Shown here: positions 1 through 56,684 of the stretch, one piece after another
Layout of the letters: every line of letters begins with the position of its first letter
Numbering within the stretch: the stretch's first letter is position 1
DNA from: Orenia marismortui DSM 5156
Lineage (GTDB): Bacteria; Bacillota; Halanaerobiia; Halobacteroidales; Halobacteroidaceae
DNA length: 56,684 nucleotides
Assembly: GCF_000379025.1 (NCBI RefSeq)
Contig: NZ_KB900617.1
Span: 801,903-858,586, forward strand
Reading direction: 5' to 3'
Notes under the pieces: generated by a model
Databases searched by the model: none
Told to the model about the DNA's origin: nothing
What the model saw: the letters and a program-made list of their open reading frames with translations, nothing else
Position numbers and translations under genes: made by a program

Positions 1-180
1 AGCACAAGCGTTTTCCACATTATTTTAAATGATTTTTTGGTTACTTTTTTATCTAGGGAAAAAAGGTAACCCGCCCTTAGGCGGAACCTAAAAATTTTGT
101 TTGCTTTTAAAAAGTAAAACTGTCGCATTATCCCCATAAAAAGACACTATTTATATTAAAATTTAACTAGCACAACGCGT
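1..180. repeat. 180-bp direct repeat, copy 1
   Basis: This block recurs at 1590-1769 with a single mismatch by eye (atttaac against attcaac). It contains two adjacent potential hairpins: a GGTTAC-T6 arm with an A6-G-GTAACC arm (39-71), and CCGCC-CTTA-GGCGG (71-84). It ends in a GTCGCATTATC motif and then an ACGCGT site. Directly after it the sequence departs from copy 2 and the 186-1073 gene begins. A diverged inverted copy lies at 49396-49455. The window edge may cut the left end. Confidence 0.9.
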
Positions 181-185
181 AATTC

Positions 186-1073
186 TTATACATTAGTAAA
201 TAGCTTGGATAAATATTTAATTCCTGCCCCTATTATTGTAGCTAAAAAAACAGTCAGAAACCCAAAGATAATAATCAATTTCCAATGTAGCCCTAACTCA
301 GGACCTACAGCACGTACAACTGCTAATCTACCTTGTTGCAGATCAAAACTACCTAATATTTCTTTTTGATCCATCCCTTCAGGTACTAAAATATCTAAGA
401 CATTTGGATTAAGATCTGTATTACTTCCACCACCAAACTTCCACCCTTCCGATTCCTTGATTACTTCACGATAGTTATCATAAGCAAATCCATCTAAAGA
501 GCCTACTAAAACATAATATTGTGCTTTAGAAAGATCTCCCAAAAGCTCTTTAGGGATACTTACCTTAATCGTTTTTTTATCATCTAATATCTCTATTCTA
601 TCCTCTTTTATTATGGCATCTTTTGTAGCTTTATCTTGATAGTCAAAAACCTCCAATGACCATCCTGTTATTTTAATTAATTTATTCCATGGATTTCTTT
701 CTTCAAATCTAATATTTGCACCTTTTTTAAAAGTTTCCAACTTACCTTCATCACTATTACTGATATAAACTTGAACTAACTGATGACTAAAACCATATTT
801 AGCATGCCAAGGATTCACTAGCTCTATAAACTTAAAATATAAGTTATAATTCTCATTACTAGAATCAACCTTAAAATAGGTCAAATCAAATAATCCTTCA
901 TAAGGACTGAATTGTTCATTCTTGGGATAAGTATAAGTCCCTGGGCCATATTCATCTCCAACTGGATCATTCATTTGAAAAATAATATTACTTTCTGCCT
1001 CTACTATAGATCCATAACATATGCAAAAAAATATAATCAAAAATACTAATATAAAATTCATTAATCTTAGCAT
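186..1073 (-). CDS. Glucodextranase-C-like secreted protein, C-terminal membrane anchor
   Basis: Predicted 295-residue exported protein. Residues 1-26 form a signal peptide without a lipobox. The body carries the pattern DPxGDEYGPGTYTYP followed by FDLTYFKVD, then NPWH and GFSHQ, which I recognise as the C-terminal beta-sandwich of glucodextranase-type proteins (Glucodextran_C family). Residues about 266-288 form one hydrophobic helix followed by a Lys-containing tail, so the domain would face outward from a membrane. The start has a good ribosome-binding site (GGGGAG, 6 nt spacing). No catalytic domain is present, so binding or presentation of alpha-glucan is inferred. It sits at the 3' edge of the amylase locus and differs from its neighbours in being tail-anchored rather than lipidated. 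It is flanked by copies of the 180-bp repeat. Confidence 0.7.
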   Translation of the reverse strand: MLRLMNFILVFLIIFFCICYGSIVEAESNIIFQMNDPVGDEYGPGTYTYPKNEQFSPYEGLFDLTYFKVDSSNENYNLYFKFIELVNPWHAKYGFSHQLVQVYISNSDEGKLETFKKGANIRFEERNPWNKLIKITGWSLEVFDYQDKATKDAIIKEDRIEILDDKKTIKVSIPKELLGDLSKAQYYVLVGSLDGFAYDNYREVIKESEGWKFGGGSNTDLNPNVLDILVPEGMDQKEILGSFDLQQGRLAVVRAVGPELGLHWKLIIIFGFLTVFLATIIGAGIKYLSKLFTNV

Positions 1074-1589
1074 TAATATCTCCCCTTGCTTGATAAAAGT
1101 CTTATTGTCTATTATTATGATAAAATCACTAACAATATTAAACTTTAAACTAACTATATAAGGGAAAGCAATTATTTTCTACAACTCTAATTCAATAAAA
1201 ATCACTATAATAGATAGATAAAGCGACAGTTTTCTCCCTCTATATTTCATAATATTTTTAATATATCTATCTCTATCTACTTTTAACTAAGCATTTATTT
1301 TATATGTTCATTTTTTCAATGATGAAAAAACGAACCAAAAAAATCACTTTGAAAAACGCTTTCTTTATATTATTAATTTTGCAAACTATTTAGATAAATT
1401 ATATTTAATTGTTAGTAATTCGCTCTAAAGGAAGTCCGCTTACTTTTCAAGATTTATAAAAACAAATTATCAAATAATTGCATTATTATTGTATCTTTTA
1501 GTTCTTTTAGGAAAGAAAGCGGTATAGTTAATAAAACTAAATTTTAATAACTACTCTATAATTGTTAATTAATCTGATATTACTAATTA
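1074..1589. other. Intergenic, no gene seen
   Basis: AT-rich stretch with stops in all frames and no small ORF with a ribosome-binding site. A segment at 1206-1232 ends in GCGACAGTTT, the inverse of the AAACTGTCGC end of the 180-bp repeat, and resembles the sequence that follows copy 2. A short TTCGCTCTAAAGGAA stretch (1419-1433) matches, inverted and with one change, a stretch at 10893-10907. Both look like worn repeat fragments. Confidence 0.6.
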
Positions 1590-1769
1590 AGCACAAGCGT
1601 TTTCCACATTATTTTAAATGATTTTTTGGTTACTTTTTTATCTAGGGAAAAAAGGTAACCCGCCCTTAGGCGGAACCTAAAAATTTTGTTTGCTTTTAAA
1701 AAGTAAAACTGTCGCATTATCCCCATAAAAAGACACTATTTATATTAAAATTCAACTAGCACAACGCGT
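1590..1769. repeat. 180-bp direct repeat, copy 2
   Basis: Matches positions 1-180 at 179 of 180 bases by eye. Unlike copy 1, it runs straight into a right arm (1770-1796) that closes an inverted repeat, so it looks like the uninterrupted form of the element. Confidence 0.92.
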
Positions 1770-1796
1770 TATAATAAATAGATATTGCGACAGTTT
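1708..1796. repeat. Inverted repeat closing the 180-bp element
   Basis: The left arm AAACTGTCGCATTATC pairs with the right arm GATATTGCGACAGTTT, with one mismatch. An inner CTATTTAT/ATAAATAG pair is perfect. The unit resembles a small non-autonomous element or a long RNA hairpin. It lies downstream of the 2055-5129 gene, beyond its terminator. Confidence 0.7.
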
Positions 1797-1923
1797 AGGA
1801 GTTTGAACATCACTAACTAATCTACAGGATTATTTTAAATATAATATTTCATTTATCTATTTTTTATACATTAATAATTCTTATCTATTAATATTTATTA
1901 ATTTTTTCTTTTCAATTATCCAT

Positions 1924-1958
1924 AAAAAAAGCCTGTGGGTAATGAACCTCCCACAGAC
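1924..1958 (-). terminator. Rho-independent terminator of the 2055-5129 amylase
   Basis: Read on the minus strand: CTGTGGG, a 10-nt loop, CCCACAG, then GC and seven T. It lies about 100 nt after the stop codon. Confidence 0.85.
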
Positions 1959-2054
1959 TAAGTAATCAAATTTCATGTTTGCAATATTATCCAAAAAACT
2001 TAACTTATATTCTAAACCTATCTACTAAGATATTATATTTAAATAAATTAATTA

Positions 2055-5000
2055 TTACTTTAAATAAGGTCCATCCTCTCCAAGCTTACCTGGTCCATCT
2101 AATACATAAATTCTAGCATTAGCTGTTCCACTACATTCAATAGTTAAACTACCATTAGTCACTTCTTTGATGTCTCCAGTTATTGCATCAACATAAGTTC
2201 CATTTGGAATTCTATTAAAAGTTGCATCTCCAGCGATTTTCACAAGTACGAAACTATCTGTATCTTTATCGGTGAACCTTCTCTTAAAGGCTATATTTCC
2301 ATCTACCCCTTCAGTAGAATATTGTCCTTTCTGTAAAGCTGGGATTCTACGTCTGATTATATTTAATCTTCTTACATGCTGTGCTAATGGATGATTTAAA
2401 GTATCAGCTATTTCTCCACTGGCATCAGTATATTCACCAAAATCTGTAGCATCTACATCACCTTCAATATGATCACCAAAATAAGCTCTTCCTGAATCCT
2501 CTAATTTCATTTCATAAGGATTCCCATCAATCTGTTCTCCTGCTTTAAATAAGATTTCATTCCCATAGAAAATAGTTGGGATTCCTCTCCAAGTAAACAT
2601 TAATGTCCAGTTCTCTGCCATAGTATCTTGATCATCAGTTCTTTTATAATGACTATTTCCGATCTCAAAAGGACTATAATCATGAGATTCCACATAAGTT
2701 ACATTCCAAGTAGCATCATTGGTATATTGATCACCATTACGTACATTAAAAGCATTACCAGCATTTTGGAAATTCCAATGCATTCTAAAGTCAATTACAC
2801 CCATTCCCGATGCTTTAGAATAATCTGGTTGATGGTATTGATTAGCATTAGGTCCAGTCAATAAATGATTATCACTAGTTGGCTGACCTCCTGTACCTAT
2901 TTCTTCAGCAAGATTATAGCCTTCTAATGCAGCATACCAATCTCTCTCACTATATAAATCCCCATAAGAACTACTACCTTTTGGTTCTTTCCAAGTATAG
3001 AAAGGTTGAGATATTGGTGGATGAGCTTTATTCCAGACTTCACCTACTCTAACACAGACCTCACCAAACATATAGAAATCATCTTTTCCTCTAACTTCTT
3101 TTGCCTTTTGATTAAAAGCTGGATTGAAGTGGCGATTAAACATCACCCTACTAATATGCTTAACTGTATCAACTCTAAATCCATCTACTCCCATCTCAAT
3201 ATATCGATTATAAGTATCCATCAAGTAATCTTGAACTTTTTTACTTTCCGTATTCAAATCTATACAATCACCATGTATACTACCAGCTTGAACATCATAG
3301 GCCTCCCAGTTTCCTAAGAAGAAGAGGTGGTAAATTTCAGGATCTAACATATTGGCCGAATCTCCTGACCATTGATACTCATAGATTGGCCATCCTTCTG
3401 GACTATAGTATTGAGTTTTCTTACCCCAACGATCTAAATCTGGCTTTAAATTATCTACTGGCAACCAAGCTAATTCTTTGGCATTCTGTTGTAGATACCT
3501 GTAATCTTCTAGATAGCTATCATCAGCAAGCCAAGGCATCTGCTCAAGAGTTGGTTTCTCCTTCTGATATACATCTCCATTGTAAAAGTTCTTTCCTGAT
3601 AATGGTTCTACACTTATACCATCATATTCAAAATCTGGATTATACTCATCATAATAATCAGCTTCTCCACCAAACCTTGCCGAGCCCCAATCTGGGTCAT
3701 GAGCATCTCCCCATAAAATTCTTCGGTGTAAATTCTTCTCTCCATATCTACTACTATGATTTAACACAATATCTTGAATAACTTTCAGCCCCTTGTCATG
3801 GGCTGCATCAATAAAGTCTTGATAGGTAGCTCCTGGTGATTCTAACCTTCCATCTATCTCAGTCATATCCCAGGCATGATAACCATGGTAATCAGAATCA
3901 CTTCTATTCAGTACTGGAGGAGTAATCCAAATAGCACTAAATCCTAAAGCTTTGATATAATCTAATTTTTCAATTAAACCTGCAAAATCTCCACGCCATG
4001 AAGGATCATTGTTATTATCATTCCCAGCATTTAAACCAGCTCTAGTATAACGATTATTACTAGAATCCCCATCATAAAAACGAGCTGTCATTAAGAAGTA
4101 AATTGTCTCTTCTCTAAAATCAGTTCTATCTGGAGGTGGTGGTAACTCTCCAATAGAGTATATAAATTTATACTCTTTTTTGTTTCCAGCAGCATCAACA
4201 GCTAAAGCTCTGATCCTCATACTATCATTGACCTCAATTATCTCTCCATTATATAGATAATCTGGATCCGCTAATGGCTCACTTCCATCAGCTGTATAGT
4301 ACAATTTTGGTTCTGGATCTTCATTATCATCAATATCTAAAGTTAGCTCTATTGGATCAATATAACGCTTTGGCTCCTTGCTAGGTGTAATAACTGGTGC
4401 CTCAAAATCATTCCTCGGCTCTTCCCATTTAATTGGTAGATTCCCTAAATCAATTCCACTAGCTGACATATCGACAGTTACAACAGTCGAACGTCCAGGA
4501 TAAAGAACTAGTTTACCTTTCTTTACAATCTCTCCATCTATCTTTACCATTAAAGGATAATGATTAGCTGCTATTCCTTGCTCAAAATTAGCTATAGAAT
4601 TTTCAAAGTCAATATCTGCTTTAATAGCTTCTGAAGTAGCACTAGCTAAGACGACTTCTCCTAAATTACCTGCTGGCAAGTTCTCTAACTCTACAGATAA
4701 AGCCTCAGCTGCTGTTAATTTAAGCTCCATCTCTATTAAAGTATTTTTTGCTGCTGCTATAGTAGCACTAGCTTCACCTCGATAAGCAGCATAACCATCT
4801 TCATCCTTAGCAATAACTTTTATATCATAGCTAGCACCTTCAGTTACTTCACTAAATTCAAAGGATATTTCTTCAGCAACAGCTGTATCCTGTTGATGTT
4901 TATCATTAGGATCATCTTGATTAGTTGCAGTAATGAATACTTTACCACCTTCTAATTTGACATCATCAGTTATTGTCTGCAATAATTCAGTTGGAATATT

Positions 5001-5129
5001 AATAGCTATATTTAATTTTCCTATACCTTTGCTACCCTTATCCCCATCAGAACTACATCCTAGTAACAAAAACAAGGTCAATAGAGATAATAAGAATAAT
5101 ACTAACTTCTTATTTCTTAATAAATTCAT
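2055..5129 (-). CDS. Secreted lipoprotein alpha-amylase (GH13), paralogue A
   Basis: Predicted 1024-residue lipoprotein hydrolysing alpha-1,4-glucan outside the cytoplasm. The signal peptide ends in lipobox LLLGC with lipidated Cys25. Residues about 36-240 form the N-terminal module shared across this locus (YPGR motif near its end). About 243-330 is a chitobiase/beta-hexosaminidase C-terminal-like fold (YYTADGSEP). About 335-950 is the GH13 barrel, followed by a beta domain. Conserved regions are DIVLNH (about 453-458), GFRVDTVKH (nucleophile Asp654), GEV (acid/base Glu690) and SHD (Asp817), so it should be active. The start has AAGGAG spaced correctly. Bases 4444-5000, within the shared module, are identical to part of the 7862-10690 gene, while the catalytic domains have diverged. 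Exact product specificity cannot be read from sequence. Confidence 0.93.
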   Translation of the reverse strand: MNLLRNKKLVLFLLSLLTLFLLLGCSSDGDKGSKGIGKLNIAINIPTELLQTITDDVKLEGGKVFITATNQDDPNDKHQQDTAVAEEISFEFSEVTEGASYDIKVIAKDEDGYAAYRGEASATIAAAKNTLIEMELKLTAAEALSVELENLPAGNLGEVVLASATSEAIKADIDFENSIANFEQGIAANHYPLMVKIDGEIVKKGKLVLYPGRSTVVTVDMSASGIDLGNLPIKWEEPRNDFEAPVITPSKEPKRYIDPIELTLDIDDNEDPEPKLYYTADGSEPLADPDYLYNGEIIEVNDSMRIRALAVDAAGNKKEYKFIYSIGELPPPPDRTDFREETIYFLMTARFYDGDSSNNRYTRAGLNAGNDNNNDPSWRGDFAGLIEKLDYIKALGFSAIWITPPVLNRSDSDYHGYHAWDMTEIDGRLESPGATYQDFIDAAHDKGLKVIQDIVLNHSSRYGEKNLHRRILWGDAHDPDWGSARFGGEADYYDEYNPDFEYDGISVEPLSGKNFYNGDVYQKEKPTLEQMPWLADDSYLEDYRYLQQNAKELAWLPVDNLKPDLDRWGKKTQYYSPEGWPIYEYQWSGDSANMLDPEIYHLFFLGNWEAYDVQAGSIHGDCIDLNTESKKVQDYLMDTYNRYIEMGVDGFRVDTVKHISRVMFNRHFNPAFNQKAKEVRGKDDFYMFGEVCVRVGEVWNKAHPPISQPFYTWKEPKGSSSYGDLYSERDWYAALEGYNLAEEIGTGGQPTSDNHLLTGPNANQYHQPDYSKASGMGVIDFRMHWNFQNAGNAFNVRNGDQYTNDATWNVTYVESHDYSPFEIGNSHYKRTDDQDTMAENWTLMFTWRGIPTIFYGNEILFKAGEQIDGNPYEMKLEDSGRAYFGDHIEGDVDATDFGEYTDASGEIADTLNHPLAQHVRRLNIIRRRIPALQKGQYSTEGVDGNIAFKRRFTDKDTDSFVLVKIAGDATFNRIPNGTYVDAITGDIKEVTNGSLTIECSGTANARIYVLDGPGKLGEDGPYLK
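4444..5000. repeat. 557-bp identical tract shared with 10005-10561
   Basis: Line-by-line comparison shows no difference between 4444-5000 and 10005-10561 (constant offset 5561). Substitutions start immediately outside both ends. The tract encodes most of the shared N-terminal module of the two alpha-amylase paralogues. Confidence 0.93.
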
Positions 5130-5220
5130 AGTATTCTCCTTCCATTTTAATTTTTAAGTCCCATTCTCCATTTTTACTTTTTTATTAGATAAAGTAAATT
5201 TAGATATCTGTTCACTAATA

Positions 5221-5245
5221 AAAGAGGAGACTAAGTCTCCCCTTT
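5221..5245 (-). terminator. Hairpin terminator of the 5279-7693 gene
   Basis: GGAGACTTAGTCTCC is a perfect palindrome followed on the minus strand by TCTTTTA. The T tract is short, so strength is uncertain. It lies 35-60 nt past the stop codon. Confidence 0.65.
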
Positions 5246-5278
5246 AAATTAGCTAATAAACTAGACTAAACTGCTCAA

Positions 5279-7693
5279 TTAATTTCCTACTCTAGCCATA
5301 GAAGCAGTAATATTATCATAATCTTCTTTTTCAAAAGATGTACTTGAATCTGGACCATAAGGTTCTTTAGCATTATCAATCATTGTTGGATCCCATGGTA
5401 GAACGTCCATTATAGATTCACCAAAGGTTGAAAATACTGCAACACTTATACCTGTTGTCTCAAGATAATTTCTATCTATTTCTAGAGAAACTAAAGGAAT
5501 TGTGATCTGATAAGCTGAAGCTTTTTTCCCTTCTGCTTTCACATCTATATAATCATAGGTTGACATATCGGTACTATCTTTACCTCCAAGACCTGCCATA
5601 CCTTCTCCTGGGACAACTGCCGCCCACATCTTTTCACTTATCGATTCATTAAAGTATACATCTCTTTCAATTCCAGCATTTGGGAAACTAAACAGGTACT
5701 CACCCTCTTCATAACTAAACTCTCCATTGTCATCTGTAAAAAACAGCCCTGGCTCCCCTACTCCTAAACGTGGATGGTGCATAATAAGTGTATCCACTCC
5801 ACCTTGGAATTCAAAAAATTTATCTTGACACCAAACATTATTTCCATTAACCATTAAACCTGTACCAGATACTCTTTTGCCTGTATTTAGAACCCATCCC
5901 ATAGGTAGGAATTGAGAACCTGCAAAGGATGCATCATGGTCTATAGTATCAGCCTCATCAATATTTGGAATCTCAACCATTAAATATAGATTCTCATCAT
6001 CCCATGCTGCAAATAATGCATATAAATCAGGATCAGGAATTTCATGGTATCCTCTCCATGATCTAGGAGTATCAGCTATAACTCCTTGTACTATCTTCAT
6101 ATCTTCTGTCCAATCACTCAAGTCGGTTATGGTCTTGTATTGACCCACCTGACCATTAGGGTTAGTAGCATAATATCCATTTACAGGACCATTCTGCTCA
6201 GTTAACTTTGGATTAAGACTTGTATCATCATCTATCGTTACACTTTTACTCCAACTTCTGTATCCCTCTTTACTTGCTCTTAGTAGATAATCTCCAGCCT
6301 CTACTTCAATAGTACCTACACTAATCTCAGTATAACTTGATGCACTTGCTTCTTTATATTCAATTCTAACACCACTTAGTTTATTTCCATCACCATCAAC
6401 TGGTTGAGCAATTGTTAAATTATATTTAGAAATAACTTCTTTATTTAACACAGGACTAACAGTCACTGATTGCTCTACTACTTCAACACTCTCTTTCCAG
6501 GTCTGATATCCAGCTTTACTTGCCCTTACTATATAAGTTCCTGCTTCTACTTCGATAGTTCCTACACTAATCTCAGTATAACTTGATGCACTTTCTTCTT
6601 TATACTCAATAGTAACATCAGTTATTTTATTAGCGTTATTATCAACTGGTTGTTGAATATTAAGCTCCAATTTACCAGGTTCACTTGGTGCCACTGGCTC
6701 ACTTAAATCACTACCTAATCCTTCTCGATAAGCTTGTATCCAGTAGTAATATTTATCAGCAGTTGTTGGATCAATTTTTAGAGCATCGGTATAACTGTTC
6801 TCTGTGATTAATTTAGTAGTTAAGATTCTATCATACTTATCTGAACTATCACCACGGAATAGCAGATAACCATCTGCACCTTCAACTGAATCCCAAGTTA
6901 AATCTACACCAGTATCACTATAGACAGCAACTAAATTACTTGGAACAGGTGGAGCAGTATCCCAATCTACATCTATATCCAAAGAACCTTCATCATTTAT
7001 ACTTAACAATAAAGTTGTAACCCTCCCTGCTAAGAGATCAAAATGTTCTTTAACAATTTCTAATTCTTCTGCACCATTCCATGAAATCCCAATTGAATAA
7101 GTTCCCGCTGGAATAGCTCCAAATTCAGCCTTTAACTTAGCATCCTCTCTTTCTACAAAGTCAGTTTCTAAGCCATTATCTTCTGGTAACAACACTGCCT
7201 TAGCTGAAACATAGTCATTAGGCTTATCTGTAATTAAAACTAAACCTTCTGAATCAGTAAGGTTAACCTTAACATCAACTAGAGTAATCTCCTCTTCTGC
7301 TATCTGATCTGAAATCTGACTACCTTTATAAATACAATATTCTTTATCACCTTCTACTACTTCATAACCTTCAACTATTACATTATATTTAGCACCAATC
7401 TTCAAATCGGAAAAACTAAATACAACATCTTCGTTTATATTCTCTATCTTTTTACTATCTTCTTGTTTATCTGAATCATCTTCTGTATTAACTATCGTTA
7501 CTTTTACCTTGTTCAAGCTATCTCCCAAACTAGCAATCTGCGCTTTACTCCCTGGCAAAGTAAATGAAACCTTTAAATACTCATCGCCATGTGAAATATC
7601 CTCTGTATCATCATTACTACATCCTACAAAAAGCAAGCAAACAACAGTCAATAAGATTAAAATTAAACCTCTTTTACTTTCTAATAACTTCAT
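5279..7693 (-). CDS. Non-catalytic lipoprotein: shared N-module, FN3, two PEGA-like, CBM9-like
   Basis: Predicted 804 residues from the ATG at 7693. An in-frame TTG 18 nt upstream is less likely because the AAAGGT ribosome site lies between the two. The lipobox is LFVGC with Cys25. Residues about 35-245 are a divergent copy of the locus N-terminal module (LLAGR in place of PGR). About 250-340 is an FN3 domain. About 345-500 holds two near-identical PEGA-like repeats (SSYTEISVGTIEVEAG twice). About 505-800 resembles CBM9-type or DOMON-like carbohydrate-binding domains of bacterial amylase systems (ALFAAWDDENLYLMVEI). No glycoside hydrolase motif is present. Sitting between two amylase genes, it is probably a glucan-binding or scaffolding partner; that role is inferred. 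Confidence 0.72.
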   Translation of the reverse strand: MKLLESKRGLILILLTVVCLLFVGCSNDDTEDISHGDEYLKVSFTLPGSKAQIASLGDSLNKVKVTIVNTEDDSDKQEDSKKIENINEDVVFSFSDLKIGAKYNVIVEGYEVVEGDKEYCIYKGSQISDQIAEEEITLVDVKVNLTDSEGLVLITDKPNDYVSAKAVLLPEDNGLETDFVEREDAKLKAEFGAIPAGTYSIGISWNGAEELEIVKEHFDLLAGRVTTLLLSINDEGSLDIDVDWDTAPPVPSNLVAVYSDTGVDLTWDSVEGADGYLLFRGDSSDKYDRILTTKLITENSYTDALKIDPTTADKYYYWIQAYREGLGSDLSEPVAPSEPGKLELNIQQPVDNNANKITDVTIEYKEESASSYTEISVGTIEVEAGTYIVRASKAGYQTWKESVEVVEQSVTVSPVLNKEVISKYNLTIAQPVDGDGNKLSGVRIEYKEASASSYTEISVGTIEVEAGDYLLRASKEGYRSWSKSVTIDDDTSLNPKLTEQNGPVNGYYATNPNGQVGQYKTITDLSDWTEDMKIVQGVIADTPRSWRGYHEIPDPDLYALFAAWDDENLYLMVEIPNIDEADTIDHDASFAGSQFLPMGWVLNTGKRVSGTGLMVNGNNVWCQDKFFEFQGGVDTLIMHHPRLGVGEPGLFFTDDNGEFSYEEGEYLFSFPNAGIERDVYFNESISEKMWAAVVPGEGMAGLGGKDSTDMSTYDYIDVKAEGKKASAYQITIPLVSLEIDRNYLETTGISVAVFSTFGESIMDVLPWDPTMIDNAKEPYGPDSSTSFEKEDYDNITASMARVGN

Positions 7694-7803
7694 TAGTCCA
7701 CTACCTTTCAAATTTTTATTTAATCTTATAGTAATTATAAGGATTTCCCCTTCTTGTATTCCTTAAAAAAGAATTTATTCAATAAAATGTAAATTAACTT
7801 CAT

Positions 7804-7845
7804 AAAAATCTGCTTAAAGAGAGGTCTTACCCCCTTTAAGCAAAT
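7804..7845 (-). terminator. Rho-independent terminator of the 7862-10690 amylase
   Basis: Minus-strand TGCTTAAAG, a loop of about 14 nt, CTTTAAGCA, then GATTTTT. It begins about 17 nt after the stop codon. Confidence 0.8.
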
Positions 7846-7861
7846 TACTTATTATCAAACA

Positions 7862-10690
7862 TTAGTGTAAATACTCTCCATCTTCGCCGATCTTACCAGA
7901 TCCATCTAAGACATAAATTCTAGCATTACCTTTATCACTAACATTAGCAGTTAAAGTTCCATTTGTTACATTAATACTATTACCTGTTACTACATCAGTA
8001 TAAGTTCCATTTGGAATACCATTAAAAGTAGCTCCATTTGAAATAGTCACTAATACAAAACTATCAATAGCTTCATTATCATTAGTGTACCTTCTTTTGA
8101 AAGCAAGATTACCATCTATACCTTCAGTAGAATATTGCCCCATCTGTAGAGCTGGAACTGCTCTTCTGATCTGATTCAATCTTCTAATATGCTGAGCTAA
8201 AGGATGGTCTAAAGTATCAGCTACTGTACCACTTGCTGTATATTCTCCAAAGTCTGAGGCTGTAACACTTCCTTCTATATTATCTCCATAATATGCTCTA
8301 CCAGATTCCTCAAAAATATCTCTATTAGTAGCAGGATCAATAGATTCTCCCTTTTTAAACTCTATCTCACTACCATAATAGATTGTTGGAATCCCACGCC
8401 AGGTAAACATTAAAGATAAATTCTCTGCCCATGTTGCTTGGCTTTGATTAAACCTCTCATTTAAGGAACCATTAGGTCCATAATCATGAGAGTCTACATA
8501 GGTTACATTCCAAGTTGAATCATTATAAAACTTATCATCATCTTTTAGATTATTAAAAGCAGTAGAAGCATCTATAAAGTTATGATGTAGGGTAAAATCT
8601 ATCTGGTCTAATCCAGAACGCATCGACCAATCTGGTTGATGATACTGATTCCCATCTAATAAGTGATTCTCTGAAGTTGATACATTATCTAATGTTTTAT
8701 TATCCTCCCAAAATTGTTTAGTAGAACTCATATTAGTTTCAGTATCCCCCCACGGATAACTTTTTTCTTCCTTCCAAGTATAAAATGGGACTGAAATATT
8801 TGGGTTATCATGATTCCAAATACCGCTATATATAGAAGCTACTTCACCAAACATGAAGAACTCCTCACCACCTCGTTCTTTAAAGTAAGGAATAAATTCA
8901 TTATTAAGAGTCAACCTGGAAATATGCTTAACTGTATCTACTCTAAAACCATCAACTCCCATATCAATATAGCCATAATAAGCTTCTCGTAAATACTTGC
9001 TAACTTTTGGGTTTTCGGTATTTAAATCAACACAGTCTCCAGCAATTTGACCTGTTTGAACTGTATATCCTTCCCACTCTAGATTTTTCTCATGATGATA
9101 AATATATTCCGTATCATAATTGTCTTCCTTCATTGCAGCAATTCTTGCTTTATATTGCAGGTCAGGAACTAAATTGGCATAATCTTTACCATAAACCTCC
9201 TTAGCCACTGTATTTAAGAGTTCATTTGCTTCTAAGCTATTAGGATCATTATCATTATAGATATAATCTCCACTATTATCTTTTTTGAATAGTGGATAAA
9301 GGTTCTCTTCTCCCATGTTAGAAGTATGATTAAAGACAACATCTTGGATAATCTTCATACCTTTATCATGGACAGCATCAACCAAATCTTCATATGTTGC
9401 TCCTGGTGATTCATAACGAGGATCTACTTCTGTAAAGTCTCCTGCATGATAACCATGATAATCTAATCCACTATAATTTTTGACTACTGGAGTAATCCAA
9501 ATAGCACTAAATCCAAGGGCTTTTATATAATCTAACTTCTCTATAAGCCCCTGAAAATCACCTCTCCAAGCAGGATCACTTGGTGGGTTATTTAAGTAGC
9601 TTTCTTCATCCCAACATACTATATTATTAGCAGGATCACCATCATAAAAACGACTGGTCATTAAGAAATAAATCGTTTCTTTTCTAAAGTCTGTTCTATC
9701 TGTTCCTGCTCCAATATAATATCTAAATTGTACTTCTCTTCTATTCCCTACATTGTCAACTGCTAAAGTACTGATTCTCATACTCTCATCAATCTTAATT
9801 TTTTCTCCAGTATATAAATAATCTGGATCTTCTAATGGCTCACTTCCGTCAGTTGTATAGTACAATTTTGGTTCTGGATCTTTATTATCCTCAATATCTA
9901 AAGTTAGCTCTATTGGATTTAGATAACGCTTTGGCTCCTTGCTAGATGTAACAACTGGTGCTTCAAAATCATTTCTTGGCTCTTCCCATTTAATTGGTAG
10001 ATCTCCTAAATCAATTCCACTAGCTGACATATCGACAGTTACAACAGTCGAACGTCCAGGATAAAGAACTAGTTTACCTTTCTTTACAATCTCTCCATCT
10101 ATCTTTACCATTAAAGGATAATGATTAGCTGCTATTCCTTGCTCAAAATTAGCTATAGAATTTTCAAAGTCAATATCTGCTTTAATAGCTTCTGAAGTAG
10201 CACTAGCTAAGACGACTTCTCCTAAATTACCTGCTGGCAAGTTCTCTAACTCTACAGATAAAGCCTCAGCTGCTGTTAATTTAAGCTCCATCTCTATTAA
10301 AGTATTTTTTGCTGCTGCTATAGTAGCACTAGCTTCACCTCGATAAGCAGCATAACCATCTTCATCCTTAGCAATAACTTTTATATCATAGCTAGCACCT
10401 TCAGTTACTTCACTAAATTCAAAGGATATTTCTTCAGCAACAGCTGTATCCTGTTGATGTTTATCATTAGGATCATCTTGATTAGTTGCAGTAATGAATA
10501 CTTTACCACCTTCTAATTTGACATCATCAGTTATTGTCTGCAATAATTCAGTTGGAATATTGATAGCTACATTTAACTTTCCTATACCTTTGCTACCCTT
10601 ATTCCCATCAGAACTACATCCTACTATCAATGAAACTATTGCTATAATTGCTATTAAGAATAAAAATTTTCTTTTTATTAATCTATTCAT
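7862..10690 (-). CDS. Secreted lipoprotein alpha-amylase (GH13), paralogue B
   Basis: Predicted 942 residues with the same layout as the 2055-5129 protein: lipobox LIVGC (Cys25), shared N-terminal module (about 36-240), chitobiase-like domain (YYTTDGSEP, about 243-330), then a GH13 barrel. Catalytic regions are DVVFNH, GFRVDTVKH (Asp585), GEV (Glu616) and SHD (Asp736). It is about 80 residues shorter than its paralogue, mainly in the barrel loop after the first conserved region, so active-site loops differ. The two N-terminal modules are almost identical in protein because 557 bp of DNA are identical, whereas the barrels are clearly diverged. The ribosome site GGAAGG precedes the ATG. The pair probably arose by duplication with later gene conversion. 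Confidence 0.93.
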   Translation of the reverse strand: MNRLIKRKFLFLIAIIAIVSLIVGCSSDGNKGSKGIGKLNVAINIPTELLQTITDDVKLEGGKVFITATNQDDPNDKHQQDTAVAEEISFEFSEVTEGASYDIKVIAKDEDGYAAYRGEASATIAAAKNTLIEMELKLTAAEALSVELENLPAGNLGEVVLASATSEAIKADIDFENSIANFEQGIAANHYPLMVKIDGEIVKKGKLVLYPGRSTVVTVDMSASGIDLGDLPIKWEEPRNDFEAPVVTSSKEPKRYLNPIELTLDIEDNKDPEPKLYYTTDGSEPLEDPDYLYTGEKIKIDESMRISTLAVDNVGNRREVQFRYYIGAGTDRTDFRKETIYFLMTSRFYDGDPANNIVCWDEESYLNNPPSDPAWRGDFQGLIEKLDYIKALGFSAIWITPVVKNYSGLDYHGYHAGDFTEVDPRYESPGATYEDLVDAVHDKGMKIIQDVVFNHTSNMGEENLYPLFKKDNSGDYIYNDNDPNSLEANELLNTVAKEVYGKDYANLVPDLQYKARIAAMKEDNYDTEYIYHHEKNLEWEGYTVQTGQIAGDCVDLNTENPKVSKYLREAYYGYIDMGVDGFRVDTVKHISRLTLNNEFIPYFKERGGEEFFMFGEVASIYSGIWNHDNPNISVPFYTWKEEKSYPWGDTETNMSSTKQFWEDNKTLDNVSTSENHLLDGNQYHQPDWSMRSGLDQIDFTLHHNFIDASTAFNNLKDDDKFYNDSTWNVTYVDSHDYGPNGSLNERFNQSQATWAENLSLMFTWRGIPTIYYGSEIEFKKGESIDPATNRDIFEESGRAYYGDNIEGSVTASDFGEYTASGTVADTLDHPLAQHIRRLNQIRRAVPALQMGQYSTEGIDGNLAFKRRYTNDNEAIDSFVLVTISNGATFNGIPNGTYTDVVTGNSINVTNGTLTANVSDKGNARIYVLDGSGKIGEDGEYLH
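10005..10561. repeat. 557-bp identical tract, second copy
   Basis: Partner of 4444-5000 (see that entry). The identity breaks on the signal-peptide side at an Ile/Val difference and on the other side near the Asp-Leu-Gly codons. Confidence 0.93.
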
Positions 10691-11046
10691 CCAGACCTTC
10701 CTTTCAAAAATTTATTTCCTAATTCAAATTATAAGGAAGGAGATTCCGACTTATAAACTTATTATTTGTAACAGTGATAAGTAACTAGTATAAAGAAGCA
10801 AAAACTTCTCACCTCTTAATAAGTACTCACCACTGTTATTTAAAAAACTTAGCTTTAAAATTCAACCTTTTTAGTTTTTAGACCAAAAGTAATTCCCTTA
10901 GAGCGACTTCTGCACAGACTACGGGTTAAAACTCGTATTTAGAGACTAATAGCTAGCTAAAAAGTGTCGCATTATCCACCATCTATAGCTCCAGATTTAA
11001 ATTATACTCTAGAAGCACGAAGCTATATCTTTTAAGCCACCACTCA
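10691..11046. other. Intergenic with palindromes and repeat fragments
   Basis: No gene seen. An imperfect long palindrome spans 10769-10837 (AACAGTG...CACTGTT). It encloses a small perfect hairpin, AGAAG-caaaaa-CTTCT. At 10893-10980 lies repeat-like DNA: a TTCCCTTAGAGCGA stretch, a TACGGGT/ACTCGTA hairpin and the GTCGCATTATCC motif that also ends the 180-bp repeat. A TATAGCT...AGCTATA pair (about 10984-11030) may help end the 11047-13479 transcript, but it has no T tract. Confidence 0.55.
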
Positions 11047-13479
11047 CTATTGAACAAGTAAGAAACGGCCTGTTAGTCCATCAACAGGAATACTATAGCT
11101 TCCTGATCCGCTGATTATTTCACCTGTTAGAAGGTCTTTTAATCCATTCCCTCCAACATTGACTTGAATTGTAGTTTGGGTGGTACCAGTGTTTAAAAGA
11201 TAAACTATCTGTTCACTACCATCTGGATCACTCTTTAAATCGGCATATTGATGTCCACTTGCTATTAAATTCTCTCTTTTCCCTCTCCATAAAGCAGGAT
11301 GTTCTGATCTTATCTTCATCAAACTCTTTGTATAATCGAGCATACTTTCCTCATTAGTAGAAAATCCAGAAATTTTTCCAGTACTTCTTGCACAGTTATC
11401 ATCATGAACCTGATTAATATCACCATCATTTATATATCCTTTTCTTTCAGCTCCCCATTCATCTCCATAATAGATAGTTATAGGTCCAGTATAGGCTGCA
11501 ACAAAACTCATAGCTGCCTTATATCTCTTCCAGTATTCACCTATTCCACCACGTTGCATTAAGTCTCCAAATCTCAAAAGATCATGATTATCAAGAAACA
11601 TATTTGGATAAACACCATCTATTTTATCAGGAGAAGTGAATCCCCAATTAAGAGCAGAAGCATCACCATTATTGCCAGCACCACTTTCTTCAACTGCTAG
11701 AGTTTGAACAAGTTTATATCTTGTTGGAAAATCAAAAGCTGATAGTAAAGCTTTCTCTCCATTATAACCAGTGTAAGCATTCTTCAGGATACTTTCTCCT
11801 CCACCATCCCAAATTTCAGCTACCATATAACCAAGAGTTCCCCATTCTTCACCTCTAGTTTTTCTTTGCTCACAAACCTCTTCAACAGCTCTTCTAATAT
11901 CTACCCAATAATTTTTATCCTGATAATAATCACCATCATGAGGCCCAGTAGCAACTTGATAAGCCTGATCTAATCTCCAACCATCAACCTCAAACTCTTC
12001 AATCCACCATGTAGCTACCTCTTTATAAAATTCTAAACTCCCTGGATAGTCTACAGGATCATTCCCTCCAGCAGGAGTTTTACCTGTAGGGGAAGGTCTA
12101 ACACTACCTTTATGATGTCCAAAAACACCATCTAAGAAGACATATAATCCTTTTGCATGAGCTTCATCTATTAATTGCTTTAACTTATCATTGCCCCCCC
12201 AGTTATCATCTACATTAAAATAATCCTGAGCAAAATAACCAGTAGCATCTAATTTATCATTTCCATTTGACTCAAAAACAGGAGTTAACCAAACCGCATT
12301 CATTCCAAGCCCCTTAATATAATCAAGAGCCTCAATCACACCATCTAAATCTCCATAAGCATCATCATTTCCCCAGACAGCAGGGAAATTCTCCCTTCCA
12401 TCACCATCCAAAAATGTACCAACAAAAACTTGGTAAATCCTTAAATTATTGAAATCCTGCGTCACAACTGGTCCATTACCTGGAATTTCCACAGGAACAA
12501 GACTAGTGAAATCACTGACCAGTCCTTCAGCAGTAACAGCTCTTACTGCATAGTAGTAAGTTTCCCCAGGTGTAACACTACTATCTGTATAATTCAGATT
12601 ACTGGTTTCAGCAAGGAAGGAGGTAGAAATTTCAGAAGTTCCACGATAAATTTGATACTTTACTGCATCACCTTGCCATTCTAAGACAGCTTCAGAATTA
12701 CTCTCCTCACCTACTAAATTACTTGGAGCCTCAGGAGCTTCAGCCCAAATAACCTTAATCTCTCCTAGATCATTACTTGCTCCTGATAAGTCGATCACTT
12801 CAGTATTGCTAATTCGCCCTGGCAAGATATAAATTCCACCATATTTTTTTGTATTATCGTCTAATTTAATAACTAGATCATAATAGTTAGCTGAAATAGT
12901 GCTTCCACTAAAATCAGCCTTATTATTCTCTAGGTCAATATCTGCTTCAATATTATTAGCACCTTGTAAAATAACCTTACCTGAAGTAGCTTCGCTTGGT
13001 ATATTATCTAAATTAACTACTAAATTACTTGCCTCAGTTAGTTTTAACTTAATCTCATCTGTAACCTCTCCTGAAACAAGTATCTCTGAATTCCCCCGGA
13101 AAACAGGGTATTCATTCTTAGCTTTATCATCAATATCAAAAGCTGTAGCTTCAATCTTATAAGTTGCATTTCGTGCCAATTCATTAAACTCAACAGATAT
13201 GATAGGTTCTAAATGCTGCCCTTCTTCAGCAGTTACTGTCTCAGTTTGAATATCTTGACTATCTTCTTTATTTGTTATCGTAACCTCAATTTTATCAACC
13301 TTAACCTTATCTGTTATCGATTGAATCAAAACATCTGGAATCTTAACTTGATAAGTTAGCTTTGAATCTCTTATAAAATCACTTGAATTATTATCACTAC
13401 TACAGCCTACAGCCATCACTAATACAAATGACATTAATGTTAGCAATAATAATTTATTTCTTCTAATCATTGCTTGCAT
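11047..13479 (-). CDS. Secreted lipoprotein GH13 enzyme with FN3 domain
   Basis: Predicted 810 residues. Lipobox MAVGC (Cys26), shared N-terminal module (about 37-250, motif LPGR), one FN3 domain (about 252-335), then a GH13 barrel beginning at FNNLRIYQVFV. Conserved regions are of a less usual type: FLDGVFGHH, GWRLDQAYQ (nucleophile Asp504), AEIW (Glu555) and DNHD (Asp633). The triad is complete. The catalytic half is close to that of the 30890-33274 protein, which has a different front end. I would call it an amylase or cyclomaltodextrinase-like enzyme of unassigned subfamily; substrate is not decidable here. It has a strong GGAGG ribosome site 6 nt before the ATG. Confidence 0.88.
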   Translation of the reverse strand: MQAMIRRNKLLLLTLMSFVLVMAVGCSSDNNSSDFIRDSKLTYQVKIPDVLIQSITDKVKVDKIEVTITNKEDSQDIQTETVTAEEGQHLEPIISVEFNELARNATYKIEATAFDIDDKAKNEYPVFRGNSEILVSGEVTDEIKLKLTEASNLVVNLDNIPSEATSGKVILQGANNIEADIDLENNKADFSGSTISANYYDLVIKLDDNTKKYGGIYILPGRISNTEVIDLSGASNDLGEIKVIWAEAPEAPSNLVGEESNSEAVLEWQGDAVKYQIYRGTSEISTSFLAETSNLNYTDSSVTPGETYYYAVRAVTAEGLVSDFTSLVPVEIPGNGPVVTQDFNNLRIYQVFVGTFLDGDGRENFPAVWGNDDAYGDLDGVIEALDYIKGLGMNAVWLTPVFESNGNDKLDATGYFAQDYFNVDDNWGGNDKLKQLIDEAHAKGLYVFLDGVFGHHKGSVRPSPTGKTPAGGNDPVDYPGSLEFYKEVATWWIEEFEVDGWRLDQAYQVATGPHDGDYYQDKNYWVDIRRAVEEVCEQRKTRGEEWGTLGYMVAEIWDGGGESILKNAYTGYNGEKALLSAFDFPTRYKLVQTLAVEESGAGNNGDASALNWGFTSPDKIDGVYPNMFLDNHDLLRFGDLMQRGGIGEYWKRYKAAMSFVAAYTGPITIYYGDEWGAERKGYINDGDINQVHDDNCARSTGKISGFSTNEESMLDYTKSLMKIRSEHPALWRGKRENLIASGHQYADLKSDPDGSEQIVYLLNTGTTQTTIQVNVGGNGLKDLLTGEIISGSGSYSIPVDGLTGRFLLVQ

Positions 13480-13574
13480 AAAAGACCTCCTTTATGATTA
13501 ACATAAATTAATTTCATCTAATTAAACTAATCAATATCAATTTATAGCTAAATAACTCTAAAATGAAACTTAAT

Positions 13575-13681
13575 GGATATAAAGAGACATTTTTAGGTGA
13601 TAGGAGTTAGGTCATAGGGGATAGTAAGGTCTTCCTACCTCCCATTTCCTAACGCCTAACTCCGAAAGTGTCACTTTATCC
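13575..13681. repeat. MITE-like imperfect inverted repeat
   Basis: About 107 bp folding on itself. Outer arms are GGATATAAAGAGACA and TGTCACTTTATCC; inner arms are GGAGTTAGG and CCTAACTCC. Its left arm TTTAGGTGATAGGAGTTAGG closely matches 52646-52665, so the two are members of one family. It lies in the leader region of the 11047-13479 gene and has no coding capacity. Confidence 0.7.
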
Positions 13682-13754
13682 TTCTATAACTACATATTTA
13701 AGTTACACTTTAGATTTTGAATATATACAGTAGATTTAATTTCTAAGCATAATC

Positions 13755-16706
13755 TTATTTAGCAAAGATAGTTACTGCAGTTCCTTCAGCAGTATTACTC
13801 TGGTCTGTTGGATTTGCTCCAGTAGCATCAAATACCTTCTCCCATCCACTACCTGGCAAATTAACCTGATAATTATCTCCAGGATTATATATAACTATAA
13901 TCTCATCCCAACTATCGCTATTTTGATCAGCATCAATCTGTGAAACTACTATATCTCCTCGATCAGATGGAATATAGGTTGTCATCCAATCATTGATCTC
14001 ATCCCAAGTATTTAATCTAAAACCAGGATGCTCATTACGCAATTGAATCAAATCACGAAAATATTCAAAAGTGTCATTTAATCCATTAGCATTTGCATCA
14101 TTTTGAGTCTTCCAGCTCCAATCTACCTTATTCATCTCATCCCCCCACATATAAGAGTTATGAGCTTGATCACTAAATTGACCATTATGTTTAGTTCTTA
14201 ACATCTCATCACCTGAATGAATGAAAGGAATTCCTTGAGAAGTAAGCACTATTGAACTAGCAAAATCATTGATCCGTTTTAAATAATTTTGACTCGTTTG
14301 ATTATTAGCATCTGCCCAAGTATTAATCTTATCCCATAAACAGAGATTATCATGAGCAGAAATATAATTAATTGTCTGTTCTGGGTCATAAGATGATTTG
14401 AAATAATTCCAAATATCACCTAAAGGATTACGACTCTTATAGTCCATTAGTGAACCTCGAATTCCACTCTCTATATTTCCTGTCGTAGCTTCACCAACAG
14501 GGTTTCCTTGCCAATTAAAAGCATAGCCTGAAGTTGCATCATTACCTTTTCCTTTAATTGCATCTCTAAATCCACCATTAAACATTCCAACATGAGCATC
14601 AGCTAAAACTGGTTTTTTATTCGAAAATGCTTTCTCGCTCTCAAACCTATCAGGGTTACCCATAGCACGCCAAGGTTCACCATACAATAATAAGTTTCTA
14701 TCAGAGAATTGATCATTTAAATACTCTCCCCACTGACGAACTTCTTTATCATGATAAACTGCCATCAAATCAAATCTAAATCCATCGATATTATATTCAC
14801 GTACCCAGTATTCTAATGAATCTCTAATCATTCTACTAACCATTGGAACTCCAGTATCTAATGAATTCCCACATCCTGATAAATTTTGTCCATCATAGTA
14901 CTTATCAGTAATATTCTCAAACATCTCATCCTCAAAGGTATGGTTATATACAACGTCCATAATTACTCTAATGTCATTCTTATGGAACTCATCAATCATC
15001 ATCTTCAACTCTTTAATTCTTTCTTCATAATCTGCTGGAGTCATTGAATATCTCTCTTCAGGAATATTATAGTTTACTGGGTCATAACCCCAGTTATATA
15101 TCTCTCCAGTGGCATAATTGTATTTTGTAGCAAAATCATAGAAAGGCATAATCTGTACATGAGTAACTCCTAGCTCCTTTAAATGGTCAATTCCAGTTTT
15201 AACACTAGAATAGCTAGTACCTTCCTCTACAGCTCCTAAGAATTTACCCCTTTTGTCAGAGCTAACACCAGAAGTACTATCAATCGTAAAATCCCTGATA
15301 CTCATTTCGTAGATAATAGAATCTTCTCTTTCCTTAAGTTCAGGTCTTGGTGACCAATCAATATCGGTTCTAGATAAGTCCATAACAATATTTACACTAC
15401 TACCTACATTAGTCCTAATACTAACACCTTGTTCCTGACCTTCTTTTCCTTCATTTCCATTGGCTAATTCGGCATCATATTTAGCCATTACCCCATAAGG
15501 GTCTCTTACTGGCTGACCATTAATCTTGAATTGATATTCCTTAAGATGCAAATCGCCTTTTACTGTTACACCATAAATATTACTATATCCATCCACACTG
15601 ACTGGCTGACAATCATACTCGTCTCCATCTACTTCTACCGTAACATTACTAGAATCAGGCGACCAGATTCTAAAGTCTGTTGCTGTTCTAGAATATACTG
15701 CTCCTAGTTTAAATGGATGTTCTCTACTATTATTCTCGATCTTTGAAAACTCATAGCTTTGACTCATCTCACCTAGATCATTTTCTCCATATAATCTAAG
15801 AGTTTTGATCTCACCGGCAGACATATTCTCGCCAATAGTAATCGTATCTCCATTACTATAATCAATTCCATCAGTAGCTGGATTACTACCATCTAAAGTA
15901 TATCTACTTACTTCTATATCACTTCCACTAACATATAAAGTTATTTCTTGGCTATCTAGAAATTCTGCACCAGCTGGATCAGCTGAAACTACTACTTCTT
16001 GTGGTTCTCTTTCCCATTTTTCAATAATCTTTAAATTGCCTGCTACACCTAGATCTATTGGATCGGTAATAGTAAGTCGTCCAGGGAATATACTAATTTC
16101 CCCTGCTTTTCTTAATATTTCTTCTCCACTACTATCAAACAGCTGAACCACTAAGGTGTAATCGTTAGCAAGAATCTCTTGATCTAATACTGCTTGATCA
16201 TTAATAATTTCTGCTTCATACTTTGAATTAATTAATTTTACCGTTCCTGAATCATAATCAAGATCAGTGTCAATATTAACCTCTAAAGAATCAGCAGTTA
16301 ATAACTTCAAATCAACAGGGACAATTGTAACTTCAGACTTAGAAATTGTTGCAACATTACTTCCTTGATATACATCATAGCCAGGTTCATCTAAAGCCTT
16401 AACCTCTACATCATATATATTTCCTACAGCTAATTTATCAATGTTAAAGATAACACTACCTGAAGAAACCTTTTGGCTCTCTGTATGAACATCATCAGGA
16501 TCATTCTGATTAGTAAGTTTAACTTCAACTGTTTCAACTAATGCATCGGTTATAGCCAATGTAGAAACAGGTACAGGAATTTCTAATGTTAATTTACCAG
16601 TTTTATTAAGACTACTATTGTTTCCATCACTACTACAAGCTGTCAACAAAATCAACAACATAAGTAGCCCTATAAATAAAGAGCTTCTTTTCTTAATTAA
16701 GCTCAT
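13755..16706 (-). CDS. Secreted lipoprotein pullulanase-type debranching enzyme (GH13)
   Basis: Predicted 983 residues, expected to hydrolyse alpha-1,6 branches of pullulan or amylopectin. Lipobox LLTAC (Cys24), shared N-terminal module (about 34-235, FPGR), chitobiase-like domain (about 240-325, YTLDGSNP), CBM48-like beta domain (about 330-440, FRIWSPDSSNVTVEV), then a GH13 barrel. The pullulanase signature YNWGYDPVNYN is present. Catalytic regions are DVVYNH, GFRFD (Asp646), GEPWR (Glu677) and AHDN (Asp786). The 26860-30432 protein has the same catalytic type but a different N-terminal set including a CBM41-like domain. Type I specificity (alpha-1,6 only) is inferred from the motifs. An individual AAGGAAGGGAG ribosome site is present. 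Confidence 0.92.
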   Translation of the reverse strand: MSLIKKRSSLFIGLLMLLILLTACSSDGNNSSLNKTGKLTLEIPVPVSTLAITDALVETVEVKLTNQNDPDDVHTESQKVSSGSVIFNIDKLAVGNIYDVEVKALDEPGYDVYQGSNVATISKSEVTIVPVDLKLLTADSLEVNIDTDLDYDSGTVKLINSKYEAEIINDQAVLDQEILANDYTLVVQLFDSSGEEILRKAGEISIFPGRLTITDPIDLGVAGNLKIIEKWEREPQEVVVSADPAGAEFLDSQEITLYVSGSDIEVSRYTLDGSNPATDGIDYSNGDTITIGENMSAGEIKTLRLYGENDLGEMSQSYEFSKIENNSREHPFKLGAVYSRTATDFRIWSPDSSNVTVEVDGDEYDCQPVSVDGYSNIYGVTVKGDLHLKEYQFKINGQPVRDPYGVMAKYDAELANGNEGKEGQEQGVSIRTNVGSSVNIVMDLSRTDIDWSPRPELKEREDSIIYEMSIRDFTIDSTSGVSSDKRGKFLGAVEEGTSYSSVKTGIDHLKELGVTHVQIMPFYDFATKYNYATGEIYNWGYDPVNYNIPEERYSMTPADYEERIKELKMMIDEFHKNDIRVIMDVVYNHTFEDEMFENITDKYYDGQNLSGCGNSLDTGVPMVSRMIRDSLEYWVREYNIDGFRFDLMAVYHDKEVRQWGEYLNDQFSDRNLLLYGEPWRAMGNPDRFESEKAFSNKKPVLADAHVGMFNGGFRDAIKGKGNDATSGYAFNWQGNPVGEATTGNIESGIRGSLMDYKSRNPLGDIWNYFKSSYDPEQTINYISAHDNLCLWDKINTWADANNQTSQNYLKRINDFASSIVLTSQGIPFIHSGDEMLRTKHNGQFSDQAHNSYMWGDEMNKVDWSWKTQNDANANGLNDTFEYFRDLIQLRNEHPGFRLNTWDEINDWMTTYIPSDRGDIVVSQIDADQNSDSWDEIIVIYNPGDNYQVNLPGSGWEKVFDATGANPTDQSNTAEGTAVTIFAK

Positions 16707-16752
16707 AATGCTCCCTTCCTTTCTAATATAATTTCCTATTATTTAGAATCTC

Positions 16753-16774
16753 GGGAAGACATTAATGTCTTCCC
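16753..16774 (-). terminator. Perfect hairpin after the MalS-like gene
   Basis: GGGAAGACAT-TA-ATGTCTTCCC, a 22-nt perfect palindrome 20-40 nt past the stop of the 16795-20124 gene. It has no T tract, so it could be a weak terminator, a processing signal or a 3' stabiliser. It also lies only about 47 nt upstream of the next start. Confidence 0.5.
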
Positions 16775-16794
16775 TACATTAAATATTGAAATTA

Positions 16795-19700
16795 CTAATT
16801 TACTGCTTCAATTAAGATAACTCCGTTATCAAAGTCAAACTCTACTGTACTATTACTTACTGTAGCAGTATCACCATCGTAAGCATCTCTTACTTGGGTT
16901 CCATCAGCAAAGATTCCTTCTACATTTACACTTGTAGTTCCACTTCCACCAATTGCAATTACAACTTTATCTTCCATAGCATTTCCACTATAAGTTCTAC
17001 CATAAGTGTTATTTCCTAGATCAGTTTGTTGACCTGCACCTACAGCAGGATGGTCATGTCTAAATTGACCAACTTTCTGCCAATGGGCTAAAATATCTTG
17101 ATTAGTGTTCCATTGATAATCTGATCTTGTAGGCTGATTTGCATCGCCATCAACCTCTGGTCCAAGCTCTCTAGAGTTCTCATCTCCATAATAAATCTGT
17201 ACTCCACCAGGCAATAATAGTAGCATTGTTCCCATATCTTTATTAGTATCATACCAATTATAGGTATCCCTAGCATCATGAGAATTAATATAAGTTAACA
17301 CATTCCAATCTCCATTATTAATCCGATTAGCATAATCCTGCCAAACATCTCCTACATTAGATATTGATGGAGGATTCTGGTTGAAAGAAAAATTAATTAC
17401 TGATTCAAAGTCCTGTGTACCATCTCCATCATTATCATTGAAATAATCACTTCTACCTACACCATGACCAAAGTCTTCAGCAGTCATCCAAAAATCTTCA
17501 TCCCATTCTGCTCCTGGGGCATTAGAATTCTCAGCCCTCCAAGTATCTAATGCATCTTCTGCGGCACCTTTCAATTGTCCCCATCGCCATTTTTCAACGT
17601 GTTTAGCAGTATCTACTCTAAACCCATCAATTCCAAACTCTTCTACCCACGCAGCTAACCATTTGATAATATAGTCAGCTGGTGCACTATTATTTAAATT
17701 CTTTCTTAACTCTTCAGCAGCTGGTACAATCCATTGATCATATCCACTTTGTTCCATTGACCATTTAGTCTCTAGTATTGGTGCTAATCCAATACTATTA
17801 GTTATTTCAGTTTTAATATCAGGCAAACCAGAATCAGGAAGCTGTTTTAAAGGTGGTTCCCCAAGTGGTTCATATCCAGGTAAACCTGCTCTAACCCAAC
17901 CATTCCACCAATTACTCCAAGCAGATTTATTATCATAATCAATATAATGATCATGGTAACTGTGCCAATTCTCACCGGAAGATGGTCTCCAACTCATTAC
18001 TTCTTCTTCACTAGCATCTATTCCACCAAATCCATATTGTACTCCATCCAGCATAGTGTTATAACCTGGATGATTCATTACAACATCCATTACAACTCTA
18101 ATCCCTTGACTATGAGCAGTATTTACAAAATCCCTAAACTCTTCTATTGTACCCATATTTTTATCCATCATCGTCCAATCAAGCGCATAATAACCATGGT
18201 AACCATAATGAGGGAAACCTCCAGAACCGCCACCACAAAAACCATGCATCTGTTCATATGGAGCAGTAATCCAGATTGCATTAACACCTAAGTCTTCAAA
18301 ATATCCTTCCTCTAACTTTTCAGTTAATCCAGCAATATCTCCCCCATGGAAAGTTCCTGTATTTAACTTATCACTACCATAATCAGTGATCCGTCCATAA
18401 GAATTATCATTACTTGGATCTCCATTAAAGAATCTATCGGTCATAACAAAGTAAACACTTGCATTATCCCAAGTAAACTTATCAACTACCGCTCCATCAT
18501 CTCTAGTGTAATCATAGCTTACTTCAGTTGTTCCTTCTGAGTTAGTAGCACTTGCTGTTAAAGTACCCTTCTCACCATCAGCTACATAGTCACTTATTTT
18601 AATTTCAGTAATTTCAGTAGTAGAAAGTGTAAATGTTTCACCAGCAAATTCACAACTACTAGAAGTTATACTAGCACCACCATCATCAATAGGTCCTACC
18701 TCAATTACTGTATCTCCTTTATATGTTCCACCTTTAGGAGATACTGGAATCTTTGGTTCAGATGGACCATTAAGATTATCTGTTGTCCAATCACTTCCAT
18801 CCCACCAGTATTGGCCTAAATCCTTAATTTCAGTATCGCCACCAGTTAATTTATTTCCACCATTAGCTGAATCTGTAATTATTATTCCAAAGCTAATTCC
18901 ACTTTCATAATTATTTAAATTATCTTTACTTATAGTTAATTTATACCAACCATTGCTTTCTGAGTCCATAGCAGTTTGATTATTCCAACCACCAGTAGGC
19001 TCATACTTAGTTCCATCAGTACCTGTATACCAGCTATAAACATATGGTGTAGCACTAGAATCAGATTTAAAGTGTAAAGTAATTCCCTCTGGCGCTGGAG
19101 TAGTTTCACTAACTGAATCACTTAAATCACTAGCCAAAGCATCAGCATCATAGGCTCTTACCCAGTAATAATAAGTTGTGTCACCTTGAACATCTGTATC
19201 ACTATAATTATGAGTAGTGATCGCTTTCTCCATTAAAGGAAGCTTCTCTGCCTCACTTGTTCCTCGATAGACTAAATACTTATCTGCACTATCATCCCAA
19301 GTTAAGTCTATTGCACCAGTACTTTCATTATATTTAGCAGTTAATCCAGTTGGAGCTTTAGGAGCTAACTGCCAAGTTACATTAACTTTTAATTTTCCTC
19401 CAGAAGTAGTATTCTCTAAATCAACACTAACATTCTCAGCACGACCTGGTAAAGCTTCAAAAACTTCAGTAGCTTTATCTACAATTAGATTCTCTTCACT
19501 ATCATATAACTTGACTTTTGCAGCATATTCACCAGCTGGAGTAGAACCAAAATCAGCTTTTGCTTCAGCAACATCTATCTCAGCCTCTAATCCAACCTCT
19601 TCTGGTACTATAGTCACTATTCCACTAGCAGCCTCTGCTGGCATATTCTCAAAATTCATAGTTAAATTCTTAGTAGCTTGAAGTTCTAATGTTACTGTAA

Positions 19701-20124
19701 CTGTAGACTCATCATCATTTGTAACTGCTGTTGTATCTTCAGGCGATTTGTAAGCTACAATTTCTTCATCTCCATCTACATAGATCCCCTTGATAATTAT
19801 TTTATATTTAGCATTCTTTTTTAAGTTTTTAAACTCAAGACCGACTTCTGTAGTCCCTTCCTCAATTTTAGCTTCACTTTCATGAATATCATTGCTATCA
19901 TTTACATTAATTACTTTTCCTTCTATCTTCTTTAAATTAATATCTAGTTTTTGAATACTTGCCCCGTCTTCTTGACTCCCAGGCAGCTTAACTGTAACTC
20001 CTAACTTTGATTGATTACCAGTTAGTTCATCGCTCCCCCCATTACTACTACATCCAACTAACATGAATAAAGTAATTATACTTAGTAATAAGGCTAATTT
20101 TTTTCCTCTTAATTTATAAAACAT
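16795..20124 (-). CDS. Secreted lipoprotein alpha-amylase, MalS-like (GH13), with starch-binding module
   Basis: Predicted 1109 residues. Lipobox FMLVGC (Cys25); shared N-terminal module (about 37-250, LPGR); FN3 (about 253-340); a CBM26-like starch-binding module (about 345-455, beginning ITLHFKSDS and ending QYWWDGSDW); an Ig-like spacer (about 460-545); then a GH13 barrel of the periplasmic MalS type (DRFFNGDPSND, FHGGD, HYGYHGYY). Catalytic regions are DVVMNH, GFRVDTAKH (Asp838), AED (Glu883) and NSHD (Asp950). MalS of E. coli releases maltohexaose-range products from dextrins; the same is inferred here. The starch-binding plus Ig-like unit recurs twice in the 24393-26528 protein. The ribosome site AAAGGTGGG lies before the ATG. 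Confidence 0.92.
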   Translation of the reverse strand: MFYKLRGKKLALLLSIITLFMLVGCSSNGGSDELTGNQSKLGVTVKLPGSQEDGASIQKLDINLKKIEGKVINVNDSNDIHESEAKIEEGTTEVGLEFKNLKKNAKYKIIIKGIYVDGDEEIVAYKSPEDTTAVTNDDESTVTVTLELQATKNLTMNFENMPAEAASGIVTIVPEEVGLEAEIDVAEAKADFGSTPAGEYAAKVKLYDSEENLIVDKATEVFEALPGRAENVSVDLENTTSGGKLKVNVTWQLAPKAPTGLTAKYNESTGAIDLTWDDSADKYLVYRGTSEAEKLPLMEKAITTHNYSDTDVQGDTTYYYWVRAYDADALASDLSDSVSETTPAPEGITLHFKSDSSATPYVYSWYTGTDGTKYEPTGGWNNQTAMDSESNGWYKLTISKDNLNNYESGISFGIIITDSANGGNKLTGGDTEIKDLGQYWWDGSDWTTDNLNGPSEPKIPVSPKGGTYKGDTVIEVGPIDDGGASITSSSCEFAGETFTLSTTEITEIKISDYVADGEKGTLTASATNSEGTTEVSYDYTRDDGAVVDKFTWDNASVYFVMTDRFFNGDPSNDNSYGRITDYGSDKLNTGTFHGGDIAGLTEKLEEGYFEDLGVNAIWITAPYEQMHGFCGGGSGGFPHYGYHGYYALDWTMMDKNMGTIEEFRDFVNTAHSQGIRVVMDVVMNHPGYNTMLDGVQYGFGGIDASEEEVMSWRPSSGENWHSYHDHYIDYDNKSAWSNWWNGWVRAGLPGYEPLGEPPLKQLPDSGLPDIKTEITNSIGLAPILETKWSMEQSGYDQWIVPAAEELRKNLNNSAPADYIIKWLAAWVEEFGIDGFRVDTAKHVEKWRWGQLKGAAEDALDTWRAENSNAPGAEWDEDFWMTAEDFGHGVGRSDYFNDNDGDGTQDFESVINFSFNQNPPSISNVGDVWQDYANRINNGDWNVLTYINSHDARDTYNWYDTNKDMGTMLLLLPGGVQIYYGDENSRELGPEVDGDANQPTRSDYQWNTNQDILAHWQKVGQFRHDHPAVGAGQQTDLGNNTYGRTYSGNAMEDKVVIAIGGSGTTSVNVEGIFADGTQVRDAYDGDTATVSNSTVEFDFDNGVILIEAVN

Positions 20125-20175
20125 AAAATCCCACCTTTCATTTAGGTTAACATTAATAATTTATCATCCAAATTA

Positions 20176-20243
20176 GGCAAGTAAAACTTATTAAAATCTA
20201 AAATATAACCCATTATAATATTTGATAAATAAGTTCACTTGCC
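20176..20243. repeat. 68-bp imperfect inverted repeat
   Basis: GGCAAGT-a-AAACTTATT pairs with AATAAGTT-c-ACTTGCC across about 35 nt of AT-rich loop. It lies between the start of the MalS-like gene and the end of the 20352-22001 gene. It may end that transcript, though it lacks a T tract, or be a worn repeat. Confidence 0.55.
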
Positions 20244-20351
20244 AGATATAGATTTAAAGTTTTTAATCATCAATTAATCTAGAAGACAATTCTACTTTAT
20301 AGAATCCCTTCCATTGGACTGATGAATTTAATCATTACTATTATCTCTTCA

Positions 20352-22001
20352 TTATTGAGCAGCATAAGTTACTTCAAGTGCTTCACTTAGATCACTTCCC
20401 AAAAATCCTCCATTACTACTCTTTCTATAAGAAACAACCCAGTAATAATAAGTTGTACCTGCTTCTACATTTTCATCAACATAAGTTTTAGTATCTGTAA
20501 TTAAACTATATGTTAAAGGAGTTTTTTCGCCAGTTACTTCTGTACTACGATAGACTAGATAGCCTGCAATACCTTCTTCACTATCATCCCAACTTAGAGT
20601 TATAGCTGAATTATCTAAAGTTGATGATAAAGATACAGGAGCTTTTGGAGCTGTTTCCCAGTCTACTTCAATTCCTATTTGTGCAGACTCATCAATTACT
20701 GTTAAAGTAAATCCTACTGTTAATTCTGTTCCTGCTGTACTTCCTATAAACTCATAAGTTCCTGCTACACTTGTATCTACTATTCCATTCTCAACTATAT
20801 TCCCATCGGAATCTTCCCAAGTTAAATTCACTTCTTTTGTAGTTCCGTCACTCATTGTTGCTGTTCCTGTTGCTGCTAAAGTATATTCTTCACCTACACC
20901 TACTATTGCTTTTGAAGGATTAACCGCTAAATTTTCAATGAATATTCCTTCCTTAACTATTAACTTGAAATTCACTGTTAATTCTGTTCCTTCTACACTT
21001 CCTATAAATTCATAAGTTCCTGCTACACTTGTATCCACTTCCTTATCCCAGATTATATCTACTGTTTCTTCACTTCCATCATTATAGCTTGCAGTAGCTG
21101 TTGCTGGTAGACTATAATTACTTCCAACTTGAACTGTTGCTTCTTTTGGATTAATATCTAAACTCTCAATAGTTCTTTCTTCCTTAACTATTAACTTGAA
21201 GCTTACTGTTAATTCTGTTCCTCCTACACTTCCTATAAATTCATAAGTTCCTGCTACACTTGTATCCACTTCCTTATCCCAGATTATATCTACTGTTTCT
21301 TCACTTCCATCATTATAGCTTGCAGTAGCTGTTGCTGGTAAGCTATAACTATTCCCTACCTCTACTGTTGCTTCTTTTGGATTAATATCTAAACTCTCAA
21401 TAAATCTTTCTTCATCAGTAACTATTAACTTGAAGATTACTGTTAATTCTGTCCCTTCCACACTTCCTATAAATTCATAAGTTCCTGCTACACTTGTATC
21501 TACTTCCTTATTCCAATTCACTTTTACCGTTGATGCGCTTCCATCTGTCATTGTTGCTGTTGCAAACTGAGGTAATTCATATGTATCTCCTACTGATACT
21601 GTTATTTGAGAAGGATCAACACTTAATTCTTCTATCTCTACTGCTGTACTCTTTTTAGTTAACTTTGGAATAACAGGCATAGGGTCATCAGCTTTAACTA
21701 TATAAGATCTACTCCATTTTTCATATCCTGTCGCTGTTACTTCAACATTATAAGTACCAGGCTTAAAATCATACTCTCCACCATCATTAATTTCATCAAT
21801 TGTTTTAACTATAGCCCCATCACTATTTATAATTTCTATAGTATAATTAGCTATAATTTCACCTGTTTCAGCATCTTTAGGCACATTGATCTTTAGGATT
21901 CCTAATTCTGAACCTCCACCTCCTCCACTACTACTTGAACATCCAACTAATCCAATCACTAAAATTAAAAGTACTAATAAATAAAATTCCTTACTCCTCA
22001 A
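20352..22001 (-). CDS. Non-catalytic lipoprotein: PEGA-like, four tandem Ig-like repeats, FN3
   Basis: Predicted 549 residues from a TTG start at 22001. The upstream in-frame ATG abuts the AAGGAG ribosome site and cannot use it, whereas the TTG is 9 nt away. Lipobox GLVGC (Cys21), followed by Ser/Gly-rich spacer. About 30-120 is a PEGA-like domain (GTYNVEVTATGYEKW). About 125-445 holds four Ig-like repeats of 77-86 residues, each with the core DTSVAGTYEFIGS; the middle two are almost identical in DNA (231-bp period). About 460-549 is an FN3 domain. There is no catalytic motif. It looks like a rigid surface spacer or adhesin within the starch locus; any binding partner is unknown. Confidence 0.8.
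   Translation of the reverse strand: MRSKEFYLLVLLILVIGLVGCSSSSGGGGGSELGILKINVPKDAETGEIIANYTIEIINSDGAIVKTIDEINDGGEYDFKPGTYNVEVTATGYEKWSRSYIVKADDPMPVIPKLTKKSTAVEIEELSVDPSQITVSVGDTYELPQFATATMTDGSASTVKVNWNKEVDTSVAGTYEFIGSVEGTELTVIFKLIVTDEERFIESLDINPKEATVEVGNSYSLPATATASYNDGSEETVDIIWDKEVDTSVAGTYEFIGSVGGTELTVSFKLIVKEERTIESLDINPKEATVQVGSNYSLPATATASYNDGSEETVDIIWDKEVDTSVAGTYEFIGSVEGTELTVNFKLIVKEGIFIENLAVNPSKAIVGVGEEYTLAATGTATMSDGTTKEVNLTWEDSDGNIVENGIVDTSVAGTYEFIGSTAGTELTVGFTLTVIDESAQIGIEVDWETAPKAPVSLSSTLDNSAITLSWDDSEEGIAGYLVYRSTEVTGEKTPLTYSLITDTKTYVDENVEAGTTYYYWVVSYRKSSNGGFLGSDLSEALEVTYAAQ
20743..21570. repeat. Tandem coding repeats in the Ig-like lipoprotein
   Basis: Four in-frame units, with CCTATAAA landmarks at 20743, 21001, 21232 and 21466 (periods of 258, 231 and 234 bp). 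The two central units are nearly identical over more than 100 bp, indicating recent unit duplication or homogenisation. Confidence 0.85.
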
Positions 22002-22029
22002 AACTACCATCTCCTTGAAATATATTTTT

Positions 22030-22085
22030 TATAAGAAAAAATAAAAACATACCCAAGCAATAATAAAATGCTAGATATGTTCTCT
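22030..22085 (-). promoter_or_regulatory. Terminator-like hairpin in leader of 20352-22001 gene
   Basis: Minus strand: TATAAGAGAACATATCTAGCA, an AT-rich loop, an imperfect return arm, then GGTATGTTTTTATTTTTTC. It ends about 30-45 nt before the ribosome site. The 30548-30597 leader hairpin of the pullulanase gene has the same edges (TATAAGAAAACATATCTAG and GATATGTTTTTATTTTTT). It could be an attenuator or a copy of a terminator-like repeat. Confidence 0.45.
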
Positions 22086-22182
22086 TATAACCTTATATAC
22101 TTTTTTAAACTTATCTCTCTGTTCTAAACTTTTGACACTATTAATTTAAAAACTCTTATTAATTTTATAGTTTATAATCTTA

Positions 22183-22228
22183 TTTAAAAATAAAAACCCC
22201 ACCCTTATTATAAAATACAAGGGAGGGT
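22183..22228 (-). terminator. Strong terminator-like hairpin upstream of 20352-22001 gene
   Basis: Minus strand: ACCCTCCCTT, a loop of about 12 nt, AAGGGTGGGG, then TTTTTATTTTT. It lies about 200 nt downstream of the better-placed terminator of the amylase gene and about 180 nt before the next start, so it is either a second terminator or part of a leader. Confidence 0.65.
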
Positions 22229-22393
22229 TCACCATTAGCTCAATATAGACAATAGGTGACCAATTACAGTCTATACATCATTGCTTCCTGAAGAAGATTA
22301 TTTTTATTTTTAGTATTATTTATTTTATATAAAAATAATAACATATAATGGAATTTAATTCAAGTTATTTTTTTAATAAATCAAAAATAATAT

Positions 22394-22437
22394 AAAAAAA
22401 GGTATAAATCAGATTTTCTAATCCAATTTATACCTTT
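22394..22437 (-). terminator. Rho-independent terminator of the 22460-24280 amylase
   Basis: Perfect 12-bp arms, AAAGGTATAAAT and ATTTATACCTTT, followed by T4 beyond the arm (T7 in all). It begins 23 nt after the stop codon. The remaining leader DNA between 22002 and 22459 contains only this hairpin and the two other hairpins listed. Confidence 0.85.
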
Positions 22438-22459
22438 AATATATTAAGATAAAGGTTCA

Positions 22460-24280
22460 TTAATTAGCTGGTACCCAAACACTCCAACCTTCATCAATAG
22501 AATTTTTCACTTTGAAATCTCCATACCCATCTGCATCAGTCTTAACCGTTCCTTTAACATTAGAAGTAATATCATAGAACTCAGTATTAGACTTACCTGA
22601 GTCGATTCTCTTAGTAGTTAAATCACCAGAAGTACCTTGGGAAATCATCATGACTAATCCCGTTCCTGGAACATCTGACAGACCTCCTCTAACATAAGAA
22701 TAAGTATTTACATCATTAGTCTTAACCTCTCGTCCAGGACCATAAGCAAAATATCTTCTTGCCTTTAGTAATTTATCTAGTCCTACTTTCTTTCCATCTT
22801 GGTAATAATCTTTCCAATAAACCATAGGCAATCCATCTTCTCTCATTAAAATATAAGTATAAGCTTGATACTTTCTTATATTAATTGGTGCTTTATACTC
22901 TACAATATCTCGACCAGTATCATGATTATCTATAAAAGTAACTGTTTTATCAGCAAATTTCCTCTTATTAACCATACCGGCCTTACTTAGAGTAGACATA
23001 TTTAAATTCCCATTTCTTAATGTTTCAAAGGTTTTTCTTAATGGAAAATCAAACACATGTAAATTAGGATTATTTACATCATACATATAAAAACTTAGCC
23101 CCATTGTATTCTCTACCCACGCTTCTCCTACAAAGAATACATCTTTAGCTGTATTTTCTTGAATACTACTTATCCATTCATCAATAAATTTAGAATCAAC
23201 ATGTTTAACTGCATCAAGTCTAAATCCATCAAAACCAATATCATTTATAATCCAACTTCCCCATTCCTTTAACTCATCTTTAACATTTTCATTTTGATAA
23301 TCAACATCTGCCCCTAATAGATAATCCTTCTCAAAAGTATCATCCCATGTCTTCCCTTTGAAATTTTGTGGTGCTATATTCCCTAAATTAGCAGCATAAT
23401 CTACACCATCGAAGGCCTTCCAATCCCATTTCCATTCATCAGCTTTACTATAATACTTCTGTCTTCCTTTAAGTGGATAAAATTTAGTATAAGTTTCTGC
23501 TTTCTGACCAGATGCTAAGATAGAATCCCCTATATTTTCATAACCAGCACCTAATCTATGATTTAATACTGCATCATAATAAACTTTAATTCCTTCTTGG
23601 TGAAGGTCAGCTATAGTTTGCTCCAACTCTTCTTTAGTTCCATATTTAGTTCTAACTGTGTTAACCTGATTAAATTCTCCCAAATCCCACAGATCATAAG
23701 TTCCATAACCTTCATCTTGTTGCTCATGAGCTTTATTAGCTGGTGGTACCCAAACAGAAGTAATCCCTATTTTAGCTAAATCATCTGAACGTTCAGAAAG
23801 TAGTTTCCATAGGTTTGATTCTTTTGGATATTTTTCTTTATACTTACCTTTATTCATTTCCCAATAGAAAGTTTGCATCAGAGTCTCATTAGGATCTTTA
23901 ATTTCTGGATAACTTCTACTAGTAGTAAAATCAGTTTTAGTAGATAGCTCATTTCCTGTGCTAGACTTAATATTAGTAACTAGCTGGTAATTTGTTTTGG
24001 CTTCTAATTTTAAACCTGTTAAAGTAACTACATTTCCTTCTACATTAGTCTCAATTTTAGATTTACTATCCCCTTGGACTAAAGATACTTTTGCTCCAGC
24101 AACCTTTTCATTAAACTCTAGTTTAAACTCCCCTAAAGTATAATCTACACTATTAAGATTATAATCTGTTAAATCAGAGGAAACTAGAGCAAACTCATCT
24201 CCAGTTGATTTACAACCTGTTAATGTTACTGCTAAAATTAATATAGATAGTAAAGCATACAAAGTAACTCTTTTTCTCAT
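22460..24280 (-). CDS. Secreted lipoprotein alpha-amylase, liquefying type (GH13)
   Basis: Predicted 606 residues. Signal peptide with lipobox TLTGC (Cys23) followed by Lys, unlike the Ser found after the Cys in the other lipoproteins here. Residues about 28-120 form a Big_5-like N-terminal domain, not the shared module. The barrel starts at LMQTFYWEM, typical of bacterial liquefying amylases (subfamily 5 type), with GITSVWVPPA and VRTKYGTK. Catalytic regions are DAVLNH, GFRLDAVKH (Asp356), GEAW (Glu386) and DNHD (Asp454). The overall layout recalls the AmyB lipoprotein amylase of Halothermothrix orenii (recalled from memory, not compared). It expects internal cleavage of alpha-1,4 bonds of starch. 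The ribosome site GGGGAG is well placed, and a terminator follows. Confidence 0.92.
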   Translation of the reverse strand: MRKRVTLYALLSILILAVTLTGCKSTGDEFALVSSDLTDYNLNSVDYTLGEFKLEFNEKVAGAKVSLVQGDSKSKIETNVEGNVVTLTGLKLEAKTNYQLVTNIKSSTGNELSTKTDFTTSRSYPEIKDPNETLMQTFYWEMNKGKYKEKYPKESNLWKLLSERSDDLAKIGITSVWVPPANKAHEQQDEGYGTYDLWDLGEFNQVNTVRTKYGTKEELEQTIADLHQEGIKVYYDAVLNHRLGAGYENIGDSILASGQKAETYTKFYPLKGRQKYYSKADEWKWDWKAFDGVDYAANLGNIAPQNFKGKTWDDTFEKDYLLGADVDYQNENVKDELKEWGSWIINDIGFDGFRLDAVKHVDSKFIDEWISSIQENTAKDVFFVGEAWVENTMGLSFYMYDVNNPNLHVFDFPLRKTFETLRNGNLNMSTLSKAGMVNKRKFADKTVTFIDNHDTGRDIVEYKAPINIRKYQAYTYILMREDGLPMVYWKDYYQDGKKVGLDKLLKARRYFAYGPGREVKTNDVNTYSYVRGGLSDVPGTGLVMMISQGTSGDLTTKRIDSGKSNTEFYDITSNVKGTVKTDADGYGDFKVKNSIDEGWSVWVPAN

Positions 24281-24392
24281 TATCTACTTCTCCCCTTTCT
24301 TTATCTTTACTTCTAATTTTATATTCTCTAATGATAGCTATTTTCCTGCAATTATAGAATTAATTCATATATAATCAATAACTAATTTTGAG

Positions 24393-26528
24393 CTAATTCC
24401 TATCTTGTCTGGTAAATGTAACTTCTCTACTTACAGTACCTATTTGATTGCTAGCAGTTATAGTCAACCTACCAGTCTCCTCATTTTCTAAATAATCAGC
24501 AAGTCTTATATCTGCTTTATCTACAATATCGATTCTTTTACCATTAAATTCACAGATTAAATCTATAATCTTATCTCCATTATCTTTAATAGATAAAGTA
24601 ATACTTTTAGTTCCTAAATAAGTACCAGCTGGAGTATCTATTATAATTTCAGGTTTAGATACAAATTTTCCATCTTTATACCACCATTCACCAGCTTCAA
24701 TTCCCATTATATTTCCTGTATCACCACTATCCCAATTAATCTTTGCATTTAATTCTTCAACCTCAATATCTATTAGACTATAGCTATACCATCCATCTTC
24801 TTCCTCTAACATAGGTGTACCTGGCCATACACCAGTAGGCTCAATTTTAGCTTCACCTTTTCCTTGCCATAGATAAATATTTGGCACTTTCTTGTTATTA
24901 TTCTTAAAATGGAATGTAAAATCTCTATTAGTATTATCTTTTTTATTATCAGTATCTCCTATTGTAAATCTAGCTGTTTTTGTAATTGTTGCTATATCAT
25001 TCACTACTGTTACAGAAAGTTCTCCACTTTCATTCTCTTTAAGATAATCACCTAAAAGCACAGTAGTTTTATCTACATCTTCTCCACTAATATTCAAACT
25101 AATATCTTGGTTATTAAATCTAGCACTTGTCTCTATAATATCTTCTCCACTAATAGATATCTCCAGTTGAGTCTCAGAGTCATAAGAACCAGGTTCTAAA
25201 TCAAACTCAATTTCTGGCTTAGCTGGCTTATCAGGATTATAGGAGTACCATCGACCTTCCTGATACCACCATTCATTTTCTCTTCTATGCAAATCTTCGA
25301 ATTTTCTTCCATCACCAGATACAAAAATGATATTTATATTTCTGATCTCTGGAAACTCAGCAACATACCAATCATTAGCTTCTGATTTCATAGTTTCCAT
25401 ATCTTCTAAACTGCCTGATAATTCTATTTTTTCTTCTTGTTCATTTAGATACCAAGTATATATTTGAGGAGCTTTCTGAGCATCACTATCTTTAAAGTGT
25501 AGCTTAACACCATCATACTTACTAGGAATAGCAGTGGCACTAACCTTGGTAGATAACTCACTATTTAGCCCAGCTTTATCAATTGCTTTAACCCAATAAT
25601 AGTATGTATCACCTGCCATTGCAGTTCTATCTTTGTAATAATTATTTGTACTCTCTTCTAAGGGAGTTTTAGAACTCTTATCTGATCCCCTATAAATCAT
25701 ATAATTAGTAGAATTATCTTCCCAATTGAGCAAAATACCTGACTCTGTTGCTAAAGCAGTTAGCCCAGTAGGAGCCTTTGGTGCTACTGTAGATAACCAA
25801 GTAGTATTAACTACCTTCTCTTTAGCTAAGTCATACTCTATTTGGGTAACTCTTCCTGGTAAAATCTTAAGGTCATTAACCGTTTTTTCATAAATTGAGT
25901 TATTATCTGAATCAAATAAATCTATCTCTAATAGATATTTATTAGCAGAAATTTCATTAAAGCGAGCCACCTTATTGTCAATATTAATATCTGTTTTCAA
26001 CCCATTAGAAGGAGTTAAAAATACTTTTCCTGATTTAACTTCTGAGATTAAATTACTTAGCTTAATCACTAATCCTTTAGCATCTGTTAAATCTTCTTCA
26101 CCAAATGAAACTGTAAGTAGATTATCATCACCATTGATTGTAGTAGACTTATCATTATCTTCATAGACTATATAACCATCTTCATCCTTAACAGCTATAT
26201 CAAGCTCATATGTACTCCCTCTAGATAAGTTATTGAAGTTTAAAGAAACACTACTGCTACTGCCTTTAATCTCCTTAGTTTCACTGTCTTTATCATTACT
26301 ATTATTACGATTTACAATTGATACCTCTACCTTTTTCACGGTAAATTCTTCTTCAATCTTATCTGTTGCTTCATCTGTATCTTTCTTGGGAACTTTAACG
26401 GTTACTTTTAAATTGGAACTACCACTGAGGGTATTAGTTCTAGCACCATCACTACATCCCAATATAGTTAAGAGTAATAAGAATACCATCACTGATATTA
26501 ATACTCTCTCTAAAGCAGATTTAAACAT
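24393..26528 (-). CDS. Non-catalytic lipoprotein with two starch-binding-like modules
   Basis: Predicted 711 residues from the ATG at 26528. A GTG 9 nt upstream is possible, but it lies only 2 nt from the AAAGG site. Lipobox TILGC (Cys25); shared N-terminal module (about 35-240, LPGR); FN3 (about 245-335); then two repeats of a CBM26-like module plus Ig-like spacer. The first begins VKLHFKDSD and the second FTFHFKNNN; each has conserved Trp in IYTWY or IYLWQ and an EWWY/GEWWYKDG end. These match the module in the MalS-like protein. There is no hydrolase domain, so it is probably a starch-capturing surface protein. It lies directly between the liquefying amylase and the pullulanase. Confidence 0.8.
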   Translation of the reverse strand: MFKSALERVLISVMVFLLLLTILGCSDGARTNTLSGSSNLKVTVKVPKKDTDEATDKIEEEFTVKKVEVSIVNRNNSNDKDSETKEIKGSSSSVSLNFNNLSRGSTYELDIAVKDEDGYIVYEDNDKSTTINGDDNLLTVSFGEEDLTDAKGLVIKLSNLISEVKSGKVFLTPSNGLKTDINIDNKVARFNEISANKYLLEIDLFDSDNNSIYEKTVNDLKILPGRVTQIEYDLAKEKVVNTTWLSTVAPKAPTGLTALATESGILLNWEDNSTNYMIYRGSDKSSKTPLEESTNNYYKDRTAMAGDTYYYWVKAIDKAGLNSELSTKVSATAIPSKYDGVKLHFKDSDAQKAPQIYTWYLNEQEEKIELSGSLEDMETMKSEANDWYVAEFPEIRNINIIFVSGDGRKFEDLHRRENEWWYQEGRWYSYNPDKPAKPEIEFDLEPGSYDSETQLEISISGEDIIETSARFNNQDISLNISGEDVDKTTVLLGDYLKENESGELSVTVVNDIATITKTARFTIGDTDNKKDNTNRDFTFHFKNNNKKVPNIYLWQGKGEAKIEPTGVWPGTPMLEEEDGWYSYSLIDIEVEELNAKINWDSGDTGNIMGIEAGEWWYKDGKFVSKPEIIIDTPAGTYLGTKSITLSIKDNGDKIIDLICEFNGKRIDIVDKADIRLADYLENEETGRLTITASNQIGTVSREVTFTRQDRN

Positions 26529-26712
26529 TAATCTCACAGCCTTTCTATATCTTAATAATCATAATATAATTTATCATCTTTCTAATTATTGCTTTATTAC
26601 TTACAAAACTTGAACTGCGATCTATAACATAATATAAAATTAAATTTTATAAATTACTATTTCTACTACAAGAAAATATTTCCTTCATTAATAATTATAT
26701 AAATCAAATCCT

Positions 26713-26770
26713 TTACTATTTCATAAATAAAGTTTTAAAGGGATTTAAAACTTTATTTATGAAATAGTAA
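26713..26770. repeat. Perfect 58-nt hairpin (27-bp arms, GGGA loop)
   Basis: The arms run from TTACTATTTCATAAATAAAG to its exact complement, with AGTTTTAAA-GGGA-TTTAAAACT at the centre and no mismatch. It is AT-rich with no adjacent T tract. It lies in the 330-bp gap between the pullulanase 3' end and the start of the 24393-26528 gene; nothing else is seen there apart from the terminator at 26814-26845. Confidence 0.9.
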
Positions 26771-26813
26771 TTCAACTTAGAAAATTCTATAATATATAAT
26801 AACATATATATAT

Positions 26814-26845
26814 AAAATGAGGCAACTATATAGTTGCCCCATTTT
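26814..26845 (-). terminator. Terminator of the 26860-30432 pullulanase
   Basis: GGCAACTATATAGTTGCC is a perfect palindrome extended by AAAATG/CATTTT pairing. It lies 15 nt after the stop codon. Confidence 0.8.
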
Positions 26846-26859
26846 TAAACTAAATTAGT

Positions 26860-29800
26860 TTATTTAATTGTATAAGTTTGATAAGTTAATTCTTGATCTA
26901 CTGTTGGATCAACTAACTTATCATCAAAAGGAGCATCAATGATATTTGTAACCTCCCAATAACCATTCATCATTACTGGTAAGATTCTTATATCATCACC
27001 AGCTTGAAGTCCTAAAGCACTAAGAGAATAACTTACTTCTATAATGCTTCCATCTGCAGAACGGTTATACTCAGCTACTGTATCATCTTGAACCTCTGTA
27101 CCTAACCAAGTGAAGGCACCATATCCAGGATTACCATCACCATCTAAATATGTGTAAAGAATACCTTCGAAACTAGTATCATCACTATAAACTATATTCT
27201 TATCTCCCCATGTCCAGCTTGTGTTAGCTCCAAGATCACTGATACCTGTGCTATCAGTTGTATTATCAATCAAAAACATAGCATCTGTACCCCAACTACC
27301 ATCAGCTAATTCCACTAACATATATAAATTATCAGTATCATTAGCTACATAAATATTTTGAACATCCATTCCTGCTGGATCAGCTATATTATCTCCAGTG
27401 TCAGTTACCCAAGCATCTGCTGTAGCATCAGTATATTTATCAGCTATAGAAGTATCATCCCAAGCTACGTCTTTATTTCCATCTACAACTATTGAATCAG
27501 ATGCAGGCTCTACTTTAATTACTGCTACAGATAATGGATCTACAGTTACTGTATCAGCAGTTACTGTTACACCAGATACAGTTGATACTGCAGTAGCACC
27601 AGACTCATCATTATCTACAAGAACTGTAGCACTTGTCAAGTCTTCTTTTACTGCAAAATCTCTTTCAATTGTATCTCCATTAATGAATACATAGTATTCA
27701 CTTAGATCTGTTGCTGTAGATTTATAAGCAATAATTTTATCTTCAGCATCTTCGGCAGGATAAATAAGCTTTACATTAGAATCAACTAAAGATTTATCAC
27801 CTAATCTAAAGGCATCTGTTGATCTTCTTAGTTTAATAAGACCTTTAGTATACTCCATAGTCTCATTTTGAACTGTATCTCCAGTTGCTGCATTCCAATC
27901 AAATGCATTAATTACATCAGATGAATCATAAGAGTTGTGAATAAATACATCTCCTGTCGCTGGTACTTCTGTATCCTCACCTTCAGGACTTCCTGTACCC
28001 TTCCACTCTTTAGTTCTACCATATTCTTGACCACCATGTAAGAAAGAAATTCCTTGACTTGTTAAGATAATAGCATTTCCAAGTCTAATTCTCTTTTGAA
28101 TCTCTTCCTCTGAATCAGCAGGTGATTTCTCAATAGATTGAGCAATCACATCATGTAAAGTTAAGTTATCATGAGCAGCAATATACTGAACAACATCGCC
28201 TGGGTCATCAGCAGTAAAGTTACCTGGCTGAGCTTTAATATTGTTAAAGATTGTTTCGATAGGTCTATCTCCACCAGTAATAAACATCGGTTGACCTTCA
28301 CTTCCATAACCAGATTTTAAGTTATTTCTAATTTCATCAGAGAATACTGCTACATCATCTGTGCTAGAAACAAAGTCTTGATCAGCACCTTCAGTACCTT
28401 CAGGACCAGTATACATTCTCCATCCTTCACCAATAAATAATGTATCAGGGTTTACTTTTGCTACAGCATCATAGGCTGATTGTATTGTCTCACTATCAAT
28501 TAATCCCATTAAGTCAAATCTAAATCCATCTACTTTATACTCTTCCGTCCAGTAAACTAATGAATCTACAATTAATTTTCTCATCATAGCATGAGTAGAA
28601 GCAGTATCATTTCCACATCCAGAACCATTAGCACCTTCTCTAAAGTAATAACCTGGATTAATTCTATCCATAATATCTGTTGCTGCCATATGATTATAAA
28701 CAACATCAAGAGTTACTGCCATACCTGCATCATGAATAGCTTGAACGAGATCTTTTAACTCTTTAATTCTTAATTCAGGATCTGTAGAATCTTCTGAATA
28801 CATTCCTTCTGGAGCAAAATAACTATGTGGATCATAACCCCAATTATAATTATTTCCACTAGAATCATACTCTGTTTCTCTTGTTCCTGACTGTGACTCA
28901 TCTCCAAAGTAATACGACATTACAGGAAGTAATTGAATATGGGTTACTCCTAAATCTTTTAAATAATTTAATTTCTCGGTAAATGCCGCATAAGTTCCAA
29001 ATTGATTTGTTAGACTAAGTCCTTCTTGAGAAGTAAAGTCTCTAACATGAATCTCCCAAATAATAGCATCCTCTCTCTTTTCAAATCCATCTACATTAGC
29101 AAAATCAAGTGTTGGTCCTACAAGAGAAGGATCTACTATAGCAGCTTTACCAACAGTATCATCACCATTACCATTAGTATCTACAGTAAATTCTGCCATT
29201 GACTTAGCATATGGGTCTAAAGCTAATCTTGTTTCACCATTTATTGTTACACTATATTGATAAAAATAACCTCTTAAATCACTAATACCAGTATTATCAC
29301 TATTTAAAGTAACTCTCCATACACTTCTTGGATCCTTTTCCATAGTAACTCTAGTAACCTCTGTATTTTGGTCAGCTTTATCATAAATAACAGCTTCTAC
29401 TTCAGTTGCTTTTGGTGACCATAAATTTAATTGTACAGTACCATCACTATTATAAGTAGCACCTAAATCATCTCCATCATAAGCAGTCAGAGAATCTTCA
29501 TACCTTGCTCCAGTATCTGCTACTACTGTCTTACCATCATAAGTAATCTCATAAGGTTTTTGATTATCAACATCTAAACTACCTGTTAATACTAATGTTG
29601 TGCCATCGACTACATCTAAACTATCAATTGTTACCTCATTACCGTCTTTATCTACTACTGCTATTTCCGATTGAGCAATTCCCATAGTATCTGTAAAGAC
29701 TACTTCAAGTTCTGTTGGACTAACAACTTCAGCAGAGATTAGACCTTCAGGAACTTCTTTATCAGAACTAATGTAGACAGTGTCATCTCCTTCGAAAATC

Positions 29801-30432
29801 CATAATTCATTATAATCTCCCAAGAATTCAAATAAATGATCTCCACCATCTTTACTAGAATCTCCCACTTCTTCATCAACAGGTACTAATCCTAAATTAC
29901 TCCCTTCCCCAGTTAATGGGACATAATAATAAGCACCAAAATCGTCTACCCCAGATTTTTGTAACCCATGTGGCCAATCTGTTGTGTTTTCTACACCATC
30001 TCCCCATAGCCATAAGGTATAAGTATCATAGTCATCCGCATTTCTTTGATAATGAACCAATGCCTTTCCTTCAGGTATATAGGTTCCACTTTGATCAATA
30101 GTTACTGTTACATCTGTAGTATCTTCTCCAGCAGTAACAACAACTTCTGTTTCACCATAATATTCTTTAGTTCCATCAACTATTGAAACTCTTAATGTAT
30201 AGTTGCCTGCCTCTACATTCTTAATAGCTGTATCTAATGACCCTTCCTTACCAGCCACAGTAACTATAGCTGTACTAAGATCAAGATCTAAATCACTAAA
30301 AGAATCAGTGTTGATGTTATCGCTACTAACTAATATATTACCAACTTTTCCTGGACCATCATCATCACTCGAGCAAGCTACTAATCCTAAAGCTAAAGTT
30401 AAAATCAATAATAAACTAAATATTTTCTTCAA
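26860..30432 (-). CDS. Secreted lipoprotein pullulanase with CBM41-like, CBM48 and C-terminal CBM9-like domains
   Basis: Predicted 1190 residues from a TTG start with GGAGGG 6 nt upstream. Lipobox GLVAC (Cys20). Residues about 25-115 form a small beta domain shared only with the 30890-33274 protein. About 120-220 is a CBM41-like pullulan-binding domain (LVHYQRNADDYDTYTLWLWG), followed by a Big-like domain (about 225-310), CBM48 (about 315-440) and a GH13 barrel. The barrel has pullulanase motif YNWGYDPHSY, DVVYNH, GFRFD (Asp640), GEGWR (Glu669) and AHDN (Asp755). The last 200 residues (DSIVVDGNKDVAWDD onward) resemble a CBM9/DOMON-like domain. It is predicted to cleave alpha-1,6 branches. It is the largest protein in the window, and its leader carries a terminator-like hairpin. 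Confidence 0.93.
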   Translation of the reverse strand: MKKIFSLLLILTLALGLVACSSDDDGPGKVGNILVSSDNINTDSFSDLDLDLSTAIVTVAGKEGSLDTAIKNVEAGNYTLRVSIVDGTKEYYGETEVVVTAGEDTTDVTVTIDQSGTYIPEGKALVHYQRNADDYDTYTLWLWGDGVENTTDWPHGLQKSGVDDFGAYYYVPLTGEGSNLGLVPVDEEVGDSSKDGGDHLFEFLGDYNELWIFEGDDTVYISSDKEVPEGLISAEVVSPTELEVVFTDTMGIAQSEIAVVDKDGNEVTIDSLDVVDGTTLVLTGSLDVDNQKPYEITYDGKTVVADTGARYEDSLTAYDGDDLGATYNSDGTVQLNLWSPKATEVEAVIYDKADQNTEVTRVTMEKDPRSVWRVTLNSDNTGISDLRGYFYQYSVTINGETRLALDPYAKSMAEFTVDTNGNGDDTVGKAAIVDPSLVGPTLDFANVDGFEKREDAIIWEIHVRDFTSQEGLSLTNQFGTYAAFTEKLNYLKDLGVTHIQLLPVMSYYFGDESQSGTRETEYDSSGNNYNWGYDPHSYFAPEGMYSEDSTDPELRIKELKDLVQAIHDAGMAVTLDVVYNHMAATDIMDRINPGYYFREGANGSGCGNDTASTHAMMRKLIVDSLVYWTEEYKVDGFRFDLMGLIDSETIQSAYDAVAKVNPDTLFIGEGWRMYTGPEGTEGADQDFVSSTDDVAVFSDEIRNNLKSGYGSEGQPMFITGGDRPIETIFNNIKAQPGNFTADDPGDVVQYIAAHDNLTLHDVIAQSIEKSPADSEEEIQKRIRLGNAIILTSQGISFLHGGQEYGRTKEWKGTGSPEGEDTEVPATGDVFIHNSYDSSDVINAFDWNAATGDTVQNETMEYTKGLIKLRRSTDAFRLGDKSLVDSNVKLIYPAEDAEDKIIAYKSTATDLSEYYVFINGDTIERDFAVKEDLTSATVLVDNDESGATAVSTVSGVTVTADTVTVDPLSVAVIKVEPASDSIVVDGNKDVAWDDTSIADKYTDATADAWVTDTGDNIADPAGMDVQNIYVANDTDNLYMLVELADGSWGTDAMFLIDNTTDSTGISDLGANTSWTWGDKNIVYSDDTSFEGILYTYLDGDGNPGYGAFTWLGTEVQDDTVAEYNRSADGSIIEVSYSLSALGLQAGDDIRILPVMMNGYWEVTNIIDAPFDDKLVDPTVDQELTYQTYTIK

Positions 30433-30547
30433 TTAAAACCCTCCTCTAATCAATTAAATTTTATATAATCACAACAAAATTTCTCAATTCATAATTTTTT
30501 CTTATTTCATCTATCACCTCCAAACTGACATCTGTAATTAACCATAA

Positions 30548-30597
30548 CAAAAAATAAAAACATATCTGAAGATATAAAATCTCCCTAGATATGTTTT
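30548..30597 (-). promoter_or_regulatory. Terminator-like hairpin in the pullulanase leader
   Basis: Minus strand: AAAACATATCT, a 19-nt loop, AGATATGTTTT, then TATTTTTTG. The arms are perfect. It lies about 115-165 nt before the pullulanase start and about 290 nt past the upstream gene, which has its own hairpin. Its edges match the hairpin at 22030-22085. An attenuator is possible; a repeated terminator is the simpler reading. Confidence 0.5.
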
Positions 30598-30813
30598 CTT
30601 ATAGTCTTATATTATTATCTATTGTTATTGTAAATCTAAAATTAAACAACTAGCTGTTAACCATATTTATACTTATTGTAAATAATATGTTAATCAGCCA
30701 AAAATTATGCTCTTATAATGTTATTTACTCTATTATTATTTATACACAAAATATAAAAACCCTTCTTTAATTGTGTTTTTTTATTAAAAATTCAATATTA
30801 TTATTATATGTGA

Positions 30814-30854
30814 GGTAGTGATAATTAACAAACCACTATTTACTTATCACTACC
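30814..30854 (-). terminator. Hairpin after the 30890-33274 gene
   Basis: Perfect 11-bp arms, GGTAGTGATAA and TTATCACTACC, about 35 nt past the stop codon. It has no T tract directly after it, but a T-rich stretch follows about 40 nt on. The rest of 30433-30889 has no gene, only AT-rich leader DNA and the hairpin at 30548-30597. Confidence 0.6.
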
Positions 30855-30889
30855 CATTTGATATTCAGAAAAATATAATCCAAGATCAA

Positions 30890-33274
30890 CTACTGCACAA
30901 GTAAGAATCTTCCTGTTAATCCATCTACAGGAATATCATAGTCTCCAGAACCAGTTATCTCCTCACCTGTCAATAGATCAACTAACTTAGTTCCACCTAC
31001 ATTAGAAACTGAGATTGTAGTTTCACTTGTTCCTGTATTCAATACATAAACTATCTCTTCTCCTGTATCTAAATCTGTTTTAAGATCAGCATATTTAGTA
31101 TTTTCAGCTACTAAATTACTTCTCTCACCATTCCATAATGCAGGATGATTCGCTCTTATCTCCATTAATTTAGAAACATAATTTTTCAAGTCAAGCTCAG
31201 CTGTTGTAAACCCTGAAATTTTACCTTCACTCCGTGCAACATTATCGTCATAAACATCAGCAATGTCATTATCATTCACATAACCTTCTCTTTCATCTCC
31301 CCATTCATCACCATAATAAAGGGTAACTGGACCTGTATAAGCCGCCATAAAGCTAAATGCTGCCTTATGTCGTTTCCAATAATCAGGATTCTCTGTACCA
31401 TAACCTAAATGAGGTGCTCTTTGAATTAAGTCTCCAAAGCGAAGTAAGTCATGGTTAGTTAACATCAAGTTAGGTTGTGCATAATCTTCATAGACATTAT
31501 GAGTTTCCAGTCCTTCGTTTAAAGCCGATGCATCTTTCCCTCCAGAACCACTTTCTTCAGCCGCTAAGACTTGAACAAGTCTATATCGCATTGGGAAATC
31601 AAAAGCTGATCTTAATCCATTTTGACTATATCCTGTATCATTAATATCATTCTCACCTTTCCAAATCTCACCAACCATATAACCTAAGGTTCCCCATTTT
31701 TCTCCTGCTGCTTTACGTTCTGCAGTTACTTCTTCTACACTTCTTCTAATCTCATTCCAATAATTATGACCATCTTGATACAATTGATATGCTTGATCTA
31801 ATCTCCAACCATCAATCTCAAACTCTTCAATCCAATAGGTAGCAACCTCTTTATAAAAATCCAAGCTCTCTGGATAATCTACTGGATCATTTGGACCTGA
31901 AGGAGTATACCCTGATGGTGAAGCAGGTATGTTAATATCTTTGTGATGACCAAAAACTCCATCGAGGAATACATATAATCCTCTGGCATGTGCTTCATCA
32001 ATTACTTCCTTCAATTTAGTATTGCCACCCCAATTATCATCTACATTAAAGTAATCCTTAGCAAAATAACCTGTTGCATCTAATTTACTTTCTCCATCAG
32101 ACTCAAAGACAGGAGTCAACCAAATAGCATTCATCCCCAAATTTTTAATATAATCAAGAGAATCAATAACACCATCTAAATCTCCATAAGCATCAGCATT
32201 CCCCCATACTTCAGGGAAATTTTCCTTACCATCACCATCTAAGAAGGTCGCTACAAAGATCTCATAAATTCTTAAATTATTAAACTCTTTAACTTTAACA
32301 AGCTCTTCCATAGAATACCTAGAACCTATCGCCGCCTCTACAGACTTACCATCATAAGTTATATTATAAGGAGCTTGATTATCAGGATCTAAAGTAGAAG
32401 ATACTAGAGTTAATATCTTGTCATCAACAATCTCCAAAGAATCAATAGTAATCTCTGATCCAGTTTTATCAGTTACTGATATTTCAGATTTAGCAATTCC
32501 CATAGTACTTAAAAATCTGGCTTCAATTTCTGTTGGACTAATAACCTCAGCAGATACTATTCCCTCAGGAAAATCTTTATCTGCACTAGTATAGATATTA
32601 GTATCACCTTCAAAGATCCACAACTCACTATAATCACTTAATAACTCAAATAGATGATTCCCGCCATCCTTATTTTCATTAGTATCAACAGGAATTAAGC
32701 CAATATTATTACCTCCATCTTCTGCTAAAGGAATATAGTAATACGCACCAAAGTCATCTTCTCCAGATTTTTCATAGCCATTGGGCCAATCATTTTCACT
32801 ATCAGAATCTACTATACCATCTCCCCAGGCCCATAAAGTATAAGCATCATAGTTGCCGTCATTTCTTTGATAATGAATTAAAACTTTTCCTTCTGGTACA
32901 GATGTTTGCTTTTGATCAATAACTATAGTTCCAGCATAATTATCCTCTCCTGCTGTAACAGTAATTTCTTTTTCACCATAATATTCTATACTACCATCTA
33001 CCACTGAAATAGTTAAATTATGAGTTCCCTCTTTAATATTACTTATAGTCTCATCTAACTTACCTGTTTTGCCAGCAATCTTTACCTCAGCTGATGTAAG
33101 ATTTAGTTCATTAATACCAAGGTTAGGACTAACTGTAACATTTGAACTTTTGACAATTACATTACCAATGTTTTCCGATTCACTATCATCACTACTACAT
33201 CCTGCAAAGACTCCTAAAGTTAATAAGAGTACTGTTAATAGGATGATTTTTTTCTTATTTAAGATCTTCAGCAT
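30890..33274 (-). CDS. Secreted lipoprotein GH13 enzyme, hybrid of two neighbours
   Basis: Predicted 794 residues. Lipobox VFAGC (Cys26). Residues about 30-125 and the following CBM41-like (about 130-235) and Big-like (about 235-325) domains parallel the pullulanase at 26860-30432 (HYQRN, DDFGAYYY, ELWIFEGD in both). From about residue 328 (FNNLRIYEIFV) to the end it parallels the 11047-13479 enzyme instead. Catalytic regions are FLDGVFGHH, GWRLDQAYQ (Asp493), GEIW (Glu536) and NHD (Asp609), so it should be active. The two halves resemble different partners, indicating domain swapping within the locus. The CBM41-like domain would direct an amylase-type barrel to branched glucan. A GGAGGT ribosome site lies 8 nt before the ATG. 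Confidence 0.9.
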   Translation of the reverse strand: MLKILNKKKIILLTVLLLTLGVFAGCSSDDSESENIGNVIVKSSNVTVSPNLGINELNLTSAEVKIAGKTGKLDETISNIKEGTHNLTISVVDGSIEYYGEKEITVTAGEDNYAGTIVIDQKQTSVPEGKVLIHYQRNDGNYDAYTLWAWGDGIVDSDSENDWPNGYEKSGEDDFGAYYYIPLAEDGGNNIGLIPVDTNENKDGGNHLFELLSDYSELWIFEGDTNIYTSADKDFPEGIVSAEVISPTEIEARFLSTMGIAKSEISVTDKTGSEITIDSLEIVDDKILTLVSSTLDPDNQAPYNITYDGKSVEAAIGSRYSMEELVKVKEFNNLRIYEIFVATFLDGDGKENFPEVWGNADAYGDLDGVIDSLDYIKNLGMNAIWLTPVFESDGESKLDATGYFAKDYFNVDDNWGGNTKLKEVIDEAHARGLYVFLDGVFGHHKDINIPASPSGYTPSGPNDPVDYPESLDFYKEVATYWIEEFEIDGWRLDQAYQLYQDGHNYWNEIRRSVEEVTAERKAAGEKWGTLGYMVGEIWKGENDINDTGYSQNGLRSAFDFPMRYRLVQVLAAEESGSGGKDASALNEGLETHNVYEDYAQPNLMLTNHDLLRFGDLIQRAPHLGYGTENPDYWKRHKAAFSFMAAYTGPVTLYYGDEWGDEREGYVNDNDIADVYDDNVARSEGKISGFTTAELDLKNYVSKLMEIRANHPALWNGERSNLVAENTKYADLKTDLDTGEEIVYVLNTGTSETTISVSNVGGTKLVDLLTGEEITGSGDYDIPVDGLTGRFLLVQ

Positions 33275-33336
33275 AAAATTCTACCTCCATTGAATTGATT
33301 ATTTCTTAGTTTATTAAAGACTTAAAAACTTTTTCT

Positions 33337-33991
33337 ACCACGAATTTACACCAACCTCCACTAGTGAAACATTAATACATAAACTACTATTAATTTAATC
33401 ATTATCTTAATTCTTTTTTCTCTTGCTCTTATCCGTGTACATTCGTGTTCATCTGTGGTTCCAAATATCTTTTGCCTTTGATTAGTAATTTTAAGAGCTT
33501 AAAAGCTTATTTACCACGGATTAACACGAATTAACACTAATAAAACCTTTAGAACCCTATTAGCTATAAATATCTCTAGACTTTATTCTTTTTTATGATC
33601 TTATTCGTGTACATCCGTGTTCATCCGTGGTTCCAAATATCTTTTGAACTTTATTAGTAATTTCAAGAGCTTAAAAACTTTTTTACCACGCGCCCTGAAG
33701 ACATAGTCTGAAGAAGTAGCCTTGGGCTGAATCCACACAGATTAACACTAATAAAACCCTATTAGCTATAAATATTTCTAAACTTTATTCTTTTTAATGA
33801 TCTTATTCGTGTTCATCTGTGGTTCCAATATCTTTTGACCTTGATTAGTAATTTTAAGAGCTTAAAAACTTTTTTACCACGAATCCACACAGATTAACAC
33901 TAATAAAAACTTTAAAACCTTATTAATTATAATGTTCTAGATCTTATCTTTTTAATGACCTTATTTGTGTACATCCGTGTTCATCTGTGGT
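33337..33991. repeat. Four tandem units of an ACCACGxAT...ATxCGTGGT inverted repeat
   Basis: Units lie at 33337-33459, 33513-33631, 33685-33823 and 33876-33991. Each begins ACCACG(A/G)AT-like and ends TTCATC(C/T)GTGGT, so each is a palindromic element with about 60-80 bp inside. Units are joined by a repeated spacer (TAATTTTAAGAGCTTAAAAAC), giving a period near 175 bp. Similar ACCACGGATxAACACGGAT elements are dispersed in many bacterial genomes (established, recalled). No ORF is present. The array fills most of the 950-bp gap between the hybrid amylase and the porin. Confidence 0.85.
33691..33729. repeat. 39-bp insertion inside unit 3 of the tandem array
   Basis: Compared with unit 4 (ACCACG followed directly by AATCCACACAG), unit 3 has 39 extra, GC-richer bases between the same two blocks. 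The insert starts CGCCCTGAAG, ends CCTTGGGCTG and contains AGAC-ATA-GTCT, so it is itself palindromic. Confidence 0.75.
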
Positions 33992-34077
33992 TCCAATTCC
34001 TTTGACCTTAATTATTTTCTACCTAAATAGTTATAAATTAATATAAGTCCAATAATTTTAAGTTATAATAAAAAATA

Positions 34078-34126
34078 AACAACCCCGATATGCAAATAAT
34101 AAACAATGCACATCGGGGTTGTTTTT
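34078..34126. terminator. Second, bidirectional terminator below the porin
   Basis: AACAACCCCGAT...ATCGGGGTTGTT with an extra TGCA/TGCA pair and T-rich sequence on both sides. It lies about 50 nt beyond the porin terminator and probably acts as a backup. Confidence 0.7.
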
Positions 34127-34177
34127 AGAAAACATTGCCCTTTAATTCTTAAAACTCTAATTTCTGTAAAATAATCT

Positions 34178-34215
34178 AAAAAAGGATAAAGACCCTATGT
34201 TAGACATAGGGTCTT
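34178..34215 (-). terminator. Rho-independent terminator of the porin
   Basis: Minus strand: AAGACCCTATGT-cta-ACATAGGGTCTT, then TATCCTTTTTT. It starts 11 nt after the stop codon. Confidence 0.88.
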
Positions 34216-34225
34216 AAAGTGGTTT

Positions 34226-35827
34226 CTACCACCAAAGTTCAGCTTGAACTCCGTAAGCCATACCACTATCATCATCAGCATATGGTTCTGGCAAAGAAGC
34301 ATTATCATTAACACTTGCATAAGTTGCAAATACTCTTAATTCTGGTCGTCCCCAGAAAGAATTGCTTAACTTAAGAGTCGGAGCAACAGTAAACTTGTGT
34401 AGTTTTTGATCCTCTACCCAACCATTAGTTTGGTCATAACTCTCAAATCCATATTCAAACTGCATAGAGAAGTTATTAGTGATATATCTAACTGCTCTAG
34501 CACCAATCATCATTCTAGTTTCGTCTTCTGGATTATCTACACCATACTTATCTGAGTAAGTTTCATAGATAAATTGAGGCATAATGTCCCAATTTTCATT
34601 GATATTAGCTAATCCATAAGTAATAAATGACATAGCAGAAGCATCCTCACTAGTGTAACCAATTGCATTACCTAAGTCAGCACCAATGCTGTCACCATAC
34701 TGTACAATAGCTTTACTGAACCCATCTGCAAAACCATAGAAGTCAGTACGACTATAAATGAAATCTAATTCATAACCTGTTACATCATTACCATTAGGAA
34801 CATCAGTTTGCCAAGCATATCTAGCTTCAACTTCTAAGTTACCACCTGGTACTACGATATCCTTAAATCTTAAATCAATATTTTTCTGAACTTTTTCACC
34901 AAGATCAGGTTGAGCATTTAATCCATCATCAGTTCCACGCACAAGAAAAGCAGCATCTAAAGTAGTAGCTCCAAGCTTAATACCTTGAGCACCAGCACCA
35001 AATGCATCTAACTCTCTCCAACGATTATCAGTAATATGGATATCATCTCTTCCATAATATCTCTCACCAACCCAGAAATTAACATCTGGTGCAACATCAA
35101 ATCCTCCACCTTCTACATAAGCTTGACGAAGTGTAGATTTTTGTCCAGCGTCATTTCCATAAGTTTGATAGTCTAACTTTTTGTTAGCTAATAAAATATT
35201 AGCTTTCATCCAAGAACCATTATCTCCAGTAAACTTCTTACTAAATGTTTGTTCTACATAAGTATCATTTTCGTTTCCTAGTCTCCATCTAGAATAGTAG
35301 TCAGCGAATAATCCCATATGACTATCTAATGCTCCACCTTCTCCAGACAATAAAACTCCAGCACGAGCATATCCACTGTAGTTGAATCCAATATTAGTTA
35401 CTGCCATTTGCTTCTCTAAAGCAATAACACGAGAAGCTAAACCAGCATTAGGATCAGCGATTACAACAGAGTTTTGTCCACCGAATCCATCAGCTGCAAA
35501 ACTTGCTGCTTGATCATCTTTGATCCATTGAAGCATTCCACCACCATATACAGTAAATTTGTATTGGTATTTACCTTTCTCTAATTGTGTAGTTAATGTC
35601 CATACACCATTTTCTTTCTTCATCTTGTAAGTTGGGAAATTTGGTAACCAGTTGTTGAATTCCCCAGCTACATAAACTGCGTTTGCATCAGGATTTCCTG
35701 CATAAGTAAATGTTACTTCTACTTTTCCATCTTCTCCAGGTCTAACTGAAGTTTTTGCAAAAGCTGGTAGTGCAACTAATGCAACCATTAATGCTACTGT
35801 TAAGAATAAACTAAATCTTTTCTTCAA
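34226..35827 (-). CDS. Outer-membrane beta-barrel protein with N-terminal CBM48/AMPK glycogen-binding domain
   Basis: Predicted 533 residues from a TTG at 35827. The ATG 15 nt upstream sits inside the GGGGGG ribosome site, while the TTG is 7 nt past it. A cleaved signal peptide (ends LPAFA) has no lipobox. Residues about 30-120 form a CBM48-type domain (VYVAGEFNNWLP, KYQYKFTVYG). A short helix (about 123-140) leads into about 390 residues of alternating beta strands rich in Tyr/Phe/Asp, closing with AELWW: a terminal aromatic as in outer-membrane barrels. A porin placing a glucan-binding domain at the pore mouth or periplasmic side is the natural reading. Beside eleven starch lipoproteins it is the likely entry point for maltodextrins. 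It has a long structured leader and a strong terminator, suggesting high expression. Confidence 0.85.
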   Translation of the reverse strand: MKKRFSLFLTVALMVALVALPAFAKTSVRPGEDGKVEVTFTYAGNPDANAVYVAGEFNNWLPNFPTYKMKKENGVWTLTTQLEKGKYQYKFTVYGGGMLQWIKDDQAASFAADGFGGQNSVVIADPNAGLASRVIALEKQMAVTNIGFNYSGYARAGVLLSGEGGALDSHMGLFADYYSRWRLGNENDTYVEQTFSKKFTGDNGSWMKANILLANKKLDYQTYGNDAGQKSTLRQAYVEGGGFDVAPDVNFWVGERYYGRDDIHITDNRWRELDAFGAGAQGIKLGATTLDAAFLVRGTDDGLNAQPDLGEKVQKNIDLRFKDIVVPGGNLEVEARYAWQTDVPNGNDVTGYELDFIYSRTDFYGFADGFSKAIVQYGDSIGADLGNAIGYTSEDASAMSFITYGLANINENWDIMPQFIYETYSDKYGVDNPEDETRMMIGARAVRYITNNFSMQFEYGFESYDQTNGWVEDQKLHKFTVAPTLKLSNSFWGRPELRVFATYASVNDNASLPEPYADDDSGMAYGVQAELWW

Positions 35828-35911
35828 TTCAATACCCCCCATAAATTTTTTGAGTTTTAATTTAAATTATAAATAACTCCAACTTCTAAAACCTCTAACC
35901 TAAACAACTAG

Positions 35912-36002
35912 GCTATCACCCCCTTAACGGAATGAAGTTTATATTGATTCCCATACTTGATAGCTCTTCCATCTGCTACAAATAATATTAGTGTAGCCAG
36001 AT
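35912..36002 (-). promoter_or_regulatory. Structured 5' leader of the porin mRNA
   Basis: Minus strand, in order: a stem ATCT-g-GCTACA/TGTAGC-AGAT (10 bp with one bulge, 35971-36002), then a stem GCTATCA/TGATAGC (35912-35964) enclosing a GGAAT/ATTCC hairpin. The predicted start site falls at the first stem. Such a 5' hairpin could stabilise the mRNA, as the ompA leader does in E. coli. I could not match it to a known riboswitch. The remainder of 35828-36653 is AT-rich with no gene. Confidence 0.45.
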
Positions 36003-36031
36003 ATAGTATTAAAGATATAAAGAAGATCCAA
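36003..36031 (-). promoter_or_regulatory. Candidate sigma-A promoter of the porin
   Basis: TTGGAT (36026-36031), 17-nt spacer, TACTAT (36003-36008) on the minus strand. The expected start lies at about 35996, at the first leader hairpin. This is a plausible but not perfect consensus. Confidence 0.4.
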
Positions 36032-36653
36032 CAGCATGGATATAATCAACTAAAATTAATAATAAACTCTACATTATAATATATTACAAAGATAAATATA
36101 ATATAACAAAAAAATAATTTTTATGAAAATGAAACAATTAAAAGTTTCACATGATAATTATACCATAAAATATATTTTTTTCAACAGTTATAGGTCATTT
36201 TATTTGAAATAATATATTTTTTAACAAAAAATACCCAGAATAAATAATCTTAACAGAAAGAAGATCATTTAAAACATGGGTATTATTGACAATTATATTA
36301 TTATCCCTATTTACTTGTTAAAATATCCTAACTTAATAAAAAAATAATATTTCTATATGTTTAGGTCTGAACAACATTTATAAAATTCAAAACTTGTCTA
36401 CTTCTTAATTATACACTTATGTAATTAATCTTATCTATATATTACTAATTAGACAACTCTATAGAAATTCCTGCTTAATTTTTAAAAAATAATTATTTAA
36501 TATAAATTTATTCTTATAATAAATATCTTGTATTATTATAGTTCTAGTTTTTATATAGAAATCCTTCTTTAATTTTTAATTTTTATATTATTCTTTATTT
36601 AAAGGTATTTTAGTAGTTTTATAATAGACAGAAAAATAACCTAATAGCTAATT

Positions 36654-36686
36654 AAAAAAATCCTAGTTAATAATTATTAACTAGGA
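36654..36686 (-). terminator. Rho-independent terminator of the HutP-like gene
   Basis: TCCTAGTTAATAA and its perfect complement TTATTAACTAGGA, followed on the minus strand by seven T. It lies 25 nt after the stop codon. Confidence 0.88.
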
Positions 36687-36711
36687 CCCTACTTAAAATT
36701 TATATAAAATA

Positions 36712-37179
36712 TTAATTATTCACTAAACCATAATAATGGACACCAAGTCCAGAGATTTCATGATCAATATCTAAACCAGGAATTCCTATCTTTCCATGAA
36801 TTGCTACAGCTAAGTGAGCATCTTGCTTGACAATACCAATCTTAATTCCAGCACCAGAGATACTACTCATTGGTCCATTTAAACCTACCAAGGCTCTCTC
36901 TACGCATCTGGTTAATACTCTGCGATCTTGAATACCATCATCTATAACTCCACCCTTTACTGCAGCACCAAGAGCATTTCTTAATACTTTGTTCTTAAGA
37001 TCTTCTCCTTTACCACCAGCTCTTGTAATAACTGCTCTAAATCCTTCTTCAATAACTGCTTCAACTATTGTATCGTCATGTTGGTCATCTACCATAGAAA
37101 GAACTGTTGCAATTTTACCTAATTCTCTATCTCCATCAATTCTAATAATATCTTCTACTGTAAAATCAGTTAATTTCAC
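36712..37179 (-). CDS. HutP-family protein
   Basis: Predicted 155 residues from a GTG start with GGGGTG 7 nt upstream. The pattern GFRAVITRAG...AVKGGVI...ERALVG...AVAIHGKIG...DHEISGLGVHY follows Bacillus HutP, the hexameric RNA-binding antiterminator that responds to L-histidine and Mg2+ in the hut operon. By my alignment two of the three Mg-ligand histidines of HutP (His73, His77) are Arg here, while the third (DHE) is kept. There is no histidine-utilisation gene nearby; instead it precedes a PTS IIA, ROK kinase and HprK group. It may be an RNA regulator with another ligand. Family assignment is fairly firm; function is not. Confidence 0.75.
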   Translation of the reverse strand: MKLTDFTVEDIIRIDGDRELGKIATVLSMVDDQHDDTIVEAVIEEGFRAVITRAGGKGEDLKNKVLRNALGAAVKGGVIDDGIQDRRVLTRCVERALVGLNGPMSSISGAGIKIGIVKQDAHLAVAIHGKIGIPGLDIDHEISGLGVHYYGLVNN

Positions 37180-37229
37180 TTATCTTCACCCCATTATCTT
37201 ATTTTTAAATTATAGGTAAGTATACCATC

Positions 37230-38147
37230 TTATTCAGATTTTAACTTTTCCTCTAATCTCTTAGTAAAATCTTCTGCAGCATTATAACCACTTCTCTTTA
37301 ACCTGTAGTTCATAGCTGCCACTTCCATAACCATAGCTAAGTTTCTACCAGGTCGAACCGGCACAGTAACCTTAGGTATTGTAACCTTTAAAATTTCTTC
37401 CTTTTCTTCTTGAATACCTAAGCGATCATAATTTTTGCTTTCATCCCATTTTTCTAATTCTACAATTAAATCTATCGATTGTTCATCTCTTACAGCTCCT
37501 GCACCAAATAGAGTTCTAACATTAATAATACCTAATCCCCTTAACTCCATATAATGCTGAGACAACTCTGGGGAGCGCCCCACCAATGCTCCTCTCATAA
37601 ATCTTCTAATAATAACTGCATCATCAGCTACTAATCTATGACCTTTTTTTACTAAGTCTAATGCACTCTCACTCTTACCTATACCACTATGACCTTTTAT
37701 GAATAAACCTACACCATATACTTCAACTAATACCCCATGCTTAGTAATCTCTGGTGCAAATTTTTCTTCCAAATAATCTGTTAACCTACTTATAAAACTC
37801 GTAGTTGAATAATCTGTACTCAATAGTGGGATTCCACCTTGTTGAGCTGCTTCTACTAATTCTTCAGGTGGCTCTAAACTCCTACTAATTATAATACATG
37901 GTATATCATAACTACATAATTTTCTAAGCCTTTCCACTAATAATTCTTTTGGTAATTCCTTGATAAAAGATAATTCTGTTGTTCCAAATATTTGCACTCT
38001 TTCTGGAGCAAAGTAATCAAAAAATCCTGCTAATTCCAATCCAGGTCTTTTAACATCACTAACGGTGACTATACTATCGATTGGAGCATCATTAAGTTGT
38101 TTTAATTTGAACTTATCTACTAGCTTTTCTACATCTATAGTTTTCAT
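37230..38147 (-). CDS. hprK: HPr kinase/phosphorylase
   Basis: Predicted 305 residues, the usual length. It phosphorylates and dephosphorylates HPr on Ser46, the switch for CcpA-type carbon catabolite repression in Firmicutes. Visible features are Walker A GHSGIGKS (about 155), LVADDAV just after, and the family signature RGLGIINVRTLFGAGAVRD (about 203-222). The N-terminal domain (about 1-130) is of the MurE/MurF-like type seen in the family. The ribosome site GAGGTGG is close to the ATG. Upstream by about 70 nt is the PTS IIA terminator, downstream by 50 nt the HutP-like gene, so hprK and that gene may be cotranscribed. Its presence beside a starch locus fits carbon control, but it is a housekeeping regulator. 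Confidence 0.95.
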   Translation of the reverse strand: MKTIDVEKLVDKFKLKQLNDAPIDSIVTVSDVKRPGLELAGFFDYFAPERVQIFGTTELSFIKELPKELLVERLRKLCSYDIPCIIISRSLEPPEELVEAAQQGGIPLLSTDYSTTSFISRLTDYLEEKFAPEITKHGVLVEVYGVGLFIKGHSGIGKSESALDLVKKGHRLVADDAVIIRRFMRGALVGRSPELSQHYMELRGLGIINVRTLFGAGAVRDEQSIDLIVELEKWDESKNYDRLGIQEEKEEILKVTIPKVTVPVRPGRNLAMVMEVAAMNYRLKRSGYNAAEDFTKRLEEKLKSE

Positions 38148-38177
38148 TCTTCCACCTCATAGTTTAGTCTTAAGTCC

Positions 38178-38213
38178 AAAAAACTTTGCCCTTTTTACAT
38201 AAAAAGGGCAAAA
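38178..38213 (-). terminator. Rho-independent terminator of the PTS IIA gene
   Basis: Minus strand: TTTGCCCTTTTT-atgt-AAAAAGGGCAAA, then G and six T. It is immediately after the stop codon. Confidence 0.88.
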
Positions 38214-38219
38214 TTAAAA

Positions 38220-38534
38220 TTAATCTAATTTCTTGTGTAATTCAATTAACTCTTTGATTAGAGTAATCTCTGTTCTAGCAGCCATTAGATGATCCTTTGC
38301 ATGAACTAATAATAATGTAGGAACAATTCTATTATCTTTATCATCTTTTTGCATAGCTTTAGACTGTACCTCATGACCTTCATTAAACTCTTTTTCTGCT
38401 TCTTCCAATAAACTTTCTGCTTTTTCAAAGTCAGACTCTTTAGCAGCTACCAAAGCATCATGGGCTAAATCTTTTGCATTACCTCCATGCAAAGTAATTT
38501 GAAAAGCAGTCTTATCCAAGTTTATAGTTTCCAT
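38220..38534 (-). CDS. PTS lactose/cellobiose-type IIA protein
   Basis: Predicted 104 residues from the ATG at 38534. An upstream in-frame TTG overlaps the GAGGAGGG ribosome site and is excluded. All-helical IIA of the Lac family: ITLHGGNAKDLAHDALVAA at the N-terminus, a central acidic helix and VHAKDHLMAA near the end, where the His is the expected phosphorylation site. It would pass phosphate from HPr to a IIB partner. No IIB or IIC gene is nearby, so it either serves a distant transporter or has a regulatory role. It has its own ribosome site and terminator. Confidence 0.88.
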   Translation of the reverse strand: METINLDKTAFQITLHGGNAKDLAHDALVAAKESDFEKAESLLEEAEKEFNEGHEVQSKAMQKDDKDNRIVPTLLLVHAKDHLMAARTEITLIKELIELHKKLD

Positions 38535-38577
38535 ATTATCCCTCCTCAAGGAAATATATAATTATATTTATTTTAAA

Positions 38578-38602
38578 TCAGAGAAAATATTATATTCCCT
38601 GA
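38578..38602 (-). terminator. Probable terminator of the ROK kinase
   Basis: Imperfect hairpin TCAGGGAATA-taa-TATTTTCTCTGA followed by TTTAAAATAAAT. The stem has mismatches, so confidence is moderate. Confidence 0.5.
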
Positions 38603-38614
38603 AATATAATCAAC

Positions 38615-39583
38615 TTACAATAAGTTTAACTCAGCCAAAGCAGCAGCAATAGCACCCAAAACTCCTACATCATTACCTAATTCTGCAGTAACTACCTCAA
38701 CATCTTCTACTAAAGATTCCATTGCTCTAGCTTTAATAGTGCATATCACTTTATCTTCAAGCAAATTCCAAGATTGTGATACCCCACCACCTATAACAAC
38801 AGTATCAGGGTTGAAGATATTAATTAAACTAGCTATTCCTATTCCTAAATAATCTGCTAAGCGATTAATAATCTCCTGTGCCACTTTATCTCCTTTAGTA
38901 ACAGCTTCTGCTATAGTTGCCCCATTAATATCTGATAGATTATCGACTAAATCAGCAATTAAAGTATCTTGATCTGATTTTACAGCTTCTCTTCCCATAC
39001 GGCTTAAAGCAGTACCAGAAGCTAAAGCCTCCCAACATCCATAATTGCCACACCCACATTTAACATCACTATCAGGAATAAGAGTAATATGTCCAATCTC
39101 TCCAGCACCACTATTTGCTCCATGATAAATCTCATTATTTAAGATAATACCTCCACCAATGCCTGTACTTACTGTGACATAAATTAAATTTTTAGCACTC
39201 TTTCCTGCTCCAAACCATTTTTCACCTAAGGCAGCTGCATTAGCGTCATTTTCCAAAAAGATAGGTATATTTAAATCTGATAGCTCTTCCACAATATTAA
39301 CATTATCCAAATCTAAATTAGGAGTATGTTTAATTATCCCACTCTCTATATCTAAAGGTCCAGGACAACCTAAACCAATACCTTTGACTTGTGATAAATC
39401 AAGATCAGCTTTTTTAGCTACCTCATAAACTGTATCTTTAAGCCTTTGTATAACTATATCTTTACCTTTATTGGCTTCTGTATCTTTTCTTACTCTCTCT
39501 ATTATATTACCTTCTAAATCAGCTATTGCTGTTAAAATCTTAGTTCCACCTAAATCAACACCAATCACATATTCTTTTTCCAA
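38615..39583 (-). CDS. ROK-family glucokinase
   Basis: Predicted 322 residues from a TTG start with GGGGGT upstream. The phosphate-binding loop is GVDLGGTK (about 7-14), with LENDANAAALGE (about 109-120), the sugar-binding EIGHIT, and the ROK zinc motif CGCGNYGCWE (about 175-184). It phosphorylates glucose with ATP in the cytoplasm; ROK kinases sometimes prefer mannose or N-acetylhexosamines, but this zinc-containing length and motif set are typical of glucokinases in Firmicutes. Next to a starch-degrading locus it would funnel released glucose to glycolysis. It is not a repressor: no helix-turn-helix precedes the kinase. Confidence 0.9.
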   Translation of the reverse strand: MEKEYVIGVDLGGTKILTAIADLEGNIIERVRKDTEANKGKDIVIQRLKDTVYEVAKKADLDLSQVKGIGLGCPGPLDIESGIIKHTPNLDLDNVNIVEELSDLNIPIFLENDANAAALGEKWFGAGKSAKNLIYVTVSTGIGGGIILNNEIYHGANSGAGEIGHITLIPDSDVKCGCGNYGCWEALASGTALSRMGREAVKSDQDTLIADLVDNLSDINGATIAEAVTKGDKVAQEIINRLADYLGIGIASLINIFNPDTVVIGGGVSQSWNLLEDKVICTIKARAMESLVEDVEVVTAELGNDVGVLGAIAAALAELNLL

Positions 39584-39641
39584 CTTTTTACCCCCTTGAA
39601 ACTACTTTGCTAATGCTAAAAATTTAAGATTGAAGTATACT

Positions 39642-40349
39642 CTATTCAAACTGATAGGGTCCATTAACTTCTGTTTTAATATTATGCTTTACTAATAGAT
39701 TAACTGTAGCATTATTTGCAAATAATGATATTCCACCAATAAATAAGACAGGTAAGGCTATTACTAGAAAAATATTTACTAGACCAAAAGTTATTAAATG
39801 TAAGAAGATCAATAGAGTATATACCATATTTTTAAAAACTAAAACAAATGCATACTTAAATAAATTAACAATAGAATTTTTTTCTCCTAATTTAGATAAC
39901 TCTATCATCAAGGGAAAGATATACATCACTAACATTGCCAAAAAAATCAATATGTAAATATAAATAGGTATCAGTACTTTCCCTAGCTTACTTTGAGATT
40001 GAAGAAAGAAATTAAAATCAACTGTTATAATACCTACTATAATACCCAATAACCAAGTAATAGCTATTGACTTAAAAAAATATTTCTTTAATCCATCCCA
40101 AAAATCTACAAACCTAATTGTATGATAATTTATAATCTTGTTAGTAATATAAAAAGCTTGAGCAGTAACTGGTCCAACTACAAATAATGCAATTATAATA
40201 GGAAAGTAAAACTTGGCTTTAATCCCAATATAACTAGCAATTATAGATATTCCTGCACTAAAAAACCACAAAGTACTAACAGCGATTATTGAAAAAATAT
40301 TCTTATATATTTCTTTATAACTCTTCTTGATTAATTTCCAAATAGTCAT
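39642..40349 (-). CDS. YesL/DUF624-like membrane protein
   Basis: Predicted 235 residues with about five to six hydrophobic helices (around 20-40, 45-70, 92-112, 125-148, 168-190, 193-215). WKLIKKSYKEIYKN at the N-terminus, the GPVTAQAFY segment and RFVDFWDGLKKYF after the second helix resemble the DUF624 (YesL) family. That family is often encoded beside sugar-uptake or polysaccharide-utilisation genes in Firmicutes, but its function is unknown. The ribosome site AAGGATG precedes the ATG. Assignment rests on the general pattern and is moderate. Confidence 0.55.
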   Translation of the reverse strand: MTIWKLIKKSYKEIYKNIFSIIAVSTLWFFSAGISIIASYIGIKAKFYFPIIIALFVVGPVTAQAFYITNKIINYHTIRFVDFWDGLKKYFFKSIAITWLLGIIVGIITVDFNFFLQSQSKLGKVLIPIYIYILIFLAMLVMYIFPLMIELSKLGEKNSIVNLFKYAFVLVFKNMVYTLLIFLHLITFGLVNIFLVIALPVLFIGGISLFANNATVNLLVKHNIKTEVNGPYQFE

Positions 40350-40519
40350 AATCTTTTCATCCTTTATAGAGACTATATTTCTATATTATCTAGTATTCCA
40401 ATTTTAAATCAAACTGTCAAAAACTATTATATGATATTTTAAATATTTCTACATAATCTACTCTAATCCTGCAACTTACTTACTTTTATTTAAATATGTA
40501 TTACATTTAGAGTATAAAT

Positions 40520-41560
40520 TTATAATACTCTTTTTAATTTCGGATTATCAGTTTTACCTGGAATTCTACCCCTTTTAGCAATAGGTTGACCATTTATTTC
40601 TTTTAGATCCATAGTCATATTCATTGCTTCAGCACCAGAAATATAACTACCTACACCAAATCCATTTACACCTAACTCTTTTAGATCTATAATTCTTTCT
40701 GGAGTTAAACCACCAGATACAAAAATATTTACATAATCAAATCCAGCTTGATCTAATCTAGCTCTTACTTCCTTTACTAAACCTGTTGTTACTCCACCAC
40801 GTTCAGAAGCTGTATCTAAACGAATACCATCTAGTTTTTCTTCTAATGCTTCTGCAAGTCTTAAAGATTCCACAGCTTCATCTTGGAAAGTATCAACAAG
40901 AATAATTCTAGCTGCATCATCAGGCATAATTTCATCATAAGCTTGAGCAACCTTTAATGTATCTCCAATAGTTAAGATTAAAGCATGAGGTACAGTCCCT
41001 GAAGGTTTACGACCAGCTAATTTGGCACCTAAAATACAGCTTGCTCCATCAGCTCCACCTATTATAGCTGCTCTTTCCATTACAGGTGCAACAGCAGGAT
41101 GTAAGTGTCTAGCTCCAAAGCATAACATTGGTATATCTCCTGCAGCTTCTTTACACTCTTTGGCAGCTGTAGCCCAACCACTTGAGCTAGCTAAAGTTCC
41201 TAAAATAGCTGTTTCAAAGATTCCAAAATCATTATAAGAACCTTCAATTCTCATTACTACCTCTTTCTTATCTACCTCAGTACCTTCTTCTAAAGCCCAA
41301 ACCTTAACATCTTTCTTCTTTAATAAATTTAATGCTTCATCAATCCCAGCTAAAACACCAGCTGATCCTGTAAATACCTCTGCAACAACAGATGTATCCT
41401 CTAATTCTAGCTTTTTTAAAATCTCTCTAGTTCTAATAAAATAAATATCTGTTGTAGCACCAATCTCAATTTCTTCATGAGTTGCAGAGAATAAATCTCT
41501 CCCATTATCTACTTTAAAGTTACTTACATCTTCTAAGTTCATTAATTCCTTATCAGCCAT
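40520..41560 (-). CDS. Nicotinate phosphoribosyltransferase (short form)
   Basis: Predicted 346 residues. It converts nicotinate and PRPP to nicotinate mononucleotide in NAD salvage. Visible motifs include the nucleotide-binding GARHLHP (about 147-153), IRLDTASERGG (about 245-255), and the C-terminal phosphate-binding segment FVSGGLTPERI (about 281-291) with GFGVGSYI. Length is nearer to the shorter archaeal/Firmicute type than to the 400-residue E. coli PncB. Ribosome site GAGGAG. Flanks of 127-170 nt on each side suggest a single-gene unit. Quinolinate phosphoribosyltransferase is less likely given the HLHP motif. Confidence 0.85.
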   Translation of the reverse strand: MADKELMNLEDVSNFKVDNGRDLFSATHEEIEIGATTDIYFIRTREILKKLELEDTSVVAEVFTGSAGVLAGIDEALNLLKKKDVKVWALEEGTEVDKKEVVMRIEGSYNDFGIFETAILGTLASSSGWATAAKECKEAAGDIPMLCFGARHLHPAVAPVMERAAIIGGADGASCILGAKLAGRKPSGTVPHALILTIGDTLKVAQAYDEIMPDDAARIILVDTFQDEAVESLRLAEALEEKLDGIRLDTASERGGVTTGLVKEVRARLDQAGFDYVNIFVSGGLTPERIIDLKELGVNGFGVGSYISGAEAMNMTMDLKEINGQPIAKRGRIPGKTDNPKLKRVL

Positions 41561-41687
41561 TACTCCTCTTCCTTCCTAATCTAAGTAATTTATAATTTTA
41601 TCTTTATTATTATCTATACATATAGTATCTTACTTCTTTAATTTCTAAATTAATTTCTATTATCCTGCTTGAAAATAAAAGTTAATT

Positions 41688-42707
41688 TTAAACTTTTCTC
41701 AAAATATTTCCATCTATGTCATCAATACTATTACATCCTGTTAAAATCATAGCCTTTTTCAATTCAATAGTTATCTTATCTAAGACCATCTTAAAACCTT
41801 CTTTTTCACCACCAAAAGCAGCAATAATTAATGGTCTAGCAAGCAATATTGCATCTGCACCTAAAGCTAAAGCCTTTAAAACATCCACTCCTGATCTAAT
41901 CCCACCATCAACCAAAATATTTATTCTATCTCCCACTTCACTCACTATTTCCGGTAATACATCTGCTGTTCCAGGAGTACTATCTAAGACTCTACCTCCA
42001 TGATTAGAAACAACAATGGTATCTATTCCTATCTCTGCAGCTAATCTAGCTTCATCTAAAGTCATAATCCCTTTCAAAATAAAAGGAAGTTCTGTACTAT
42101 TGACTATTTCTTCTAATTCTTCTTTAGTTTTAGGTCCAACTGGTTGCCCTTTTAGTGCCATAGTAATCAAACCTGCTCCATCTATATCTACTCCTACTGC
42201 TTGAGCACCTACTTCTTCTGCTAGTTGAATCCTTCTGATGATCTCCTTCTGCTTTCGAGGCTTAATAATAGGAATTCCAAATCCACCAAAATCCCTAATT
42301 GCCTCTAAACCGGAATTATACATACTAGGGTCTGCTCCATCACCAGTCATAGCAATAGTACCAAACTCTTTACTGGCTCCTACAACTATATTAGCATATT
42401 CTTCTTCTGTAAGAGAACCTCCCATATTATAAGTGCTTCCTGTTACTGGCGCCTTAATAATTGGAGTAGTTAATTTCTGTCCAAATAACTCTAACTCCGT
42501 GTTAGGATCCTTTGCCTGATGGATAGTCCTCATTTCTAATTGATACTTGCGCCAAGCAGCTAAATTTGCTTCAAAAGAAGCTCCTCTTCCTGCACCTCCC
42601 ATACCTGGCACTTCACCGCGACAGGCAACTCCATTACAAACTGGACACACCCGACAATAACCTTTCATCTTCTCTCTAGCACTATTATAGACTTCAGCTA
42701 ACTCCAT
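41688..42707 (-). CDS. FMN-dependent alpha-hydroxy-acid dehydrogenase-like protein
   Basis: Predicted 339 residues from the ATG at 42707. Its AGGAG site is 8 nt upstream, while earlier in-frame ATGs lie on or before that site. It is a TIM barrel of the L-lactate dehydrogenase/glycolate oxidase/IPP-isomerase-2 superfamily: VVSNHGGRVLDSTPGT carries the catalytic His and the FMN contacts, followed by VDGGIRSGVDVLKALALGADA. The N-terminus is Cys-rich (YCRVCPVCNGVACRGEVPG), a feature of a clostridial subgroup that may bind a metal or cluster. The substrate is not identifiable; lactate or another 2-hydroxy acid is a guess. Confidence 0.82.
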   Translation of the reverse strand: MELAEVYNSAREKMKGYCRVCPVCNGVACRGEVPGMGGAGRGASFEANLAAWRKYQLEMRTIHQAKDPNTELELFGQKLTTPIIKAPVTGSTYNMGGSLTEEEYANIVVGASKEFGTIAMTGDGADPSMYNSGLEAIRDFGGFGIPIIKPRKQKEIIRRIQLAEEVGAQAVGVDIDGAGLITMALKGQPVGPKTKEELEEIVNSTELPFILKGIMTLDEARLAAEIGIDTIVVSNHGGRVLDSTPGTADVLPEIVSEVGDRINILVDGGIRSGVDVLKALALGADAILLARPLIIAAFGGEKEGFKMVLDKITIELKKAMILTGCNSIDDIDGNILRKV

Positions 42708-42915
42708 TATCATCGCTCCTATATAAAAATATTGAAATAATTTAAAAATGATCATTTATAATGTATAATTAAAAAATCAAATTCTTAAAAAGATTAATTT
42801 AATAATAATTAGTAGAGGCTTTATATTTCTTTTTAGCTATTTCTACTTAATACTCTTAATTATAAATTATCAATTCTAAATTATACATTAAAAAACTGAT
42901 ACTTTAAAATACCTA

Positions 42916-43716
42916 CTATAGAATAACCTTTTCTATTAATTCTGCTACACCCTCTTCATCATTAGACTGGGTAATATAATCTGCTCTATTCTTTACTTCT
43001 TCTCTGGCATTAGCAACAGCTACTCCTAATCCAGCATATTCTATCATCTCTAAATCATTAAAACTATCTCCTACAGCAACAACCTCATCAGCACTAATCC
43101 CTAAATTATTAGCCAACCTTGATAATGTAGCCCCTTTTGAAACATTTTTATCCATAATTTCTATAAAATTAGCTTTTGAACGAGTTATATTTAGTATATC
43201 ACCAAAAGTATTTTCTAATCTTGCTTCTATCTTATCAGCTTTCTTAACATCCTCTTCTACTATTAATAATTTAGTAGATGGTTGATCTAAGAAATTACTA
43301 ATATCACCTTGAATTAAGACTGATTTTACTCCTGAAATCTTTTCATAATATTCAGCTCCAAAACCTAACTTGTTAACATATAAGATATCATTAAGATATA
43401 TATTAATATGTAAATCTTCTTTCTTTACAATCTCAAAGATTTTATATGCTGCTTCTAAATCAACTGGTTGATGATCTATTATTCTTCCAGATCCTATCTC
43501 TTTAACTAAAGCCCCATTATATGTAATAACTTCATCAGTTAAACCCAAGTCAATTAAATGAGGTAAGGCTGAAGAAAACATTCTTCCTGTAGAAATTACC
43601 ACTTTTATCCCTGCTTTTTCTGCATCTTTAATCGCTTTTTGTGTTCTATCCGAAACAGTTAATCCTTTAGATAATAAAGTATCATCCATGTCAATTGCTA
43701 GTAATTTATATTTCAT
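42916..43716 (-). CDS. Cof-type HAD phosphatase
   Basis: Predicted 266 residues, family-typical. HAD motif I is AIDMDDTLLS (about 7-16), motif II VISTGR (about 40-45), the Lys of motif III falls around 195, and motif IV is VGDSFNDLEMIEYAG (about 215-229). The insert between motifs II and III is the Cof-type C2B cap. It probably dephosphorylates small sugar or nucleotide phosphates; substrates of such enzymes are broad and not readable from sequence. Ribosome site TAGGAGGA. About 230 bp of AT-rich DNA without a gene separates it from the next upstream gene. Confidence 0.88.
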   Translation of the reverse strand: MKYKLLAIDMDDTLLSKGLTVSDRTQKAIKDAEKAGIKVVISTGRMFSSALPHLIDLGLTDEVITYNGALVKEIGSGRIIDHQPVDLEAAYKIFEIVKKEDLHINIYLNDILYVNKLGFGAEYYEKISGVKSVLIQGDISNFLDQPSTKLLIVEEDVKKADKIEARLENTFGDILNITRSKANFIEIMDKNVSKGATLSRLANNLGISADEVVAVGDSFNDLEMIEYAGLGVAVANAREEVKNRADYITQSNDEEGVAELIEKVIL

Positions 43717-43947
43717 AATATATAATTCCTCCTAAAATGTTATAATATATAAACTGATAAAGATTTCATATTCTATGTCTATAATTTGAATTTTTATAAT
43801 TCTTTAAGAACTAAAAAGCAAAAGAATTATTATACTTATCAGAACTTAGCCAATGAAAATCAGTATCAAAAAAATGTTTTTAAGAACTTAAAAATAAAAA
43901 CATAACAAGATTTAAATTCTTTTTCCTCTTCTATATAGTTATAAAAC

Positions 43948-44349
43948 TTATTGATTCAGTATTCCTGTAACCTTCAAATTATACTCATCACTCTTGGCTT
44001 TACCAAAAATTCTTGCTAGCATAAAAGCAAATAAAAATAATAAGAACCCTAAACTAATCCTTGATAATTCACTATCTAATCCAATTGCTACCCCTACTAT
44101 ATATCCTACTACTAATCCTATTAATGGGAAAAGATAAATATATAGAGCAGCATTTAAAAGTTTACTTCCTTTCATCTCTAAAATAACCATATCTCCTATC
44201 TTAGCACCTAAAGTATTTTCAACTACTAACTTCATATCATCTGCTTCATGACAGCCACCACACTTACCACAAGCTGAATGTTTTTTAATAACAACCTCAG
44301 CCTTATTTCCCCCACTAGAAGTAGATACAACTTGAGCAAATTGTCGCAT
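43948..44349 (-). CDS. SoxR-reducing RseC/MucC-family membrane protein
   Basis: Predicted 133 residues. An N-terminal cytoplasmic segment carries three Cys (27, 30, 33 in SACGKCGGCHE). Two transmembrane helices follow (about 70-90 and 95-115) and then a short tail. This is the layout of RseC/MucC proteins, implicated in RNF-linked reduction of SoxR or in sigma-E control in proteobacteria; in anaerobic Firmicutes the role is unclear. It lies 43 nt after csoR in the same orientation and may be cotranscribed with it. Ribosome site AAAGGGG. Confidence 0.78.
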   Translation of the reverse strand: MRQFAQVVSTSSGGNKAEVVIKKHSACGKCGGCHEADDMKLVVENTLGAKIGDMVILEMKGSKLLNAALYIYLFPLIGLVVGYIVGVAIGLDSELSRISLGFLLFLFAFMLARIFGKAKSDEYNLKVTGILNQ

Positions 44350-44392
44350 AACTATTACCCCTTTATTTATTGTTTTTCTTGCAAAATAATTA

Positions 44393-44665
44393 TCATTTAG
44401 TAAATTTAAATATAACGTCCATTAATTCCTTGATTATTTTATCTCCTTCTTCATTTGATACAGCATGCTTCACACAACCATGGGTATGCTTTTCTAAAAT
44501 ATTCATTCCTACTTTATTTAAAGCACCTTTAACAGCTGCTATTTGAGTTAGAACATCGACACAATATTTTTCATCATCTATCATTCTCTGTAAACCTCTT
44601 ACTTGTCCTTCTACTCTTTTCAAACGATTAATTAGTTGGTCTTTTTCACTTCTGTAGGAAACCAT
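44393..44665 (-). CDS. csoR: CsoR-family copper-sensing repressor
   Basis: Predicted 90 residues, all helical. The Cu(I) ligand set of CsoR is complete: Cys35 (KYCVDV), His60 and Cys64 (HTHGCV). The N-terminal DQLINRLKRVEGQVRGLQRMI is the usual DNA-contacting surface. It would release DNA on Cu(I) binding. A copper chaperone gene lies 143 nt upstream in the same direction, supporting copper rather than formaldehyde or persulfide sensing. No copper ATPase gene is in the window. Ribosome site AGGAGGT. I did not find a convincing operator. Confidence 0.9.
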   Translation of the reverse strand: MVSYRSEKDQLINRLKRVEGQVRGLQRMIDDEKYCVDVLTQIAAVKGALNKVGMNILEKHTHGCVKHAVSNEEGDKIIKELMDVIFKFTK

Positions 44666-44771
44666 TATTTACCTCCTAAATATCTATATATTCATCTATA
44701 TAAAATTATACAATATAATTAATTAAATTTAAAATTTTGTTTAATGACTGAGTTGTTATCTGATTAATTCT

Positions 44772-44809
44772 AAGAATCCCCTTCCTAGATATCTAGGAAG
44801 GGGATTCTT
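44772..44809 (-). terminator. 38-nt perfect palindrome after copZ
   Basis: AAGAATCCCCTTCCTAGAT is followed directly by its exact complement. It begins at the copZ stop codon. There is no T tract outside the stem on the minus strand, though the 3' arm ends ATTCTT. It is probably a terminator between copZ and csoR, or a processing site. Confidence 0.65.
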
Positions 44810-45015
44810 TATTTCACTTCATAACCAGCTGCCCTAATTTCATCTTCTATTTCTGTTAATTTAACTTCTTCTTGATCAAACTTAACATCTACTTCCCCTG
44901 CCTTTAAATCTACCTTCACCTCTTTTACGCCATCTAAGGATTTAACAGCAGATTCTACAGCTTTTTGACACTTTTCACAAGACATACCCTTTACTTCAAT
45001 CTTTTCTTCTTTCAT
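44809..45015 (-). CDS. copZ: Copper chaperone CopZ (HMA domain)
   Basis: Predicted 68 residues, a single heavy-metal-associated domain. GMSCEKCQKAVE supplies the Cu(I)-binding CxxC (Cys13, Cys16), followed by the SLDGVKEVKVDLKAGEV and IRAAGYEV patterns of the beta-alpha-beta fold. It delivers Cu(I) in the cytoplasm, normally to a CopA ATPase, which is not seen here. Neighbouring csoR fits copper homeostasis. The ribosome site GAGGAGGT is strong. Confidence 0.92.
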   Translation of the reverse strand: MKEEKIEVKGMSCEKCQKAVESAVKSLDGVKEVKVDLKAGEVDVKFDQEEVKLTEIEDEIRAAGYEVK

Positions 45016-45183
45016 TTTCTACCTCCTCTATTAAAAAGTAAATACTGACCGCAATTAAAGTTATTATAACTCAAATTGCTTTTGTACATTAAATTTTCAA
45101 TTAGGAATTCAACCTATATTTAGTGGTGAGGAAGATGGATAAAGGGAGAGTTTATAATTGAGATTAAAGTCAAGTTCAAAGTC

Positions 45184-45295
45184 TCACACCTCACCCCCTT
45201 AATCCCCCTCTCCTTAACTAATGAGAGGGGGGCAACTATTATTTTTTGTTTTGTTCCCTCTCCTAAGAATAGGAGAGGGTTAGGGTGAGGTGTGA
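45184..45295. repeat. 112-bp inverted repeat with CACCTCACCC ends
   Basis: The left end TCACACCTCACCCCCTTAAT pairs with the right end TTAGGGTGAGGTGTGA; inner CTCTCC pairs with GGAGAG. It is much more GC-rich than its surroundings. Similar CACCTCACCC...CTCTCC palindromes are dispersed in many unrelated bacteria (recalled). It is non-coding. With the terminator at 45342-45371 it accounts for the notable content of the 45016-45474 gap. Confidence 0.75.
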
Positions 45296-45341
45296 AAATG
45301 TCTCTTTATACTTATTATCCCACATTACATAATTAAAAATA

Positions 45342-45371
45342 AAAAAGGGACCACAAATGTGGTCCCTTTTT
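45342..45371. terminator. Bidirectional terminator after the SPOCS/LysM gene
   Basis: AAAAAGGGACCAC-aaat-GTGGTCCCTTTTT with perfect arms. It lies about 100 nt past the stop codon of the 45475-46965 gene. Confidence 0.85.
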
Positions 45372-45474
45372 AGGATAATGATATTTTTTACTTGGAGATG
45401 CAAGCTATCACCCATTAACGCCTACTAATATTATCTACAAAATAGTTCATCTTATACATAAATATAATTATTTT

Positions 45475-46965
45475 TTATCCAGGAATTAATAATTGCTGAC
45501 CTACCTGCAATTGTGAATTAACATTAATATTATTCAACTGAGCAATTCTTTCTACTGTAGTATTGAAGCGTCTCGATATTAACCATAGAGAATCTCCACT
45601 TCTAACAATATATCTTCTATACCCTTCATCAATTTCTTCTTGCTCTTCTCCACCATTTACATCTACAATAACTGGAATCCTAACTAATTCTGTCACTATT
45701 ATCTTTGCTTCTAAAATAATTCTACTGCTAATTGTTCTTTCATCTTCCAATTCAAAGCTTATTCTATCTACCCGCACTTCAACATAGACCCTATTATTCT
45801 CATCTAAACCTGGAATATCAATAAATTGGTCAAAACTAAATTCATCTCTTGCAGCATAAACTGGTTGATCAACTTCTGCTGATGCATATAAGAAAGTCAA
45901 TTCACCATTACCTTCAATTATAATTCCATCATCTAAGCGATTAACTTCTACCTCTCCAATTTGTGCTGAACCTCTAATTACATTAGAAACATCTCTGGAA
46001 GTTGTAGTCTCTTGAGATACTAGAAATTTAGTTTTCTCTTCCCGAATAGATCTTTCTACTAAAATATATTCTTCTACCGGATATAAGTCTGTATCTATAA
46101 CTTCAATAGGTAATTCTATTTCTTCTTCTGTAATAACTAATATATTAAATAATACATTATATTCTAATTGTAATCTATCTCCTCCTTGAAAAATACTTCC
46201 TTCTTGTAAGATAGTCCCTTCTACATATGCCTCCATATCATCTCTAACACCACTAATATTTATTCTTTCATCAAAATAACTATTTAAATTTCTACTAACT
46301 ATCCGTCCATTACTTGTTACATAGATAATAGTTGTAATAATCTCACCTTTAACGATAACTACATTCCTTCGTGTTTCAACTGTATTAACAATTATCTCAG
46401 ATTCTAAACTTAATATATCTCCAGAGTTTTCTATTGCTTCAGGTAAGCTTTTTACTCTTTTAATTCTTACTTCCTCTTCTTCCTCAATAATACCCTTTTG
46501 AATTTTATAGGGTTTAGTAATTAATGTATAACCATCTTCTTTTACTATATACTTAATATCATCCTGTCTAAAGACCTGAATTCTATAGACAACAGGAAAA
46601 GTAATACTTATTCTTCTATCTCCTAAAATTTGACTACTAACTCTTCTCGATATAACATCAACATCAACTTCCATACCTGTCCTAGCTTCTTCAAAAGGAA
46701 TTACCTCATCAAAATCAACTGTACGTTGATAAGTTATAATTCTAGTAAAATCATCTGCAGGCCGGTAAGAAATAAACCATTTCAAAACTCCATCTAACTT
46801 TACTTCTCCATTTCTAGCTGTAGAACGTATAATATCTAATTGAGCACCAACATCAATAATTTCATCTATATCCGGTAAATCTGTAGGTAAAGTGATTGTT
46901 CTTGAAATTTCCCTTCTAAATTCTTTACTTTCAACCAGTTCCTCAATTGGAATTCTGTTGTTCAT
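45475..46965 (-). CDS. SPOCS (DUF3794)/LysM spore-associated protein
   Basis: Predicted 496 residues with no signal peptide. It has repeated beta-rich SPOCS-type domains (DUF3794), with recurring RxxVVIVKGEIITTIIYV-type strands around 25-130, 165-290 and 310-430, and a C-terminal LysM (about 449-495, YIVRSGDSLWLISRRFNTT...QVGQQLLIPG). SPOCS plus LysM is the layout of SpoVID-like spore coat/cortex-bridging proteins, so the organism is probably a spore former and this gene is probably expressed during sporulation. The start ATG has AGAGGTGA 9 nt upstream. A possible 34-codon ORF overlaps its first codons in another frame. Confidence 0.85.
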   Translation of the reverse strand: MNNRIPIEELVESKEFRREISRTITLPTDLPDIDEIIDVGAQLDIIRSTARNGEVKLDGVLKWFISYRPADDFTRIITYQRTVDFDEVIPFEEARTGMEVDVDVISRRVSSQILGDRRISITFPVVYRIQVFRQDDIKYIVKEDGYTLITKPYKIQKGIIEEEEEVRIKRVKSLPEAIENSGDILSLESEIIVNTVETRRNVVIVKGEIITTIIYVTSNGRIVSRNLNSYFDERINISGVRDDMEAYVEGTILQEGSIFQGGDRLQLEYNVLFNILVITEEEIELPIEVIDTDLYPVEEYILVERSIREEKTKFLVSQETTTSRDVSNVIRGSAQIGEVEVNRLDDGIIIEGNGELTFLYASAEVDQPVYAARDEFSFDQFIDIPGLDENNRVYVEVRVDRISFELEDERTISSRIILEAKIIVTELVRIPVIVDVNGGEEQEEIDEGYRRYIVRSGDSLWLISRRFNTTVERIAQLNNINVNSQLQVGQQLLIPG

Positions 46966-47047
46966 CTCGTTTATTCACCTCTTCCTTTTGAAGGTGAATT
47001 ATCCTTTTGATTAAATTAGGCCTAAAATTCATCTTTCTTTTTCCCAT
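46943..47047 (-). CDS. Possible 34-residue basic leader ORF overlapping the SPOCS/LysM gene
   Basis: ATG at 47047 is preceded by GAAAGGAGGA with 6-7 nt spacing, the best ribosome site in this stretch. The reading frame begins MGKRKMNFRPNLIKRIIH and runs 34 codons, ending in TGA at 46943-46945, 23 nt inside the downstream gene in a different frame. It is rich in Lys/Arg. The overlap would allow translational coupling. I do not recognise a family; it could be chance, though the strong ribosome site argues otherwise. Confidence 0.45.
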   Translation of the reverse strand: MGKRKMNFRPNLIKRIIHLQKEEVNKRDEQQNSN

Positions 47048-47103
47048 GCTGCTTCCTCCTTTCTAATGTTATTAATATCATATGTAGTAAACAATAATAT
47101 TGA

Positions 47104-47138
47104 TAAAAAAAGAGGTAGACACCTTTGTGTCTACCTCT
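47104..47138 (-). terminator. Rho-independent terminator of the YvlD-like gene
   Basis: Minus strand: AGAGGTAGACAC-aaag-GTGTCTACCTCT, then T-rich. It lies directly after the stop codon. Confidence 0.9.
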
Positions 47139-47143
47139 AAAGA

Positions 47144-47482
47144 TTAATCATTTAATACATCTAACATAAAACTATTAATAATACTCAAAATAATGGAACC
47201 AAATATCGCTGCTAATAAACCAGAAACATAAAAATCATTTACCATACTAGCAGTAAGTAATAACATTAGCCCATTAATTACAAATAAAAATAGTCCAAAA
47301 CTAAAAATAGTTAAAGGTAAAGTAAAAATAGTCAAAATAGGCTTAAGAAAAACATTAACTAATCCTAAAATTAATGTAGCCCAAAATCCAGCTCCTATAC
47401 TTTCAATTCTAATTCCAGGTACTATTTTAGCAGTTAAAATTAAAGCTAACATAGTTATTAATAACCTTGCAATTCTTTTCAA
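47144..47482 (-). CDS. YvlD / phage-holin-4 superfamily membrane protein
   Basis: Predicted 112 residues from a TTG start with GGGAGG 9 nt upstream. Four hydrophobic helices (about 4-22, 30-48, 52-78, 84-108), with the typical IVPGIRIESIGAGFWATLILGLVN and LTLPLTIFSFGLFLFVINGLMLLL patterns. Members are called phage holin family 4 by homology, but in Firmicutes chromosomes they are ordinary small membrane proteins of unknown role, with some tied to envelope stress. No phage gene surrounds it. It lies 28 nt beyond uvrC in the same direction. Confidence 0.8.
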   Translation of the reverse strand: MKRIARLLITMLALILTAKIVPGIRIESIGAGFWATLILGLVNVFLKPILTIFTLPLTIFSFGLFLFVINGLMLLLTASMVNDFYVSGLLAAIFGSIILSIINSFMLDVLND

Positions 47483-47510
47483 CTCTTTATACCTCCCTAT
47501 AATAGATATT

Positions 47511-49325
47511 TTAAGGTTGAATATGTTCGTCTAAGTAACTCCTAATCTTGCTAGCAACTTTATCACTAATCCCACTAACTTCAGCTAGTTCTTCAATTGA
47601 TACATTCTTAATTTCACCTAAAGATCCAAAATACTTTAGTAAAGCTTCTCTCCTTTTAGGTCCAATTCCAGGAATTTCATCTAGCATTGAATGAGTTAAA
47701 CGCCGAGAACGAAGTTTCCTATGATAACTAACAGCAAAACGATGTGCCTCATCTCTAACTCTTTGGATTAAATATAAAGCTTGAGAATCTTTTGGTAATA
47801 TCACTGGATCACTTTGACCAGGTAAGAAGACCTCTTCTTCTCTCTTAGCTAAACCAATCATCTGCTCTCCTGGCCTCCCTAACTCAGATATTATTTCGAC
47901 AGCAGAACTTAATTGACCTTTTCCTCCATCAATCAAAATCAAGTCAGGAAACTTCTTTCCCTCTTTCAATAACCTCGAATATCTACGGGTAACAACCTCT
48001 TTCATGGAAAGAAAATCATTATTTCCTTGACCATGGTTAATCTTAAAGCGACGATAATCACTCTTCTTAGGCTGACCATTTTCAAAAACTACTAAAGAAG
48101 CAACTGTGTCAGTACCTTGCACATGGGAGATATCAAAGCCTTCAATTCTATAAGGCATCTCTTCTAACCCTAAATATTCTTGTAATTCTTTAACTCCTGT
48201 ATTTGCTTTTAAAGAATTAAATTTATTTTTAAATCTATATTCTTTAAGGTTATAACGTGCATTACGATAAGACATTTGAACTAATTCTCTCTTCTCCCCT
48301 ATCTTAGGAACCTTTAATTCTACCTTACTTCCTTTTTCCTCGCTTAACCACTGATTAATCAATTTTAAATCATCAATTTCAAGTTCTAATAAAATTTCTT
48401 CAGGTATATAATAGGCATTATCATAATATTGTTGCAAGAAAGCAGTCAAAGTTTCTTTCAAATCATTAGCTTCAGTAAAGATGAAGTTTTCCTTACCTAT
48501 TAAACGTCCACTTCTAACTATTAATAATTGTACACAAATATCATTATCAGTTTGAGCTAAAGCAATAATATCTTGGTTAATTAATCTATCTGAAATTATC
48601 TTCTGTTTTTTACTAACCTTATTAATGGCTCTAATCTGATCTCGTAATTTAGCAGCATCTTCGAAATCTAAACTTTTGGAAGCTTCTTGCATCTTTTTAT
48701 CCAATTCTTTGATTAAAGTATCTTCTTTTCCCTCTAAAATCATAATTGATTTTTCTATTAACTTATTATATTCTTTAACACTAATTTCGTTAATACAGGG
48801 AGCAGAACATTTATCTATATGAAAGTTAAGACATGCCCGCTCTTCCTTCTTTTCTGTTAAATCCCTTTTACAAGTTCTTAATTGGAACATATCATATAAT
48901 AATTCTAAAATATCATTAACAGCCTTAACATCAGTATATGGTCCAAAATATCTCGCACCATCATTTTTAACTATTCTAGTTTTGAAAATCCTTGGATAAA
49001 CTTCCTTTTCAGTTACCTTGATATAAGGATAAGTCTTATCATCTTTAAGCTGAATATTATATTTGGGATGATATTTTTTTATTAAGTTATTCTCTAGGAT
49101 TAAAGCTTCTACTTCTGTATCAGTTATGATATAGTCAAAATCCACAATATTCTCTACTAATACCTTAGTTTTAAATCTCTGGTGTTTAGAGCTTTGAAAA
49201 TAAGATCCAACCCTACTTCGCAAAGATTTGGCCTTACCTACATAGATTATCTTTCCTCTCTTATTTTTCATTAGATAAACACCTGGTTCTTTAGGGAGGT
49301 TTTTTACTTTTTGTCTTAGTTTCAT
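47511..49325 (-). CDS. uvrC: UvrABC system protein C
   Basis: Predicted 604 residues from the ATG at 49325. An in-frame ATG 9 nt upstream directly abuts the AAAGG site and is unlikely. It makes both incisions around UvrB-bound DNA damage. GIY-YIG nuclease (GVYLMK...IYVGKAKSLRSRV, about 15-45), Cys cluster (about 165-187), UVR motif (KSLDFEDAAKLRDQI, about 210-225), RNase H-like nuclease with GFDISHVQG and LILIDGGKGQL (about 395-470) and C-terminal helix-hairpin-helix pairs (IPGIGPKRREALL). All parts are present, so it should work. uvrA lies 300 bp upstream, and uvrB is absent from the window. Confidence 0.96.
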   Translation of the reverse strand: MKLRQKVKNLPKEPGVYLMKNKRGKIIYVGKAKSLRSRVGSYFQSSKHQRFKTKVLVENIVDFDYIITDTEVEALILENNLIKKYHPKYNIQLKDDKTYPYIKVTEKEVYPRIFKTRIVKNDGARYFGPYTDVKAVNDILELLYDMFQLRTCKRDLTEKKEERACLNFHIDKCSAPCINEISVKEYNKLIEKSIMILEGKEDTLIKELDKKMQEASKSLDFEDAAKLRDQIRAINKVSKKQKIISDRLINQDIIALAQTDNDICVQLLIVRSGRLIGKENFIFTEANDLKETLTAFLQQYYDNAYYIPEEILLELEIDDLKLINQWLSEEKGSKVELKVPKIGEKRELVQMSYRNARYNLKEYRFKNKFNSLKANTGVKELQEYLGLEEMPYRIEGFDISHVQGTDTVASLVVFENGQPKKSDYRRFKINHGQGNNDFLSMKEVVTRRYSRLLKEGKKFPDLILIDGGKGQLSSAVEIISELGRPGEQMIGLAKREEEVFLPGQSDPVILPKDSQALYLIQRVRDEAHRFAVSYHRKLRSRRLTHSMLDEIPGIGPKRREALLKYFGSLGEIKNVSIEELAEVSGISDKVASKIRSYLDEHIQP

Positions 49326-49395
49326 CTTAATCATCCTTTGAGTTCAGTAATTATTGATGATTTTATCAACCTTTTTACTTAACCATAATTCAAGT

Positions 49396-49455
49396 TTCGC
49401 CTGAAAGGCGACTTACCTTTTTTCCATAGATAAAAAAGTAAGCAAAAAATCATTT
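49396..49455. repeat. Diverged inverted copy of the 180-bp element hairpin region
   Basis: The reverse complement matches positions about 28-88 of copy 1 at roughly five bases in six. Both hairpins are kept although their bases changed: the pair G40-C70 of copy 1 is C-G here, and the pair C71-G84 is T-A. It lies between uvrA and uvrC. Confidence 0.75.
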
Positions 49456-49499
49456 AAAAAATCAAACTCAATAAGCAATTATAATTGTACAATAAATAG

Positions 49500-49533
49500 T
49501 TAAATTAAAGCTCTGCTGAGAGCTTTAATTTAA
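49500..49533 (-). terminator. Perfect hairpin after uvrA
   Basis: TTAAATTAAAGCTCT-gctg-AGAGCTTTAATTTAA, 15-bp arms without mismatch, about 100 nt past the uvrA stop. It has no T tract outside the stem. Together with the repeat at 49396-49455 it makes up the non-coding gap between uvrA and uvrC. Confidence 0.5.
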
Positions 49534-49632
49534 CTCAAAATTTAGATTAAGATTTGCTTATTTCAAACAGTAATTTTTTATTTTAAGTTCAAAAGACTTA
49601 AAAATTCTCAATTCCACATTCTCAATTTTCAA

Positions 49633-52446
49633 TTATTTAAGTATCTTTTTAAGAAACTGTCCTGTATATGATCCTTCTACTTCTGCAACCTCTTCTGGAG
49701 TTCCAACAGCAACAACTTCACCACCATTAATTCCACCTTCAGGACCTAAATCAATAATATGATCTGCAGATTTGATCACATCTAAATTATGCTCAATAAC
49801 TAAAATAGTATTTCCACCTTCTTTTAATCTTTGTAGAACCTGTAATAATTTATTTACATCTTCAAAATGCAGTCCAGTCGTAGGTTCATCTAAGATATAG
49901 ATAGTATCCCCTGTACTTCGTTTACTTAATTCTGTAGCCAGCTTTATTCTTTGTGCCTCTCCTCCAGACAGTGTAGTAGAAGGTTGTCCTAATCTAATAT
50001 AGCTTAATCCAACATCATATAAGGTCTGTAATCTTCTTTTGATTGTTGGTATATTCTCAAAGAATTCTAGAGCTTCTTCAACAGTCATATTTAAAACATC
50101 AGAAATTGTCTTCCCTTTATACTTAACATCTAAAGTGTCACGATTATAACGTTGTCCATTACATACCTCACAAGGTACATAAACATCAGCCAAGAAATGC
50201 ATTTCAATCTTAATAATCCCATCACCTTTACATGATTCACAACGCCCACCTTTTACATTAAAGCTAAATCTACCTTTTTTATATCCTCTTTCTTGAGCTA
50301 AAGGAGTTTTTGCAAATACATCACGAATATAATCAAAGACCTTGGTATAAGTTGCAGGATTAGAACGAGGTGTTCTACCAATCGGGGATTGATCAATGTT
50401 TATTACCTTATCTACATAGTCTAATCCTAGAATTTCATCATGTTTACCAGGTCTTAATTTAGATTTATAAAACTCTTGCATTAATTTTCGATTTAAAATC
50501 TTATTAACTAATGTACTCTTACCAGAACCTGATACACCAGTAACACAAGTAAATAATCCTAAAGGAACTTTAACATCAATATCCTTTAGATTATGTTCTG
50601 CTGCCCCTTTTATCTCTAAATAATTACCATTAGCTTTATTTCTTTCTTTAGGTATTTCAATCTTTCTCTTCCCAGATAAATATTGTCCAGTTATAGACTC
50701 TTCTACTTCCATTACCTCTTTAGCTGTGCCTTGGGCTATTATCTTGCCACCATGTCGTCCAGCACCTGGTCCAATGTCTATAATCTGGTCTGCTGTGCGA
50801 ATAGTATCCTCATCATGTTCTACCACTAAAACTGTATTACCTACATCTCTTAAGTGTTCTAAAGTATTAATTAAGCGTTCATTATCTCTTTGATGCAAGC
50901 CAATACTAGGTTCATCTAAAATATAAATAACTCCTACTAGGCTAGATCCAATTTGAGTTGCTAGTCTAATTCTTTGGGATTCACCACCTGATAAGGTCCC
51001 TGCTTTCCGGTTTAGATTTAAATAACCTAATCCAACATTTAGTAAGAACTTTAATCTAGCTCTAATCTCTTTGAGTATCTCACTACCAATTACCTTCTTT
51101 TGCCCCTCTAATTCAAGCTTATCAAAGAAATCATAAGCATCATCAATAGATAAATTATTAATTTCTGCAATTGATTTATCTTCAATTGTAACAGCTAAAC
51201 TTTCTGGTCTTAAACGATCCCCTTCACAATCAGGGCAAGGACGAATACTCATATAATTTTCTAATCTTTTACGAGCACTTTCTGATTTACTCTCTCTTAC
51301 TCTCCTATGAAATAAACTGATTAAGCCTTCAAATTCAGTTTCATGCATTCTAGTTCTACCACGACGATTTGTATATTCAAACTTTAGATATCCTGTATCT
51401 CCATAAAGTAATTTATCTATAAAATCCTGATCAACCTCATTTAATGGAGTATCTTGATTGATATTATATTTATTAGCTAATGCCGCAACAATTTGTGGAT
51501 AGTAACGACTACTTGAACCTTGCCATGGAATAATAGCACCATTATTTAGAGATTTATTATAGTCTAAGATTAACTCAGGATCAAATTCCCTTTTACTACC
51601 CAGTCCATCACAGGTAGAACAAGCACCATAAGGACTATTAAATGAAAACATTCTTGGTGATAACTCTTCTAAACTTATTCCACAGTCTGGACAAGCAAAA
51701 TTTTCACTGAATAACATTTCTTCACCATCAATAATATCTATAATAACTAATCCTTCAGCTAAGTTCAGTGCTGTTTCTAACGAATCTGCTAATCTAGATT
51801 CTAAACTCTCTTTCATAATTAAACGATCTACTACTACTTCAATTGAATGTTTTTTATTCTTGTCTAGATCAATCTTCTCTGCTAAATCTATAACCTCCCC
51901 ATCAATTCTAACCCTTACAAATCCCTCTCTTTGTATTCTAGCTAAAAGCTCCTTATATTCACCTTTTCTCCCTCTAACAATTGGAGCTAAGACTTGAAAT
52001 TTCGTTCTTTCTTCCAATTCCATAATTTGATCAACGATCTCTTGTACTGTTTGAGAAGATATCTCTTCTCCGCAATTAGGACAATGTGGAGTACCAACTC
52101 TTGCATACAATAGTCTCAAATAATCATGAATCTCTGTTACGGTACCAACCGTTGACCTAGGATTCTTACTGGTAGTCTTTTGATCAATAGATATAGATGG
52201 TGATAAACCTTCAATATACTCTACCTTTGGCTTCTCCATCTGCCCCAAAAACTGACGAGCATAAGCAGATAAACTCTCTACATATCTTCTTTGACCTTCA
52301 GCATAAATGGTATCAAAGGCTAAAGAAGATTTTCCTGAACCACTTAACCCAGTCATAACTACTAATTTATCGCGGGGTATCTCTACATCTACATTCTTTA
52401 AGTTATGTTCTTTTGCTCCTTTAATTATAATCTTATCTTTGGCCAT
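49633..52446 (-). CDS. uvrA: UvrABC system protein A
   Basis: Predicted 937 residues, the standard length. It is the damage-recognition ATPase of nucleotide excision repair. Two ABC units: Walker [10 protein letters not shown] (about 32-40) and GVSGSGKST (about 634-642), signatures [12 protein letters not shown] (about 485) and [12 protein letters not shown] (about 825), and Walker B ILDEP in both. Zinc-binding CxxC pairs lie in the first (CPDCG...CSTCDG) and second halves (CESCKGDG...CEVCNG). The start GAGGTGG site is good. In many Firmicutes uvrB lies directly upstream; here the upstream neighbour is a divergent comFB-like gene. Confidence 0.97.
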
Positions 52447-52522
52447 CTATTTTCCACCTCTTTTATTTAATCATTATTTATTATCATAGCAAGCTAGCAG
52501 ATATAATCTTTATACAAGATTT

Positions 52523-52528
52523 ATTATA
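52523..52528 (-). promoter_or_regulatory. Candidate extended -10 promoter of uvrA
   Basis: Minus strand TATGCTATAAT: a perfect TATAAT with TG one base upstream, about 77 nt before the uvrA ATG. There is no convincing -35 box, as is usual for extended -10 promoters. Confidence 0.45.
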
Positions 52529-52633
52529 GCATAAGTAAATCATTATTAGTATTATCCTTTACTATTATATCAGTAACCATTACTGATTACAACTTTTGCT
52601 ATTATTTAGATTATTAAGCTATTAAATTTTAAT

Positions 52634-52719
52634 AAGTTTTGGGCTTTAGGTGTTAGGAGTTGGGAATTAGTTTTTCCTAATAGCTATTACCTATTACCTA
52701 TCTCCTAGCGCCAAAACTT
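52634..52719. repeat. MITE-like imperfect inverted repeat, second family member
   Basis: GGTGTTAGGAG pairs with CTCCTAGCGCC (with wobble), flanked by AAGTTTTGG and CCAAAACTT. The left arm matches that of the element at 13575-13681. Confidence 0.7.
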
Positions 52720-52971
52720 TCGCTTTATCTATCTACTTTATAAATTGATATCAGTAGAAAATATAATTATAACTTCTTAATCAGTTAAAATTTAAATTTA
52801 TAAATGAAAAAATAATCTATTTCTGTTATTATATTAAGTAAACATCAAAATACTAATATAATAAGAGAACATATATAAATAAAACCTCTTAAATAATTAA
52901 TAATTTTATTCAATATCCAAAACTATATTTTAAAGCTCATAATAAATATAAATTAATAAGGAAGTGAAATA

Positions 52972-53283
52972 ATGCTAGAAAAATTACAAAAAATAAAGGA
53001 AGAAAGACTAAACAATTTTCTAGAGGATATTATTTTAGAAAAGATTAATGAATTATTAAAAGATGATAGTTTTGCTGATACCTGTACCTGTGAGCAATGT
53101 CTATTAGATATAGCCTCTTACACTCTTAATCAGTTACCTGCTAAATATACAACTAGTAACAAAGGAAATGTAATGGCTCGTTTAAAAGATTTTGAAGAAC
53201 AATCACAAGTTGATCTAAATTTAGTGGTAATTAAAGCAATTAAAAAAATATCTAAAAACCCAAGCCACAGTTCAAGTAAATAA
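52972..53283 (+). CDS. ComFB-family (late competence) protein
   Basis: Predicted 103 residues. The central CTCEQCLLDIASYTLNQLPAKY, with Cys-x-Cys-x-x-Cys, is the hallmark of the ComFB family, followed by a helix (VMARLKDFEEQSQVDL). ComFB is encoded in the Bacillus comF operon, but its biochemical role was long unclear; related cyanobacterial proteins bind cyclic dinucleotides (recalled). No competence genes lie nearby. It is the first plus-strand gene, divergent from uvrA, with ribosome site AAGGAAGTG. Confidence 0.75.
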   Translation: MLEKLQKIKEERLNNFLEDIILEKINELLKDDSFADTCTCEQCLLDIASYTLNQLPAKYTTSNKGNVMARLKDFEEQSQVDLNLVVIKAIKKISKNPSHSSSK

Positions 53284-53517
53284 TAAATACAAATTACTAC
53301 TTAGTATTATCAATAAATTAATTATGGCTTATAAGATATTATTGTTAAGAATATACTTTCTAAATATTTAGCTATAACTTTGAACAATAATAACTTATAT
53401 CTAAAGTCTATTTTCTTCTAGCCCCTGTTATTTTTTTGCTATTTGGCATCTTCTCTATCAAAAGATATATTAATTATTAAATCAAACTAAGACTTTATAC
53501 TATTAGAGGTGAAATTT
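53284..53517. other. Intergenic, nothing recognised
   Basis: AT-rich, with no ribosome site followed by an ORF longer than 15 codons and no clear terminator for the comFB-like gene. Confidence 0.5.
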
Positions 53518-53778
53518 ATGAAAAAAGCAATCTGTAAAAAATGTAATAAAATCATGAGAACTGAATTTGATGCAGGAGAAAAGAAATTTTTCTGTAAATA
53601 CTGCAATGAGTATAGTAATTATGAAATAAAGAATGTTAAGAATTTTTGTGACAAATGTGGTGAAGAATTAGAACTTATTCAAGGTTGTGGTAGTGTAAGT
53701 TTCTTCTGCCATAACTGTAATGAGGTACGATCAAAAAGTGTAGTAGATACTAGATACCTAGATGTTGAAAATGAATAA
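53518..53778 (+). CDS. Small double zinc-ribbon protein
   Basis: Predicted 86 residues from the ATG at 53518; the upstream in-frame GTG overlaps the AGAGGTG site. Four CxxC knuckles (CKKC, CKYC, CDKC, CHNC) form two predicted zinc ribbons separated by about 20 residues. No other domain is present. I do not recognise a specific family; nucleic-acid or protein binding is a guess. It lies 62 nt before the alcohol dehydrogenase gene and may be cotranscribed with it. Confidence 0.75.
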   Translation: MKKAICKKCNKIMRTEFDAGEKKFFCKYCNEYSNYEIKNVKNFCDKCGEELELIQGCGSVSFFCHNCNEVRSKSVVDTRYLDVENE

Positions 53779-53840
53779 TTAGTTAAAATAGTATATCTTA
53801 GAATGAAATATATATAAACATTAATAAGGAGGAATTGATA

Positions 53841-55004
53841 ATGAATAATTTTAATTTTAACAATCCAACTGAACTACTTTTTGGTAAGGGGAAAGTCAAA
53901 AAAGTAGGAGAAAAAGTTAAAGAATATGGTAATAAAGTATTAGTAGTTACAGGTGGAGGTAGTGTTAAAAGAATAGGTTTATATGATAAGGTTATCGCTT
54001 CATTAAAAGAAAATGATTTAGAGATATATGAACTTTCAGGAATTAAACCTAACCCTCGAGTTAGTAGTGTTCGAGATGGTGTAAAACTTTGTAAAGAGAA
54101 TGATATCGATCTTGTCTTAGCAGTTGGTGGAGGAAGTACTATTGATGCTAGTAAAGCAATTGCTGGGGCTGTCTTTTATGATGGGGATGCTTGGGATTTA
54201 TTCGCTAAAGGGATCAGAATTGAAAAAGCCCTTCCTGTAGGTACAATCTTAACTCTAGCTGCAACAGGATCTGAAATGAATCCAAATTTCGTTGTTTCCA
54301 ACTTAGAAACAGAGGAAAAAATGGGTGCTGGTAGCCCGTTACTTTATCCTAAATTTTCAATCTTAGATCCTGTTAATACCTTTACAGTACCAAAAGAACA
54401 TACTGTTTATGGAATTATAGATATAGCAGCCCACGTCTTTGAACAATATTTCAGCCATACCGAATCTACTCCTATACAGGATCGATGGGCTGAAGGTATA
54501 CTAGTAACTTTGAAAGAGGAAAGCATGAAAGTCCTTGATAATCCTGAAGATTACGATGCTCGAGCAAATATAATGCTAGCAGGAACGATGGCATTAAATG
54601 GTCTAATATCTATTGGTAAAGAAACAGATTGGGCTAGCCATGGTATCGAACATGCTGTCAGTGCAGTTTATGATATTCCTCATGGTGGTGGGTTAGCAAT
54701 TATCTTCCCAAATTGGATGAAATACGTTTTAGATCAAGGTACAGATAAGTTTGTACAATATGCTACAAGAGTTTGGGATGTTGATCCAACAGGTAAGTCT
54801 GACAAAGAAGTTGCTCTAGAGGGAATAGAAAAGACTAGAGAATGGTTTAATAAAATGGGAGCACCTTCTAGTTTAGCCGACTATGATATAGGCGATGATA
54901 AGTTAGAAGTAATGGCAGAAAAAGCTACAGCTAAAGGTACTAGAGGTAGTTATAAAGTCTTAGATAAAGATGATGTAGTAGAGATCTATAAGATGAGTTT
55001 GTAA
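53841..55004 (+). CDS. Iron-containing alcohol dehydrogenase (butanol dehydrogenase type)
   Basis: Predicted 387 residues from the ATG at 53841, 7 nt after AAGGAGG; an upstream TTG is too close to that site. It is a group III dehydrogenase like YqhD/BdhA, reducing aldehydes to alcohols with NAD(P)H. NFNNPTELLFGKGKV at the N-terminus, nucleotide-binding VGGGSTIDASKAIA (about 94-107), and metal ligands in DIAAHVFEQ, SHGIEHAVSA and PHGGGLA. All expected ligands are present. It probably disposes of reducing power during fermentation of sugars. A bidirectional terminator follows. Confidence 0.93.
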   Translation: MNNFNFNNPTELLFGKGKVKKVGEKVKEYGNKVLVVTGGGSVKRIGLYDKVIASLKENDLEIYELSGIKPNPRVSSVRDGVKLCKENDIDLVLAVGGGSTIDASKAIAGAVFYDGDAWDLFAKGIRIEKALPVGTILTLAATGSEMNPNFVVSNLETEEKMGAGSPLLYPKFSILDPVNTFTVPKEHTVYGIIDIAAHVFEQYFSHTESTPIQDRWAEGILVTLKEESMKVLDNPEDYDARANIMLAGTMALNGLISIGKETDWASHGIEHAVSAVYDIPHGGGLAIIFPNWMKYVLDQGTDKFVQYATRVWDVDPTGKSDKEVALEGIEKTREWFNKMGAPSSLADYDIGDDKLEVMAEKATAKGTRGSYKVLDKDDVVEIYKMSL

Positions 55005-55038
55005 GCAAACATCTTCAATAGAATAAGTTTAGATAAAG

Positions 55039-55070
55039 AAAGAGCAGGTAGATTAATCTACCTGCTCTTT
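55039..55070. terminator. Bidirectional terminator between convergent genes
   Basis: AAAGAGCAGGTAGATT followed directly by its exact complement (32-nt perfect palindrome). It lies 35 nt after the dehydrogenase stop and 12 nt after the stop of the convergent lipoprotein gene, so it can serve both. Confidence 0.88.
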
Positions 55071-55081
55071 CTTTGAAGTTA

Positions 55082-56542
55082 TTAATTTGCTCCATTTGTA
55101 CGTCTTATATTATTTCTATACATTGGCCAAGGAGTATCTGCTAAATTGACATTTCCCCCTTCCAAAGCATATAAATAATCACTTCCTGCATAAATAGTTC
55201 CGTCATTAGCTATTACTGGAGAACTCATTCCTGCAGCTACAAAACTCCATTCCTCAGTTCCATCTTCTGCATTAATAGCATACATTATTCCAATTTTAGA
55301 ATTTTCATAGCCATCTTCAATATTAATGCCACTTCCAATATAAATTAGCCCATCATTCCCTAGTGTTAGTGGGGTAAACAAATCCATTCTCCCAGAAAAA
55401 GTCCATTTTATACTCCCATCTGGATTTCTTGCTGATAAATTAGTACCTGAAGTGTAAATAGTACCATCTTCTCCTATTGCTATGCCAATAATATATTCTT
55501 CATCTACCTTAATATCCCATTTCAATGTTTGATCTTCCATGTCTATTGCACCAAGCCTGGTAACATTATTATCATAATCATTCATACTAACATATAATGT
55601 ATTATTTGCCCCTATCGCTGGAGGAGAATACCAATAGTTGCCTGAAGATTTATCAATTAATACTTTCCCTATCCCGTCTGGATTTACCACATATAGACTA
55701 AAGCCAGTTACATAAATAGCACCATCACTTCCTATTGTTACACTACTTGTATAAAGGTTTGAATCATTACTTAGTTCATAACTCCACTTTTTACTCCCAT
55801 CTTCTGGATTAATCGCATATAAAAATCCTTGATCTACAATTCCATTATCATTTGTATCCAAATTAAATGTAGTATAAATAGTACCATCTTCACCTATTGC
55901 AGGAGTTTGATTAGTAGACATAACCTCTGTTCCCAAAATCCATTTTTCACTTCCATCAGAATTTATCGCATATAATTTATCTCGAGCTGCAAAATAAACT
56001 GTATTATCATTATCTATTACTGGACCATAGATATACTTGGTTCCAGCTTCTGTTTGGTAGACCCACTTTTCACTTCCATCTGGATTTACTGCATATAAGT
56101 TATCATCACCAAAGTAGATTGTACCATCACTACCTACTGCTACATCACTAACTAATTTTCCTTCAGAACCTGTAAATTCCCATTCTACTGCGCCTATCTC
56201 TTCTGGAATTAATTCTGGACTGATTGTTAGTGTCTGACCTGCAACTACATTACACTCATTATTAACCCAATCCTCATAGCCACTAGCTGTTACTACTACT
56301 TTATATGTTCCCGCTGTCAAAGTATGTTCGCCTACTCCTTCTACTACAACCTTATTATTTTCATCCTTTATTTCAATTGTAGTATTATCCACTTGATTTT
56401 TAGTTGCTTCTTCTACAGGATTCTTTATACATAAAACTCCTGTCTGAAGACTAGAATTCTCGTTTTCACCTCCTGAATCTGAGCAAGCAACCAAAGTCAA
56501 AATTAGAACTATTATTAAAAATAAAAAACTTAACCGTTTCAA
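55082..56542 (-). CDS. Lipoprotein with PEGA-like domain and PQQ-type beta-propeller
   Basis: Predicted 486 residues from a TTG start preceded by GGAGGGAG. Lipobox TLVAC (Cys20). About 30-120 is a PEGA-like domain (GTYKVVVTASGYEDW), close to that at the front of the 20352-22001 lipoprotein (GTYNVEVTATGYEKW). About 125-480 is a PQQ-like beta-propeller built from repeats such as AVGSDGTIYFGDDNLYAVNPDGSEKW, with at least eight recognisable blades or half-blades. Such propellers without quinone ligands usually mediate binding; some act in outer-membrane assembly (BamB-like). It is separated from the starch locus by about 20 kb, but its front end shares that locus's style. Function is unknown. Confidence 0.82.
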   Translation of the reverse strand: MKRLSFLFLIIVLILTLVACSDSGGENENSSLQTGVLCIKNPVEEATKNQVDNTTIEIKDENNKVVVEGVGEHTLTAGTYKVVVTASGYEDWVNNECNVVAGQTLTISPELIPEEIGAVEWEFTGSEGKLVSDVAVGSDGTIYFGDDNLYAVNPDGSEKWVYQTEAGTKYIYGPVIDNDNTVYFAARDKLYAINSDGSEKWILGTEVMSTNQTPAIGEDGTIYTTFNLDTNDNGIVDQGFLYAINPEDGSKKWSYELSNDSNLYTSSVTIGSDGAIYVTGFSLYVVNPDGIGKVLIDKSSGNYWYSPPAIGANNTLYVSMNDYDNNVTRLGAIDMEDQTLKWDIKVDEEYIIGIAIGEDGTIYTSGTNLSARNPDGSIKWTFSGRMDLFTPLTLGNDGLIYIGSGINIEDGYENSKIGIMYAINAEDGTEEWSFVAAGMSSPVIANDGTIYAGSDYLYALEGGNVNLADTPWPMYRNNIRRTNGAN

Positions 56543-56684
56543 TTATCTCCCTCCTCTAATCCTCTTATTAATTAACCTTAAAATATAAATGCTTCATTGT
56601 AAAATCAAATTGAACAAAATAAAAATAGCCATAGGGCACCAAACTGTAATATAATTAAATCACCACAAAATAACCAGTTACAGG

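Follow-up and report, generated by a model that had tools for sequence, protein, structure and literature searches.

A LamB-family porin with an N-terminal CBM48 domain in a starch locus of Orenia marismortui

The outer-membrane proteins LamB and ScrY (PF02264; 1mal and 1a0t) are 18-strand barrels with a greasy slide, an ionic track and a C-terminal Trp residue. In the 18-strand porins of this family both termini are periplasmic, as is the N-terminal extension of ScrY; a ScrY lacking 70 residues near its N-terminus reportedly behaves in a LamB-like manner (Schulein 1995, cited in PMC4753733). In the Sus system of the Bacteroidota (SusCDEF), starch binding works together with lipoprotein amylases and an outer-membrane channel, the channel being a TonB-dependent transporter and the binding lipoproteins facing outward.

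OmpM of the diderm Firmicutes consists of an SLH domain, a coiled coil and a barrel; its SLH domain lies in the periplasm, where it attaches to peptidoglycan (PMC10628300, PMC5007114), and the protein acts as both tether and porin (PMC10628300). The outer membranes of the Halanaerobiales are known from electron microscopy and genomics (PMC5007114). CBM48 domains are found in AMPK beta, branching enzymes, pullulanases and the plant protein PTST. In AMPK beta-1, glucose is contacted by Trp100 and Trp133 through stacking, by Lys126, Asn150 and Gln124 through bonds, and by Leu146 and Thr148 through packing (PMC9788615). Mutation of the two corresponding Trp residues of PTST leads to loss of starch binding (PMC4339375).

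The protein described here, from Orenia marismortui DSM 5156, shares the barrel type, slide, track and terminal Trp of LamB and ScrY and, like the latter, has an N-terminal extension, but adds a CBM48 domain, an Arg in place of Tyr118 and a Firmicute host. With OmpM it has in common a putatively periplasmic N-terminal carbohydrate-binding domain, a helical linker and a barrel; unlike OmpM, its barrel is that of LamB, CBM48 takes the place of SLH, the linker is shorter and the locus is catabolic. As in Sus, putative starch binding, lipoprotein amylases and a channel occur together, though here with a passive porin and a probably inward-facing domain. Its CBM48 belongs to the same domain family, with the same glucan-contact residues, as those listed above, but sits on an outer-membrane channel and not on an enzyme, kinase or scaffold. 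LamB, CBM48, periplasmic N-terminal porin domains and the Halanaerobiales outer membrane are each already known; we place their combination in the LamB family as a novel variant. No fusion of CBM48 to a maltoporin, porin or beta-barrel was found described in the open-access literature, subscription papers and annotated-protein databases being outside the search.

The fusion gene and its neighbourhood

The window, that is the whole stretch of DNA analysed, comprises 56,684 nucleotides. The features of the fusion gene are as follows:

34226..35827 (-), CBM48-LamB fusion gene, 533 aa, TTG start and GGGGG ribosome-binding site
35756..35827 (-), signal peptide, residues 1-24 (...VALPAFA), read from the sequence; hydrophobic helix 7-17 in the model
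35450..35752 (-), CBM48/AMPK1_CBM domain, residues 26-126 (Pfam, PDB sequence matches, alignment)
35399..35437 (-), short helical linker, residues 131-143 (model helix, pLDDT about 45-54; alignment)
34229..35386 (-), LamB maltoporin barrel, residues 148-533, 18 strands, WW end (Pfam, model, fold comparison)
34189..34215 (-), intrinsic terminator, 12 pairs and a T tail, immediately 3' of the fusion-gene stop codon
36157..36184 (-), weak candidate promoter lying some 330 nt upstream, TTGAAA-16-TATAAT, its second hexamer preceded by TG

The domain identities are supported by three Pfam matches: LamB (PF02264; E-value=5e-81, 274 bits against a curated cut-off of 25.1), covering profile positions 1-378 of 378 and residues 155-538 of a 538-aa form; AMPK1_CBM (E-value=2.4e-10, 40.9 bits, cut-off 26.8); and CBM_48 (E-value=1.1e-6, 29.4 bits, cut-off 22.4). 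Since all of them exceed the curated cut-offs, the fusion architecture is not due to chance. The product of 34226-35827 begins with a signal peptide and continues with a glycan-binding domain of the CBM48/AMPK type, a short helix and the full LamB barrel. The 538-aa form would start at an alternative ATG at 35842, and the 533-aa form at the TTG at 35827. The GGGGG ribosome-binding site and the TTG are kept in four species, which identifies 34226-35827 as the correct extent of the reading frame.

Because the terminator lies immediately 3' of the stop codon, the fusion gene is probably transcribed alone. Promoter-like sites near the gene were about as numerous as the mean of shuffled sequences. 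A cre (CcpA) site was sought because a gene for HprK adjoins, and none was present at one mismatch or fewer; an Rfam search upstream of the gene revealed no leader. Four imperfect intergenic repeats of approximately 170-190 nt, with the core CCACAGATGAACACGGAT, lie at 33411-33996, in the gap that separates the fusion gene from the next lipoprotein gene. This core occurs in 11 copies genome-wide, all on a single strand and mostly clustered.

The neighbouring lipoprotein genes, identified with Pfam and by their lipoboxes, are:

30890..33274 (-), lipoprotein with PUD and GH13 domains
26860..30432 (-), lipoprotein of the pullulanase type with PUD, CBM48, GH13 and SpuA_C domains
24393..26537 (-), lipoprotein with CBM26
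22460..24280 (-), GH13 lipoprotein
20352..22010, lipoprotein with Big_4 domains
5279..7711 (-), PEGA lipoprotein
2055..20124 (-), further lipoproteins, with GH13 in those at 2055, 7862, 11047, 13755 (with CBM48) and 16795

A sequence-only reading of this DNA had placed a channel-CBM48 fusion within a starch locus next to eleven starch lipoproteins. The Pfam matches and the adjoining GH13 genes bear out the location, and lipoboxes are present in all 11 reading frames between 2055 and 33274. Eight of the lipoproteins carry GH13 and one CBM26; the description as starch proteins does not extend to the PEGA and Big_4 lipoproteins, which have no recognised glucan domain. A c-di-GMP-II riboswitch (22212-22297, minus strand; 54.9 bits, cut-off 53.5) lies directly upstream of the Big_4 lipoprotein gene, which may for this reason respond to cyclic di-GMP.

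Conservation of the locus is supported in all four Halanaerobiia genomes with a fusion, where the gene is flanked on one side by a conserved block that includes ROK and HprK and on the other by at least two genes for GH13 lipoproteins. In the distant genome G401 a GH13 lipoprotein gene, whose product is 49% identical to that of 22460..24280, follows directly downstream of the fusion gene, with ABC-type permease genes nearby. The LamB genes without a CBM48, plain or with SLH, are located in unrelated sugar loci, which suggests that the CBM48 goes with starch loci. The O. marismortui genome as surveyed (3.46 Mb, nine contigs) also encodes, outside the fusion locus, a MalE homologue (37% identical to that of Cetobacterium), accompanied by two permeases and a LacI-type regulator.

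The channel and the carbohydrate-binding domain

The AlphaFold2 model, based on 17 aligned sequences (mean pLDDT 76.4, pTM 0.63), contains 18 barrel strands within residues 149-532. Comparison of the whole model using VIA-align gave a match to ScrY (1a0t; Z=32.9, rmsd 3.2, 371 residues) and to maltoporins (Z=29-31), the alignments to ScrY and LamB spanning approximately 350-370 residues, while the next porin reached only 21.5. In phmmer searches ScrY (E-value=7e-22) and a maltoporin (E-value=6e-20) were matched. The double-Trp beta-barrel of the sequence-only reading is confirmed by the C-terminus (...AELWW) and by the modelled strands, which together with the fold matches support a closed C-terminal barrel. 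What had been called simply a porin can now be placed in the LamB maltoporin family. The barrel is, by sequence, a member of the wider PF02264 family; with NCBIfam PRK09360, which describes LamB in the narrow sense, it scored 189.5 bits, below the cut-off of 394, and membership of that subfamily is not claimed.

The channel residues were compared with those that we take to form the greasy slide, ionic track and constriction of E. coli LamB. At the slide positions Y6, Y41, W74, F227, W358 and W420 the alignment has Y, Y, Y, F, W and W, all six aromatic, and the track residues R8, R33, E43, R82, R109, D111 and D116 are all retained. The constriction residue Y118 is replaced by Arg in the window protein and in two relatives. 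The conserved slide and track point to a LamB-family channel that is specific for sugars, probably maltodextrins. By analogy with its homologues, the fusion protein would be a trimer.

The CBM48 region is modelled as beta strands with pLDDT about 80-89. With only six alignment rows the model had a pLDDT of 51 and a disordered CBM, which became ordered when ten CBM-only rows were added. Foldseek and VIA searches with the whole model gave match lists filled by barrels. Alignment and PDB sequence matches equate W60, Q88, K90, W101 and N119 with W100, Q124, K126, W133 and N150 of AMPK beta-1, and W60, K90, W101 and N119 are invariant across the four Halanaerobiia fusions. The Trp/Lys carbohydrate face envisaged from the sequence is accordingly present, with both Trp residues, the Lys and the Asn retained; L146 and T148 of AMPK are replaced by F115 and G117. 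From these residues we infer that the domain would bind alpha-glucans.

The possibility that the CBM48 was taken from a neighbouring pullulanase was rejected, the pullulanase CBM48s of the window being far more distant from it than CBM48s of other Bacillota. A tree of the CBM domains had no well-supported branches. The closest non-porin relative found (52%) is one of two CBM48s that precede a GH57-like catalytic part in a WOR-3 protein (L017 625-3681, plus strand).

Distribution and probable barrel exchange

LamB was found in 5 of 59 genomes of the class and in 3 of 398 sampled genomes of the phylum, namely that of the window and two of another class (G269 and G401), all three with CBM48. A search of 29 genomes of the latter class revealed no further LamB. 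Altogether eight LamB genes were recovered from seven Bacillota genomes; six of the genes carry CBM48, one carries SLH and one is plain, and the fusion is present in six of these seven genomes. The Bacillota proteins form one group in a tree of the barrels, moderately supported (91/86), beside the branch of Cetobacterium and ScrY.

LamB-like matches occurred in 382 plasmid records, mostly of enterobacteria; among the approximately 60 matches listed none starts before query residue 102, and hence none of those shows a CBM48. Genome contigs scanned with a profile of the CBM and linker yielded fusions only in Orenia metallireducens and Halanaerobacter jeridensis; the strict seeds missed those of G401 and G269. 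On reading their sequences, a WOR-3 match was rejected as a GH57-like glucan enzyme, and Bacteroidales matches because they resemble esterases. A scan of viral contigs revealed no relative of the fusion. Four proteins of 650-740 aa from other Bacillota (L061 2248-4188, minus; L062 2588-4789, plus; L063 3270-5501, plus; L070 2131-4296, minus) have an N-terminal CBM48 and further CBM48/CBM20-like inserts, the rest being without a Pfam match. The first three end in a beta-signal-like ...F, and the four may represent a second kind of CBM48 outer-membrane barrel.

Within the Halanaerobiia the CBM48 and linker are 66-94% identical and the barrels 48-64%; within Orenia, dN is 0.04-0.06 for the CBM against 0.27-0.45 for the barrel. 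Between genome G057 and O. metallireducens, dS is 0.30-0.44 for four neighbouring genes (HprK, HutP-like, ROK and a fourth) and 0.30 for the CBM48 (93% identical), but 0.94 for the barrel (48% identical). Between the window and these two genomes the neighbouring genes have a dS of 0.87-1.39, against 0.32 for the CBM48 (90-92% identical). Identity between the window protein and that of O. metallireducens falls from 0.80 (residues 121-160) to 0.45 (residues 161-200), and the tree of barrels places that of O. metallireducens outside those of the window, G057 and Halanaerobacter (100/100). The simplest reading of these comparisons is that, between sister Orenia species, the barrel was swapped behind a constant module of signal peptide, CBM48 and linker. 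Strong expression of the gene, with its limits on codon choice, may also account for the low dS of the CBM48. Phages use LamB as a receptor; attack on the outer side, with the inner side left constant, would be in keeping with exchange of the barrel.

Membrane side and proposed role of the CBM48

A gene for a LamB barrel preceded by SLH and a helix, at the position of the CBM48, was found in the Halanaerobium-like genome G024 of another family of the same class (L006 1498-3150, minus strand); O. metallireducens possesses a second LamB, with only a short helix there. In the Orenia fusion protein, which has no SLH match in Pfam, the linker helix 131-143 occupies the place of the ScrY/OmpM coiled coil in the alignment. 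Since the N-termini of homologues are periplasmic and, as the most telling evidence, SLH stands at the equivalent place in a relative, the CBM48 most likely faces the periplasm, below the channel exit, and not the cell exterior. The sequence-only reading had also seen strong evidence for an outer membrane in a Firmicute, which is correct and had already been established for the Halanaerobiales. The genome encodes two POTRA (BamA-like) proteins (Pfam; C1:762733-763380 and 1114795-1115451), the second next to genes that read as LpxD-, Skp- and TamB-like.

A periplasmic CBM48 would meet maltodextrins as they leave the channel. We consider it somewhat better than an even chance that the protein is a maltodextrin channel with a periplasmic CBM48 trap that captures exiting glucans. 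The trimeric channel would bear, on its periplasmic N-terminus, an alpha-glucan-binding CBM48 on a short stalk. Neighbouring lipoprotein amylases and pullulanases would cleave starch or glycogen, the maltodextrins would travel down the greasy slide, and the three CBM48s per trimer, beneath the channel mouth, would seize the emerging chains and hinder their back-diffusion. The chains held might then be handed to periplasmic enzymes or to the MalE homologue and a MalEFG-type importer encoded elsewhere. Against this reading stand the loss of AMPK L146 and T148, the Arg at LamB position Y118 and the location of the MalEFG-type genes outside the locus; in addition, the affinity of CBM48s is often weak, and some may act merely as spacers. 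The open-access literature searched yielded no description of a passive sugar porin with a binding module at its exit. Should the trap operate, it would illustrate a way for a channel that has no energy source to favour inward flux, and the fusion is a natural construct in which this can be tested with the CBM48 present, absent or point-mutated.

CBM48s frequently pack on the catalytic domains of GH13 enzymes, and synteny with GH13 lipoproteins is conserved, as would be expected if the domain mainly bound proteins (periplasm-facing amylases or pullulanases, or the MalE homologue) or gated the pore. The conservation of free glucan contacts, namely both Trp residues, the Lys and the Asn, is expected of a ligand-binding and not of a packing domain, and renders such a role unlikely. 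The SLH of the close LamB relative, and the tether and porin functions joined in OmpM, raise the further possibility that CBM48 replaces an OmpM-like SLH and fixes the outer membrane to a periplasmic glucan or a glucan-bearing cell-wall polymer. However, the genome already encodes an SLH protein (599 aa) with a barrel-like C-terminus, the fusion is found in starch loci and not in an outer-membrane cluster, and we know of no ligand for CBM48 in the cell wall; this tether we regard as quite improbable. The patchy distribution of the fusion, and the Orenia paralogue without CBM48, might indicate a chance fusion with little effect on transport, but the CBM is better conserved than its barrel and was retained when the barrel was replaced, so that a relic of this kind is very hard to credit. 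Substrate docking at the channel, as first suggested from the sequence, survives only when turned inward: the surrounding genes do act on starch, but with both termini periplasmic in this family, and the SLH/OmpM precedent, a CBM48 docking starch at the outer entrance is barely conceivable.

The periplasmic trap can be extended, tentatively and at less than even odds, to a modular set of diderm-Firmicute maltoporins in which exchangeable LamB barrels follow a fixed periplasmic part, be it CBM48, SLH or no domain at all, and in which the CBM48 would make a passive porin one-way-like for long maltodextrins. The findings also show that diderm Firmicutes, a group in which most porins known are OmpM tethers, have sugar channels of the LamB family that follow a like, probably inward-facing, design, and that a constant periplasmic domain can be kept while the barrel behind it is exchanged. 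The SLH-LamB protein of L006 appears to be a sugar-specific porin which may also tether the outer membrane.
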